DNA of 64,000 nucleotides from NCBI GenBank assembly GCA_963969395.1, contig OZ017795.1, positions 8,804,001 through 8,868,000 on the forward strand. The letters are read 5' to 3'. The notes under the pieces were generated by a model, which searched no databases, had not been told where the DNA came from, and worked only from the letters and a program-made list of their open reading frames with translations. Positions 1-64,000 of this stretch are shown piece by piece. The DNA comes from Pseudoscleropodium purum (taxonomy: Eukaryota > Streptophyta > Bryopsida > Hypnales > Brachytheciaceae). Every line of letters starts with the position of its first letter. Positions within the stretch are counted from its first letter, which is position 1. Position numbers and translations under genes: made by a program.

Positions 1-223
1 GTGCCTTGTACAGTTTGCTGTTTTCCGGTGTTTCCCTTGTTATCATCACTGAGGCAATGTTATCTTGTTGAATTCTACTCCGTAGTAGTTAGTGCAGTGT
101 AGCACATTTGCTTTCTTTTGTCCTCCATTTTTGTTTGTATTATTTTTTCAGGGAGCAGATTTTGTGAAGAAAACATATTCAGTATCAATTTTTCTGTTGG
201 TCTGGCAGGTCACTTTCTTGCAG
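1..223 (+). other. Intron of the SirB1-like gene (probable)
   Basis: The sequence is T-rich and has several possible AG acceptors (near 150, 208 and 223). An open frame runs from position 92 into the exon, but its residues do not resemble the SirB1 family until about position 224. I therefore read this stretch as intron, possibly with a small alternative exon at about 151-208. Confidence 0.5.
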
Positions 224-1190
224 GATGCTGAGGAGAGGTTATCTGTAGTTTATGGTTTACCAGTGGAAATCAATCCAGAATTCTTAAAGCACACGGATAT
301 TACCAACCGAGCCTTCTTGCTTCGCCTCCTATTTAACCTGAAACGAATCTATTTTGAACGGAAAGACCCTGTCAGGTAATACCAGATTCTCATTTACTTT
401 GCTCATGGATGATTAGAAGTTATTGCTATGGCTGGTGCTATTTTTAACTTCGTCCTACAAGTCTCTAGTTTTTTCTGTAATTTTTTCAATAATTTTCTAT
501 GCTTTCATCTGTCATCTGCAGCACTCTATGCATCATCGATTATCTGAAGATTGTTCGACCAGGTGTCATTGAAGAGGTACACGGATAAACTTCGATCTTG
601 GCTGATAAGTTGACAGTAATAGGCAAACATCATCTAGGGAAGGTGGTGAAGTCGCTAGGTTGCTTTTGAGCTTATCCCCGGAAACCCTTCCGCTTTTGTG
701 TGACAATTTGCTGTTGGTCTTGTGGTTTGTGCAGACCAGAGATTATGGAATATGCCTGTACCTTTTGAATCGTTTTTCTGAGGCAATACCTTGCCTGGAA
801 GCTTATATTCAGGTATGGCTATTTCGTGATGTCAGTTTCTAACGATACTTCATGAGTTTCAATTAGTTAAGTACACCTAGTTGTGACGCGACCCCTAAAA
901 GATATAAATATGTATGTACTCTGAACATGAGAGCCCTAATGTCGATTTTGGGTACCCTTGTAATGAGCACTTTAGAAATTTGTCGATTATTGCATACAAG
1001 TTTTAAATGAAACATGAATAGATGCATTGGAAGATGCTTGTTTGGATGCTTTTAGGTGTACGTACCATTTGGAATGATGAGCTACAGGTGCTGACTGTGA
1101 TGTTTTGTTACACAGGAAGCGCCAAGGGCAACAGATGCTGAATCTATGAGGTCACTTCTTACAAAAATGCGACGGGACAAAATGTCTTGA
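224..1190 (+). CDS. SirB1-like transglutaminase/TPR protein, 3' exons (partial)
   Basis: Four in-frame exons with GT-AG borders: 224-375, 522-576, 735-812 and 1116-1190, with stop TGA at 1188. They give 119 C-terminal residues. Visible motifs are ERLSVVYGLPVEI, then FLLRLLFNLKRIYFERKDP, then RDYGICLYLLNRFSEAIPCLEAYI, then APRATDAESMRSLLTKMRR. This order (NLKxIYxxRxD, RDxGxxLxxLxRxxEAxxxLExYL, APxAxDxxxxRxLLxxxR) is the C-terminal TPR half of SirB1/YchA family proteins, which in plants are usually organelle-targeted proteins of unclear biochemical role. The N-terminal transglutaminase-like half lies upstream of the window. The first exon could instead begin at 209, where another AG is in frame; 224 is chosen because a pyrimidine-rich tract directly precedes it. 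Exon phases agree throughout. The family call is firm, but the cellular role is only inferred from the family. Confidence 0.82.
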
Positions 1191-1700
1191 GGAGGAATTG
1201 TACCTGAGTTTCTCAGAGTTCTAAAATGACAGAAAATAGCGCCACATACATTTGGATGGAGCAATCGCAGCACTATCGTGGTGTAACATTTAGTGCACAG
1301 CACATTCTGAGTCATCTCCTGTATATACTGTATGAAGGCATGAATTTGACTGGCAGGTCACACGAGCATCCCTTACAAGAGGGAACCTGAAATGTAATGC
1401 TCTGCCACGGTGTGTTTGGACTAAGAATTTTTGAAACGACTGCACTTATGTTCTGAGTGAATTGGAAATTTTGTATTTTTGATGAGATTAGTGTTCATGT
1501 ATTGGAAATAACAAATTTTTTTGCATTTTTGGTTTTTCTCTGAGCACAACACCTATACTTGAAATATAAGATACAATTTTTGTGTTTCATTAGTTGCCCC
1601 ATCACAATAAGTGTGAATGTTGGTCTTCTTTGTCAAAAATTCATATAACAATAAAAGGAATTCTATAAATTTTGAAATTCAATCAATACCAAAATTTGGA
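1191..1700 (+). other. 3' untranslated/flanking region of the SirB1-like gene
   Basis: This is moderate-GC sequence directly after the stop codon, passing into AT-rich DNA. An AATAAA-like hexamer lies near 1650. The cleavage site cannot be placed from sequence alone, and no coding potential is seen. Confidence 0.4.
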
Positions 1701-4560
1701 AACATTAGATCATGAAACTAATAACAAAATAAAATTGTAGTTTGTAATAACATTTTAGTGAAACTCTTCAAACCTTTAAAATAATATTATAGTGATGGAA
1801 GATACATCTAAATTTCAATTGTAATTCTAGATTTTTCTCTTAAATGGATCAATTTATAAATGCATATTTTTGTTCTTGTAAGGTATAAATATCTGAATAT
1901 ATGATTAAGCATTTATTATTATTTATTGCCACCTTCTAAAGTGCGTTTTCTATTCCTTTTCAAATTGGTCTCTAAAAATGTCAACCATCTAAAACCTCAT
2001 AAAGGTATGGTAAATCTATTTTTTTTTTAAAACAAATCCAACTTTCCATTGGTACTTCAAAATCAAAAGTTCCTATCCAATATCTATTATTAATATCATT
2101 GATTATTGACAATGTTAAAATTCTTTAAAAATTCATGTATAAGAAAGTGACTTAATGGGAGCTACTTGACATAAATCATAGAAGATTAAAAAAAATTCAA
2201 ACAAAAGGTTTCATTTCTATTTTATTAAACAAAATAGAGGCTTCAAAAATCATATTTTTGAAATTTTGAATATTCCTAAAATATCATACGAATATTTAGA
2301 TTTTGAAAATATTTCTTAAAGCCCCTCTAATTATACTCTTTGAATGCTCTTATGTATCCAAATACACAAAGAATGTTCTTCCTTCAAGAAAAATGCTTTA
2401 ATAATAACACTAATTTAATATTCTTCTGAAATTGCTACAAAATTTTATATGGTTTATGCACCAGTTAACTGAAAAGTATCAAATCATTTAATAATTATTA
2501 AAATTTTAAAAATATTGAATACTCTTGGGGATGGCACTATCGAAAAACATAAGAACTATGTGCGATAAAATATAGGATCTAATATATTTATTCTACATTA
2601 AATTTGTATATAAATTATATATATTATAAGGCGCTTGAAAGTGTGAAACATGATTATATGCAATATAGGGTTATGTAAAATAGCATATACAAAAAAACAA
2701 TATTACGATAAAGAAAGGAATATAGGTTATAGAGGCTTTAACATTATAAATGGAGATGAAAAATTTACTTTTCTATTCTAGACACAATACTTCACAAATA
2801 TACTCAACTTCACTCTAGTGTATGTATTCAATATAGTATATTATATCTTATGCGTAATATCTAAAGTTTATGGTCCAATTATTGGATTGAATTGCTATTA
2901 AGAATGCATGGGAGGAAAAATATAGAGACCTCATATGAAATTGTGCCTTCTAAAATGTTTTATGTAATATAGATATAGTTTTTATTCAATATTTGATTTG
3001 TTCTTTTGTAACATTCATCATATTTGCCTTTCTTTTTGCTTGTTTCTTTCTTCTACATATGTGTTTTAAATAGCACTAACAGACTTGCTATGTACTTTGA
3101 CAATTTCAAGGTACTTTGAGTATATATTATAATCCACTTTACTAAGTAAATAACCCCTCATAAAATAGGATGTAATTGCATGCTATTGCATTTTCTAAGA
3201 TGGAGTGACCTCCTTGAGTGAATATTGTAGTGAATAATTGTGTAGGAGCTTTTTGTGGTATTTGTTTCTTTTTTTTTGCATGAAATCAATGTGCTTTTTA
3301 TTCATTATACATCTATGATAAAAAAAAAATTTTAATCAATATCTATTTTATGCTAAGAGTATCTTTAATTTTATAATAACTTCATTTCTTTTTAATGATA
3401 ATCATAAATTTTGAATATCTTTAAAAACAATAGTATTAAATTAGTATCATTTCTTCAAAAAAAACTCTAAGAAGTTCTCATGCATTTCAAAATTTGTTAC
3501 AACTAAGATAAACTAGCTTATGACATGCAAACTATCTATGATAGACACTTAGGGAATGATCCATTACAAGCTTGCATCAACCCAACATAGACTTTTTTCT
3601 ATAAACGAGATTTGGGCTACATTGGAAGCGCATGAAAAATAAATAAAATACGGTAGACAATAATATCTAAATTTGGAGTTTGGAAAACCAAGATATAATT
3701 CATTAGAAGCAATCTACAAAAGGCAAAAATATGTAATATGCCAAGAAAAAAAATGATTAAAAAAGAAAAAGAAAAATGAAAATAGCACAACAAGATATGA
3801 TGCATTTGCAATGGTAGTAGTGTCAAATTCTAATTCCAAAGATAGTATTGTATCTAATGAACATGATTATTTCTAAAACAAATGATGAAGTTTGTGCAAT
3901 ATTATTTTTCCAAAAAATAATTATCAAAAAAATAATCTATCCATTTATAGACATCTACAATATCACATTTGTCAATTTTATCCCCCAAAGTCCCAAGACC
4001 ATTTTTCCATTAAAAATCACTCAAAACTTTTGTTTTCAATGCAAACAACAAAAATTTTAAACATATTTTCTTTTATATATCCAACCATAAGATCTTGCAC
4101 TAGATTAATATGAGAATTTTTATAAAAAATTTCAAAAAATTTCAAAATATTGATGACAAGATATAATCATTTAAAGTGAAAAAAACAAGTTTTTTTGAAC
4201 CTAGTATAATCAGATTATAAGACTTTCAATTATCTTCATTTAAAATTCTTAGTACTATAGATTATAAATTTATACTTTTTATGTTGAAAAATTGAATTGA
4301 AGGTTAGAAAATAAAAATAAAAATATCCCTCCTTACAATTTTCAATCTTTAAAAAATTGTTAAGTTGAAGTAAGTGCAAGAGAGAAGGAAAAACTAAATT
4401 GTTCATAGCACTTAGATGGAATTGAAACACACTAGTTCCAACAACAAGATTGTTCTATAAAAAACAACTAAACCATGTGCAATTTATTTTTTAAATTGTT
4501 AAAATGGAATTAAAAAATGAATCCAATATTTTTTTCAAGGATTTGCTAAGATTGCCCACA
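1700..4560. other. AT-rich intergenic DNA
   Basis: Very AT-rich sequence with many short A and T runs and stop codons in all frames. I see no gene, RNA gene, tandem array or recognisable transposon end here. Short open frames of 60-73 codons are low-complexity (Phe/Ile/Lys/Asn rich) and are not supported as genes. Confidence 0.6.
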
Positions 4561-4839
4561 AAACAAGAAGCTTCATAACTTTCACATTATTCATCCAAAC
4601 GGAATGAATCAAATCTTCCTATGTACACAAAAATATAATCTATAAGAAATAAATTTATAAAAGTTTTTTGGAATTATTTTGCTATCCTACCTTCTTGAAA
4701 AAAAAGTCTATGGGTACCTTCTTGAACCTTCAAGAATACCCTAAAGGGTTCAAAAACTTACCAATGATCTCGATTTCATAGTTTCAAAAATCTTGCCAAC
4801 AATCAAGATTATAAGTCCTTTCTAGAACCTTGAAGAGTC

Positions 4840-5100
4840 TCTTAAGGGGATCCTTGGGACATTAGGGGTTAATCCCTAAAGGACTGAATGGTTGTTGAAC
4901 ATATGCATGTGATTTCATGTAGGTGTGTATGAAGTCAATTTTTAACAAATGTTCTTTAAATTTTGACACAAGGTATGAACATATGTCCCCTTAGTGAAAA
5001 TGTAAATTTTTTTTTTGATTGGGTGCCCAAATTAAAGGTCATAGTACCTAGAATTTTGGAGGGAAGTTAGAGCTTTTTAAATAGCATGTACAAATTATAG
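4840..5100. mobile_element. Back-to-back TTAA transposon ends, with a dispersed repeat
   Basis: A single TTAA at 4869-4872 is flanked by two inverted copies of the same terminal motif. Reading left on the minus strand it is CCCCTAATGTCCC; reading right it is TCCCTAAAGGAC. Both match the ends of the TTAA-flanked family found at 40-55 kb. The right-hand side (about 4920-5100) also reappears in inverted orientation at about 25210-25390, sharing a block around GACACAAGGT(A/G)TGAACAT. This looks like two elements abutting one target site, or an element and its inverted neighbour. Internal sequence is too decayed to define full lengths. Confidence 0.45.
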
Positions 5101-8100
5101 AGGACTAAAGCTAGAAGACACAAGGATGAGTTGACACTTCAAATTTTTGCTAGGACCAAAATGAATTACAAAAAAAGAAAAAAGAGTTTGTTTGATGACT
5201 AGGATTTTGGATTTTGTTGCCAATAGCAATAATATCCAAAAAGTTGTTATACATCTCAATTTATACCATTACCAATAGGAGTTTCATTGACTTCCACTCT
5301 CTTACCCATTGTGACCTCCCAATTTGTCACTTGGAATTCACTATTTTATTTTATTTTTTTACAATTTCAAAATATGTTTACTATGCAAAGGAGTGAGAGA
5401 TTTTTTAAGACTAAAAATGTCTTTCTAAAACCAATAGTGCAGTCCATTTTTTATTTTGGAGTCTTTCTTCAAAAGTCAGTTTTTGACCAACGTAATAAAT
5501 AGAAAATTAAAGGATTAGGATGAAAATCCTAAGTAACAAGTTTACTATTAGGAAAAAGAGAAGGGGAGTGCCTTTGTAAAAGTATATGATATCTAGGCAC
5601 CCATTCCCCCCTCAAAACCACCCTTTTGATCACATTGTTGACACTTTGACTCTATTGGGTTCATTTTAGTGAATTTTTTACCATTTTGAGCCAAATTTGC
5701 CAAACAGTTGTTTTAGAGCCTTATTACTCCATTTTTGTTGTTTTCTAAGCTTTCTTTGATGGGCATTGGGGTCCCTTCAAAATTTGTCTTTTTTGCTTGT
5801 TTTTAACATTTTTCTTAAATTTTTTTGTGTTTTGGTACGAATCCTAAAGACCATCCCATTGTATATGGCAAGTTTGTTTGTAGAACACTGTAGTCTTTTA
5901 TTTTGTCCCAAACTCCATCTTTTGGTAAGAATTTCATTCATTGTGAAATCTCCAAGAGATTGTGGATTGTTGTTTAATATTTGTGGTAATTTCTTTGTAT
6001 TTGAAATTTTTGTCTAAACTTTATGTCATGTTTTGTAATCTAAGTGTTATATTAATATGTATCAACTTATCCCTTTCCGATTTGTTTTAGCATTTTTTTT
6101 GTTCCTAAAAGCATAGCAAAGCCTTAAAACCTAGATGTAAAAACTAAGCCTACCCAACTTTGGAAAATAAATCTATTTAATTTGTCTTGTGTATATGAGG
6201 ACTTAGAAATTGTGTGTCTTTGTGGTCATTTATTGTTATTTTTTTCCAAATTTTTCTTTGTTGGATGCCAAATGGTAAAGCTTTAACTTTAAAGCATTTG
6301 AGGTTTGGGATCACTTAGTATCTAGTCCTTGTGCTTGAGAGAATAGAACAAGGAAAGAATGAGAAATAAAAGAAATCAAATGAAGGAAGAAAAGAAGACA
6401 AAATTTCCTTTGTTTAAATTTAAAAAACATAGCTAAAGTTACAAATTAGATCCAAACCTTTTAGAAAAGTTTTTATTTTGAATTTAGTTTCAAATTCTTG
6501 TAAAGGATCTTTGGGGCTTTTTGAAAATGCATGGTACTTAGAAAATAGACTTAAAACCACATAAGATAAAGAAGATTAAGCTAAGAATGAAGAATAGATG
6601 AACCTAAGGAGATTGTATCCATCTAACTCAAAATTTAGTATTTAAGTGTTAGATTCTAAGTTAAGATTGAAGAAAAATTTCAAGTCAAATTGAATATAGG
6701 AGTCAATAGAAAACAATGGATGAAGTTTAAATTGCCATCCAAAGGCTAAACTTCATTCGGTCATAACTTTTTTTAGGAATGTTAGATTTTTATGAATTGT
6801 ATGTTTTTGGAAATAGAACCATATTATCTTTTACTTAGATTTGATAAAATAGGAGTATAATTTCTTTACCAAAAATCACAATGACCTTGATTGGTTTGGC
6901 CAGTACATTAGAAATTGTGTTTAAAGTTAGGTTTTGTTGGTTATTTTACAAGTTATGTCACTTAAAAGATTAGAAAAGATTTGTTTCTTGAAACGCACAA
7001 TGAATGATGCTTAGACACCCAATTAACATAAAAACTTACATGAAACTAGAACTTGGTTGTACCCATTTAGATGTCAAGAGTGAACATCGAAATGCTCACA
7101 CCCACATGGGTGCCATTCACTTCTATTCTCTCGACACCATATTCTCTACTTTCTTGTTGTTAAATATCAAGATCGCTAAGCGAGTTTGTTGGAGTTTGCT
7201 TGTCATTAGTTATGCAGGTTTGGTATGATGGATGCTGGATGCTGGATGTTGTTGTACCGTGAGCAGTTTTGGGTTTGTTAATGCGGTGAACACATCCATT
7301 GCCAAATAAATTTAAGTATGCTTTGCTTAGATCTGCGTTGTGTGCTTGTGGTTTGTTTCTTTCTAGCTGTGTGAAAGAATGACTCCATGTGTGCTTCCCA
7401 GTCTTTGGAATGTGAATTTGTGGTATACCATGATTTGAAATTACAATTGCCTGAAAGGTGCATCTTCAATTTAGGGTTCAAGTTTTTGGTTGCATGCCAT
7501 GTTTTGAAACTGTTATGCATGTGAATTGAAGGATGATCAGATGTGGAAGGAAGGAGTCCTTGCAACTGGAAAAACTAAGGTAGGAGGTTAAAAAGCACCC
7601 ATGTTCTAAAAGTGCCCACCTCCACAAATGTACACTGCATATACATGTAGCTTTTTGTAGCCTTCAGCAGTATACAATGTACATTTTAAGGGGTAGATGC
7701 TTCTAGAGCCCTATGTCATATCCACTTCAAAATTTCATAACTAATTCTACAAAAATCCAAAAAATATGAAACGACTTGCGTTACATGACAATGCCACTTG
7801 TCTATCAGGAAAAATTTACTGAAAAATATTTCAAGAAGTTACACCTCCTCAAAAATCAGTTCCAAAAAAATTAAAATCTACTACCTTAGTGAAAGAGTTT
7901 AGAAGAGCACGGGTTCAAGAGCAATACAATTGCTGATATTTTCAAAGAGAAGGGGAACAAGAATAATGGATAGTAGTTGTGGTGTAGTATAGATGACAGT
8001 TGTGATATTGGTGAGCATCAAGTTAATTTGTCATACTAGTGATCTTCTTGTTTTTATATAGGAATAATAGTGACTTATTGTTCTATGTTACCTTTGTGAA

Positions 8101-9400
8101 CTTTTCTCTTCAAAATACATTATTATATGTCTGAAATCTACTATGCTTGGTCAAATGCTCAATTAGACATAATTGTAATAACTTGTTTGATTGACTTCTC
8201 CATTTATTTATTTTTAGATGACTTCAAAGTTGTGGGGATGTTGATCATGGTGAAGTTAAGAGAAGGAAAACATTTGTTGGCATTATTATTGAGAGAGATT
8301 ACTTTAAGTCTAAAATTTTCTACAATATTGCAAGTATAGATTAATAGTAGCATGTTGATATTGAAGAATATTTTTTCAATCTACTCTCATTTGTCATTCT
8401 AAAATTGGTGATAAGCTTCCTATGTATTGTAGAATATTATTTGTATCATTATTAAGGAAATGAATACACCATAGGTAAGAGAGTGATTTGGGAGAGATTG
8501 CTTAGCATTGTAGAGAGATTCTTGGATACAAGAATTAAATCTCTTGAGATTATTTGTTTATCATTATATATGAATTTCAATAAGTACACTTTCAAAGTAA
8601 GAGGTTGTAAGCCACTATTTGTGACAATCTCATTCCCATTAAAAAATGAGTGACTGTCAACAATGAATCAAATTATGTTGACATTATTTGCCATTAGGTT
8701 CAATAAAGTTTATAAATAAATATGTTGTTACTGATACATGGGACAATCTTTGGTATGCAACTCTTATCGTATATGCAAGGGTCCTTAGCATTGAAACGAC
8801 TTCGAGGATAGCTTTTGTAAGAATTATATCAAATAAAAAAACCAAAATGTCAAGTGAAGACTAAATAAAATAAATTGAGAGGTTGAAAATTTTGGATTGT
8901 ATATTTATTAAGAAAAAACTTTACAATACATATGTAGAATTGAATCACCTATGCATAGTTTTTTAAATCATGGTAATTGAGTTACCTATGCATAGTTCTC
9001 AAAATACAATTACCATGAATTTTTCTAACTAAAAGATTTTGCTTGACCCATATTGATCATATAGGTCTTCCTATTTTTTAAGAAGGTTTAGAAACACAAT
9101 CAATCAAGGGCTAGTTGCAATAGCGAGAGAATTGTAGCCAATCACAATGTGGGACAACTACGTTGTAATTGATCACTATTCATCTCTACCTACACGTATA
9201 GAGAGCAACCTTCACTACCAAAATAGAAGAGGTGATAAAGAATGGGTCGACATTTTCTAAGAATCTTTTAATGAAGCCACGACAATCACCAAACACTTGC
9301 ATCCATAAAAACAAAAATGGAAGTTGTTCGTGACCACAATGATGCTATTTGTTGCCACTTGGCCTACCAACAAAAAAGAAAAAGAGCATAGTGGGTAGGC
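5100..9400. other. AT-rich intergenic DNA
   Basis: No gene is supported. A slightly GC-richer patch lies at about 7000-7600 and contains a short direct repeat (GATGCTG, three units, near 7230-7245). No coding pattern with consistent splice sites emerges on either strand. The rest resembles decayed repeats. Confidence 0.55.
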
Positions 9401-10404
9401 GAGGCCCCCTTGTTCTTCCATTTGGAGGTAGACGTTGGATTGATGACGCTCTTAACGGGTTCTGAAAAGTACAAGACAGGCAGGAAAGTTAGGTACAGTA
9501 CGTATGTCAGCTATCCCGTCCACGACAAACCACAAAAGGGCAAAAAGAAAACCTCCAGTCAGTCCCGTGCTCTCTGCTCTCTGCCCTCTGCCCGCCTGTC
9601 TGCCCGGCCGACATTTCTTTTCCAGTCGCTCTCATCTTTCCCATGCCCGCCTTTGTGGGCGCGCCCGCCCGAGGCTGCTTGGTCCCGTAGTCCGCTGGCG
9701 ATGCGCGCTCCCGCCTGATGTGTGTGTGGTGGGGGGAAGCCGATTGGGGCCTCCCTGCTTGATGCCTGGACTCACGGGCAAATGCCTTGTGATGTTGTGA
9801 AGTAGTACATTACTCCCAATTCGGCTGTGTACATTTTCGCTTCTTTCAGCACTTTTGACTCGGTCTTTCATATCCAAGGGAGACATACGTAGCCAGGGGC
9901 ACGACAGTAGGAGTAGCAGTTCATGATCAAAATCCCGCCACAGCAGCCAGCAGCCCCGGAAGAAGACCATTAATAAGTCACTGGAAGGAGCCCTTGTTTG
10001 TTTCGGATTCTGTGCAGCAGGCGCGCGCTTCACGCGACTTGAATCATTCGATTGGGCTCACTTGGCAGGAGTTTTTTCTTTTTTTCTAGAGAATGTTTCA
10101 ACGGATGCAGAGATGAGTAGCAAGAGGGGTCACTGTCAGAGGGGTCACAGTCCTTGTACGGAAGTCTACCGGATTGATGCGTTTTTGAGGGGAGCGTATG
10201 ATTTGAATGCGAGTTTTGGCTGATTTTGGTGCACTGGATTTGCTGGGAGAGAGCCTTTTTGGAGGCATTGCGAGAGGAGTGGGAAAGAAACCCCACGCAC
10301 TTGGGAGTGGGATAATCTAGGGTTAGCGGCATTCTCGGATCTTTAAGGCAATGCAATGAGGGAGACGATTTGAGTGTGTATCCGAAGTGCAATTGCAAGC
10401 AATA
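9400..10404 (+). promoter_or_regulatory. Promoter and 5' leader region of the ARK kinesin gene
   Basis: Base composition rises sharply from AT-rich to GC-richer at about 9400. The stretch 9555-9660 is pyrimidine-rich with CTCTCTGC/CTGCCC repeats, which suits a plant core-promoter pyrimidine patch or leader. Two AACGG cores, TAACGG at 9453 and CAACGG at 10099, resemble the core of mitosis-specific activator (MSA) elements bound by MYB3R factors in G2/M genes; their use here is inference. No convincing TATA box was found, so the start of transcription is unknown. Confidence 0.45.
10207..10320 (+). other. Upstream ORF in the ARK leader (37 codons)
   Basis: ATG at 10207 opens a frame of 37 codons ending in TAG at 10318-10320, 84 bases before the main start. 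The peptide begins MRVLADFGALDLLGES. A second, minimal upstream frame (ATG CGT TTT TGA) lies at 10177-10188. If the transcript starts upstream of these, scanning ribosomes would meet them before the kinesin ATG. Nothing shows that the peptide itself is conserved. Confidence 0.3.
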
Positions 10405-13400
10405 ATGGCATTCTCATCAGGCCATAAGAACGGGGTTCCGGCGTTGGCCCCGCGCACCAAGCCCGGTTCTGCGTCGCCCACATCTTCGACAACAACAGCT
10501 TCGCCTCCTGTGCGCCCGAAATCCGCGTCGCCTTCGCCTTCTAGCAACCACCACCGGCGCTCCACCAGTGGCTCAACGAATGGCGGTCCCGGAGGTAACA
10601 GAACATCTACTCGCACTTCAAAAATATTCCGCTCGAAATTTGAATAATATCTCCGGGTTCATGTTCTTCCGCAAAACTCCTATCGAAACTGCAAACTCAC
10701 TTTCTTCCCTAAGCATTGTACTTAATGACCTGCATTGCCCAATCTCTTGCTACATGAAGAAAGAGGATTGCAATGTAATTTTATTCCGGTGCAAGAGGCA
10801 CTGCACTTTATGTCGTATCCTAGGTCATTAATCCCTATTTGATTGCTGTGGAAAAGCGTAACGAAGAAGGTTAGGATATGGTATCCCCGGGGCCCCCCAT
10901 ACTAGGACCGTGTCGTACTTTGGTTAACTGCCTGAGTGTGTCAACCCTAGGTATCATCTGGAAGCCTATATTTGATACAAATTTGTAAAAGGAGAGTGAA
11001 ATTGTGGGCAATGTGGGCACCATCATAAAAGAAATAATTTTGAGGTAAAACCTGTGAGATTGTTATCTGAGTCTTTGGTTACTTCGGTCGTGTGGCTCAC
11101 AGTTCCCAATCGGGTCCGGGTTGCGGTTCGGTTACGACCTCGAAATGCGGAGGAGCTGCAAGCAGATGTTGATTTTGCGGATTGTGTTGAGTTGCAACCA
11201 GAGGTTAGTTTTGGGGTCACTATTGCCGTTCCTTTCTTGCCAAGAGTAGAACTTATTTCTGTGGCATTACTGTGGTACAATAATGCTGCTAGGAGTTAAT
11301 CATGTCTGTTTTGGCTTATTTTCAGCTTAAGAGATTGAAGCTACGAAAGAATAATTGGGACTGCGAGACCTATCAGTTCGATGAAGTCCTTACGGAGACC
11401 TCTTCACAGAAACGTGTCTATGAGGTGGTGGCCAAGCCGGTCGTTGAGGTAGGCACATTCTCCACTAGCGTGATAGAAGAAGAAGGCTACCCTAATTAAT
11501 ATTTATTTTTTGGCTCTCTCAAATTTCTACAAACGGATATACCCTAATTTGTTCTTGTAGCACAATTTGGGGAATTATGCTGCTTGTTTGTTTACCGAAG
11601 AATGCTTACTGTGGTTTTTGTTAGCTGCAGCAATACAATGTTCATGGCAAAACTGTGACATGTAGGTTCTTGTAAATTGTTAATTTATTTGTATGCCTGT
11701 GTGTTCCAGAGCGTTCTTGAAGGTTACAATGGAACCGTCATGGCTTATGGACAGACTGGTACCGGGAAGACTTTCACATTGGGGAGATTAGGGGAGGAAG
11801 ATTGCGCGGATCGAGGTATCATGGTCCGTGCTATGGAGGACATCCTGGCCAATGTGATCCCAGGCGACGACACTGTCACAGTCTCATATTTGCAGGTATC
11901 AGTTGTGTTCCTTACTTTTAGTTTGAAGGATGCTGTTGTTGTCACTGCTACACTCTGATTCTGGTGCTTTACCTGCTTAGGGTTTTTGAGGTTATCCTTT
12001 TCATAGGATGCTTTGGTTAGTTTGTGTGTAATGATCTGGAGTCTGTTCTCCATCGATCAATGCTTGCTTTAGATTTCATTGAATTGGAGAAGTATGATGC
12101 GTCTTTTCAGTAGTATATTTTCAATAACGATAGTTGAACTTAAGACATTTGTGTAATTACCAGTTTCTTACATGGATGTTCTTGTATTGGCCTCTTTGCT
12201 TCATGTAGCTGTACATGGAGTCGGTGCAAGATCTGTTAGCTCCAGAGAGAGACAACATATCTATTCAAGAGGACCCAAAGACCGGTGATGTATCAGTTCC
12301 TGGTGCTACTCAGATTCAACTACTTGATCAGACCAGCTTTGTACGGTTGCTGGATGTTGGAGAGGCAAACCGATTTGCTGCTAATACTAAGCTTAACACG
12401 GAATCGTCACGTAGTCATGCCCTTTTACTGGTGAGCAAAGAACCCCACCCTGATCCTGCTTTGTTAGTGATTCTTGTTTATTGGATGTCGCAACCAGTTC
12501 TGATCTGTTGGAATGTTGTGGTTTGAGGTGAATCAAGGTCTCAGTGCTGAATCCTATCTCCAGGGAGAAGTTGATGTTTTCGCTTTCCTTGACATGCTTC
12601 TTTGTGCAGGTGCAAGTAAAGAAAACTGTCAAATCTAAAGCTGGAGACATTAGCACAAATGAGAATGGAAATAGCAGCCCGATAATGACGAAGGGACTTC
12701 GAGCTCCAACTATTCGGAGAAGTAAACTTCTTATAGTTGATCTTGCCGGATCAGAGCGAGTAGACAAATCCGGTACTTGACATTTCTGAAATATCTCTAT
12801 TCTTTTTATGAATAGATCTATTGGAGTATAACGTAGTGGTTTGTGATCCTGCCTTTCTGATTCCTAGCCATCTTAACTCACACTGTTGCTCGGAGCAGGA
12901 AGCGAGGGCCACACCTTAGAAGAAGCAAAATCAATCAACCTATCTTTGACAGCGTTGGGGAAGTGTATTAATGCTCTTGCTGAGAATAGTTCCCATGTTC
13001 CAATACGCGACTCAAAGTTAACAAGGCTGCTTCGAGACTCGTTTGGAGGTATTAGCGTACCTTTTGTTTCGGGGCTGTGGGGTCTTGGAGAAGGCAGCGC
13101 TTGGCAGTGGTGCTGGAATTTGACTGCACTTGCCAGTATTATGTGCTTCATCTTGCTTTGTAGTAGATTGTACTGACTTCACCAGTCTCGGTGCTTTGAA
13201 GTAGGTGAAATGTATCTGTGTTGTAGATTGGTGTGAGCATGAGTCTGAAGTTTTCAAGATAAGGAGTTTGAAAAGAGTTAAGTTACATGGTGATATTTTT
13301 TGGGCAGGTACTGCAAGAACTTCGTTGATTGTGACAATCGGACCATCACCTCGACATAGAGGAGAAACTTCCAGCACAATCTTGTTTGGCCAGCGTGTGA

Positions 13401-16400
13401 GTCCCTTCATCCTTTGAGATTTGGCGACATGATACATTATGAGGTATCATTTTAGGTTTGCTGTTCTGTTGAAAGATACATTGCATCAGGTAAAAGAAGA
13501 GTCACCTGTGTGTCCATTCCTGTGGATGAACGTGTCACCAACTGCAGATTGCATTGTGAAACATGTTTCTTGGAATAATCAGTGGTTAGAGGTTGTCTTG
13601 GTGCAATCGTGATGGAATGCTGATGGAAACGCATGCATTGGGTTCATTTTGGCTACAATTTGACGTATCTGACTCGTCTTTCATTGCATGCAGGCCATGA
13701 AAGTTGAAAATATGGTGAAATTGAAGGAGGAGTTTGACTATAAAAGCCTCTGTCGAAGGCTGGAGACAGAGTTAGACAGAATGATTGCAGAGAATGAGAG
13801 ACTACTCAAAATTAGAGAAGACACTGAAGACGAATGTGCCAGGCAACTTGATGATGCTCGCCAAGATGTTTACGAGGCCGAGAGCAAGCTTGCGCATGCC
13901 TTGGAGGTTTGTAAAGCTGTCATTGTCTCTGATATCCATTATTTCATGGCCAGTGAGGGTCAATTTGGCAGCTCGGTAGTACTAGCGAGGTTGATTCGTA
14001 CGCAGCCAGAACTTGTCTACATCAGTCAAGTGGTTCGGCAAGTCTGTCATTTCAATACTGTTGGTGAGGTTCTGGTTTTTTTTATACTGGTCTGGAGTTC
14101 TGGTTTTGGTTTGTTGCAATCAAGCACTGAGGGTTGAAGTGGTGTGTAGTCAACGGCAGCGGAAAAGTCACATAGTCGGAAAGATGTTCTGGATATGAAA
14201 CAAAAACTGGAGGCCGAGTGCGCTCGGAAGGAGAAACTTGAGGAGAAGTTTCAAGCGCTTTCTCTAGAGCTCCAAGCAGAGAAAGAGGTAGTATTCTGTA
14301 TTTTGAGCTTCGTGGTTTCTATCTCTGGCTAACATGTCCCAGTAGATTCTGCAAGGAAAGCAAGGGTCTGGGACAGGAAGGTCGAATCTTTACCTCCGTG
14401 ATTGTTAGATATTAGGTGGTATGTACTATTAGTGCTGGCTAAGTGGGAGTGTTGGAATTAAGTTATTCCATGGTTATTTAATCAGCCAAGAGTCAATGGC
14501 TAGTGCACCATGAAACTCAGGCAGTCATAAGACCATAAGACCATAATCCAGTAGAAGTTGCGAAATATCCTAGTAAGTCTCTGCATATTCTTGGTATGTA
14601 GGAAGTCACGTTTAGTATACGGAATTAGAAGTTTGGTGGGTGAAGGAGAGTTACTTGTGCACATGATAATCTCTTTTCTGATTGGGTGGTGATTTACACT
14701 CTCCATAGAATACATTTGCCGTTATATATCCCAACAATAGTTGAAAATAAGCGTAAAATCTGCTAGTCTGTGTTCAACATGTTCTGAGGTTGCGCCTTGT
14801 TTTACAGCACGTCTCTGGATATGAACTTCACTACTTTAGGAGACCTAGAGGATCTTAGTATTGAAAAAGATTGTGTTTGTATTGACAGAAATATTCCCAT
14901 GCGGACGTTACGAAGCTCCTGAAAGAGTTGGCACAGTCAGCGGAAAAGCACCAGAAAGAGGTTGCAGAGCTCTTGCAGAGGCACCAACAAGAACTTGCGG
15001 AGGCTGTTGCTCTCCAAATGCAAGAGCGAGCTCACCGTGAAAGGTTGGAGAACGAGTTGGCTAATCAACAACAAGAGCTAGCTTTATGTGAAAGGCTAGA
15101 GAAGGAGCTTCTTGACGGTGCTCAATCCCAGCACCAACGCCAAGAGGTAGAAAATACCGTACATTTTTCTAAAGAAATTTAAATGAACCATTGCAACTTT
15201 CAATTGTGTGTTGTATGAGCTTTTTGTATATCTTTACCCTTCACTTTACATTATTTACTCGGGTTATTTCCTCCCTTCCCTAAGGTGGAGAAAGGCAAAT
15301 ATGCTTCTCTGAGATGCTTGGAGACCAATCGTACAGAAAGATTGAAAGCAAATCATTCGTGAAGGATCCCATGAACCAATCCTAGGGTGTTGTAGAGCAG
15401 GGTCATAGTTGGGCTGTAAAAAGATGATTACGATTGTACTTAGAATTCAGAACTCTGAGCAATGAGGGAAAATGACTTTTCCACTACTCCACTACTCCTT
15501 AGTGAACGATCTCCGTCTGTGCTTATGTGGTGTTCCCTCTGTGCTTATATTATTGGATTTCTGTGGTATGCAGTCAGTTGAGCACAGTGGCGAAGTACTG
15601 GACTTCAGATTATCTCTTGAGAAGGAGACCCAGAGGAGGGAACAACTGGAACAGGAGTTACGTGCTTTCAAGTCATCAGCCTCAAGAAAAAATCTAAATG
15701 GAAACCTCCAGAAACAAAGCGACGAACTTCTCACAGTAAGACAACGGCTAGAAGACGAGCTGAAGGAGAGAGAGAGACTCGAGGCTGAAAATCAAGCCTT
15801 GAGAGAGCAAATGGGTCTGCTCGGGGAAGATGGAGATGAGGTATGGCGTTCCCTTTTTTTACCAATGTCAAATACCAGCAGACTACCATAGGGTGATATG
15901 ATATTCAACATAAAATAGTGCCGAAAGTTTCAAAACTTTGAATCTGAGAAAACCTAAACTATTGGAATTGACTTCTTTTTTTAGTAATCCTTCAGTTTTG
16001 TCCATGAAAAGTGTGGAAAGTTGTTTAACCCTGAAAGGACGAGACCTATCACCAAGGTAGTTAGTATCCTTCATTTCTACAATAACCTTTAGAGTCATTC
16101 ATCGGCCACTTTTCGCCTCAGCGTCCTGATTGGGCTTAAGACTTTCTGCATTATTGTAAATTTCTGAACTCAATAAGTTGATTTAAAAAAAATTTATATT
16201 GTTTTTGGATCGACACATAAACAAAGATACTTCTTTTATATGTCATTTCTAAATTGTGTTGGTTCTATTAGCATCTTGGGACCTGGGGTATATATATGTG
16301 TGTCGCTGAGAATGTGGATTTGTTCGAAATAGTTTTGATTCAGGGTAGATACCATTGCACATGCAATACAATGTTCCTCTGAAATTATATTTAACCTATC

Positions 16401-19079
16401 TCCTATGTTGTCCTTATATGCGGTTATGCAGCATACCAGGAGAGTCTCTGATAGAGGAGGCTCAGAACACAGCTCAGTGGGCTCTGAAAGTCCCCGAGTG
16501 AGTGCCTCTAAGCCTAATCACATGCGTGACACTATCAATGGACAGCGTGCAACTATTGCCAAACTTTTTGAGCAAGGTAACAGCGAGCTTTTTCCTCTGT
16601 ATATCTCTTCGTTCCAGCCTCATGTACGCTGGGCTACAAGTGTAGCATAAGTAATACGTCATCAAATGACCGTGTTATTTGGGTTTCTTGCTTTGAAGCT
16701 GACGAATCAATTAGAGATTCTCATCCTCAAGTTGTACAACATGAGGCACTGATAATCTGTGTACCCTTCTTGCCTCAGTGGGATTGCACAAGATACTCTC
16801 TCTTTTGGAGTCAGAGGATGTGGATGTGCGGGTACATGCCGTGAAGGTTGTTGCAAATCTTGCTGCTGAAGGTAAGATTACGAAATAGCAGGCACAAGGC
16901 TTGTTTGATTATCTCCTTAACACGTCAAAAAAGAAGAAAAAAAAAATTCACTTCCGGGTATCTTCAGTCACCTACTGTCGAAGACCTATTCCAAGAACAC
17001 GTTTCCTTTCTGGTTGCTTTTCTAGAACGCCTTAATTTTGCTGAAGTTGCGCAGTGACTGTTGGTGTGTCTGTGAGCACCTGTATTTATACTCGTTGTGT
17101 ATTCCTCAGAAGCAAATCAGGAAAAAATTGTGGAGGCAGGAGGTCTGGGTTCTCTTCTCAGTCTGTTGCAAAGTTCTGAAGATGAAACCATTCGGCGAGT
17201 TGCAGCTGGGGCTGTGGCTAACCTTGCTATGAATGGTGACACCTCTTTTGGTTTTCTACCCCCCATGATTACCTCCATTAGATTCACAAAGTTATTCACA
17301 AAGTCATTTATGAAGTGTTAATGTTAAGTTAATGTTAGTGTAATGCAAGTGGTGCTAATTTAATGTTAGTGTCATTGGCATTAACTTGTTATCACGTCAG
17401 CAACTATTAAGTTTACATTAATTACTTTATGAATCTAATGAAAGTATCTTTTGAGATATTCTCCTTTTTTAGCTCATTAGCTTTTTGCAAAGTTACTGGT
17501 TTCCTTCTATGTCTGGTTTGGATGCGCAGTCAGGTTTTTATATTTCGGTTTGTAATTTATCAATGGCGTTGCGGAAAACCACTATACCAAGTAGGATAAG
17601 TAGGTTGACTCACTGCACTTTTTAGTAGTTTCAGAAGGCGAGGATACAAGTATAGAGCATGCACCAACCTAGTTTCCTGTACTGTACAGTGTACTCAGAG
17701 TCAGTATGCCACGAGTCATTGTTCATTCTGTCCATTGCTTACATTTATATATTCTGTTGGGAGCAGAGACAAATCAAGAGCTCATCATGGCACAAGGCGG
17801 AATAGGTCTGTTGGCCCGGACTGCAGATGATGCAGAGGACCCTCAGACTCTAAGGATGGTCGCGGGAGCCATAGCGAATTTATGTGGAAATGGTACTTCA
17901 ACCCTGAATCACTCTATTCAACAAAGAATTCGCTTTGGGGGTCAAGTTCATATTTAACAAGTGTCATTCTTAAATTTAAGTGAATGACTCTTTTTGGAAA
18001 TTCCTTAGACTGTAGATCTGGTCATTGTAGTTTGTTTGTTCATTCTATTGCGGATGCCTCTCCCCCATGTATCAGTTGTGTGAGATCCATCTTGAGTACT
18101 TGTTAGTAGCGTAGCGGCTATAGTCTTGATACCTTTTCGCAGGGTTTCTTACTCTAAAGAAACATTTGGTCTATTTCTTGACAGATAAGCTACAAATTAA
18201 GTTGAGGGAGGAAGGTGGTATACGCGCACTTCTTGGAATGGTGCGATCGAGACATCCAGACGTGCTGGCTCAAGTTGCTCGAGGAATTGCGAACTTTGCA
18301 AAATGCGAATCCAGAGGTGCTGCTCAAGGTAATAACATTATATTAGCGATATGCGGGGAGTAGTATCTTTGTTCTCCTGTCACCGTTTGCCACTCTGTTC
18401 TAGATTATTTACTAGTTTGAATCGCTTGTGATTTAATGCAGTTCTTGGATACAGATAATAGTACTTGGAGAGTTCTCTATATGTAGCTTATGTATGAATG
18501 AGTGAGAAATTTGACGCATGCCTAATATCTGTTCCGAGTATAGCTACATGTGGCAAATCCTTGATCAATCCTTGAAATTACAACTAGCATGTTATAGTTG
18601 CAGGGTACAAGACTGGAAGGTCATTACTCATAGATGATGGGGCTCTGCCATGGATTGTTGCGAATGCCAACAATGATGCCTCACCCATCCGGCGCCATAT
18701 TGAGCTAGCCCTATGTCATTTAGCACAGCATGGTAATTGCCCTTCCTCTTATTACTAATTGCGGTTCCATGATTTCTCATGTCAAGGTTTTTTGAATTGC
18801 CAGAGAATTAGGAGGTTTGTAGTGTTCTTAAGAATGCATTGGAGCAGGTCATGCGAGTAGTTTTATTGCATTTTTTGATGGAATGACTGGTGGACCTCTT
18901 TGTATGACGCATTTGCAGAAGTGAATGCAAAAGATCTAGTGGCGGGCGGTGCTCTTTGGGAATTGGTTCGCATCTCGCGAGAGTGCTCAAGAGAGGATAT
19001 TCGCAATCTTGCTCAACGCACATTGAATGCCAGTGGTACCTTTCAATCAGAGTTGAGACGCCTTCATTTGGTGTATTAA
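10405..19079 (+). CDS. ARK: Armadillo-repeat kinesin (ARK), 19 exons, complete
   Basis: Exons, all GT-AG and phase-consistent: 10405-10594, 11103-11203, 11326-11448, 11710-11895, 12209-12430, 12610-12772, 12899-13048, 13308-13396, 13694-13906, 14150-14287, 14889-15146, 15574-15840, 16432-16576, 16779-16871, 17110-17235, 17767-17892, 18185-18328, 18604-18732, 18919-19079. Total 3024 nt, 1007 residues. Residues 1-63 are a Ser/Pro/Thr-rich leader. The motor domain spans about 64-408: [12 protein letters not shown]-loop GQTGTGKT (152-159), switch I SSRSH (266-270), switch II DLAGSE (318-323), and [20 protein letters not shown] coiled coil follows at about 409-700, then armadillo repeats at about 749-1000, ending in [12 protein letters not shown]. 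This is the domain order of plant ARK kinesins, microtubule motors known from root-hair, nuclear-positioning and tip-growth work. The start is the ATG at 10405; no in-frame ATG precedes it within the frame. Confidence 0.96.
14430..14736 (+). mobile_element. LTR-like retrotransposon fragment in ARK intron 10
   Basis: The sequence from 14450 (TGTTGGAATTAAG) to 14736 (TATCCCAACA) starts and ends with the inverted TGTTGG/CCAACA pair typical of plant Copia-type LTRs. A purine-rich tract (AAGTGGGAG) lies directly before it, as a polypurine tract does before a 3' LTR. No second LTR, primer-binding site or coding region is seen inside the 601-bp intron. The five bases on each side (GGGAG and ATAGT) do not match, so a clean solo LTR is not shown. 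A truncated 3' end of an element fits best. Confidence 0.45.
17270..17446. mobile_element. TA-flanked MITE in ARK intron 15
   Basis: The left end (CATTAGATTCACAAAGT, 17276-17292) is repeated as an inverted copy at 17424-17440 with one mismatch. The match extends outward through a CYTY motif to a TA on both sides (17270-17271 and 17445-17446). The TA duplication and 173-bp size suit a Tc1/mariner (Stowaway-like) MITE. The middle carries short TTAATGTTAG repeats. It sits inside the 531-bp intron between two armadillo exons and does not disturb the splice sites. Confidence 0.65.
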
Positions 19080-20030
19080 TGGATCATCATTTTGTGTTCT
19101 GATTTTCAGAGGTGTGACTTCCTTTCTCCTTTCTGAAAGTGTTGTATAATTAGGATAGAGATATCACGAATGATATAGATTTAGTTGTAGAATTTGCTCC
19201 TACATCTTTTCCTTTTCCTTCCTGGTTGCCTTTCGGGCAAGCGAAGCTGTGGGCACATGAGAAAAAGGGGCTCCATTGAGGTGGGTTGAACGGCACCGGT
19301 GTCTTTCAGAGAGATTCAGGCATTGGCTAGTTTTCCAAACGGCAGCACTGTTATTCATTGAGGGACTTTATTTCACATCTTTCAGCAGGCTTCGTGAGTC
19401 TGAACTGGTCTCAAGACCCGAATGTATGCTGACAAATTCTTCCATAGTTTTACTCCCTGAAATGTGGAGTTCATTGATTTTAATTGGTTTCAGTCTCAGC
19501 TGCACGTCGTATACTTTTATGTGGTCCCTTTGCATAACTATCTGGTAACTCTCAAGTGTTTCGACTTTCGACAAGTTCCTCTGAAAGCTTCCAGCCTGTT
19601 TAAACCTTTTACAACCCGAGGAGTACTGTAGCAGAAAGTGACTGCATTCGTGAGCAATTGTTTGAAATACATTTACTGCTGTTCATATTTTAAATATTTT
19701 AATCATTTAACCGTCAAGAACTAGACATGTCCGCGAAAATATACTACTATTGAATTTTCATGATCATCGGACGGTGTGGCTTGGTGATCATAATGCTTGT
19801 CCAGAGCGAATTTCAGAAGTGGAAAATGAGATTTGTAGAGATGCTTTGATTTTGTGAGCAATAGGCTCGTGGGAATTTTTTTCAAAGTGATTGTGAATTG
19901 TTTACCAATGCTTGCACCTCACTTGTAAGTGCCCCAGGGCACCAAAAGTGTCGTCACATAGTCTGGAAGTCCAATGCAAAGTACTGTAATTTTTGCATCT
20001 GATGTCTAAATTAATAAAAACTTGTTGGAA
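19080..20030 (+). other. 3' flank of the ARK gene
   Basis: Moderate-GC sequence after the TAA stop, becoming AT-rich after about 19680. It probably includes the 3' untranslated region. An AATAAAAA-type signal occurs near 20015, but earlier plant-type signals are possible. An open frame at 19276-19548 has no recognisable domain and is not called a gene. Confidence 0.4.
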
Positions 20031-22920
20031 AATCTGTGCTCTCTTCTAGTTTGTATGATAAAACTTTGAGATCAATCCAAGATGTACTGAAGTTTTGGAA
20101 GCCATTCAAAGTTCATGAAATAAATTTGAGTTCACCAAACTGCATAGGGGCTTGTATCTCCTTCATCCAATGTTCATTTTCAATCAAATTTGTAATTTTG
20201 GAGGACAAAGTTGCACATACTAGTCTAGTTTGTGTGGTTAAAACTTCATATCAATCCAAGAAGTCATTAGTGTGAGAAGCATTTTAGTAGGAGATTCAAC
20301 CTTAGATGTGATTTTTGCAACTTTGCTAGCTATTTTTTGACTTGTCAAAGCCATTTTGCAAACAATCAATGTGTTTGTATGTTGGTGTTGAAGCACTTTA
20401 TAGTTTACAATTTTTCATTTGAGTAGGTTTTGAAATTGATTTTCACCTCAAAAATGTGTCGCTAGGAAAATTTCAGCATCTTTTTTCAACACAAACATTA
20501 TAATCTTGCAATCTACATGGCCAAATGACTCCAAATTTGATTCATATCATCTACAATACATACACTACAAGATTGTACATTTGGGATTTCTATACTTTAG
20601 TGACATTTAGACCTATTAGACTTCAAATGCAATGATGTTTTTAAATCCCAAAAGGGCTAAGGCATTTAAGGATTAACATCTCAAAGATGACACATTGTAT
20701 GCTTGCTTAGTTGTCTTAAAGATTTTTCAATGATTTTTGGAGGTTATGGTGATTTTTTGTATGGGTATCTATGAAGAATCATGCAAAGAACATCCACTTA
20801 CAAGCAATTTTGGAGTATAAGATGATCAAGAAACCAATAACACCGAATTATATGCGATTTAGGATCAAGGTATGACTTGAAGATATGTGCTAAACTCATA
20901 GTTGTATCATTTGAAAAACAATATGAGTCAATTTTGAAATACCACATTGTACTAATGGTGGTATAGTTTGAAATGTATACATTGTAATTTCCTTTTGTAA
21001 TCTTCTCCTATAATGAAACCCAATTGTGTGTCTTGTCTTTATCTTCTTGCTTTAGAAGTTAACAAGGATCAATTATTTTTTTTATAACCATAGTTCTTTT
21101 ATATTTTTCATCAATTTATTTCTCATAACATATGTATACAAGGTAGATATGCAATTGTACAATCATGTATTTTAAAGGATCTATAAATCCAAATCCAAAT
21201 CTTGACTTAATTAGTACAGATTGTATATACAAACATTGCAATTGGCCACATCTTATTTTAACACAATTTAGCACTATTACAAAATTCTATGTCACAAATT
21301 AAGGTTACATTATGTTTTTCTTTTCATTCTCTATTATTGATGATCTCAAGGGGCTTGCAGCAAGAAGGATTTTGTCATTCTACTAACTAAAGATTATATT
21401 TTCAAAAATTGTTTGTAAATTTCACTAACAATCACTATTGTGTGTAAAAGAGTTCTCTCATTTTTTTAATCACATAAAAATAAATTGCACATAGATTTGG
21501 TAAAATTCAAGAGCATCACTAAAATAAGATGTCAAAGTTGAATTGTTGAATTGATGAATTTTGAAATTGGCCCTAATATTTGTATCTTTATATTGACGAT
21601 GTGCAACAAATATCAACTAATTCTTTGGATTTTTTAGGGTGTGATTTTGGAAACCAAATAATTCAGTTTTGAATTTGGTGACTTTACCTTACCGATAATT
21701 ATGCACATTGAACATTTGCTACATTGGGTGATGAGGTTTTGGTGTTTCTGCAAAAGTGCTCATAAAATAACATTCCTTGTGCTTGTTGGAGAATGTTCAA
21801 TCAACCTTGTGAATTTTGTGGTATCATTGGTTCCTTCCATATTGATTTTTTAATGTTTTGTTTAGATAAATAGAAAGGAATCTAAATGAAAGATGAACCA
21901 CTAGGAAAGGGTTCCCTAATCAATAACACATCCTCCCATTCTTGTCAATCCCCTTCACAACTCAATAAGGTTATAACCCTTAAAAGTGAAGTCAAAAAGT
22001 GTATGTGAAAATAGTTCTCGTCATATTCAAAAATCTAAGATAAAATTCATTTTCTTCCTTTTCTACATGCAACCTTGTTAGTGGTATATTTAGATAATGG
22101 AGTTCAAGTCATGTCAATTCTTTCTTAATTAAATACATGATATAGCTTTAAGAAAATGGATCAACCACATATTTGTAGTGAATATAATAATATTTTTGAC
22201 TTATTGCTCAAAACTTTGATTTTGATATAAGAAATTATTTTGTTTTTGTACCTCATGAAAACTAAAAACATATCCTAAAAATGAATACTCTATTGTGGTC
22301 TAAAGTTGATCCTTTGTAAGAGTAGCTCCACCTCATCAACGTTAAAAGGAACATCAAATGATTTTCACATAGTGATATCACAAGCTAATTGTTGTTTTGT
22401 CTCTAGTTCTTCTATTCTTCTAAAATAATTGCAGTGCAATCCACACTTCACTCCTCACCAACACCTTATCCAACTTATTTTACATCATCAATGACATCAT
22501 GAAAGATAATGATTTCTCTATAGTCAAACAGTTGAGTTGTTGCGTGAGCTCTTGCATGGTCACAAAAGACCTCAATAATGACTTAGATGGAGCATTGTAG
22601 CATTGCCCAAGAAAACTGAAAAGCCTTTAACGGTAACACAATGGAGCTCTAAAGTGCCACCTTCTTGCTACAATATCAGTCATGCCTACATTTAAATGTG
22701 CGGTGAAATTGCTGTAACCACATTTCTAAATGTAAAGTGATTTGGAAATTTGCTTTACATTATGACATGCTAACTCTACTACTCTGTTACACCTACACAC
22801 ACCTATGATTAAACTTTAGAATGTTTCAAAATTGTAGTATGAATTTTCCTTCCCTTTTTCTTCATAAGTGAAGAAAGAGTGAGGGCATTTAAACTTTTGA
22901 AGGTTCCATTTATTTTCAAA
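20030..22920. other. AT-rich intergenic DNA
   Basis: Decayed, repeat-like AT-rich sequence. No supported gene, RNA or complete transposon is visible. Confidence 0.55.
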
Positions 22921-23406
22921 AATATTCATTCTTACTGTACTGTACCGTACATACCAGTAGTGACAAAATGGAATCTACAGAGTGAAGGATTTTTTAGGTT
23001 TGCGACTATGGTCCTAGCTAGGCTTTGCCTTTTGAACAGTTAGCACCACCTATGCCAAGTGATTCCCACCTTCCATACAGTATTTCCAAAGATGTCAATC
23101 TCTTGTTTTATGGTCTCCTGTTTTAACTTACTGGGTCCATTCCGAATTGGGACGAAGGAATCGGATACGCGTTATTTTATTACAATTAGAAGAGAAGAGA
23201 AGAGAAGGCTTTGTTGAAATGAAAATAGCAAATTTCAGACCCAGAAATGGAGAGTCGAACACTTCCAAATTGGAGACAATCATAATGTCACCTTGATATA
23301 CCTATCAAAGCACATACATGTTTCACAAGAAATTGAAATGGTGAATTCACACGTAATGAACCCCTCCCAATGCCATTCTTTACTGCCATTTGACCTCCCT
23401 GTTCAA

Positions 23407-23454
23407 GGCTTTGATATTTCAGGTTTTTGATATTTCAGGCTTTGATATTTCAAG
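23407..23454. repeat. Short tandem repeat, three units
   Basis: The unit GGCTTTGATATTTCA occurs three times in succession with small changes (GGCTTTGATATTTCA, GGTTTTTGATATTTCA, GGCTTTGATATTTCA). It is a minor direct repeat with no known role. Confidence 0.7.
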
Positions 23455-23476
23455 TGGAGTTGATCGTGGGTGCTCA

Positions 23477-23492
23477 GTAGTACATGTACTAC
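23477..23492. repeat. Perfect 16-bp palindrome
   Basis: GTAGTACATGTACTAC reads identically on both strands. No function can be assigned. Confidence 0.75.
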
Positions 23493-24799
23493 AGCCAGGT
23501 GCCCAGGTGGGAGAGAACCCTAGTCTCTCGACCAGGTCTGCACCTATGTTCTGGAATTGCGGAAATGATGCCCCCAACGTGCAGCGATTGAAGCCGTGGA
23601 TTGATTTTTAATTTTTTAATTTTTTTTCTTCTTCTTCTCTTCCCACCCTCCTCCTCATGGAAGTTGCGGACTGGCTTGCTTGCTTGCTTGGGGAGTGCAG
23701 ACACCTTGTGCATTGAAAATGAACTGAGATGGCATGCAGTGATGATATGAGGAAAATCTTGGGATGTGTGTACAGAAGATACTTGCTTGTGGATGTTCCC
23801 TTGAATTGGCTGGGGGTGCTGCTGCCTTCTTCCCTCAACACACTTGTGTGTGTCATGACTTTGTTGCCAACTAACTCAGAATTCCTGGAGCGTACAAGGG
23901 AAGGTACAGTACAGCTTGAAGTGATTCAGTGTCCAAGACTCATAGGTCTATTGATTCTCCATCTGAGTCAGTAGGAAACACACACACATCATTCATTAAC
24001 TGAAGACAGCTCCTGCCAGAATGTTTGACACTATATTAATGCACTGATCTTTCCCCATGGCACAGGGCGGGGTACAAAAACTCATACTGGGGTGGGGTAT
24101 TGGCAGTCTTCATGGGTGCAATCACCATGATGCACGTACACTGGCTTCCAACAAGATTAAGCTCATAAGTTACACAACATGGAACATCAAGTATCTGAAG
24201 GTTTGTTATGGGCATGCAAAGGACGGATTATTTGCTCTGTGAATTGGAAGTACATAATACATCCTCCACAGAAACGGATACGGGTACTTTCTCTCTCCAC
24301 TACAGAGTGAAGAGTCTCATGTCGGTGTGCCAAAGCAGAGAGTCTCATGTCGGTGCATAAGCTTAGGTTTATATCATTGAATCATAAGCTAAGTTACATG
24401 AATTCATCCAACAACCCAATCTCTCCTATGGTAGAAGTACTATACAGATTGGGCAGCTCATCACAGGCAGTTTCGATAAGATTAAAAAAAAAAAAGACAC
24501 TCAGGTTCACGCCTTTCCAGCTGCAAGTTTGTAAACAATAGTAACTTACTTGCTCCAGAAACTACTCAGGTTAGAATTCTTCTTAGGGTAAAAAGCAGTG
24601 ACTGAAAAAAATAATGCACTGATGGGAATACTCAGTGATTCATTAGCCCCTGAAGAACCGAGGCACATTTTGGACAGAAATTGTGATAAACGGCCATGTA
24701 CCATATTAGGGCCATGTATTAGGGCAGTGAGAAAAAAAAATGGAAACAAAGAAGTTTATTTTCCAAAATTCAATCATATAAATTTGTACTTGGAGTATT

Positions 24800-26180
24800 A
24801 GACTACGGGGAATGTGTGGAAAATTTTGGAAATTTTGACCACACAGATTGAATGATTATTATGTTTAAAGTTAAAAGAAAAAGTTTTTTTTTTTACCTTG
24901 TCCAATAAGGCCAATAGGCTTTAACTCCTCCTAGAGTGAGATTTTTACACTACATATGATTATTTTTTTGACATTCGCATTTTATATCATGTAAATTATA
25001 TACCTACCAAATTTCAAAAGTGAAAGAGAAGGTAAATGATGTTTTCTTTTCTTGCAATATCCATCATCTATGGTGGAATATGCCCCTTAGCTTGACACCT
25101 AAGCTAACCCGACTGTGGAAGTTGGAGTGATTGTTTTCTCCCTTTTTTAATGCACATTTCTCTTTGTGGTTTAAAAAAATTAAATTAAATTAAAAGTAGT
25201 AGAGAAGTTTTGAACATACTACCCAAAGTTTTCCAAGTTGCTTGAAATGTTCAAGGCAACACATCTTTTGATTCGAGCACTCAATTAGAAAAAAAAAAAT
25301 TATATTTCCAATGAGAAGATACATGTTCACACCTTGTGTCTAGGCTTGTGTCAAAATTTTGTGAACATCCAACCCAAATTGACTTTTTATGTAACTACTT
25401 GAGAATTATTGGGTGCATTGAATAGTTACTTGGTTTTAAGTTTATACAAATAACTCATCCATACCTTAAGGTATAGGTTGTTTGTATATTTTGCTTTTTT
25501 TGTTACATTCAGATCTTTAAGCTTGTACATGCTACAATCGCATTCTTGGTACTATTAGAAAATTCTTTACAAAAAGGGTGCACGATCTTTGTTCCATGGC
25601 ATTTAGTCCTATAGTGTGAAAGTTATCAATTTTTGAATTACTTTCTAATTCAAAAAATTCAAAAAATATTTTTACTTTTATTTTGATTGTAGAGATAGCA
25701 CAAGGCATACTAGTAAGGGATGAAAGAAACAACTTCATGAATAAACAATTGGACATACAATTGCTAGTATTGGTCACGTTGACAACACACTTGTTCAAGA
25801 GCTTCCATCCACAAAATAAATTATGTAATGTATAAAGTGGTATGTACAAAAACAAATGCATAGTTGAAACACATATTACATTTGATGCAATAACATCAAT
25901 AAGTAGTCCTAAAAATGAGACACAGTTTAAAAAATTATACAAATGCATAAATTAGCTAGCTCAGGAGTGATAAAGAAGTCCAAGGTTGGTCACTAACACC
26001 AACTTACATGCGTTTCACAAGGGTAGGTGGTAAAACAAGATCCTTCAACTTGATGAATCATTCACCACACCCTACGGAGTCACAATTGGCGTCTTGTCTC
26101 AACAAATAGACACCTTGGAAAACCTTCTTAATTAGCTCAAGATGGATACCACCTCCTTAAAATCTACATGAATAAGCTAC
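24800..26180. other. AT-rich intergenic DNA with two dispersed repeat fragments
   Basis: About 25210-25390 matches 4920-5100 in inverted orientation. About 25540-25690 matches 63815-63950 in the same orientation (shared blocks around AAAAAGGGGTGCA, CATTT(A/G)G and ATGAAAGTT). No gene is supported. Confidence 0.45.
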
Positions 26181-27135
26181 TAAAACCTTCAAAATCTTTG
26201 CTCCTCCAGGAGTGAATCTCATCTTCACATACTTGGAGTAGCGCCTTGAAGACGCAGCACCGTAGCCGAAGCATCTGGATGGTAGGCTACGCTCCAGCTC
26301 TATCCGACTTCGGTGACGTCCTTGCAATCTTCAGCTGCCATAAATTGTTCGATCACAAAAGCATGGGTGAAACAAAGTCATGATCGACTACAGTACAGTA
26401 CATTGGAAAACAGAGAGAGATTACACTAGTATTTGGCTACAAGTGCAAGTGTTCCCTGCTTACAAAGTGGGTGACAAACACCTGCTTTTGATGGCCAGAA
26501 CACACAAACACTAAATTATATTCCTCATCCTCATTTCCTGTGACAAGCCCAACCAAGCACCCGAATAGAACATGAATCGTGCAACATTGAGCAATGAGAC
26601 CAGACACAGACTTCAAGGAATACTGATACGATTTTTCATTAACCGCAAACCGTCTCCTGTATACTGAACACGACTGAGGCCGAGTAATTTGAGCTCTCTT
26701 TAGGCAGCCCAAAAACTGAATCACAGGGATTTTCTCCTCGTATCTCTTCGGAATCATCAGAAACTGTTTCCCACATGATTTTGCCCTCGAAACGAGATGA
26801 ATTAAAGCTAGCAAAGTAAGCGACAGCAGGGAAAGGCATCAGTAGCCCCAATTGGCACCACCCTAAACCAACCGAAAATGGCAATCCGGGAACCACACAT
26901 AGATAAAATCTCCCTGTGATTACACAACCTAAAGAACTTCAAACCTCAAAAACTCTCTCCAATTTCGCACCGACCCCGAAGAAAGCAAAGATCGATGTCC
27001 ACGCACTAACCTCGATTAGACGCGAGCTGAAACCAGCTGGTGCTCGATCGATCGATCCAAGGCTGCACAGTCAGACAGAGATCGAATGAGCAGCTCGAAA
27101 GTGGACTTCACTAGGTATAGCGAATCAAGAGAGGT
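26180..27135 (-). other. Possible relic or non-coding transcription unit (minus strand)
   Basis: Read on the minus strand, the GC-richer stretch 27135 to 27012 looks like a 5' leader exon, ending in a good donor (TCGAG|GTTAGTGCG). A pyrimidine-rich first-intron-like segment follows. A possible acceptor (TTTATGGCAG) lies near 26335, before an exon-like block (to about 26180) that in one frame reads SLPSRCFGYGAASSRRYSKY, then VKMRFTPGGAK. I recognise no protein family. Overlapping open frames at 26437-26814 and 26639-26896 lie within the presumed intron. This may be a truncated gene, a long non-coding RNA, or chance. Confidence 0.25.
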
Positions 27136-27680
27136 AATCGCTACGTTACTGTATTCGTGTTGGCCATGAAAGCTGCAACATCTAAGTTACATGTATGCAA
27201 GCTTGTGGCATGTGCTATTGTGGCCAGGTGCTATATTCTAAGAACTTTCGAGAGATTCTTGTGGAATTCATTTTCCCATTCAGGGACCGAGGGAAGGCGG
27301 GATTTCTCGACTCGGCCTGGCCCCCTGTTTCCGAGCACCAAGTGAATGGTGCCAAGTGTTGGAAATGAGAGGTGGGGTGCATACCCACGAGGCACGGCAG
27401 TTCACAAGCTTGCAGCATTTGCCCTCCGTTCCTTGCTTGGATATTTTGGTGATGACAGTGGATCTGCTTGCTTGCTTGCCTGGGCGGAGTGCACAGGTGT
27501 GCAGAGAATCTCACTTTTGGCAGCCACCAGACGGAGGCTGCAAACTGGAGCTTCGTGCCTTCGTGCCTTCGTCCCTGGTACCTGCAACCCAGCGTAGGTC
27601 TATTGCAAAATGGGCTCAAGGATCGGGCATCAAACAAATAACTTTATTCGTTAGTTGGATTTGAAGTACGGGACACGACG
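27135..27680. other. GC-richer island, no supported gene
   Basis: Several overlapping open frames on both strands, none with a recognisable domain. It contains GCTTGCTTGCTTGCC and a triple CTTCGTGCC-like direct repeat near 27543-27565. It may be the upstream flank of the unit at 26.2-27.1 kb. Confidence 0.3.
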
Positions 27681-28243
27681 AGGCTAACATAGTGGAGACT
27701 TAATTGGATGTTCTTCAATAATGTAAGCTTACTTTCTTTAGGAATGGGATCTTCCCTATGTGGCAATAGGAGGTCATGAATAATCTACTTTGTTGAATAA
27801 TGGTCTTATGGTCATGAATGTTGTAGGAGTTTGGAGTCTTGGGACATATTGGGGTCAACTGAAATGCTTCCTACCTTAGTTCATCCGCGAGGAATGAACT
27901 GGGAGATCCGTCTAAAATCAACCGAGTGAAATCAGTAAATTATCATCTTCATTTCAGTATTTTAGGTCGTAGAACTGAATGGAAAACTATGAGTACAGGA
28001 AATGAACGTGTTATGGAAAAGAAACAGAAGATTTTCATCCTTTCTCCATACAAATACAAATAGATTTTAATTGCTCGACACAAGCTCCCGTTGGTTCCTA
28101 GTTGAATGGCTTAAAGGTATGCCCATAAGAACCAATTCTCGTATTCAAAATTCCGCATTAAATTCAAAAAATTCAACAACTATCACAAACAAGTTTAAAA
28201 GTCATTCATTGTGAGAGTTCAAGTCAAGAAAAGCTCTTTATAA

Positions 28244-28777
28244 GTGGGGTGTTAGGAGATTAAACAACCCATGTGGGATATCTAAATTAGGATTTATAAG
28301 AGTTCAACCACTCATAGCAATTAATTCAAAAGCAAGAATTGTGTTCAAAGTAAAATTTTAGACCTCATTTAGGCAAAGTAGAATAACTTCTTTTTTTAAA
28401 ATTTAACTAAATTAATGTGGGAAATCATGCTAAATTCCGAGGCTAAGTTTCATCTCCAAAAATTTGTTTGAGATTTCAAGACTCCAATCAAAAGTTATAA
28501 ACAAAGTGTAAAGAAAGATCAAAAGGAACACTTTTCTTTGACAATTTTCAAACATTCTCCTTAAATTTTGTCCATAAATTGTTTTTAGAGGCTCAAATCA
28601 CTAAATGGTTTCTATAAATGAAAGTTAGCTTCATTTTCCAACATTTTTTAGTTGAAATTTTTTTGATAAAATTTTTTTCTATCACCCTAAATGAAGTCTA
28701 AAGTTTTGCTCCGAATACAATTCTTGTGTTTTTGACAATGAACAATCAAGCTCTCATTCTTCAAATTGTTCCATGCC
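28244..28777 (+). mobile_element. Long foldback (inverted-repeat) element, copy 1
   Basis: The left half (around AGCAAGAATTGTGTTC and TTTTAGACCTCATTTAGG) is an imperfect inverted copy of the right half (around CCTAAATGAAGTCTAAAG and GAATACAATTCTTG). The arms are about 230 bp and diverged. The outer left end carries GTTAGGAGATTAAACAACCC followed by an ATGTGGGATAT motif. The same structure recurs in opposite orientation at 31.6-32.1 kb, so this is a repeat family, not a chance palindrome. No coding sequence is present and no superfamily can be assigned. Confidence 0.55.
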
Positions 28778-28779
28778 TT

Positions 28780-30190
28780 TTGAAAATTCATGACAAATAA
28801 TGAATTTCATTATAAAAATGACCTCTCCACTAGTCCACTCTTCATTTCCAAAAAATTTTGATGAAATAATTTCTTTATTTTGCCATCCAAAAAATTCTTA
28901 ATGGTTGATGGTCAAATAATAGATTGGTATTTGACTCATGCATTGTTATTGGATTCTTTGGATTTTTGATAAACCATCTTTATATTTATTTGTAGATTCA
29001 ATTGTTTGATCCGAGAATGAAAAGAAAAATTTGACACTTTCTTTTTAATTAATTTAAACCAACCTTGACATCCAAGTACGCGAGTGTATAAATTGTCTTG
29101 AATTGATGAATTGCCTTCAATTTAATATTTGAATCAAGCTGTAATTTTTTGTTGTCATCTTCTTACCAACTACTTTTGCAAACTTTAAAAAAATGAACAA
29201 AATGCAAAAAAAAAATAGGCTTTTTATTGAATTAAATGACTAACTTTAGGCAAACAACCAAATGACGGTGAAGAACCATCAAATAATATGTGAAAAAAAG
29301 GGCAAAAAATTGAGTTACCCCACATACTTTCCACTCAATGATCCCCACCAAGGGATCTATCATACATTGTAGTTGGATGCATTACATGCTTGCCAAAGCA
29401 TCACGTAACAAGTCAGTCTCAAATAGTTTTCTAAGAGGATATTCTAAATATGAGGTACAAAATGGATGCATTTAAAGAATGTCTAGATACTAGAGTTTGT
29501 AGTTTCCAAACTCAATCATTGTTTCAAATCTTCTTGGTTCGTCTCCACTCATGGAACTTGGTTAAAAGAGGGCCTCTAAAGGACTAGTCTAAAAGATAAC
29601 AATGGAAATGTTCTTTGTGAAAGTAGAAAAAAATATTAGAAAACTATGTGTTTGGCTTTCGGCATGCAAGTAGTTGTATTTTAATCCTTCCAAACGAGGG
29701 TTTAGAAGTAAAGTTTGGTTTGAGGCAAATAACATAACAAGGGTAGTCTAAATCCAAAAAGTATTGGGGATCAATCTTTCTAAGCTCCGATAGAAGCCTA
29801 AAATGGGTTCTTGTGTCATTTTGAGGTCAAGCAAGCCTTATTCAACATAAAATTTATACTATCAATTCATGGTGTTATTAGATGGAGTTGTAGTAGTTGA
29901 TATCACATCTATTGTGAATTTTGATGACTAATATAACAACCAAAATGTATGGATTAAGACAAAATTGAAGTCTTATTTGACTTTTTTTGTTAAATAAGTA
30001 ATTCTAATTTTCATAATTTTTTACTTGATCAATGTCATTATATATGTTTTGGATTTTTTATATAAAAAAAGTTTACCAATACAATATCAATTCAAACCAT
30101 GATAAGTCATTTGAAGATCTTCAAATAACTTGCCATTTTGAATATGTCAATCCCATATTCTTATACAAGGATCACTATTATGTAAACCTA
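28780..30190. other. AT-rich intergenic DNA
   Basis: No supported feature was seen. Confidence 0.55.
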
Positions 30191-30194
30191 GAAG

Positions 30195-30384
30195 TGTGAG
30201 CACATGAGCATTGAAGACTATACACCTATATTATAGATGTCTATAGAAACCTTCTATGATTATAGTGTAATTATAATATAGATACCTACATTATAAGTGT
30301 TTATATTATAAAGTCCTTCAATGGTTGTAGTATGTTTATTTACATATATGCTCAAAACTCTCATGTTTGCATTTTCACGCTCAA
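30195..30384 (+). mobile_element. TGTGAGC-ended MITE, copy 1
   Basis: Begins TGTGAGCACATGAGC and ends near TTTTCACGCTCAAATA. The body shares its order of motifs with the copies at 56.3 and 60.3 kb: GAAGACTATACA, CTATATTATAG, CCTTCAATGGTTGTA, ATATGCTCAAA. The right end is mutated compared with the other copies. Confidence 0.55.
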
Positions 30385-30399
30385 ATACTAGCATCGTTG

Positions 30400-31590
30400 A
30401 TTCCCATACCAAAGCCTAAGGTATATACAAAGAATATCCAATATACATTTATGAGAAGTGATCTGATATGTATTTAATAGATTAAATACAATCTTGGTTG
30501 TAATTCATAAAATTCCCTTGGAAATTTATTATAGCTTATACATGCTAAAATTCAAAATTAATTTACCACTCTTGAAAGTTGCCATTATCTTGACCATATT
30601 GGCAATGGAGATTTGAAGTTGAAAATAGAAAGCCTGTAAAAGAAATCTTTGACAAAGTGTACCAATTAAGTTTTACATTATTCAATAAAATAATAATATA
30701 GCAAGATTTTTAAATGATTCACCAATGCAGTGAAAACATAAAACACTTCTACATTTGCATGTCTAATTGAAATGTGAATAAAAATTTGGGGGTATTAAGC
30801 CTATTTACTTCAAATTAATATTGAAAGTATATTGAAATGTCAAAATTACATTATTCATTCTCAACTATCACCATATTTTGAAAAAATAAAACAAAATAAT
30901 TATTGAAATGAAAATTTTATTACTTTGTTGCATGTTTGGTTTTAATGTGTTTTTAGAAATTTTAAGTAGTTAAAACTAAAAATCTAGAGGTTAGTTTTTT
31001 AGGTATATATATATTTACAAAGTAGGTCTACATGTTTCAAATAAGAAAAATTATAGAAATTCAAATTTCAAGTCTTGTACATGGACGCTTTGAAGGCTCT
31101 CTTGTGAACACATTTATGGACAATTAGAAACACTCTTTCATCATTTCTTTGATGGAATCTAATTTCTATGAAGCTATTAGCCCCTAAAGATTTATAAATC
31201 AAGAATTGGCTAATGCTTACAAAACTGCCAAAAATTGCACTCTCTAAAAAAAGGCTTATTAAGCTTAATCAAATTTTAGAATTTATAAGTCTTTAGGATC
31301 TTATTTTTGATTAGCAAGTTCAACTTAATTAATTAAAAAATAATATTGCCAAATCTTTCGCTAACTTTGGTACTACATGGCTGAAGCTACAAATAAACAT
31401 AAAGATGCTTTGCCCAAAATCCAGAAAATTCATTAAAATTCCACTAAACCAAATGATGAATGCACCATGTGACCATCTTCCTTCAAGACACCTTTCACTG
31501 GCACGACGAAGAAAATAATTTATTGAAAATTTGTGAGAGTGAACGGTGGAGAGCTCCTTTAATAATGAAATCCATTATGCATCAAGAATC
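30400..31590. other. AT-rich intergenic DNA
   Basis: No supported feature was seen. Confidence 0.55.
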
Positions 31591-31598
31591 TTCAAAGG

Positions 31599-32107
31599 AT
31601 ATGGGACAATTGGAAGATGAGAGCTTGACCACTCATTGTCAAAACATAAGAATTGTATTCAAGTTAGAATTCAAACTTCATTTGGGCTTAGTAGAAATAA
31701 TTTTAAAAAAATCTTTTGGTTGAAAGAAATAATCAAATTAAGCTAACTTTTAACTCTAAAAATTTGTTTTTGATTTTGAGCCTCTCCCAAAAATTAATGG
31801 ACAAAATTCCAAGAAGATATTTGAAAATGTCAAATATAATGTCCCTTCCAATTTTTCTTTGAACTTTGTCCATAACTTGAATTGGAGCCTCAAAATCTCA
31901 AATAAATTTCTGGAAATAAAAGTTAGATTGATTTTCTACATTAATTTAGTTTAAATGTCTTTTAAAAAGTTGTTCTACACTACCTAAATGAAGTCTAAAA
32001 ATCTACTTTGAACACAATTCTTGCTTTGACATGACTATGAGCAGGGTTAAGCTTTTACTAATCTTACATATCCCACATGGGATGTTTAACTGCCTACCAC
32101 CCCATTT
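31599..32107 (-). mobile_element. Long foldback element, copy 2 (inverted relative to copy 1)
   Basis: The left end (GATGAGAGCTTGACCACTC, ATAAGAATTGTATTC) is the reverse complement of the right arm of the copy at 28.2 kb. The right end (ATCCCACATGGGATGTTTAAC, up to CCTACCACCCCATTT) is the reverse complement of that copy's left end. The two arms again pair with each other around CTAAATGAAGTCTAAA. The size, about 510 bp, is close to copy 1. Confidence 0.55.
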
Positions 32108-32109
32108 GT

Positions 32110-35100
32110 ATAACCATCTTATCTTTCTATCATCCTATAATAATTAAGAGGTTTATGACGTTGTGTATGAGACTTCATGCTTGAGGTGAGTGATAGTCTC
32201 AATTAAATGAACCCTAAAATATACATTTGTGTAGAATGAAGATATTGTAGATTGTTGAAAACAATTTATTTTCTTGGACTTATGTGCCAAATTCTTGAAA
32301 ATTAAATTTTAAAGTGCCGAACTATAATTCTGAACTTGAATTAAATATTTGGCACCAAAGTGCTAAACATGCTATCTAAGTATTGTAGAATTAGGGTCTC
32401 ATGTAAAAATTTGAAGTGAGAAGACAATTTCTCTCTAAGAACTTAGCTTGCAAATTAGAGCAAAATGTTGTTTTTAAAATTGCCCCAAAATTTTGACAAT
32501 GTGACTTTGTCAAGCTTTCAAGGCCAAAAATTCAAAATTCTTTTGCAAGGAAGATTCAAGAACTTCAAATTTGAGTTGGACCTTGACTTTAAAAGTAATA
32601 AAATATTGAAGGCAAAATGATGTTGCCTTCCCCTTGTTTGAATTGAGGCTCCCAAAAAAATGCATTTTTTTTCAATTGTTGAATCTTTGTATAAATTAGA
32701 ATACTTAGAGGCTTGTTGTTTCTCTAATATCATCCAAAAAATGAGAAAGAAGAAACAAAATTTGATACTTCATTTTAGATGCCCATATTTTTCAACATTT
32801 GTTTCAACTTGCAAAGAGCATTTATTAGGGATCAAAAATGTTTTTATTTTTTTATTTTAATGTTTTCACTTTTTTTAATAATTTGTACATCAAGGTACCT
32901 AGTTTTTAAAAAAGGCCTGAACTAATTAAATTAGGAAATAAGTGTGTTTTTGTACTTTGTTGATTTTTAGGATTTAGATTTTTTTCAACCTTTTTTCCGA
33001 AAATTCATGGTACTCTCAAAGTCTAAGTACTACCCCTCATTGCAAGTGTTTATGCTTTCACCTTGAACTAAAAGTTTTGACCTAAAATTAGTGTCAAAAA
33101 TCTCAAAAAAATGTCTTCTAAATAACCAAAGTGTTTAAAGGAATGTTGCTTTCGATGATATTTAATACATTGAACTTGGGGTAGCATTTTTAATTTATTT
33201 AGATCTAATGTGCAATCAAAATATGGATACTTTTAATAACCTTAGCCTAAATTTTAGACAATATTTAGAAATAAGTAAGCATCACTAAAATGCAATATTT
33301 CTCATTATAAATAATGAAGGGTAGGAGATAATACACAATTTTATCAATTTTTTTTCTAAGGTATACTAAGCAAAAAGATCCCCCCAAAATTTGAACTTTA
33401 AAAAACTATGGTAAGTAGAATATGAATATCTAAGGAACTAGATCTTGTGCTTTTGTAGACAATAGCTATGATTACTAGTGGATGAAAATCAATAGATGGG
33501 TTGCGATGGATGATGTTCACTTCACATTCAGGTTTACTGGTTTAGTCTTCGTCTCTGAGGAATTAGAGCTTGGATCCAATTCCAAATTCCAACAGATTTT
33601 TCCTTCATTGCTTGTGAATGCTCCATTTCAATTTAGGGTTGCTCTCTTCCAATTTGTCATTGCTTTAGTGATCTTCAACAAAAGCTCTAAGAATGCAAGA
33701 ATTTTTTTTTAAGTTGTGAATGCAAGCGGTTTAAAGGTTGGGAGTTGATTGTAAGCTCATTGTAGGTTTATGATGTTGAAGAATGCAACTGCTTGTATAT
33801 TTTTTGAAATGCAACTATACCATTCTTAGGAAGAAGTTTGAAGGTTAGGGTCTTCCTTTCTAGGGTCAAAGTGAGGATTTGGGATTGAAGGAGGTGAAAA
33901 TTATAGGATTTGAAATGCCTTTTAATGTACTAGAATGTATTGGTTGTTTTGAAATGTTTTGAACTTCGTCATACTCTATATAGTATCATACATGCATGCC
34001 AAACTTTTAATGATAAACTCTCTTTTGATCCCATAAATATTAGTGAGAATTGTGCAACTCTTCCTTATTTATAATGAACATAGGGTAATAAAAAAGAACA
34101 TTAATTTTTTTTAATGAAAGATAGGGTTTACAAAATAAGCACAATATAGAAATTTAGGTAAAGATATCCCCATATAAATTCAAAAAGTTTACCTACATAA
34201 TCCATGTACATAGGGGCTTGAATGCATGTGATTTCTAAAGATACTATATAGTGCACTCTTCAATATATTAACACAAATTACTAATACATTGTCATCTACT
34301 TAGTTAGTGATTTAAAAAATCAATCATTTGTGTAATTAGAATACAACAATAAATCATTATGCTAGAAGAATTACAAGGAGTCCTTTGGGTGCTCATTTCT
34401 TAATTAAGTCAAGAAAATAAGTGGTCTTCAAAATAATTATTTTAAATCAAGAAAAGTGAGAAGTCCACCAAAGAATGTGAGGAGTGCACTTTGAAAAGGA
34501 TTATCTCCTTTTTCACTTTCACATAGAGTTTTTGTAAACCATTGCATCTACTAAGATTGGTATTGAAGCCTAACCACCTTTTTGTCGTAATTGTGAGGTG
34601 TACAAAAGAAGGATTTGAAAACATTTGACCCTTTGGTGTGTAATGTGCTTTTATTAATACAAGATTATTTTTTGAAGGTGCAAGGAAGCTCCCATGGACT
34701 TGGATGGTTTCTAGAATTCATGAAATCTCAAAAGAATTATTTTTTACAATTTAAGTTATGTCTTACATTGATTTGAAAGTTTTATAAATCTCATATACAC
34801 ATAAAACACAAAAATTAATGAAGCATATTCTATCACCTATTCTACATATGCTATTACTAGCCTATTCAAGAGCAAATTGTGGAAGGAAGGTTCAAATGCC
34901 TTGCCAATTTTTCTATTGCACAAATATGTCAATTGTGATGGTAGCCATGCAATTGCTTTTGTAATAAATATCGTGTGAAAGTTTAGTAGAGTATTGAGTT
35001 TGAAAACACCGTAAACTTAATTCATACAAAGATATTTGTATGTGAATACAAGCATATATTGATTGCATATAGAAATAAAAGTCTCATGCTACTTATATAC

Positions 35101-37300
35101 GGTTGTCATTATACAAGTCCAACATCTTTTGTGTTTTCATTTATTTAAGAAAAACATTTTTCTTAAAAGGATACAAGAACAACAAACATATTTTTAAATA
35201 GGAGTAGTTCATAGGTTACAAATGTACAAAGGCTACAATAAATATTCATCACTGTTTGAAAGTATAGTTTGGATTCAATCACCTTAAAATTGAGTTAACA
35301 CTCATGTCCTTGTAAATGCTTCATTGAATTTTAAAGTATTGACCTATAAATACCTATACCCAACAACACAATTAGTTGAAAAATACATCCTCAAGTCTCA
35401 TTAAATTTTCAAGAATAGAAAATTTGCATCATGACTTTACAAAGACTTCCTTAATTTATGCCAATATCTAATATGATTAGTTTTATTTTTTGTCAAATTG
35501 GAACATTGAAACATTCTAAAGACTTTATTGGTTATTATTTTTTTTTAGGAATTCAATATTCTACAAGCTGGTATAAATTAGAAGTTATTGAGAGACTCTT
35601 TCTAAATCATGGAGAGTTTTTTCTATAAATTGCATCCTACTTATCTTCCTTCCAATATTTTCAACCATCCTATAATCTCTAATTATTTTGAATTTATTGT
35701 TTGTGATTTAATTGATTTCTATGCATTTTAAACGAACTATAAGTTATATTTCTACAAAAAATCAATATACAACATATAATCCTATGAAGTCTATATATAC
35801 AAGTGGTACATAAAATAAGAAAAGGAAAAAATTGAAAACATACTTTTTGAATCAATTCATGTCATTCTTACTCTTGAGGTCAATTAGCAATACTATATTT
35901 CCAAATACTTTCAATTGCTTTAAAGAGATGCCTATCAAAAATATTCAATTTGTTGCCAAATTTTCAATCCAAAGACAAATCTTTCTACTCAAAAATCAAG
36001 AAGATTCACATGATAAGTTTGATGTCTTAATTACTTCAAGCAAAAAAATTTACAAAAACTCATCTCTTGTATAACATGAGAAGATTAAAGTAGAAGGTAT
36101 ATGAACTATTTCTATTCTAAAAACAACTTCTATCAAATTCAATGTGTAGGGCAATATTGAATTCTTCAACTTGAAGATGTTCTACATTTAATACCTAAAG
36201 GTTCAAAGACCTAAAATGAATTTCTTAGAATTTTAAATAACTTAATGGAATCAAAGATTTTGGTATTTTTCTGCATGTCTTTTAGGAAAATTTTATGCAT
36301 TAATATTTAGTGGATAGTAAAATTTCATGAAATTCTAATTCATTAATCAAAAGTCAATGTCACTTTGTAAAGGTCTAAGATTGTATAGCAAAAATATAGT
36401 GTTTTCAAAAATTTATATTTATAGATTATATTTGGTTAGATCTATACACATGTTATATATATGCATATATATATTCATAGATAAAAATTATCTGTTCTTT
36501 TTTCATCATTGAATGAAAATATGAAGACCTTTACAATGTGGACAATGCAATTACCACTTAGCTAAATCATAATATGAAGTATTTTATAAGTTTTATATTT
36601 TTCACAAAAATTATATTTTAATTTTTTTTTAAATACCACTTTAAAACAAGGTTTGATCTATGTGCTACTTTTTGGATCGAAATACTTTGAAAATTGAGTT
36701 CACAAAACATCAAATTGAACTAACATGTATGTTGACAATTTTTGCCATGTCTTCTCGTTGGAAGTCTTTTGGAATATGCTACAATTGTAAATGTCTTTTA
36801 AAATTGGTATACAAGTAGATAACAAAAATTCTCTTATGACTTATATATATTTTATTAAAACTTATAATTTTTCAATCTCTACATTATCTAGAATTTACCC
36901 AAAAGCCGAGTATATAATGTGTGTATGTATTGTATATAGGAATGAAAAAATAGAAAATAAAAAAGTAATAATTATAAAATTAAATGTCAAAACTGAAATA
37001 AATAAAATAAAAAATAATTTCAAAAATTATAGAACAATTTTTTTGAATGAAAAATAAAGACAAAGTCACACATAGTAATTAAATTACAATGAAGTAAGGA
37101 AATTAAAGTAGAGATGCTATATTAAAGTTATTTAAACAAGTAGGCAAATCCAAAGCATAGATTTTATTTTAATTAAAGAATAATTATTAACTCAAATTCT
37201 AAAGCTCTTTCATGTTTAGAGGTCTAAAATTGATTCAAAATACTAGTCTTTAAAGCAAGGCTAAAATCTTCATCTATATGTATATATTTTTTAAATCCAA
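32110..37300. other. AT-rich intergenic DNA
   Basis: About 5 kb without a supported gene. A somewhat less AT-rich patch at 33480-33960 has GGTTAGGGTC and GGATTTGGGATTG-type sequence but no coding pattern. Short open frames of 60-88 codons are low-complexity. No complete transposon end was found. Confidence 0.5.
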
Positions 37301-38830
37301 TTGTAGAATCCTTTAGTTAACTTCTTCCATTTTGATTGGATATACGTTGTCGTATTGAGAGGAGTTTGCTTTGAGAAATCACAGGCATTCTGGTTGCTGC
37401 TAGAAATGACTTGAGGGTAGGGTTTCTAGCTTGATCTTGTCTCGAACCTTGAATCTTCAATAGGATGTCTTCTCGTACATTTGCACCTCGAATCTTCAAC
37501 ACGCTGTCTCTTCGAACCTCGAATCTTCAACTTTCTTGAATCAGCTCCATGTTGGCCTATCATGTTATGGTTCTAGGGGTTCAAGGGTCAAGGAGGGGAT
37601 AAGAACCCATAGGATACGGGACGAGTAGAACAGACGACAGACCACGAACTGAACCGTCCGTGAATATGGCTCCTAAACTTTCAAATTCACGGTCTACTGG
37701 TGATCAATCCAGTCTCACCGTGAGAACGACATAAGATTCAACCATGTGGGCCATCAACCCCACTTCGTTGCCCACGACACAAAATGGAGTAAGGCCATGT
37801 ACGCAATGTCAAGCCAAACCCGCAAACAAGGTTTGCAATGCAAAAAATTGACAAAGCCACATGTCCACCACACAAATTGACAACGAGCCTCCAAATCTGG
37901 CTTGGAATAACAGAGCCATAAGTTACAACATAGGCTAGGTCCTTGCAGGGTAAATCTTCACTTGACTCTTCAATTCTTCACTTCAATCTTCAATCTTCTA
38001 ACCTTCCAATCGTCTCTTTCACCCTCTTCTAAATCAACAGTACTAAAATGAGCACCTAAAACGTTCTAAAGCTCTACTTTAGGTAAAAAGATAGCGCTTT
38101 TGAAAGCTAATACAATAAGCTTTGATGCATCAAAATTTCACTTGAAACAAAGCTAATGCCTACGAGTTATGTGCTTCCAAAGATCTCCTACATGCAATTC
38201 TAGCGGTAGTACATTACTTCGCCTTTCTCTTCATAACTTGAGATAAAAACATGGTAATGAGAAGTTTGATAGCTTGATAGAAAGCTAACAACAAGATCTA
38301 TATTTTACTTGATTTTCACTTTGTTCTAACAATCGTTGTGACTCTAGGAGAGGCACAAAGTCTTTGCTCCTCCTTTTGGATAGCAACAGACTACTCCTCA
38401 CTCAAAAGCCTATAAAATTCACATACAATATTGAAATCAACTGAAAATACCGCTAAAAGAAGCGCAACACCACCATGTATAACTCCACCAAATTTTGTAT
38501 TCAAATTCGTCTTCAGCAATACACAGAAACCGAACAAAGTTTCGATTTTTTCCACTGTAGCACACCACACTCACACTAACGTCCACACGAGAGAAGAGAG
38601 AATCTCCCCCCCTTCTCCTTCCACATGGGCCACATCAGCCCATGTGAACATCTATTCTCCTATAGGCTCCCTAAAACTCTACTTTTTCTAAATTCCAAAT
38701 GCTTCTTTGGGTCCACTAATCCCAAAGTCAACAAAAGGAAGGTAAACAATCAACTACTTTCATCTAATGTGAATAAAATTTAATTGGTGGTAGCCAAAAC
38801 TCTAAAATAAAGGCTAAAATACATTACCTT
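37300..38830. other. GC-richer island with short repeats, possible LTR-element relic
   Basis: Contains three related units near 37443, 37484 and 37513 (CGAACCTTGAATCTTCAA, CACCTCGAATCTTCAAC, CGAACCTCGAATCTTCAAC). At 38622-38646 is a perfect 9-bp stem hairpin (CACATGGGC, loop of 7, GCCCATGTG). The mix of a moderately GC-rich body and C-runs resembles the regulatory part of a retroelement, but neither an LTR pair nor coding domains can be shown. Confidence 0.3.
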
Positions 38831-38864
38831 AACACCACAAAATCTAATTTCAAAATCGTTTGTT

Positions 38865-39248
38865 TTACACACTTAAGAACTCCAAAATACGCAAAAGTAA
38901 AGCAGCAATGTAGTTAGCTCTCCGTTCCGCGGTCAATAGATTGAGTGGTCCTTGAAGCCAAAGGCGTTGGCCTACTTCACTGAAAATACAGGTGACCATT
39001 TGTTCTTCACCGTTGTTTTCAAAACACCCTTCAAACACCATTTGATAGTTCTCGGAAAGCATGGGTTCAGATTCCAAAACGATCACCAAAGACTTTTTAT
39101 CCAATTGCAAAACTGGCAATAAAGTTTGCTGATTATCTAAATCTGTTCGTGGTTGAACACGACGTTCAAAAGGTCCAGCATCATCTCGCATACACAGTCT
39201 TGATGAAGATGGTTGATTTGGATCAACCGGTAATTGCAATAATGGCAA
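38865..39248 (-). pseudogene. Orphan 127-codon open frame, minus strand
   Basis: An uninterrupted frame in otherwise stop-rich DNA, with balanced amino-acid use and normal-looking codons, unlike the low-complexity frames around it. Landmarks are RRVQPRTDLDNQQ, then LLPVLQLDKKSLVIVLESEP, then GCFENNGEEQMVTCIFSEVG, and a leucine-rich end LLTAERRANYIAALLLRILE. The first residues come from a non-ATG position after a TGA; the first internal ATG is at codon 20. I do not recognise a family. It may be the last exon of a gene fragment or a captured or processed coding piece; no upstream exon with a matching splice site is evident. Confidence 0.35.
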
Positions 39249-39599
39249 TTGTCAATCGTCAGGGTCTTGTGAATCTATAACTACAAATATTAAAACCCAA
39301 ACTATAACCAACTCAAAGTAGAACATGAGAAGCAATACTACTCAGTTCCTTTATTTCTATATCTAATAGCTTCTTTAAGAAGCTTACTTTTGCTTTAAAT
39401 ACTCCAATCACACTATACTAGCTATCTTTATAATAAAATCAAAATGCTAATAATCAAACGTATATTTTTTTTCTTTTTGTATCAAAAGGTAACCTATGTG
39501 ATAAAAAAAATAGACTTAGGAACACTGTTCCATCAGTCAATATACCAAACAGCCAATCAATAGTGGTATAAAACCACCTTGGGATCAACAACAGCCACC

Positions 39600-39790
39600 A
39601 AGTTGCGGACTTGGTTGGTTGGAGAAGTCCCCAATTAGCTGCCAGCTGGTTCCGGGTTCGAATCTTGTCGGATTCGTTGATTCGGTCTGAGCAATTGTAA
39701 ATTGGCACCGCTAGTGAAAGCAGGAAATAACTAACCAACCAGCCAGCCACCTTGTCCCCCTGAGCTAAGTAACAAGATCCAGTACAACCC
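39600..39790. other. tRNA-like / SINE-like sequence (uncertain)
   Basis: The plus strand has CCGGGTTCGAATCTTG near 39653, matching a polymerase III B box (GGTTCGAATC). The minus strand has TTAGCTCAGGGGGACAAGG near 39771-39753, resembling an A box. They lie about 100 bp apart and on opposite best-fit strands, so no tRNA cloverleaf or standard SINE head can be built. The pieces TTGGTTGGTTGG (39611) and AACCAACCAGCCAGCC (39732) could also pair. Confidence 0.2.
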
Positions 39791-39959
39791 AAGACCGTGG
39801 ATTTCTCCACGACCTCCACCTTTTCTATCTCAACCCTTTTCTTGAACTAGGGCTCAAGGTTAATTTTTTGATGTTTTTAAATAATATAGTTATTTACAAC
39901 ACGACAACGTATAAAAAATTTTAACAAAAATATTTCATATTCATATTTGAAAAAATTAT

Positions 39960-40758
39960 TAAATTTAGAAAGAAATAGAGAATGGCTTAAAATATTAAAT
40001 TGTTAAGAATTTTAGTTATGGATTTGAAAAATGTCAATGCCAATGGTTGTAATGTTATAATAAACAATCTACATCTTATGATTTTATCCTTTACAAAAAT
40101 ATTGAAAAATTGAGTTCAATAAAGGACTTCAAAGTTTATTTTAGAGTAAACATTCCATAACTACCAACATACTAAACTCTTCTTAAGTTTCATTTTGTTT
40201 GTCAAAATAGAATGATTCAAAATTTTCAACATATATATAAGTTTAGAAAACCAATTTCAATATTTTATTTATGAAAAAGTGTTTTTTTTAGCTCCCAAAT
40301 TGCATGGACTCCAAAAAAAACTACACTAAATAGTGAAATTAGGTTGCCCTAGACTAATTTGTTGAAATTCTACACTACATAAATATGTGTAATTACTATA
40401 GAAGAATGTAATAAATATGAATTATGAGTACTACATGGATTGGTGCACTAGTTCATGGCTCAAGTTTAGAAAATTGCATATGCATCTATTTAGCCAAGCA
40501 ATGAGTCATGAGGTAACTTCTCTCAATAAGGCAATCTAATTCTTAAGGCAACCTAATTTCACTATCTAGTATAGATATCATATAATAACTTTCTAACCAT
40601 GTAGTCAGAAGTTATGAAAATTATTGCATTTTAAAGATACTCTTCAATCACACATTGTGTAAAAATTTCAAAGAAAAAGAATGAAAATTCCATTTGTAAT
40701 TGGATGACCAAAAAAGCTATATTACCCTAAAACTGCTATTTGGTTCTTTAGGGATTAA
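39960..40758 (-). mobile_element. TTAA-family element, copy F (3' truncated, with nested MITE)
   Basis: On the minus strand the element starts at TTAA (40755-40758) followed by TCCCTAAAGAACCAAATAG. It then carries the family motifs CATAACTTCTGACTACATGG, ATTGAAATTGGTTTTC, AAATAAACTTTGAAGTCC and CTAAATTCTTAACAATTTA. The 3' terminal third is missing or too decayed. The body is split by a MITE at 40321-40574. Confidence 0.6.
40321..40574. mobile_element. MITE nested in TTAA-family copy F
   Basis: Terminal inverted repeats of about 28 bp with two mismatches: left 40321-40348 and right 40547-40574, core ATAGTGAAATTAGGTTGCC. The family sequence of the host element continues on both sides, which shows this is a later insertion. 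No clear target duplication is seen, so the superfamily is open. Confidence 0.65.
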
Positions 40759-40759
40759 T

Positions 40760-42565
40760 AAAGGAACAAAAAATGAAGTCTCACAAACATGTAAAGGCAA
40801 AAGAAGGGCTTCTTTTGACATGATGGAGTCCCATTTTACAATTTGAGAACCATCAATCTCAAAAAGGCTAGCACTTTCTATTCAAAAGGCCATCTACTAA
40901 GGTCATAAGATCTAATTTTTTTATCATCTTTGAGGACTTCTAAGTCCTCGAAGTTTCTTATTAGTGGGATTCTAGATTATTTGCTATCATCTAATAGAGA
41001 CAATGGGGAACTTAGATCAAGACAAAGGTAATTTTATGGCTATGTCATTGTTTTACTATTGACTAACATAAAAAATAGGGCTAAAAGGAAAACTTAGATA
41101 TTTGGCAAGATGAGTTGTTATTGCACAACTATTGATTTCTTGAAGCACATTCCCAACCATGGCCTCCACTCCACCAACTCATATTGCCTAAAGGAATCAT
41201 TATAGTATCTTCAAGGCATTGTGAATACCGTAAGGCATCATGTCTCCCAATAGATGCACCATTATATAAGTGTTTGATCTTCATCTTTGAGATACAACAA
41301 GTACAATCAAGCTCTTTGTATTTTCAATGTAGAATTTTTAATGGGTGTCTAGGCATTGTCAAATTTCACCTTCCAAGCAATGTACAAATTGTATTTTATG
41401 CTAAATTCTAATGGATCTAAGAATAATTTTTAACTAAGTAATCTCAAAAGTTAGAAATTTGGATCAGTTTTGGGAATGTAGGCTAGAATTTTGGTCCTCC
41501 AAAGAAAAGTTGATCAAACTTAGATTTTAAGTGGCTAAAATGGTAGAGTACCTGATACCTTCTACAAAATGATAAAATATATATGAATTAAAGTTTCTTA
41601 CTAAAAGTTATTCACAATTGAAGTTTTGCTTCTAAGCTATCTTTTCAAACTTCATTCATCAATTTCTACTAACCTATTAACCTAAATTTACTTTCGATTT
41701 TAAGGTTCATATTGAAGTTAATTCTAGTTCCAATCATTCTATTTCACTTATATTGTGCGGGTAATTACTACTTTCATCCAATTTGGAGAGCAAAGTTCAT
41801 CCTACATTATCTTCTTTAATTATGATCTATTTTCTAATTGTGAATTAATTCTAGAATCCTTCAAAGATTTTCTAAATGATTTATGCTGTCTAATTGTTCC
41901 TTGATTATTTTTAGAAGATTCTAATTGACTACCTACTTGTTACTTAATACATTAAACTTCTACTTCTATTAAATAAAGATTTTTACTATTTTTAATTTGT
42001 AAATCCTAAAATTACCTATTTAAAATGTTAAGACACTAAAAGATTGAACTTTCCTACTAACAATTATAGATGGATGAATTTTGACCACCATATAGTACTT
42101 TCAAACTTCATTCACTATTTTCTACTAACTTAAATTATCAAATTGACTTTTCCTTCAAATTTTGACCCTTGACTTAATGTACATTCTAATATATTTTTTG
42201 ATTTTATTTGGATGATTTTTATTAATTTTCATCTACTCTAACTACTAGACTTAATTAATTCATATCTTCCTTGATTCTTATATATTTTAAAATTTTAATA
42301 TGTTTTTCAAAACCTCTTGAAATTCACTAATCAATTCTAAATTCAATGCTAAGTTTTGATAGACTCATAAAGGTTTGACCTAATCATTTAATCCCTAATT
42401 CTAATTTCTAATTCTATTGAAAAGGTTGTCAATCAAAGAGCTAAATTCAAGCACATTCCTCTAGAATAGACATGATAGTCTTGTCTTCATGCACCATAAT
42501 TATGATTGATATATAATATCCATCACCTTCAATAGTTTGTTGATTTTGTTGGCTTTTAGTGTACC
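40760..42565. other. AT-rich intergenic DNA with a degenerate duplication
   Basis: A block around TTCAAACTTCATTCATCAATTTCTACTAAC near 41645 recurs in diverged form near 42100. No gene is supported. Confidence 0.4.
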
Positions 42566-42567
42566 AC

Positions 42568-43487
42568 TTAATCCTTAAAGCCTTAAACATGCTTTTGTAA
42601 GAAGTTCACTACAAACAAAATTTTTATTTTTTTTCTTTGAAAATTTCATACAACATGTGCCTAAGGATTAGCTTCAAGTTCCAACAATTTTCATAACTTT
42701 CGACTACATGGTTAATAAGTTATTGTATGATATTTCATTTTAGCAAAGTGTAGGCAACTTGGGCAACTCAAAAGAATTATTTTAAAATCACTTTTTTAAA
42801 AAATAAAAATTTGAAATTGGTTCTCTAGATTTGTATATACCTAGAAAGCTTTTAATTGTTCCATTTTTATTAATGAGATGAAAGTTATGAGAAGTTTTAG
42901 TTTGTAGGTAGTTATGGAATCTCTACCCTAAAATAAACTTTGGAGTCCTTTATTTAACTCAATTTTCAATATTTTTGGAAAAAAATAAAATCATTGGATG
43001 TAAATTGTCTATTACAACACTACAAGCATTTGGATTGGCATTTTTCAATTCTATAACTAAATTCTTAACAATTTAGTATTTTGAGTCATTCTCTACTTTC
43101 TACTTACTATTTTTTTCCTATATGTTGTACATTCTAAATGATTTAAAAATTTCAAAGATGTAGCCAATTTGACTTAAAAAATAAATCTTAAGAGTAACCA
43201 CCATTTTGGACTTTTTTTCATACAAATGTGACCTTGTGAAGTGCAACTGCCCTTGTTTTCTGAGGGCCAAAAAAGGAATTTTTGTCAATTCAAACTCTAA
43301 TATCTTGTAATCTACATGGTGGAAATTTTGAAATTTTTTCTAAATCTTTTCAAACCAATGTACTACAAGATCCTACAATTAAATGTGTCCAACAATGGGA
43401 TTTTTTAATTTTTTTGATATTTGTACTAAAAATGGTAATTTTAGAGCATTTTTGGTGAAAATATAGTCAAATCCTTTTAAGCGTTAA
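42568..43487 (+). mobile_element. TTAA-family element, copy A (920 bp, both ends)
   Basis: Bounded by TTAA at 42568-42571 and 43484-43487. Ends are TTAATCCTTAAAG and CTTTTAAGCGTTAA. Internal order: CATACAACATGTGCCTAAGG, CAATTTTCATAACTTTCGAC, CTAAAATAAACTTTGGAGTC, CTTAACAATTTAGTATTTTG, GTGACCTTGTGAAGTGCAAC, CTACAAGATCCTAC, GGTGAAAATATAGTC. The element has no coding capacity. This order is shared by copies B, C2, D, E and F. Confidence 0.7.
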
Positions 43488-43489
43488 AG

Positions 43490-44100
43490 AAAAAAGTTAT
43501 AAAGGAAATTGAAACTCTAACTACTCTTTGTAAGTTCTTCACTTATCTCTCCCTATCTCTCCTCTATAAAAATTTATTTAAATTCTCTATTATATTTTTA
43601 CTAAACCTAAATAGTATAAATTGCCACCATTGACTTCTACTACTACCAAATATGTCTAATAAGCTTAGGAATCAAAGTAATGGGATGACATAAGTATCAT
43701 TGACCCTTTAGCATCTAATTTAATGCATTTAGTATATATGCTAATCAACTAAATGCTTGGAATCAATCAAACAACAATTGTTTAGTCCAACGTCAAACCT
43801 TCATTAAGATAGTCAAATTAATCTCCATGCCCCTTTAATGTTGATTGTGCAAGTGACAATGCTTCTTTTGTCTTCCCCTCTTAAACTCTGAAACCCCGCA
43901 CTCTTTAATCAGAATTCGTATTTTTTTCTTTTTACTTTTTTTTTTTCGTTCTCTCTCTCAAGTATGCCACATTTTTGCAACCAAAATTTCACAATGAAAG
44001 GTTTTGTGTAAACAAAAAGGGTCTAAAGCGAATTTGTCAAGGCCCATAGTGAACTAGGTAAAGCCTAAAGCTCCAGCAATTGCTTGTCCAATCCCTTATA
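43490..44100. other. AT-rich spacer
   Basis: No supported feature. A pyrimidine-rich run lies near 43920-43960. Confidence 0.5.
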
Positions 44101-44545
44101 CCATAGTCATAGATCTCGTTCGAGCACTTTGGATTCACAACCATCAAATCTCACCCAATTACTTTGTAGACACTACAAGAAAAAGGAGTGTTTTAAATGA
44201 GTTTTTAAATGTAGTCCTAAACATAAGATTATAAGTAATGATTGTTAAAGAGATTTTCAGTAAAATTTTACTAGAAATACATGTATTTCTAGTAAAATTG
44301 TTAAAAATGTTCTCAAAAGTCATTACTTTTAATCTTATATCTGAGACTACACTTAAAAAATCTCTTAAAACACCCTTTTCTCTTATAATGAGCCAGAGCC
44401 ATTGATTTCACCTAATCTTTTGCAACCATAGTTGTTAGATCTCACCTATTCCCTTGCACTACAATTATCAAATCATGTCAAGCACTTTGTAGCCATAGTT
44501 AGTCATCAAATCTTGTATGATCCCTTGGATCATAACTATAAGAAC
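44101..44545. repeat. Degenerate tandem array, unit about 36 bp, split by a MITE
   Basis: Successive units resemble CCATAGTTATCAAATCTC followed by ACCTATTCCCTTGCA, with variation in length (about 31-40 bp) and sequence. About two units lie before and four after the MITE at 44171-44390. Typical unit starts are CCATAGTCATAG, CAACCATCAAATCTC, CCATAGTTGTTAGATC, CAATTATCAAATC and CCATAGTTAGTCATC. Confidence 0.5.
44171..44390. mobile_element. CACTA-type foldback MITE, copy 1
   Basis: Starts CACTACAAGAAAAAGG, the characteristic plant CACTA/En-Spm terminus. The other end (CCCTTTTCTCTTATAATG) is its mutated inverse. The whole 220 bp is nearly one palindrome centred on ACATGTATTTC. Flanking triplets AGA and AGC agree in two of three bases, close to the 3-bp target duplication of this superfamily. 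Confidence 0.75.
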
Positions 44546-44559
44546 TCATGAAGTTGTTA

Positions 44560-46285
44560 TAGCCATGTGGCCCTAATAATTGGCTAGTAGTCAACTCCTT
44601 TAATACAAAGCCTTGGGGACAATCTATTTAGCCTTAGACCTTGGGCTTTGGTTTATTGGCTTTGACCATTGGGCTCTAATTTTGGTTTATTTTGTATTTT
44701 TGATTGTTTTGGTTTCCTAAGACAATAACTAATTCTAACTAATGATGGTTGGAATTTTTGACCAACCAAAATTTGGCCAAAAGTCCACCTAATGACTCAA
44801 AATAAAGTGAAGGACAACAATTTCAGGAATAAACTAACTTTTAAACAATGCAGGTTCAAAGCTTTGTCATCATGGACGGCTTACACCAAAAAATTAACAA
44901 TGACAGGAAAATATTCTAAAAATACAAAAATGCAAAGATAGAGCTTTGCCATAGACAAACAATGGCAATGAAGAAATAGCTAGAACAAAAGCAAAAGAGC
45001 AAAAATATTGAAAGATTGCTTTCAAAATTAATCCACACAAAGCCAAAATTTTGTTGTATAGAGTACAAGCTAGACAAAAAGAAACAAAAGGAAATTATGT
45101 GCTAATGCCAAGTAGAAGAAAAGGTAAGAAATTCAATAAGCAAAATGAAGGCAAACCTTAGTTAATACTTAAAACATTAAGAATTCATCAAAACATATGT
45201 TGGTTTTAGGAGGAATTCTCGAACCAGATAGAGATTTTCCACACAAAGAGTTAGTGCAAGATTCCCACATAGAATTTAGGAAAAGGCTAAGGGATTCCAA
45301 CTAGCAACCTAGCCAAAATTTGGTTGGAACCTCCTTTTGATTAGTATGTGACTTAAAAATCTCAAATAACCAAATATTGAAAGACCTTAACTACCAAAAC
45401 GCAAGACTATAAATCCAATACTTGATAGGACCGTTATATCTTTCAAAAGGTGCACAAGACACTTAGAAAAATGAGAAATATGCTCAAGGACCATAAAGTA
45501 GACATAAAATGGCCAAATTGGCACAAAATACTATATGACAAAAATGTTGGTTGTTTGACAATAGAAATGGGGGTGTTTTAAGAGAGGAAAGGAGGGCCTT
45601 TTATGCTTTTTTCAAGGCCTCCCTCTCCTTTTTCTAACCTCTAGAAATTCTTAGAATAAATCTCTAATTAGTACTAATTATTAGAAAAAATGAAATCTAT
45701 TGTTGGATCCTACTTAACTTTTGGAGAAAAGCTCTAAATGACAAATTGTGCCATTGGCTTTAAAAAATCTCCCAAATTAAACTAGGTGATCCTTGTTTCT
45801 ACTCCTAGGTCATTTGGGCTCACAAAAGTTAGGTAATTGTCAAGAAAAAAAATGTAAGAATTCCAAATGATAGAATTTTCATTTTAAAAATATTTTGATT
45901 TTCCTAAATTGTTATAAGGAATTGGGGCATAAGAAAAGACTCTTCTTTGACCTTGTTTGAATACTACAAGCTCCTAGTAAGCCCATCAAGACATCAAAGT
46001 CATTCAAATTTCACTTAAATTTGAGGATGTTGATGGTTTAGTTACTTGTCAATGTCATAATGCGTTGAAAATTATTGGGATGCATTATTATCACTAAAAA
46101 TTTCTCTGAATTTTTAGTGGAATTTTACTACAACCTAGATAAATTCTAAGAATTTTCCATCATTGGTTTGAGCTATTGACTTTCTATAGAGTCAACTTCT
46201 ACATTTTAGAAAAATTTGAAACTTTTTAGGTAACTTTTAGGAAGCTTGCAAATACTAAGTGTAAGCTCATATTCCTACTTTGCAC
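44560..46285. other. AT-rich intergenic DNA
   Basis: No supported gene or complete transposon seen. Confidence 0.5.
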
Positions 46286-46294
46286 TATTCCTAA

Positions 46295-46507
46295 CAGGGT
46301 TGACAAATCAGTACGTCCGCCCCAAAATAGCGTCCTTCCCGCCGTCGGAAGGCGGACGGGCAGGGCGGACATGGCGGACGGGGCAGACAAGCGGACAGGC
46401 AGACGGGGCGGTCCCGGTGGACGCTGTGGCCGCCGGGACTGCGAATGTCAACGGACACAGCGTCCGCGTCCGGACGTCCCGGACGTCTGACCGTCCTGTC
46501 ACCCCTG
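46295..46507. mobile_element. hAT-type non-autonomous element with GC-rich core
   Basis: Starts CAGGGTTGACA and ends TGTCACCCCTG, an 11-bp terminal inverted repeat with one mismatch (CAGGG(T/G)TGACA). It is flanked on both sides by the identical octamer ATTCCTAA (46287-46294 and 46508-46515), a perfect 8-bp target duplication. Eight-base duplications and CAGGG termini are diagnostic of the hAT superfamily. The 213-bp body is strongly GC-rich and made of GGCGGACGGG/GGCAGACGGG-like units, in sharp contrast to its AT-rich surroundings. Open frames of 64-89 codons through it are repeat artefacts. Confidence 0.9.
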
Positions 46508-46519
46508 ATTCCTAAAAAG

Positions 46520-47330
46520 GTAAAAAATTAATGACTTCCTTTAAATCCCAATGGAAAAAAATCTTTTCACCAGAATGAAATGTTGATGAACTCATTTTGC
46601 CATTGAGCTCTTGACTTGTTTATAAATCAAAAATACTTTTCCTCAATCTTTGGTCGCATTGTCCCTCATTTAACTTAAATTATTACCTACAAGGTCAACA
46701 TCTAACTTTCTATGGTTTTCTTGAATTAGATGGTGATCAACTTTTAAATGGGTTGACTACAAGAATATCAAAGGCTAAAGGGACTCTCTATCGTAGACTA
46801 TTGACTTCTATTTTAATCATGTTCTATCGCATGCATTTGCAAGTTTAGTTCATTCTCTAATGAAAATCTCTCAATAGTTAGGCCTAGCCGTCTAGCTATC
46901 TCTAGGACCCTAATTGTCTCTTAGATACCTAATTAACCTTTCAAATATCTAACCAAATCCTAAAAGCAAAGAATTAGAATGCTTTATGCACTCCGAGCTT
47001 CTAGGAGGACAAATCATTGTATTAGTAGGTACTTCTAACAATTACAATTTGAAGACTAATTTTTTTACTTTTGACTATAAATTCTACTAACTAAAAATGA
47101 AAGCAAAGAAAAAAAGTTTCTAAGACCAAAAGTAATAATCCAAATTGTTTTGGATAGCATGTCCAAAACTCTTCTTTTACTTTTAAAATTTGGCAAGTAT
47201 GTAGTCTATATGATAGAAGATGAAAATGTCAAAAAAATAGTCATATATAGTGTAAAAATCTTGCTCTAAGAATTAAATTTTGCTCTCCCTATTAAGCAAA
47301 GTTAGAAAAACAACTTTCCTTCTAACTTCA
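46520..47330. other. AT-rich intergenic DNA
   Basis: No supported feature was seen. Confidence 0.5.
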
Positions 47331-47535
47331 AACATTATAATTTTTCAATCCCCGTAGTTGAAGTTTCTGAATTTTTTTCCATAGATTCTTATAATAGTCT
47401 AGTGCAAATTTATATAGTTGAATTTTGAAAGAAAAACAAATTTTTTATTTATTTATTTTTCACTACTCTAAAAAGTGACAATTTTTTACAATTTTCGTCC
47501 AAAATGTGCCTTGGTCTTTTAGGGGTAATACTTAA
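47330..47535 (+). mobile_element. Diverged 3' part of a TTAA-family element, copy G (weak)
   Basis: Resembles the last 200 bp of copy A in motif order (CATTATAATTTTTCAATC, a poly-A/T tract, AAAAGTGACAATTTTTTACA) and ends with GTCTTTTAGGGGTAAT, close to the family's CTTTAGGGGTTAA end. The exact TTAA is lost. Confidence 0.3.
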
Positions 47536-47539
47536 ACAA

Positions 47540-49795
47540 CACCAAGGGTCATTTGGAACTTAATAATGCTACAAATATAGCATACCTTTACAAAGATAGA
47601 ATGGTTAGTGTTGTTCCATCTTTAGGGCCCTATTGCCTTTTTTATTAATAATTTTAATATGATTATATATTTTAATTATAAAACTTCAAAGTGTTGAAGA
47701 TTTAAAATTTTAAAATTTATAGATTTATAGATTTTTAATTGTATTAATTTCTATACTTGTAAAATAATTGATAGAATTGATAAATTTGAAAAGTTGAAGG
47801 TTTTATATTTAATTTTTTTAATTCAGTTTGAAAATTAATTAATTAATTATCTTAATTCATTAGATTTGAAATTGATTTTTATAATGAAGTATTTTCAAGT
47901 TGATAGAACAAAATATTCTTTAATACTAAATATTTTTTATATGTTGAATTATTGGCATTAGAAACAATTTCTTTGGGATAAAAGCTAACTCGCTCATTTT
48001 TGCAATCATAGAATACTTCATGTTATAACATACTCCTTAGTTGATTCCAAGGAATAAATTAATTGAGGAATGAATTTTTTGAGGAATTCAAACTTATTGT
48101 TATTTGGAAGTGCGAAATCATTGAATGTAAAATGAATGAATTTTGGAAAATTCAATGTAAAATTATAAACTTTTCATATTAAATAATGCACAAATCCTAA
48201 ATTATCAACTTTATTATAGAAATTCCCTTTTCAACATCATTATTATTAAGAGCTTTTGGAATCTTGTTTTTTTTTGTATTTGCAAAAAGATATTTACAAA
48301 GTATCTTTAAAAATCTAATTTTTCATTTTTTTGTCCTCTCTTGAATAGCACAAACAAAGTCAAGTTGTTGTTAATATCAAATTGTAACTATGATAATCTA
48401 TATGATAATGACACATATGCATCTTCTTTGGAAAGAAGATATTCTACTTTCTAAAATGTAGAGAATGATATACATGATGCAAATTTTCGATATGTCTTCT
48501 CTCCATTGAAAATGATTCTATTTAGGAGGATAAATAAAAGTGTAGTTGCAAAGTGACAAGTACAAAAGTTGGATAATGTACATGTATCTTGATGAAATGG
48601 TGTCAATTCTAGATACAAAAAGAAATCAGCAACCCTTATTGTAAACCCTATTTTAGTGTACCAAATTATTATTTTTATAAAAAATAAATTTGTCCTTGGT
48701 CATAATGTGCATTATTTTAAATTCTACTTAATTATTTAAATACAATTTTCTGAATCCTCAAAATTTAGACTCGTAAATTCAATAAATTATGTGCATTATA
48801 GATTCTAATCTTCATACAAAAAATCTGAACCTATGAATGCATCATACAACTGTAAGATGTAAATTGAATTCATTGTCCTATTCAACAAATATTTTGAATG
48901 CAAGGGCATTAAGATGTAAGAATGATTTATGTTGCAACCTATTTTCTCTATAATGGCTAATGCAATTCCATGCTCTCAATTCCAAAAAAAAATTCAAATA
49001 TTGTGAGAATTTGCATATTTGTTAAATTATGAATATTTTCAATTCAATAAATTTCACTTCCTTCAATTTGTGTACAACAATCTGAAATGAGGTATACTAA
49101 TATGCCAAGGTACAAAAAATATTTTTTGAAGTTCTAAGAAAAAATTGACAAAATATAAAATAATTCCAAACTATGGCATACAAAACTAAGTTTTAGACAT
49201 GGCTAATTTTGAAGTTATTTTTTTTTCAAATCACAATTAATTTTTCTTTCAAAGTTCTATAATAATATCTTATATATTGCATACTACAATTTTTGTATGT
49301 TTTACTTTTGGACTTTGCCCATTGATGTTTATGGTATGGTTCTTTGAATAAAAAAGTTTCAAATCTATAAGAAGGCAACACTTTTTGATAGTACAACATT
49401 CATGATGTATTATGGCACTCTTGATTGTTGCCTTCAAAATTCACATTAAATGCCCTCTATATATGATATGGTGGACATTTTTTGGGAGGTAGATAGGAGA
49501 TGTTGTAAGTGTGACAATTAACAATTGAATATATAGAGGTTAAATATTAGAGTATTTAGCTTCTAACCACTAGTCATTTATTGTAGGGAATGTTTTAAAA
49601 GGTCAAGGTGAACTAACCTCCTTATCACTGGTCAAAGATAAATGTAAAAAATTGTCCCCTATTTTGTGTTGCATAAATTTTGTCTTCCTTCATTTCCCTC
49701 ACCTAGTTTGTAGCCTCTAATTTCCAATATGAATTTCCAAATTTTATCATTTGTGGCAAATAAAAAATTATAGTGAGAATTTTTTCCAAGGATAA
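47540..49795. other. AT-rich intergenic DNA
   Basis: No supported feature was seen. Confidence 0.5.
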
Positions 49796-49796
49796 C

Positions 49797-50355
49797 TTGA
49801 CCTCTAAAGGACCAAATAACATTTTTTTGGCAAAATAGTGATTTGGGCTAGCTCACTACAATTAGAATTTTATTTTATTTATTTTAAATTTTTACACAAC
49901 GTATAACCGAGGAGTAGCTTTAAGATGCAACAATTTTCATAACTTTTGACTATATAGTTAAAAAGTTGTTGTCTGATATACAATTTTCATTTTTGGTAGG
50001 CAACCTAGGTAGCTTACAAAATTCTTTCAAAATCAGCTTTTTTTAAAATAAAAATTAGAAATTTGTTTTCTCTATATATACTCAAAAAACTTTTAATCAT
50101 TCCATTTTGATTAATGAGATGAAGGCTATGAGGGTTTTTAGTTTGCAAAAAGTTTGAATCTCTACTCGGCAATAAACTTTGAAGTCCATTATTTCACTAA
50201 ATTTTCAATATTTTGAGAAAAAAGAAAAAAGCATTGGGTGTAGAATATTTATTTCAACATTACAACCATTGGGATTGGCATTTTCCAATTCCATAACTAA
50301 ATTCTTAACAGCTTAGTGTTTTAAAATCATACTCTACTTCTTTCTATTTACTATT
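49797..50355 (+). mobile_element. TTAA-family element, copy B (3' truncated)
   Basis: Begins TTGACCTCTAAAGGACCAAA, with the TTAA mutated to TTGA. It follows the family order: ACACAACGTATAACCGAGG, CAATTTTCATAACTTTTGAC, CAATAAACTTTGAAGTCC, CTAAATTCTTAACAGC. It stops near 50355, where the GC-richer island begins; the 3' 350 bp are absent. Confidence 0.55.
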
Positions 50356-50369
50356 CTTTTTTAGCATGA

Positions 50370-51320
50370 ATTTGAAATATTTTTGTTTGAAATTTTACGT
50401 AGTTATTTACAACTTATTTCTTCAACGTATTATGGAGGGTAACAAATTGTAGGATATACACATCTTTGTGTAAAAAGTTTGAAAGATGAAATCTAACCAT
50501 TTGGGTCAATTCCCACAGGCCGTACATTTTGACGTAGTTCCTGGTATTCTATGGAATTTCCCCCTTTTTAGTTTCGTTGTGTCAGAGATGAGGGTCTGGG
50601 CGGTGCGGGCACTCAGGAGGGGGGGTCGGTTATGGGCACCACTACTTCCTCCCATGTGTATTTGCCTCCCCACGCCATGCTCTGAATTTAGAAATGATGC
50701 TTGGTGGCTGATCATGAGGCCCCCCAACTATATTTTGGGAGCTAGAAAACAAAAGCATGAAATGGAAGCGCCTGCCCAATATCTCATGCAATCTTGGGCT
50801 CTCCTTTTCCAGTGGTCAATGGAGGTGGGAAAGACTAAATTGGGAGCATTGGGGCAGTTGGGATCAATACATTAGTTAATAATAAGGTAGGATGACGATA
50901 CTCAGTGCAGCACATGCATACCTTTAGGATACTACTGTCAAGAATTGGAGGTAAAAGAGACTGAAGAAGAATTCCTAAATGCTGGCAAGGGCAGCTTTTA
51001 ATATGATTCCAGGGCTTGTTTGGCAGCAGGGAGTTCCCCAAGTTTAGCATTCGTTGTCAGTTGCACTTCCCCCACACCTCTTCAACCGACTAAACTTGAC
51101 CCCCTTGAATGAGGAGCTGGTCACTGTGGAAATCATCTGTTTTGGTACCTTGTGAATTGTTGGCTTAAAAAAAAATGCAAAAGCTTTCATTGGAAGTCAA
51201 ATTATTGTAGGTGACCTTTCCTTTTCACATAAAATTCGGAGGATGAATAGTTGCAATTCTATTTAGCATGGAGAGATTCTTGTGTCATTCATTAGCTGGG
51301 AAATGTCCATGCGTCAACTA
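50370..51320. other. GC-richer island, no recognisable gene
   Basis: A patch of higher GC lying between two TTAA-family copies. A 129-codon frame on the plus strand (50486-50875) has unusual Trp/Pro/Leu-rich composition and no recognisable motif. Overlapping minus-strand frames are equally long for their size, which argues against coding. It could be relic single-copy DNA between transposons. Confidence 0.3.
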
Positions 51321-51324
51321 TGGG

Positions 51325-51436
51325 TTAATCCCTAAATGCCCAAATTGCATTTTCTAGCAACATAGTGAATTTAAGTAGCTCACTACAAATAGAATTTTCT
51401 TTTCAGACAACATGTGCCCGAAGAGTAGGCTTCGAT
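51325..51436 (+). mobile_element. TTAA-family element, copy C1 (5' fragment)
   Basis: Starts TTAATCCCTAAATGCCC at 51325 and matches the first 110 bp of copy B (GTAGCTCACTACAAATAGAA, ACAACATGTGCCCGAAGAG). It stops where the LINE remnant begins. Confidence 0.5.
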
Positions 51437-52006
51437 TAGAGGACATCTAGGACTATGCCCAATCCATTGAATATCATTTACTTGACTCTTCTTTAGTGCT
51501 AAGTCCTTATAGAAGATTGACTACAATTCACTGTATATTTGGCTCAGCACTTCTTCGTAAATTTAGACAGATCAAAACACTTTGGTCTCTCATTTGAGCA
51601 ACAACTCTTTGGCTTTGTTGGATTACTTGTAATCAAGTGGTCTTTGCCCAATTTAGATGGCCTATCCACTTTCTTCAAAATTCACTCTAGGAGGCTCTCG
51701 TCAACTTCGGATGGGCTACCTTTTTAAAGACCCAACAAGCAATCATGATGCAGCTACTTAGCTCTAATAGGATTTGGAGGCAATTTGACAATACTTGGCT
51801 TCATGATGATCTTTTAGCTAGTAGTGAAGGGCATTCCATTAGTTGGACTATTATTGGTCCTTCTTCTTGCTCTTTCTTTTGATATTTTCTTGGTTATTTT
51901 GTTTGTGCTCTTCTTTCTTCATTTGACCAGCCTTGCGGCTTGGCTATTTTTTCTTGCTTTTTTTTAATGCAATGACTCACCATTTGTGATCAAAAAACAA
52001 AAAAAG
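51437..52006 (+). pseudogene. LINE (non-LTR retrotransposon) 3' remnant
   Basis: One frame starting at 51439 reads, with in-frame stops, a zinc-knuckle-like QSIEYHLLDSS, then RKFRQIKTLWSLI, stop, ATTLWLCWITCNQVVF, and FDNTWLHDDLL. The pattern ESIEHLLxxC followed by TxLWxxWxxRNxxVF is the zf-RVT and C-terminal tail of plant LINE ORF2. Internal stops include TAG near 51448, TGA where a Trp is expected, and a later TAG. The remnant ends in an A-rich tail (ATCAAAAAACAAAAAAAG) directly before a TTAA element. It is clearly dead, and only the 3' 0.55 kb survive. Confidence 0.55.
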
Positions 52007-52009
52007 CTT

Positions 52010-52921
52010 TTAACTCCTAAAGGACTAGGGTGCATTTTTTGGCATCATAACTTTTTTGGGCAAGTACATGTGAGTGAAGATTTCCATATTTTTGGCCCAA
52101 ATTTTAATAGAAGGTGTGGACGAGGAATATCTTTCATGTGCACTAAATTTCAAGACATTTGGAAATATGAGTCAAAAGCTATGGCCTAATATGTAGTTTA
52201 TTTGTCAATTCGGGCAATCCAGGTAGATCTTAAAAAATCACTTTTTTCAAAAAAAAAAAATTCATTTATATATATAAAGCTTTGAATCATTCCATTGTGA
52301 TCAATGAGTCAAAAGTTATGAGGTGTTTTAGTTTGCGGGCGGTCATGGATTCTCTACTCCAAAATAAACTTTGAAGTTCTTTTTTTAACTCAATTTTCAA
52401 TTGTTTTTGAAAAAAATAAAAATATTTGGTGAAGATTGTTTATTACAACATTACGATCATTGGGATTGGCATTTTGCAATTCTATGACTAAATTATTAAC
52501 AATATAGTATTTTGATTCATTCTCTATTTATTTCTACTTACAAGTTTTTTCTTACATGTTGTACAATTCCAAACGATCTCAAATTTTTCAAGCATGTAGT
52601 GAACTTGCCTTGAAGAATAAATCCAAAGAGTTTCAACTATTTAGGACATTTTTTCATACGAATGTGACCTTGTAAAGTGCAGCTGCCCGGTATTTTGCAG
52701 GGCCAAAAAAAAACTTTTTGTCAATTCAAACACTAATATCTTGCAATCTACACAATGAAAATTTCTGAAATTTTTTCTGCGTCTTCGAAAATTATTATAC
52801 TACAAGATCCTATGGTTGAATGTGTCCAAAAAAAATTTAATTTTTTTTGGATACTTGTCCTAAAAATGACAATTTTGGAGCATTTTTGGTGAAAACATAG
52901 TCAAGTAACTTTAGGGGTTAA
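52010..52921 (+). mobile_element. TTAA-family element, copy C2 (912 bp, both ends)
   Basis: TTAA at 52010-52013 and 52918-52921. Ends are TTAACTCCTAAAGGAC and CTTTAGGGGTTAA. The first 160 bp (GGGCAAGTACATG, GAAGATTTCCATATTTTTGG, CCCAAATTTTAATAG, CATTTGGAAATATGAGTC) differ from copies A, B and F but match copy E, so it belongs to a second 5' subfamily. The remaining 750 bp follow copy A. Confidence 0.7.
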
Positions 52922-54003
52922 GGCCCAACAATTTTCATAATGTTTGGCTACATAATTAAAAATTTATAGTATGATAATTATGTAATTTTCAATGCTTGGC
53001 AGCTAACTCCAAAAATTCTTAAAAAATCATTTTTTTAAGAAATAAAAATTTGAAATTGATTTTTTAGATTTACATAGACCTATTACAAAAAAATTCAGCC
53101 CTCATGAGGTCTGCAAGTTTTGAACCCCTCCCTCCCAATGCTATAAAGAAGAATTGAAAATATTTTTTATTTTTTTCATTCTTTTATTGAAAGCATCTAA
53201 TGTGGCATTAAATTTTTATTTTTATTTTTTAATATTTAAAAAATGTTTAAAATTTTCTTTTTAAATTTTTGTGTACTTACTCTGTGGAGTGCCAAAAAAC
53301 AAAACCTTAATGGCCCTCCCATGGTTCAAATTTTTCCTAATGTCTAAAGCTTTGAATCATTCTATTTTGATTAATGGGATGAAAGTTATGAAGAGTTTTA
53401 GATTACGGGTAGTTCATGATCCTTTGCTCTAAAATAAACTTTATAGTAAATTTTGTAGTCCTTTATTTAATTCAATTTTCAATATTTTTGGAATAAAATA
53501 AAATCATAGGATATAGATTGTTTAGTACAACATAAGAACCATGGGGATTGACATTTTTCAATTTTATAAATAAATTGTTAACAATATAATATTTTGAATC
53601 ATTCTCTATTACTCTCTACTTACTATTTTTTTTCATATATGTTTTACAATTCCAAATGATCTTAAAATTTTCGTGCATGTAGCCAACTTGCCTTGAAGAA
53701 TGAATCCAAAAAAGTACCACCATTTCAGAATTTTTTTGTGCAAATTTGACCTTGTGAAGTGCAATTGCTTGTGTTTTTGCAAGGCCAAGGAAAGGACTTT
53801 CGTCATTGTCACTTCAAATGTTAATATTTTGCAATTGACACACTGGAAATTTTTCCATCATCTTCTTAAACCAAATTACTACAAGATCCTACAGTTATAT
53901 ATGTCTAAAAATGTTTCTTTTTCAAAATTTTGGTATTTGCACTAGAAATGGTAGTATTGGAGTGTTTTTTGTGAAAACATAGTCCATAACATTTAGGAGT
54001 TAA
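52922..54003 (+). mobile_element. TTAA-family element, copy D (5' truncated, interrupted)
   Basis: Directly abuts the end of copy C2. Starts within the family sequence (CCAACAATTTTCATAATG), runs to about 53084, is interrupted by about 255 bp of unrelated sequence, and resumes at 53341 (AAGCTTTGAATCATTC). It ends with ATTTAGGAGTTAA, the terminal TTAA at 54000-54003. The interrupting piece is T-rich and contains GGGGTTCAAAAC on the minus strand; its identity is unknown. Confidence 0.55.
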
Positions 54004-54004
54004 G

Positions 54005-54565
54005 TCGTTAATGTGCCATGGGCTGTCGCCATGGCCCAAACAAAAGTAAAAGTAATTTTTGAATTCATAAAAACTTTGAAATTCAATAACTTTCACATGG
54101 TAGGTCCAATCTCCACGAAACAAAGTCTATGCACATCTCCGTGCATAATACTTTCCAATGTGACATGAACATGACCAAAAGATGTATGGTTTTAGAGTTC
54201 TCACCATAACAAACAAACAAAATAAAACAAAATAAATAGACTAACTTAAGGTATTGATTCTCAAGTAAGTTATGGAACTATTGGCATGGGAACTCTTGTA
54301 GGATACGTTCACAATTTCACACTAAGAAAAAAATATAAATCTCAGGAAGGTTAGATATTGAATACAAAATGAAGTAAAGAAAAAGAAGGGTAACTCTAGT
54401 CTAAATGAGTGGCATCTATTGGAAATGGCTCAATTATCTAAGTTAAGCCTCATTGACTTAGATGGCAAATACCATCCTTGATGGCTACATTAGAATATAG
54501 ACATTATAACAAAGAACCAACATGTTTCTTCCCTTCATGAACTCTTAGGTTTCCATATGATGATC
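54005..54565. other. AT-rich spacer
   Basis: No supported gene. Contains A-rich runs of AAACAAACAAAATAAAAC type near 54208. Confidence 0.5.
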
Positions 54566-55353
54566 TTAACCTCTAAAACTCTATGATTATGTTTTCACCC
54601 AAAACACTCAAAAATTGCCATTTTTGATATAAGTAATGAATTTTTCAAATAAAACTTTTTTTGACATGTGTAACCATAGGATCTTCTATTATGTTAACTT
54701 AAAAACATGTGGTAAGAATTTCAAAAATTTCTACCATGTGGATTGCAAAATATAAGCATTCAAATTCACTAAAATCATTTTTTGGGCCCTACAAAAAATA
54801 AAGTAGCCACACTTCACAAGCTCATTTTCCTACGAAAAAATGTTCAAAACAAAAATTTAATTATGGAATTGAAAAATGCCAATACCAATTGGTTGCAATG
54901 CTTTGATAAACAATCTACATCCTATATGATTTGTTTTTCCAAGAATATTGAAAATTGAATATTATAAAGGACTTCAAAGTTTATTTTAGAGTAGAAAATT
55001 GATAACTGCCCTACAAACAAAAAAATCCTCATAATGTTTGATTCATTGATCAAAATGGAATGATGAAAAGCTTTTCACATATATATAACTCTAGAAAACC
55101 AATTTCAAATTTTTCTTTTGATACAAGAGATTTTTTTATCTTCCTAGACTAACCATTTATAGAAAATGACATATTCGGTTAAAACCTAAGACTCATATTT
55201 TCAAATGTCATGAAATTTAATGCATATGAAAGATATTCTTTGTCACAATCTTTTATTAAAATTTGGGAAAAAAATATGGAAATCTCTAGTCATACGTACT
55301 TGCCCAAAATTGCTATGTAGCCAAAAAACACATGTTGGTCTTTTAGGATTTAA
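54566..55353 (-). mobile_element. TTAA-family element, copy E (788 bp, both ends)
   Basis: TTAA at 54566-54569 and 55350-55353. On the minus strand it starts TTAAATCCTAAAAGACC and shares its first 160 bp with copy C2 (GGGCAAGTACGTATG, GAGATTTCCATATTTTT, ATCTTTCATATGCATTAAAT). It ends in GGTGAAAACATAAT, then AGAGGTTAA. Some internal blocks are shortened relative to C2. Confidence 0.65.
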
Positions 55354-55354
55354 G

Positions 55355-56325
55355 ATAGTTTTTTCATCCCTTCTATAATGGGGTGAATTATGGTGGTAAT
55401 CACCTTACTATTGTATGAGTTTGAACTCATGACTACCTCACCATTGTGCAAAGGCCAAAGCCACTAATGCAAAATGCAAGTGTCTCAAAATGAAATACTT
55501 ATTAATAAGGGAAGCAAATCTTCATCCTAATCTAATGTAGCACATGATATTGTGTAAGAACTATATCTTAAAGTTTTGGAGTCTATAATTTTCTTCTATT
55601 ACATTAAAATAATAATTTGATGTTGGAAGGATATAATGAAGTTAATATTATTTTGCTTCTCCTTTGAAGATTATATTATCTTCTTTAGAGTGACCTTTCT
55701 CTCAATCTTAGGAGATATACTTATCCTTGTATAGATTATACTTTATAATCTTTTTCACGTGAAGAAATTCAAATTTATATTTCATAGGTCTTTTATTATT
55801 TTTGGTGTGAATATACCTCTTATTAACCTCTCGAAATGGACAATTCAATCAAAAAGTCTTCTTTATAATGACATCAAATTCAAGTAATATTAAGATAAGA
55901 TGCATTTAGGATTTGAAAATGCTAAACTCAAATACTTTCTACATTTTTGCAACAATTGTGAGATGGCCCTAACTTCCATTTAAGAGATTTTATAGGAGTT
56001 TGAATGAGTTGATTTCAAGAACATATTTGTAAATAAACCCATATGGGCCAATGAACAATGACAAGCAATAAATCTTGAAGGCTTTGCTTCCTATTTATGT
56101 ATTGCTCTTTTAGCCTTGCTGATTTGCAAGGAATTATTTTATTAATATCTTTTTTGAAAAGTGACCTAGCATTTAAAGAGAAGTATAAAAGATAATATCT
56201 TTGCAAAAACTTATTCAGAAAGAAACAACCCCAAACTTTAAGTGTATTACTTTCCATTAGGTCTTTTGCAAACTCTACTTTCTAAGAGTATTGTTTTCTA
56301 GTCTTACATCTTTAGTGGAGGGTTG
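55355..56325. other. AT-rich intergenic DNA
   Basis: No supported feature was seen. Confidence 0.5.
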
Positions 56326-56330
56326 CTATT

Positions 56331-56511
56331 ATGTGAGCCTATGAGCTTAGAAGACTATACATTTATGTTATAGCTGTCTATATTATAGAATTTTTTTATG
56401 ATTATAGTGTAACTATGATATAAGTACCTATATTATGGGTGTTTTTATTATAAGCACCTTCAATGGTTGTATTTATATATATGCTCAAAGCTTGCATTTT
56501 CATGCTCACAT
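56331..56511 (+). mobile_element. TGTGAGC-ended MITE, copy 2
   Basis: ATGTGAGCCTATGAGC at the left and CATGCTCACAT at the right give inverted termini. The body motifs (GAAGACTATACA, GATTATAGTGTAACTATG, CCTTCAATGGTTGTA) match the copy at 30.2 kb closely. Length is 181 bp. The flanks give no convincing target duplication. Confidence 0.65.
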
Positions 56512-56514
56512 ATT

Positions 56515-58310
56515 TGCATTGTTGATCTTTAGTGTAAACTTTTGGAGTTATAAAATGATTAAGTCTAACTTGGAAGTACAAAACAATGCATTGCTTAAGA
56601 TTTTGGAAATTCAAATACTATAGTCTTTCATCTATGCCCAATCAAGTTAATTTTTTTATATTCAATTTGGATTTGGTATAAATATTAGAGCCTACATTTC
56701 TATATTCAAAATCATTATGGATTTAAGGATTTAAGAACAACGTCTATTTTCAATGAATGCCTCTATACACTCCAAAATTTTCAATTCTAATCATAGACTC
56801 CCCTAGCTATTGGAGTCACCTTAGTCAAAAAGTGGATATCAATGTCTTAAGTATAGTTTCTTTGATGGAATTTTTCTTTTTTTTTCTAGTAAATCTTATA
56901 ACAAGAGACTAATTACCAATTATATAGCTTCATTTTTTTTCCACTGACAAAAAATTCACATTTATTTCAAAGTAAAATACATTTAGCAATGGACAAAATA
57001 TTATGACAATGAAATGCTTTAGCAATATTCTATATATACTTACAACCAATGGAAGATTGTTTCAATCTTTAACAAGGCTCTATAGGAAATTTTTTACAAA
57101 AGTTGATTATTTTAGATTCTAAAGATCATTTTTATTGAATTAAAGCCTATTTGGCTACTTTCTAATGGCATTTTTTCTTTTTTAATCTTCAACCCCTAAA
57201 TACCTTTACTATTTTTTCTTTCAAAAATATGTAGTGAAGAATATAGCTTATAAATATCAGTTTTGATTAATTTACTAAAGCCTAAAACTCATGGAGTATC
57301 AATAGAATAATGAAGTTAGCTTTGATAGATATTCTTCCCAAAATATATTAGATTATATGAAAAATAAATTCATGATGTTACAATGATTAAACCAAAAGAT
57401 TATTCAATGGCTCAATTTTAGTTCAAAAATCCATAAAACTTCTCCAAATTGATTAATTACTTGTAGGTAAGTTCTACATTCCTTGTCAAATATTAATCAA
57501 AGTTTGCATAAGTGATTTAGCAAATGCAAAAGAATACATAGATTTATTTTTTCCATACAATTTTTTTGAATAAATAATATTTAAAAAAATTGGTATTTAT
57601 TTTTTGAAGTATTTTTGGTTGATCCTACCCACTAGACATGGTTATTAAAGTTGCTAGGTTAACAATACATCCACAGACCTTTCTCCGGTCCCAAATAATT
57701 TTGGGAATTAAAGAATTCATTTGAATTATAAATTAAATTAAAAATTACTCGCCAACAACTGAACTAATTAAAAAATAAGCAATGTTGAAATCTATGGTCT
57801 TTTGTTCTATAAGTCCAATCAAATTGAATTTTTCAAATCTTATTTGAAGTTGACCTAAGAAGTAGATCTTAAGAATATATACTCAATAATCATGATGAAT
57901 TTGAGATATGTAGGTCATTTTTACATAGAACATTTATAAGCAAAAAAATCAATGCTAAAATTTCATTATCCATCAAAGTAACTATCTACTGGTATTACAT
58001 AATCACATGGTTTGGCCTCCTCCTCCCCTCTCAGAAAATCCCTCACCATTGATCAATGGAAAACAAAACAAATAAATACCTCCCCTCCTATCGATCTAAA
58101 CAAAAATTGAAAACAAGTTCTCAAGAACCCTTGGTTGGCTTGCTCTCTAATTATGCCATTAGGATTAGGGGGGGGATTCTTTGGCCTCCCCATTAGGGTT
58201 TTGATGGATATGGAATAAGGATACTAAATAAGGTATTGGATATTGAATACATCCATATGGGATATGATATATTGATATATTGATATCAAATATAGTATCT
58301 ATCTAGGATA
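56515..58310. other. AT-rich intergenic DNA
   Basis: No supported gene. A C-rich patch (CCTCCTCCCCTCTC) lies near 58016. Confidence 0.5.
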
Positions 58311-58311
58311 C

Positions 58312-58335
58312 TTATATATATATATATATATATAT
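58312..58335. repeat. (TA)n microsatellite
   Basis: About twelve TA dinucleotides without interruption, within a wider GATATTGATATAT-rich low-complexity stretch (about 58205-58380). Confidence 0.85.
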
Positions 58336-58339
58336 ACAA

Positions 58340-59115
58340 AATATAGATATTGGTATACAAATACAAATTATATACATATGGAAATCTCATAATTTGATAT
58401 TGATTGCAAAGAGAGTTGTCTAGAAAAAAATGCAAGTAATTGAAGGAAGTGGGAGTGTGTAAGGTGGGAAAATTAATCTGAAGAATTAATTATATTGAAA
58501 ATGAGTGAAAATCCTTGCTATCCACTATCCATTCAAAAGACAAACCTCACAATCACTAAATACACCTAATTATGATCATCAAGTGACCACTTAGGTCACT
58601 TGGGATAAATTTATCACTTATTGTACAAATTTTGATTTCAAATGCTTTAAGACTAATCTAATAGCAATCCTACCTTTGCAAGCTTCAACATCTTGTCCAA
58701 ATATTCCATGTAAGTCTTCTAAGTCAAGGACATGTCTAACAAATCTATCTTCTTTAATTACAATATTTATACATTCCAACTATTATTGATTAGTTCAACA
58801 TTTACAAAAAACATTTAGTTTGCAAAAATTGAGAAACAAAATTTCAGAAATTATTAAAGATAGATGTGATTATAACATATCAATTATGCAAAGCAAGAAT
58901 GTAGAACTAAAATCCATATTTTTTTTTTTCAAAATTCTTTATTAATTTGATCACGTAGAAAATCTCTAATATTTAATGATATGAATATTTCAAATGAAGG
59001 GTGTAGAAAACGTCAACAAAATTTTATCCATCTATAAATCCATAATTTTTTCTTATATTACCTTTATTATTTTCTTTAAGATTTTTGAAAGCACGTTCAT
59101 ATGCATATGATTACA
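58340..59115. other. AT-rich intergenic DNA
   Basis: No supported feature was seen. Confidence 0.5.
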
Positions 59116-59116
59116 T

Positions 59117-59337
59117 CACTACAAGAGAAAAGGGTGTTTTAAGTGAGTTTTTAAGTATAGTCTTAAACATAAAGTTTTAAGTAATGATCTTTAAGGAGAT
59201 TTTCAACAAAAATTACCAGAAATACATGTGTTTTTAGTAAAATTTTGCTAAAAATCTCCTTAAAGGTCACTAGTTAAAATCTTATATCTAGGACTATACT
59301 TAAAAATTCACTTAAAACACCCCTTTTTCTTGTAGTA
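59117..59337. mobile_element. CACTA-type foldback MITE, copy 2
   Basis: Starts CACTACAAGAGAAAAGGG and ends CCCTTTTTCTTGTAGTA; the last base is changed from the expected G. The triplet CAT flanks both ends (59114-59116 and 59338-59340), the 3-bp duplication expected of CACTA elements. Size (221 bp) and sequence match the copy at 44.2 kb, and the halves pair nearly end to end around ACATG. Confidence 0.8.
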
Positions 59338-59344
59338 CATATAA

Positions 59345-60280
59345 TTTGATTTTGGATCCATCAAATATACTTCAAAAACAAGAAAAACTAAAACTGAACT
59401 TCAACATTAGATTTTTGATGATCTACTTTGAACCAATGTGAGCATTTGATCATTTGTTTAGTTCGAGAGAAAACTCATATTTTTGGCTTCACATTGGTAT
59501 GACATATAGTATCCAAAATTATTAATTTGTAATTTGTAAGCTTAATGTTACAAATATATAAAGTTAAAATTTGTAAAAGTTTAAAACTAAAATGATAGGT
59601 AATTACCATTTTGCTTTTCACTTTTCAATGTTTTAACTTGGACCAAAGGATTGAGTGTGTTTTTCAAGAGAAATTATCAAAAAATCCAATTTTACAATGC
59701 ATGGATTAAAGTTGGAAATAAAAACTTTATTCTTTAATTTCAATTATACAAAATTAAATTAGTTTATTATGAAAATGTATGGAAAAATTTCTCCCCATTT
59801 GACCTTGTGGATTGAAAAATTATAATGTTAGGAGTAAAATTTTATTCCACAAAAAATTGGGCTTCTATATTATTGAGTATTGCATTGCATCTTGTTAGAT
59901 ACATACACTCATGCAAAATTTTAGAAATAGATATGTGGCCTACCTTCTTCTAAATCATTGTGAAGTATGAAGAGGTCAAATACACTTATAATTCACTAGT
60001 TATTTTTTTATGTATTCTTATGGAGTGAAGAAATTTTTATTTGAAATCTAACTAGTGAAGAGTTAGGAAAAAACATTTAGAATATGTGAAAAAAAATTCA
60101 AGAAATTGGAGATTGCAAAATGTATGATAATAGCATTTGTAATTAGAATAATTTGTTTTTGTTTTTTTTCAAATTTTGCCTAAGAAGGTTGTTGATCCTC
60201 TTAGTATGAGATTATTGTACTAAAAGAAGTTTTTTCGAGACAATTGTGTGTTATGTCATGTTCAATACAGGGGAATGTTG
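59345..60280. other. AT-rich intergenic DNA
   Basis: No supported feature was seen. Confidence 0.5.
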
Positions 60281-60282
60281 AT

Positions 60283-60496
60283 ATGTGAGCATAGAATCTA
60301 TGAATTTATACTATAGACACCATCTATGGTCATAAGTGCCTATATTGTAGGCACCTATATTATATACTCTATACTATACATGTGATAGTATACCTAAGTT
60401 ATAGGTATATATATTTTTCAAACACCTTCAAATAGTTATAGATACATACTTACAATTAGATTCAACGCTAGTAGGCTTAAATTTCTATGCTCACAT
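60283..60496 (+). mobile_element. TGTGAGC-ended MITE, copy 3
   Basis: Inverted ends ATGTGAGCATAGAA (60283-60296) and TTCTATGCTCACAT (60483-60496) are a perfect 14-bp match. The body is more diverged than in copies 1 and 2 but keeps CTATATTATA and CACCTTCAAATAGTTATAG. This copy defines the family ends best. Confidence 0.7.
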
Positions 60497-60499
60497 GCT

Positions 60500-63400
60500 A
60501 GCATCATTGTTAAATACATACATGTCAAATCTGAAAAGTAGATGATGAATTTTGCAAAAGATGCCAAGCTTGCCTAGATTACGTAGATTTTTTGGGGCAA
60601 CATAACTTTAAGTCAGATATTCAATTTGTTTATTTTTAAATTTCCACAAAGAGGGTGAATGTCCTCATCTTGTGTCAGATTCTTAGAAACAACAATTCAT
60701 TTCTATCTTTGTCGTCACCTACCCAAATTCCAATTATCCTTTGATTGGACATTTGGTTTATTTAATCAAATATACAACAACAATTTTAGTATTATAAATT
60801 TATAGATTTAAAACATTAATTCCTAAAAGACCAAAAAATAGACATAGGTTTTCAGAGGAAGTTGGATTGGCTCAATTAGATTCAACTATGCTAAGATGTG
60901 AGTGTGATTGTGAGCCTAAGAACGGTGAGTGGGGATTGAATTAGTCTAGAGTCTAGAAATTTAAAACATGATGTAAATTTTAATTTTTTTTTGTTGAAAA
61001 ATTAACTGATTGATGTTCTTACAAAAAGTTTACTATATTTTGAAATATATAACCTATTACCATGGCATCCACGATTGTAAATTTTAGATTTAAAAGCATG
61101 GCAAGTTGATTCTATCATATGTTTTGAAATTTACATCATGTTTTAAGATGCCGTCTTAGGGTGTTTTGATCAAGTGAGAGTATAAATAATTAAAAAGGCA
61201 AATTTAAGGATGAGAAGAAGACAAATGCAATGTGAAAATATTACAGAATGTAGAACATTTTGTACATAATTAAATATTCTTTCATTGTAGCAAGGAATAC
61301 ATATATTGAAATATGAAAGTAATATTTTGCTACTAAAATTAGGGGATTTTGAAGATAATATAATGGTACTACATATTTACGTGATATCATGTTGATAGCT
61401 GTCAATTAATTTGCTCACTAGCACATCTTGATGATTTTGGTAGCAACAAACACTTGTTTAACTTCATCTAAGCTAAAGGTAGGAGTTTGAATGGGTACAA
61501 TCTGTCTTATATTCAAGTTTGTAGAGGTAATGAAAAATGTAATGATGGTGTTTGCAGTTTATGGATATGGTAGACTTTTCAATGGAAGTTCGATTTATAT
61601 TTCAATAATAGAGACAAGTATTAGATGGAAATTACAAAGTGTAATGTTATAAACCTTTTGCTTAGGGTCAATCCAAGACAAAAGTATAATAATAGCACTA
61701 AGTCTAGGATAAGGAAGGAAGTTCACTCCAATAATACTTGCAATAATATTCCTTGCAATTTTCCATTGATTGTAGTAATTTTTGGTGGATGTCTCATAGC
61801 TCCAAAGAACATGCTTGCCATTCCAAAAGGAAGGGATTTTTTAGGCGTGTACTGATCAAGGATGAGTTCACAACACTAACTCAAATATCCTAAACAAGAT
61901 AAATAGATGTCGAGGTGACATTGGTACACTAGACTATAGGCGAAATCCAACTTCTCTAAACTTGATGATTTTGGTGTACATAAGATTGGTATCAGTAAGA
62001 ACAAACCAAACCTTAGGGATCTTAGGTTAAATAAGAATATGAAAATATTTAGGTCCCCTTTGACGCATTATACAATTTTGTCTATCCAAAACTAAAAATC
62101 CTCGATCTAAATTTCCATGCCCTTATACTCACACTTTTGCCTTTTATATGAAGGGGCAATAATGGATTTACTATGCCTAACAATCAATAGGTTGCATTTG
62201 GCATGTATGTACTTTTGAATGGCATGACATTATTTCCTTGAATTGTGTGAAATTCTTGTTATGTGTTATTTGAATGTATTGCAATCTATTTTTAGTGTAG
62301 ATTGAGTATGGGGCATGATTGTGTTAAACTCTTGTATCGTAGTCTTAAATTGCACTCTAAAAATGGCTAATTTAGTTTGAATCCGAGGATGAGAGAAGTC
62401 AACCTTGTCAAAGTGATAGGAATCATTTTCAAATTCAATCAAAAGATCCAATTTCTTTCTGATGGACTTGAATACCTCTTATTCATCCAAGTGTGGAACT
62501 TAAAATGTAGATGTCTTATGTTCACTAAGTGCATCTACAATTTTCTTTCCATGTCTAGATGCCATAGCTATCTTTAGTTTCAAATCTTTTTTGGAGGAGT
62601 CTACTCCAAAAGGGCCTTTTTAGAGGTAAATCCTATCGATTATAGTCATCCGCATAAAGATATGAACCTAGTCATCACACTTAGCAAGGAACAAGTCAAA
62701 ATTGTGTTTCTTAGAAGTCTACATCCATTTGTTGTATATTGTTCCTACCAAGTTGTAAATTATAATGTCTACTAGTTCTTTTGCTGTTCATTTATGTAAA
62801 TATAATGAATGAAGTTATTATTCAAATGGTTTTCAGTTTAGGATTTAAAGTAAAAAATGGAAAAAATAAAATAAAGATTAAGATCATACCATTCCATAAA
62901 TCCACCCCATTAATGGTATTGAAAGTGCCAAAATGTGAGTCAATACTTGAGTTCACAAATTTCTAGTTTTGATGCAGCTCTGAAAGAGTACCACCATCAC
63001 TCATTTTTAGATAAATATTGTCTATGTCAAACATTGACATTGCATCCTTGTATTGCCTATAGAGTTGGATATGTTGATTCTAGAATTCTTTGGCAATTAG
63101 CTTCTCTTTGTGCTTGTGCATGCTTGTTATCCAATAGAGTAAGCAAGTCTTTTCATTGTTCATCATTGTAACAAATGAATCCCCAATCTATATACAATGC
63201 AAATTGCATTATGCATAGAAAACTTCATATGGCATCATGTTGTTTATTTTAAGACATGGTTATAGAAATAAAATAAAATAGATGGAACATTTTTACCATT
63301 TAAATTCACATGAAGGCCCATGATGAAGACAACATTTATCACTTAATCATTCAAAAGCATTATACAAGATTTAGTGCTTATAATGGTTAGTGCTTTTGCA

Positions 63401-63810
63401 TGTCACCAAATTTATGTTCAACATCTATGGCCCAATTTTGTTGTTCTTTATATTTTAAACTTTATAAATGTCACCCCTATGATGGTGATATGATGTATTG
63501 CAATTTTACATTTATGAGCTTCAAAGTAAGACATCCTAAACAACTATATATATTTTTATCATATGTTTTTTTACACTTACTAACTATTTTTACTATTTTT
63601 GAGTTTTTAAAATTCATTGGTTTAGTTTTTTGATACCAAATCACATAGTGGCATATTCATTTGTTGTTCATTTAAACTATAGATCCTTACATCTAATTCT
63701 ATGGTTACAAGTTCTCAACATATTTACAAACCCTAAATAAATAAATAAAATAGAGGCTTATAAGTTCATAGGCTTATGCTTACAAGTTCACAAACTAACA
63801 CCCCTATCTA
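60500..63810. other. AT-rich DNA with possible decayed coding relics
   Basis: No intact gene. At 61625-61855 and 62266-62451 both strands carry short frames with fairly mixed amino-acid content, such as FSHPRIQTKLAIFRVQFKT on the minus strand. They cannot be joined or assigned to a family, and may be transposon protein relics. Confidence 0.3.
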
Positions 63811-63814
63811 GTTA

Positions 63815-63950
63815 GATTTTTGATAATGTCAAAAAGCTCTCTATAAAAAGGGGTGCATGGATTTTGTTTCACAGCATTTGGACCTAAAATATGAAAGTTC
63901 TAGATTATTGAATTATTTTTTGATTTCAAATTGTCCTAAATTATAGATCT
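63815..63950 (+). repeat. Dispersed repeat fragment shared with 25.54-25.69 kb
   Basis: The order AAAAAGGGGTGCATGG, TTTGTTTCACAGCATTTGG, ATATGAAAGTTCTAGATT parallels AAAAAGGGTGCACG, TTTGTTCCATGGCATTTAG, GTGTGAAAGTTATC at 25.57 kb. The repeat may continue past the window end. Confidence 0.45.
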
Positions 63951-64000
63951 TTTGGACCTTGGTTCTTTTGGTCACATTCTTGAAACCAATTGAAAGCTCT

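Follow-up and report, generated by a model that had tools for sequence, protein, structure and literature searches.

TTAA-targeting transposons have been described from animals, fungi and protists (PMC9587614 among the sources). In the passages of PMC2872659 on element ends, the general piggyBac end is CC[C/T]T directly after TTAA. The inverted ends are put there at 12-19 bp, compared with 4-24 bp in the corresponding passage of PMC10813416. In its account of corals, PMC2872659 assigned one CCCC-starting TTAA MITE family to piggyBac, and a CCCCTCAG-ended coral family is included in that source. Published accounts are divided on piggyBac in land plants. Two lists omit it, one being the superfamily list of the land-plant review PMC9033089, and to that extent they agree with the earlier note on this DNA, which regarded the superfamily as not established in land plants. 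Against that claim, piggyBac is named for plants in two plant reviews, in two papers on piggyBac and in a repeat table of a fern (PMC10813416 and PMC10004981 are among these sources). Judged by title, none of the seven references behind the plant-piggyBac list of one source reports a plant piggyBac element. The text available of PMC9277781 gives a 9-bp duplication that includes TTAA, and that of PMC10619864 has the word 'piggybacking' only.

Like the elements above, the family described here is bordered by TTAA. Seven non-coding copies (A to G), about 0.8-0.9 kb where both ends survive, were detected in the window, the whole stretch of 64,000 nucleotides that was analysed, by self-comparison and by a profile built from the same seven copies. 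The earlier note had counted seven or more copies, three of them with both ends, and these three were recovered exactly where it had placed them. They are copy A at 42568..43487 (+ strand, 920 bp), copy B at 52010..52921 (+ strand, 912 bp) and copy C at 54566..55353 (- strand, 788 bp), each with TTAA at both ends. Copy D (51325..54003, + strand) is a fourth two-ended copy, with TTAA at both outer ends, and was broken up by later insertions. Its own pieces are the left (51325-~51430), middle (52922-53082) and right (53346-54003) parts; within it lie an insertion at ~51430-52003 (LINE-like by eye), the nested copy B and a foreign piece at 53083-53345. Copy E (3978..4872, - strand), which is the most diverged and lies outside the range covered by the earlier note, has TTAA at its left end (4869-4872) and TTAT at its right end. 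The left TTAA of copy E doubles as the TTAA of another left-end motif, which runs from 4869 onward on the + strand. Copy F (39909..40758, - strand) has its left TTAA at 40755-40758 and a differing right part; copy G (49797..50405, + strand) has TTGA at its left end and shares the alternative right part with F. For F and G, neither self-comparison nor the profile located a right end in the 64-kb window. A TA-flanked inverted-repeat element is nested inside copy F at 40333-40562. Judged from the sequences, the activity of the family is old: the present divergence among copies A, B, C, D, F and G is 0.27-0.42 substitutions per site.

The earlier note had placed the borders precisely at TTAA, and this holds at most of the ends that can be read. 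An exact TTAA was found at 10 of the 12 readable ends, a set not fully blind to TTAA because the left ends of D, E and F were pinned with a pattern containing it; the exceptions, G-left (TTGA) and E-right (TTAT), are each one base off. The outermost base is T in all 12 ends. At the TTAA rate of the window (0.0086), the chance of at least 10 of 12 ends is ~1e-19. When the 12 borders were slid by 1-12 bases, 22 of the 24 offsets had no TTAA and the remaining two had 1 and 2. Chance TTAA in AT-rich DNA was rejected on these two results. Beyond TTAA, similarity drops to the random level (identity 0.281 vs 0.279 expected), and inside it is 0.59 on the left and 0.605 on the right. The column table of the ends took in 11 of the 12; E-right was left out and its bases were added by hand.

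The flanks of the two-ended copies were searched for direct repeats, allowing shifts of at most 6 bases. At A, B and C the flanking repeat is TTAA at shift 0 only, and no longer repeat was found within these shifts; copy D has TTAA plus an overlapping GTTAA. The same search found no TTAA flanking repeat at copy E. The possibility that TTAA is part of the element, with the true duplication further out, was rejected since A, B and C have no other repeat of at least 4 bases; an empty site which keeps one TTAA also speaks against it. This site was provided by copy B, which was inserted into copy D at a TTAA (52918..52921). At the corresponding position one in-register TTAA stands in each of the sister copies F and G, which thus represent a paralogous empty site; this position reads TCAA in A and TTCA in B and C, so that TTAA is present in two of the five comparable sister copies. 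Alignment of the empty site against G gave 41 with one TTAA, 33 with none and 37 with two. The corresponding values were 41, 36 and 37 against A, and 32, 24 and 31 against F, the last with a single-point margin between one TTAA and two. The site borders another insertion, and copy D has one extra T there. These sequences support TTAA as the target duplicated on insertion, although a 2-bp TA duplication with a strict choice of TTAA would give an identical sequence.

The ends read TTAA|YYCCTAAAG. The left and right ends are symmetric if the duplication is TTAA (or TA), and a 3-bp repeat sets them one base out of register, which bears out the proposal that they are inverted repeats under a TTAA duplication and not under a TTA/TAA one. 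Left and right ends have ~9 bp in common, which is shorter than the inverted ends of PMC2872659 (12-19 bp) and falls in the range of PMC10813416 (4-24 bp). Immediately inside TTAA, the first dinucleotide is YY in 10 of the 12 ends and RR in none. CC[C/T]T stands directly after TTAA in 0/12 ends; shifted one base inward it is found in 5/12 (CCCT in 4, CCTT in 1), and likewise in the consensus CCCCTAAAG. The 9-bp motif alone is unspecific, TTAA preceding 13 of 131 matches at a score of at least 8. Among the eight strong left-end matches from outside the training set (score at least 13), TTAA is exact in 2, one base off in 3 and different at two or more bases in 3. One isolated left-end match with an exact TTAA, at 60816..60836 (+ strand, TTAATTCCTAAAAGACCA, score 17.9, outside the training set), may mark a further element that uses these ends. 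Two more distant relatives have similar ends without an exact TTAA: J1 (24643..25027, + strand) with TTAG|CCCCTGAAG and J2 (47173..47529, - strand) with ATTA|CCCCTAAAAG.

The family interior was matched by 19 ORFs from contigs outside the window. We aligned 16 of these 19, leaving out P0137-P0139. Four external ORFs, whose selection was independent of TTAA, cross the left border, and in all four the similarity begins at L-T-P-K, with unrelated residues before it; L-T-P-K matches the reading of TTA-ACY-CCT-AAA at the left border. A protein-coding interior was rejected, since the longest stop-free stretch in the copies is 82 codons and P0137 and P0139, inspected by eye, switch frame when compared with the remaining external ORFs. 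We found no autonomous copy in the window, and scans against tRNA, Rfam, plasmid DNA, viral-contig and genome-contig sets returned nothing of use. The TTAA borders, the random flanks, the empty site of B in D and the external ORFs together argue for a TTAA-targeting, cut-and-paste, non-autonomous family.

Plant Tourist MITEs of PIF/Harbinger carry a TAA/TTA duplication (PMC10004981, in its passage on MITEs), and a Tourist-like element with a 3-bp duplication lying by chance beside A or T could resemble the present copies. We rejected this reading as very unlikely, since symmetry is obtained only with TTAA (or TA) and the outermost base is T at every end. Another candidate is a Tc1/mariner-like (Stowaway-like) family that duplicates TA but favours TTAA. 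TA is the centre of TTAA, and such a family would leave the same sequences at filled and at empty sites. However, this would require T as the outer base of all 12 ends. TA targeting gives no reason to expect such constancy, and on this ground we rejected simple TA duplication with unconstrained outer bases. In addition, the TA-flanked element in copy F has A and T as its outer bases; because of this one case, local AT-richness does not appear to force TTAA. We consider the Stowaway-like reading highly improbable.

Sola transposons make a 4-bp duplication, and Sola3 uses TTAA. A transposase outside piggyBac, either Sola3-like or of an undescribed plant lineage, would leave the copy anatomy and the mechanism unchanged. 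In its favour, no transposase is linked to the YYCCTAAAG ends, the CCYT motif is one base out of the piggyBac register, and the TIR superfamilies listed in the land-plant review PMC9033089 include Sola and omit piggyBac. However, the Sola given there for land plants is Sola1, and among the described TTAA users it is piggyBac whose ends are C-rich and somewhat similar (PMC10813416 and PMC2872659, as far as their descriptions of ends go), so we hold this reading to be rather unlikely. Kolobok-superfamily non-autonomous elements make the same TTAA duplication, but the termini given in the relevant part of PMC9587614 are 5'-RR...YY-3', a rule with which none of the 12 ends agrees at its RR, and the plant range given there is chlorophytes and rhodophytes. 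Kolobok is disfavoured accordingly and seems to us very improbable.

Our best guess for the superfamily is piggyBac, a name that is provisional because Pfam scans in all six frames, covering 1-10 kb and 24-64 kb, found neither DDE_Tnp_1_7 (PF13843, the DDD transposase of piggyBac) nor any other transposase domain. The reading of the earlier note is supported in its TTAA borders, symmetric ends and non-autonomous nature, and by the single-TTAA empty site, which it had named as a check; its superfamily identity stays tentative, with the scans and the absence of CC[C/T]T directly after TTAA counting against it. As far as the sequence allows, the copies probably belong to a cut-and-paste family of ~0.8-0.9 kb, moved at TTAA by a piggyBac-superfamily transposase or by an enzyme working in the same way. 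Such a transposase would have acted in trans, recognising the YYCCTAAAG ends and cutting there, and the cut ends would have been joined to TTAA via 4-nt staggered ends. More broadly, and with the balance even to our mind, a TTAA-specific cut-and-paste lineage (piggyBac or an undescribed sister superfamily) may have been long active in a land plant, where it would have mobilised this family and perhaps the J1/J2, 4869 and 60816 ends, with an autonomous partner or its relics in the same genome.

For this plant family we have checked the TTAA borders and identified both a paralogous empty site and copies outside the window. Its ends, TTAA|YYCCTAAAG, offer a concrete probe for finding the transposase and deciding the plant-piggyBac question. 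If the family is piggyBac, it would represent an old plant branch of the superfamily or a crossing into plants.

Among known systems, the piggyBac MITEs of corals (CMITEs, as described in PMC2872659) are alike in TTAA duplication, C-rich inverted ends and lack of coding capacity, and for CMITEs an allele lacking the element is known. In contrast, the CMITEs measure ~100 bp and have ends like CCCTTTCCC or CCCCTCAGTG, whereas the present copies are ~0.9 kb, end in YYCCTAAAG and lie in a plant. Sola of land plants, a TIR transposon listed in PMC9033089 for moss and Capsicum, is there of the Sola1 type. Kolobok/T2-MITE elements likewise have a TTAA duplication and non-autonomous relatives (PMC9587614 and PMC6004289, in the parts concerned), but their ends begin with RR, and those of XKol with AG (PMC6004289), unlike any end here. 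Plant Tourist and Stowaway MITEs, according to the section of PMC10004981 on them, are also non-autonomous DNA transposons with inverted ends, but duplicate TAA/TTA or TA, whereas the duplication here is TTAA.

Self-comparison, sensitive searches using four copies as queries and a profile search detected seven copies of the non-coding repeat family within the window, the profile having been made from the copies that it recovers. The three two-ended copies described in an earlier note, A (42568-43487), B (52010-52921) and C (54566-55353, minus strand), have exactly the coordinates it gave. Both ends are also present in copy D, which is split (outer limits 51325-54003), and in copy E (3978-4872, minus strand), the most diverged member; the family further includes F (39909-40758, minus strand) and G (49797-50405). 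An alternative right part, unaligned in A, B, C and D, is common to F (39909-39945) and G (50361-50405). Copy F also contains a 230-bp element (40333-40562) flanked by TA, with 16-bp perfect inverted ends (GTGAAATTAGGTTGCC), features in which it appears to resemble Stowaway. An insertion within the left part of D (51430-52003) has an A-rich tail at its end and looks LINE-like by eye, a look for which Pfam gave no supporting match.

The observation, made from the sequence alone, that the family begins and ends at TTAA was confirmed and strengthened. Exact TTAA was found at 10 of the 12 aligned ends, the other two being TTGA (left end of G) and TTAT (right end of E). Over the 20 bp inside the border, left ends had an ungapped identity of 0.59 and right ends one of 0.605; outside the border the value across all pairs was 0.281 (left ends 0.269, right ends 0.305), the level expected from base composition (0.279). 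The consensus of the first bases inside the border, YYCCTAAAG, is common to left and right ends. Given the TTAA rate of the window itself, at least 10 TTAA among 12 ends would occur by chance with a probability of about 1e-19, a figure that is not fully blind because the left ends of D, E and F were first placed with a TTAA-containing pattern. The signal was lost when the borders were slid. Direct repeats of 4-12 bases were searched at every border shift up to 6 bases. TTAA at shift zero was the sole direct repeat of A, B and C; D had the TTAA repeat and, when its right border was shifted, GTTAA overlapping it, and E had no TTAA direct repeat in this search, with short matches at shifted positions only.

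Copy B is nested in copy D, whose left piece at 51325 is separated from the remainder by B and another insertion, and beyond the right TTAA of B the sequence runs on as interior of D. When B was excised in silico with a single TTAA kept, D came into register with G and F, each of which holds one TTAA at the B insertion position. At this position A has TCAA and B and C have TTCA, TTAA being present in 2 of 5 comparable sister copies. One TTAA outscored none or two in alignments to G, F and A, the margin over two being a single point for F. This position is a paralogous, not allelic, empty site inside the window, which fits duplication of TTAA or of TA at a TTAA target alike. The check on empty sites proposed in the note, that they carry one TTAA, came out as predicted at one locus, in the paralogous sisters F and G.

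Outside the window, the minus-strand reading of the A, B and D interior matched 19 of 27 candidate ORFs (E ≤0.001), 17 from JGI and 2 from NCBI. By eye, at least two of these shift frame relative to the others, which would be natural for non-coding repeats. For the left end, read in the frame open in both B and C, all four candidate ORFs matched (E limit 0.01); all are from JGI and were selected without a TTAA criterion. In all four the similarity begins at L-T-P-K and the preceding residues differ mutually. Since TTA-ACY-CCT-AAA encodes L-T-P-K, these external copies would agree with the TTAA border, an agreement at the protein level only, leucine having other codons.

Any two of the copies A, B, C, D, F and G lie 0.27-0.42 substitutions per site apart, and E lies 0.69-0.77 from them. 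Stop-free stretches in the copies reach 82 codons at most. Pfam scans in all six frames, covering 1-10 kb and 24-64 kb, detected no transposase domain, their sole match being a weak TPR under the curated cut-off. By the same method, kinesin and armadillo domains were found in two forward frames at 10-25 kb, in a KIN-UA-like gene of approximate extent 10400-17950; they were the only strong Pfam matches in the stretches scanned, and the pair presumably marks the plant KIN-U group. Two organisms, Ensete and Quercus, were named among the best 120 of 271 matches, and together with the domains they point to probable plant DNA. Other repeats also lie in the window. A near-palindromic repeat with two copies (44171-44391 and 59116-59336) and CACTACAAGA-like ends resembles a CACTA-type MITE, and no TTAA was found at its borders. 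A repeat pair of about 750 bp in opposite orientation (28226-29000 and 31382-32125; 72% identical) gave no match to the profile of the TTAA family.

A left-end matrix made without the TTAA columns gave eight strong matches (score at least 13) beyond its training set. Exact TTAA precedes those at 60820 and 4873; the right end of E (TTAT), the distant relative J1 (24643-25027, plus strand; TTAG) and 20646 (TAAA) are one base off; a second relative, J2 (47173-47529, minus strand), has ATTA; and two, with AGGG and ATGT, are unlike TTAA. A 9-bp matrix was far less specific than this longer one. The matches hint, as a lead, that the same ends may be used by more than one family. At 4869-4900 a left-end-like motif, TTAATCCCTAAAGGAC, and copy E at its left end have one TTAA in common, an arrangement resembling two elements that abut at a single target. 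The exact-TTAA match at 60816 is followed 2 kb on by a weaker right-end-like TTTAGGATTTAA, and the interval (60816-62848), which gave no Pfam match, is a possible longer element. At 20642-20676 the end-like motifs TAAATCCCAAAAGGG and CATTTAAGGATTAA face each other with almost nothing between, an arrangement that may be due to chance or left over from a deletion.

Most likely, the copies are substrates of a transposase that would bind their YYCCTAAAG ends, cut there and insert them into TTAA with duplication of the four bases. The anatomy of the copies supports the borders and the target, and the enzymology is inferred; a non-autonomous, cut-and-paste mechanism targeting TTAA is well supported. 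Kolobok elements share the TTAA target and have RR...YY termini (available parts of PMC9587614 and PMC6004289), which occur at none of the 12 family ends. A further step would make the enzyme a piggyBac-superfamily transposase, because of the TTAA and the C-rich ends and because a coral TTAA MITE family starting with CCCC has been assigned to piggyBac (in the portion of PMC2872659 consulted). Against this, the shared ends are short, no transposase was linked to the family by the scans of window stretches, and the CC[C/T]T motif is out of register by one base. On balance we favour piggyBac, with some reserve, as the best guess for the still unproven family name.

The earlier statement that piggyBac is not established in land plants stood in part. 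Within the sections available, a land-plant review lists six TIR superfamilies (PMC9033089) and an Arabidopsis paper seven plant MITE superfamilies (PMC5454002), both omitting piggyBac. Five others, also seen in part, list or mention piggyBac for plants, namely two plant reviews (PMC10794571; PMC10004981), a PiggyMac paper (PMC8086355) and a piggyBac paper (PMC10813416) in passing, and a table of fern repeats in which the PiggyBac row reads 1230, taken as copies (PMC6890710). To go by their titles, the seven references given for its list by PMC10004981 include no report of a plant piggyBac element. The literature covered, which mostly excludes subscription papers, contained no recognisable description of a land-plant TTAA family together with its ends. 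Rare piggyBac duplications include TTAG and ATTA (PMC10813416, same sections), the very letters found at J1 and J2, a likeness that may be coincidence.
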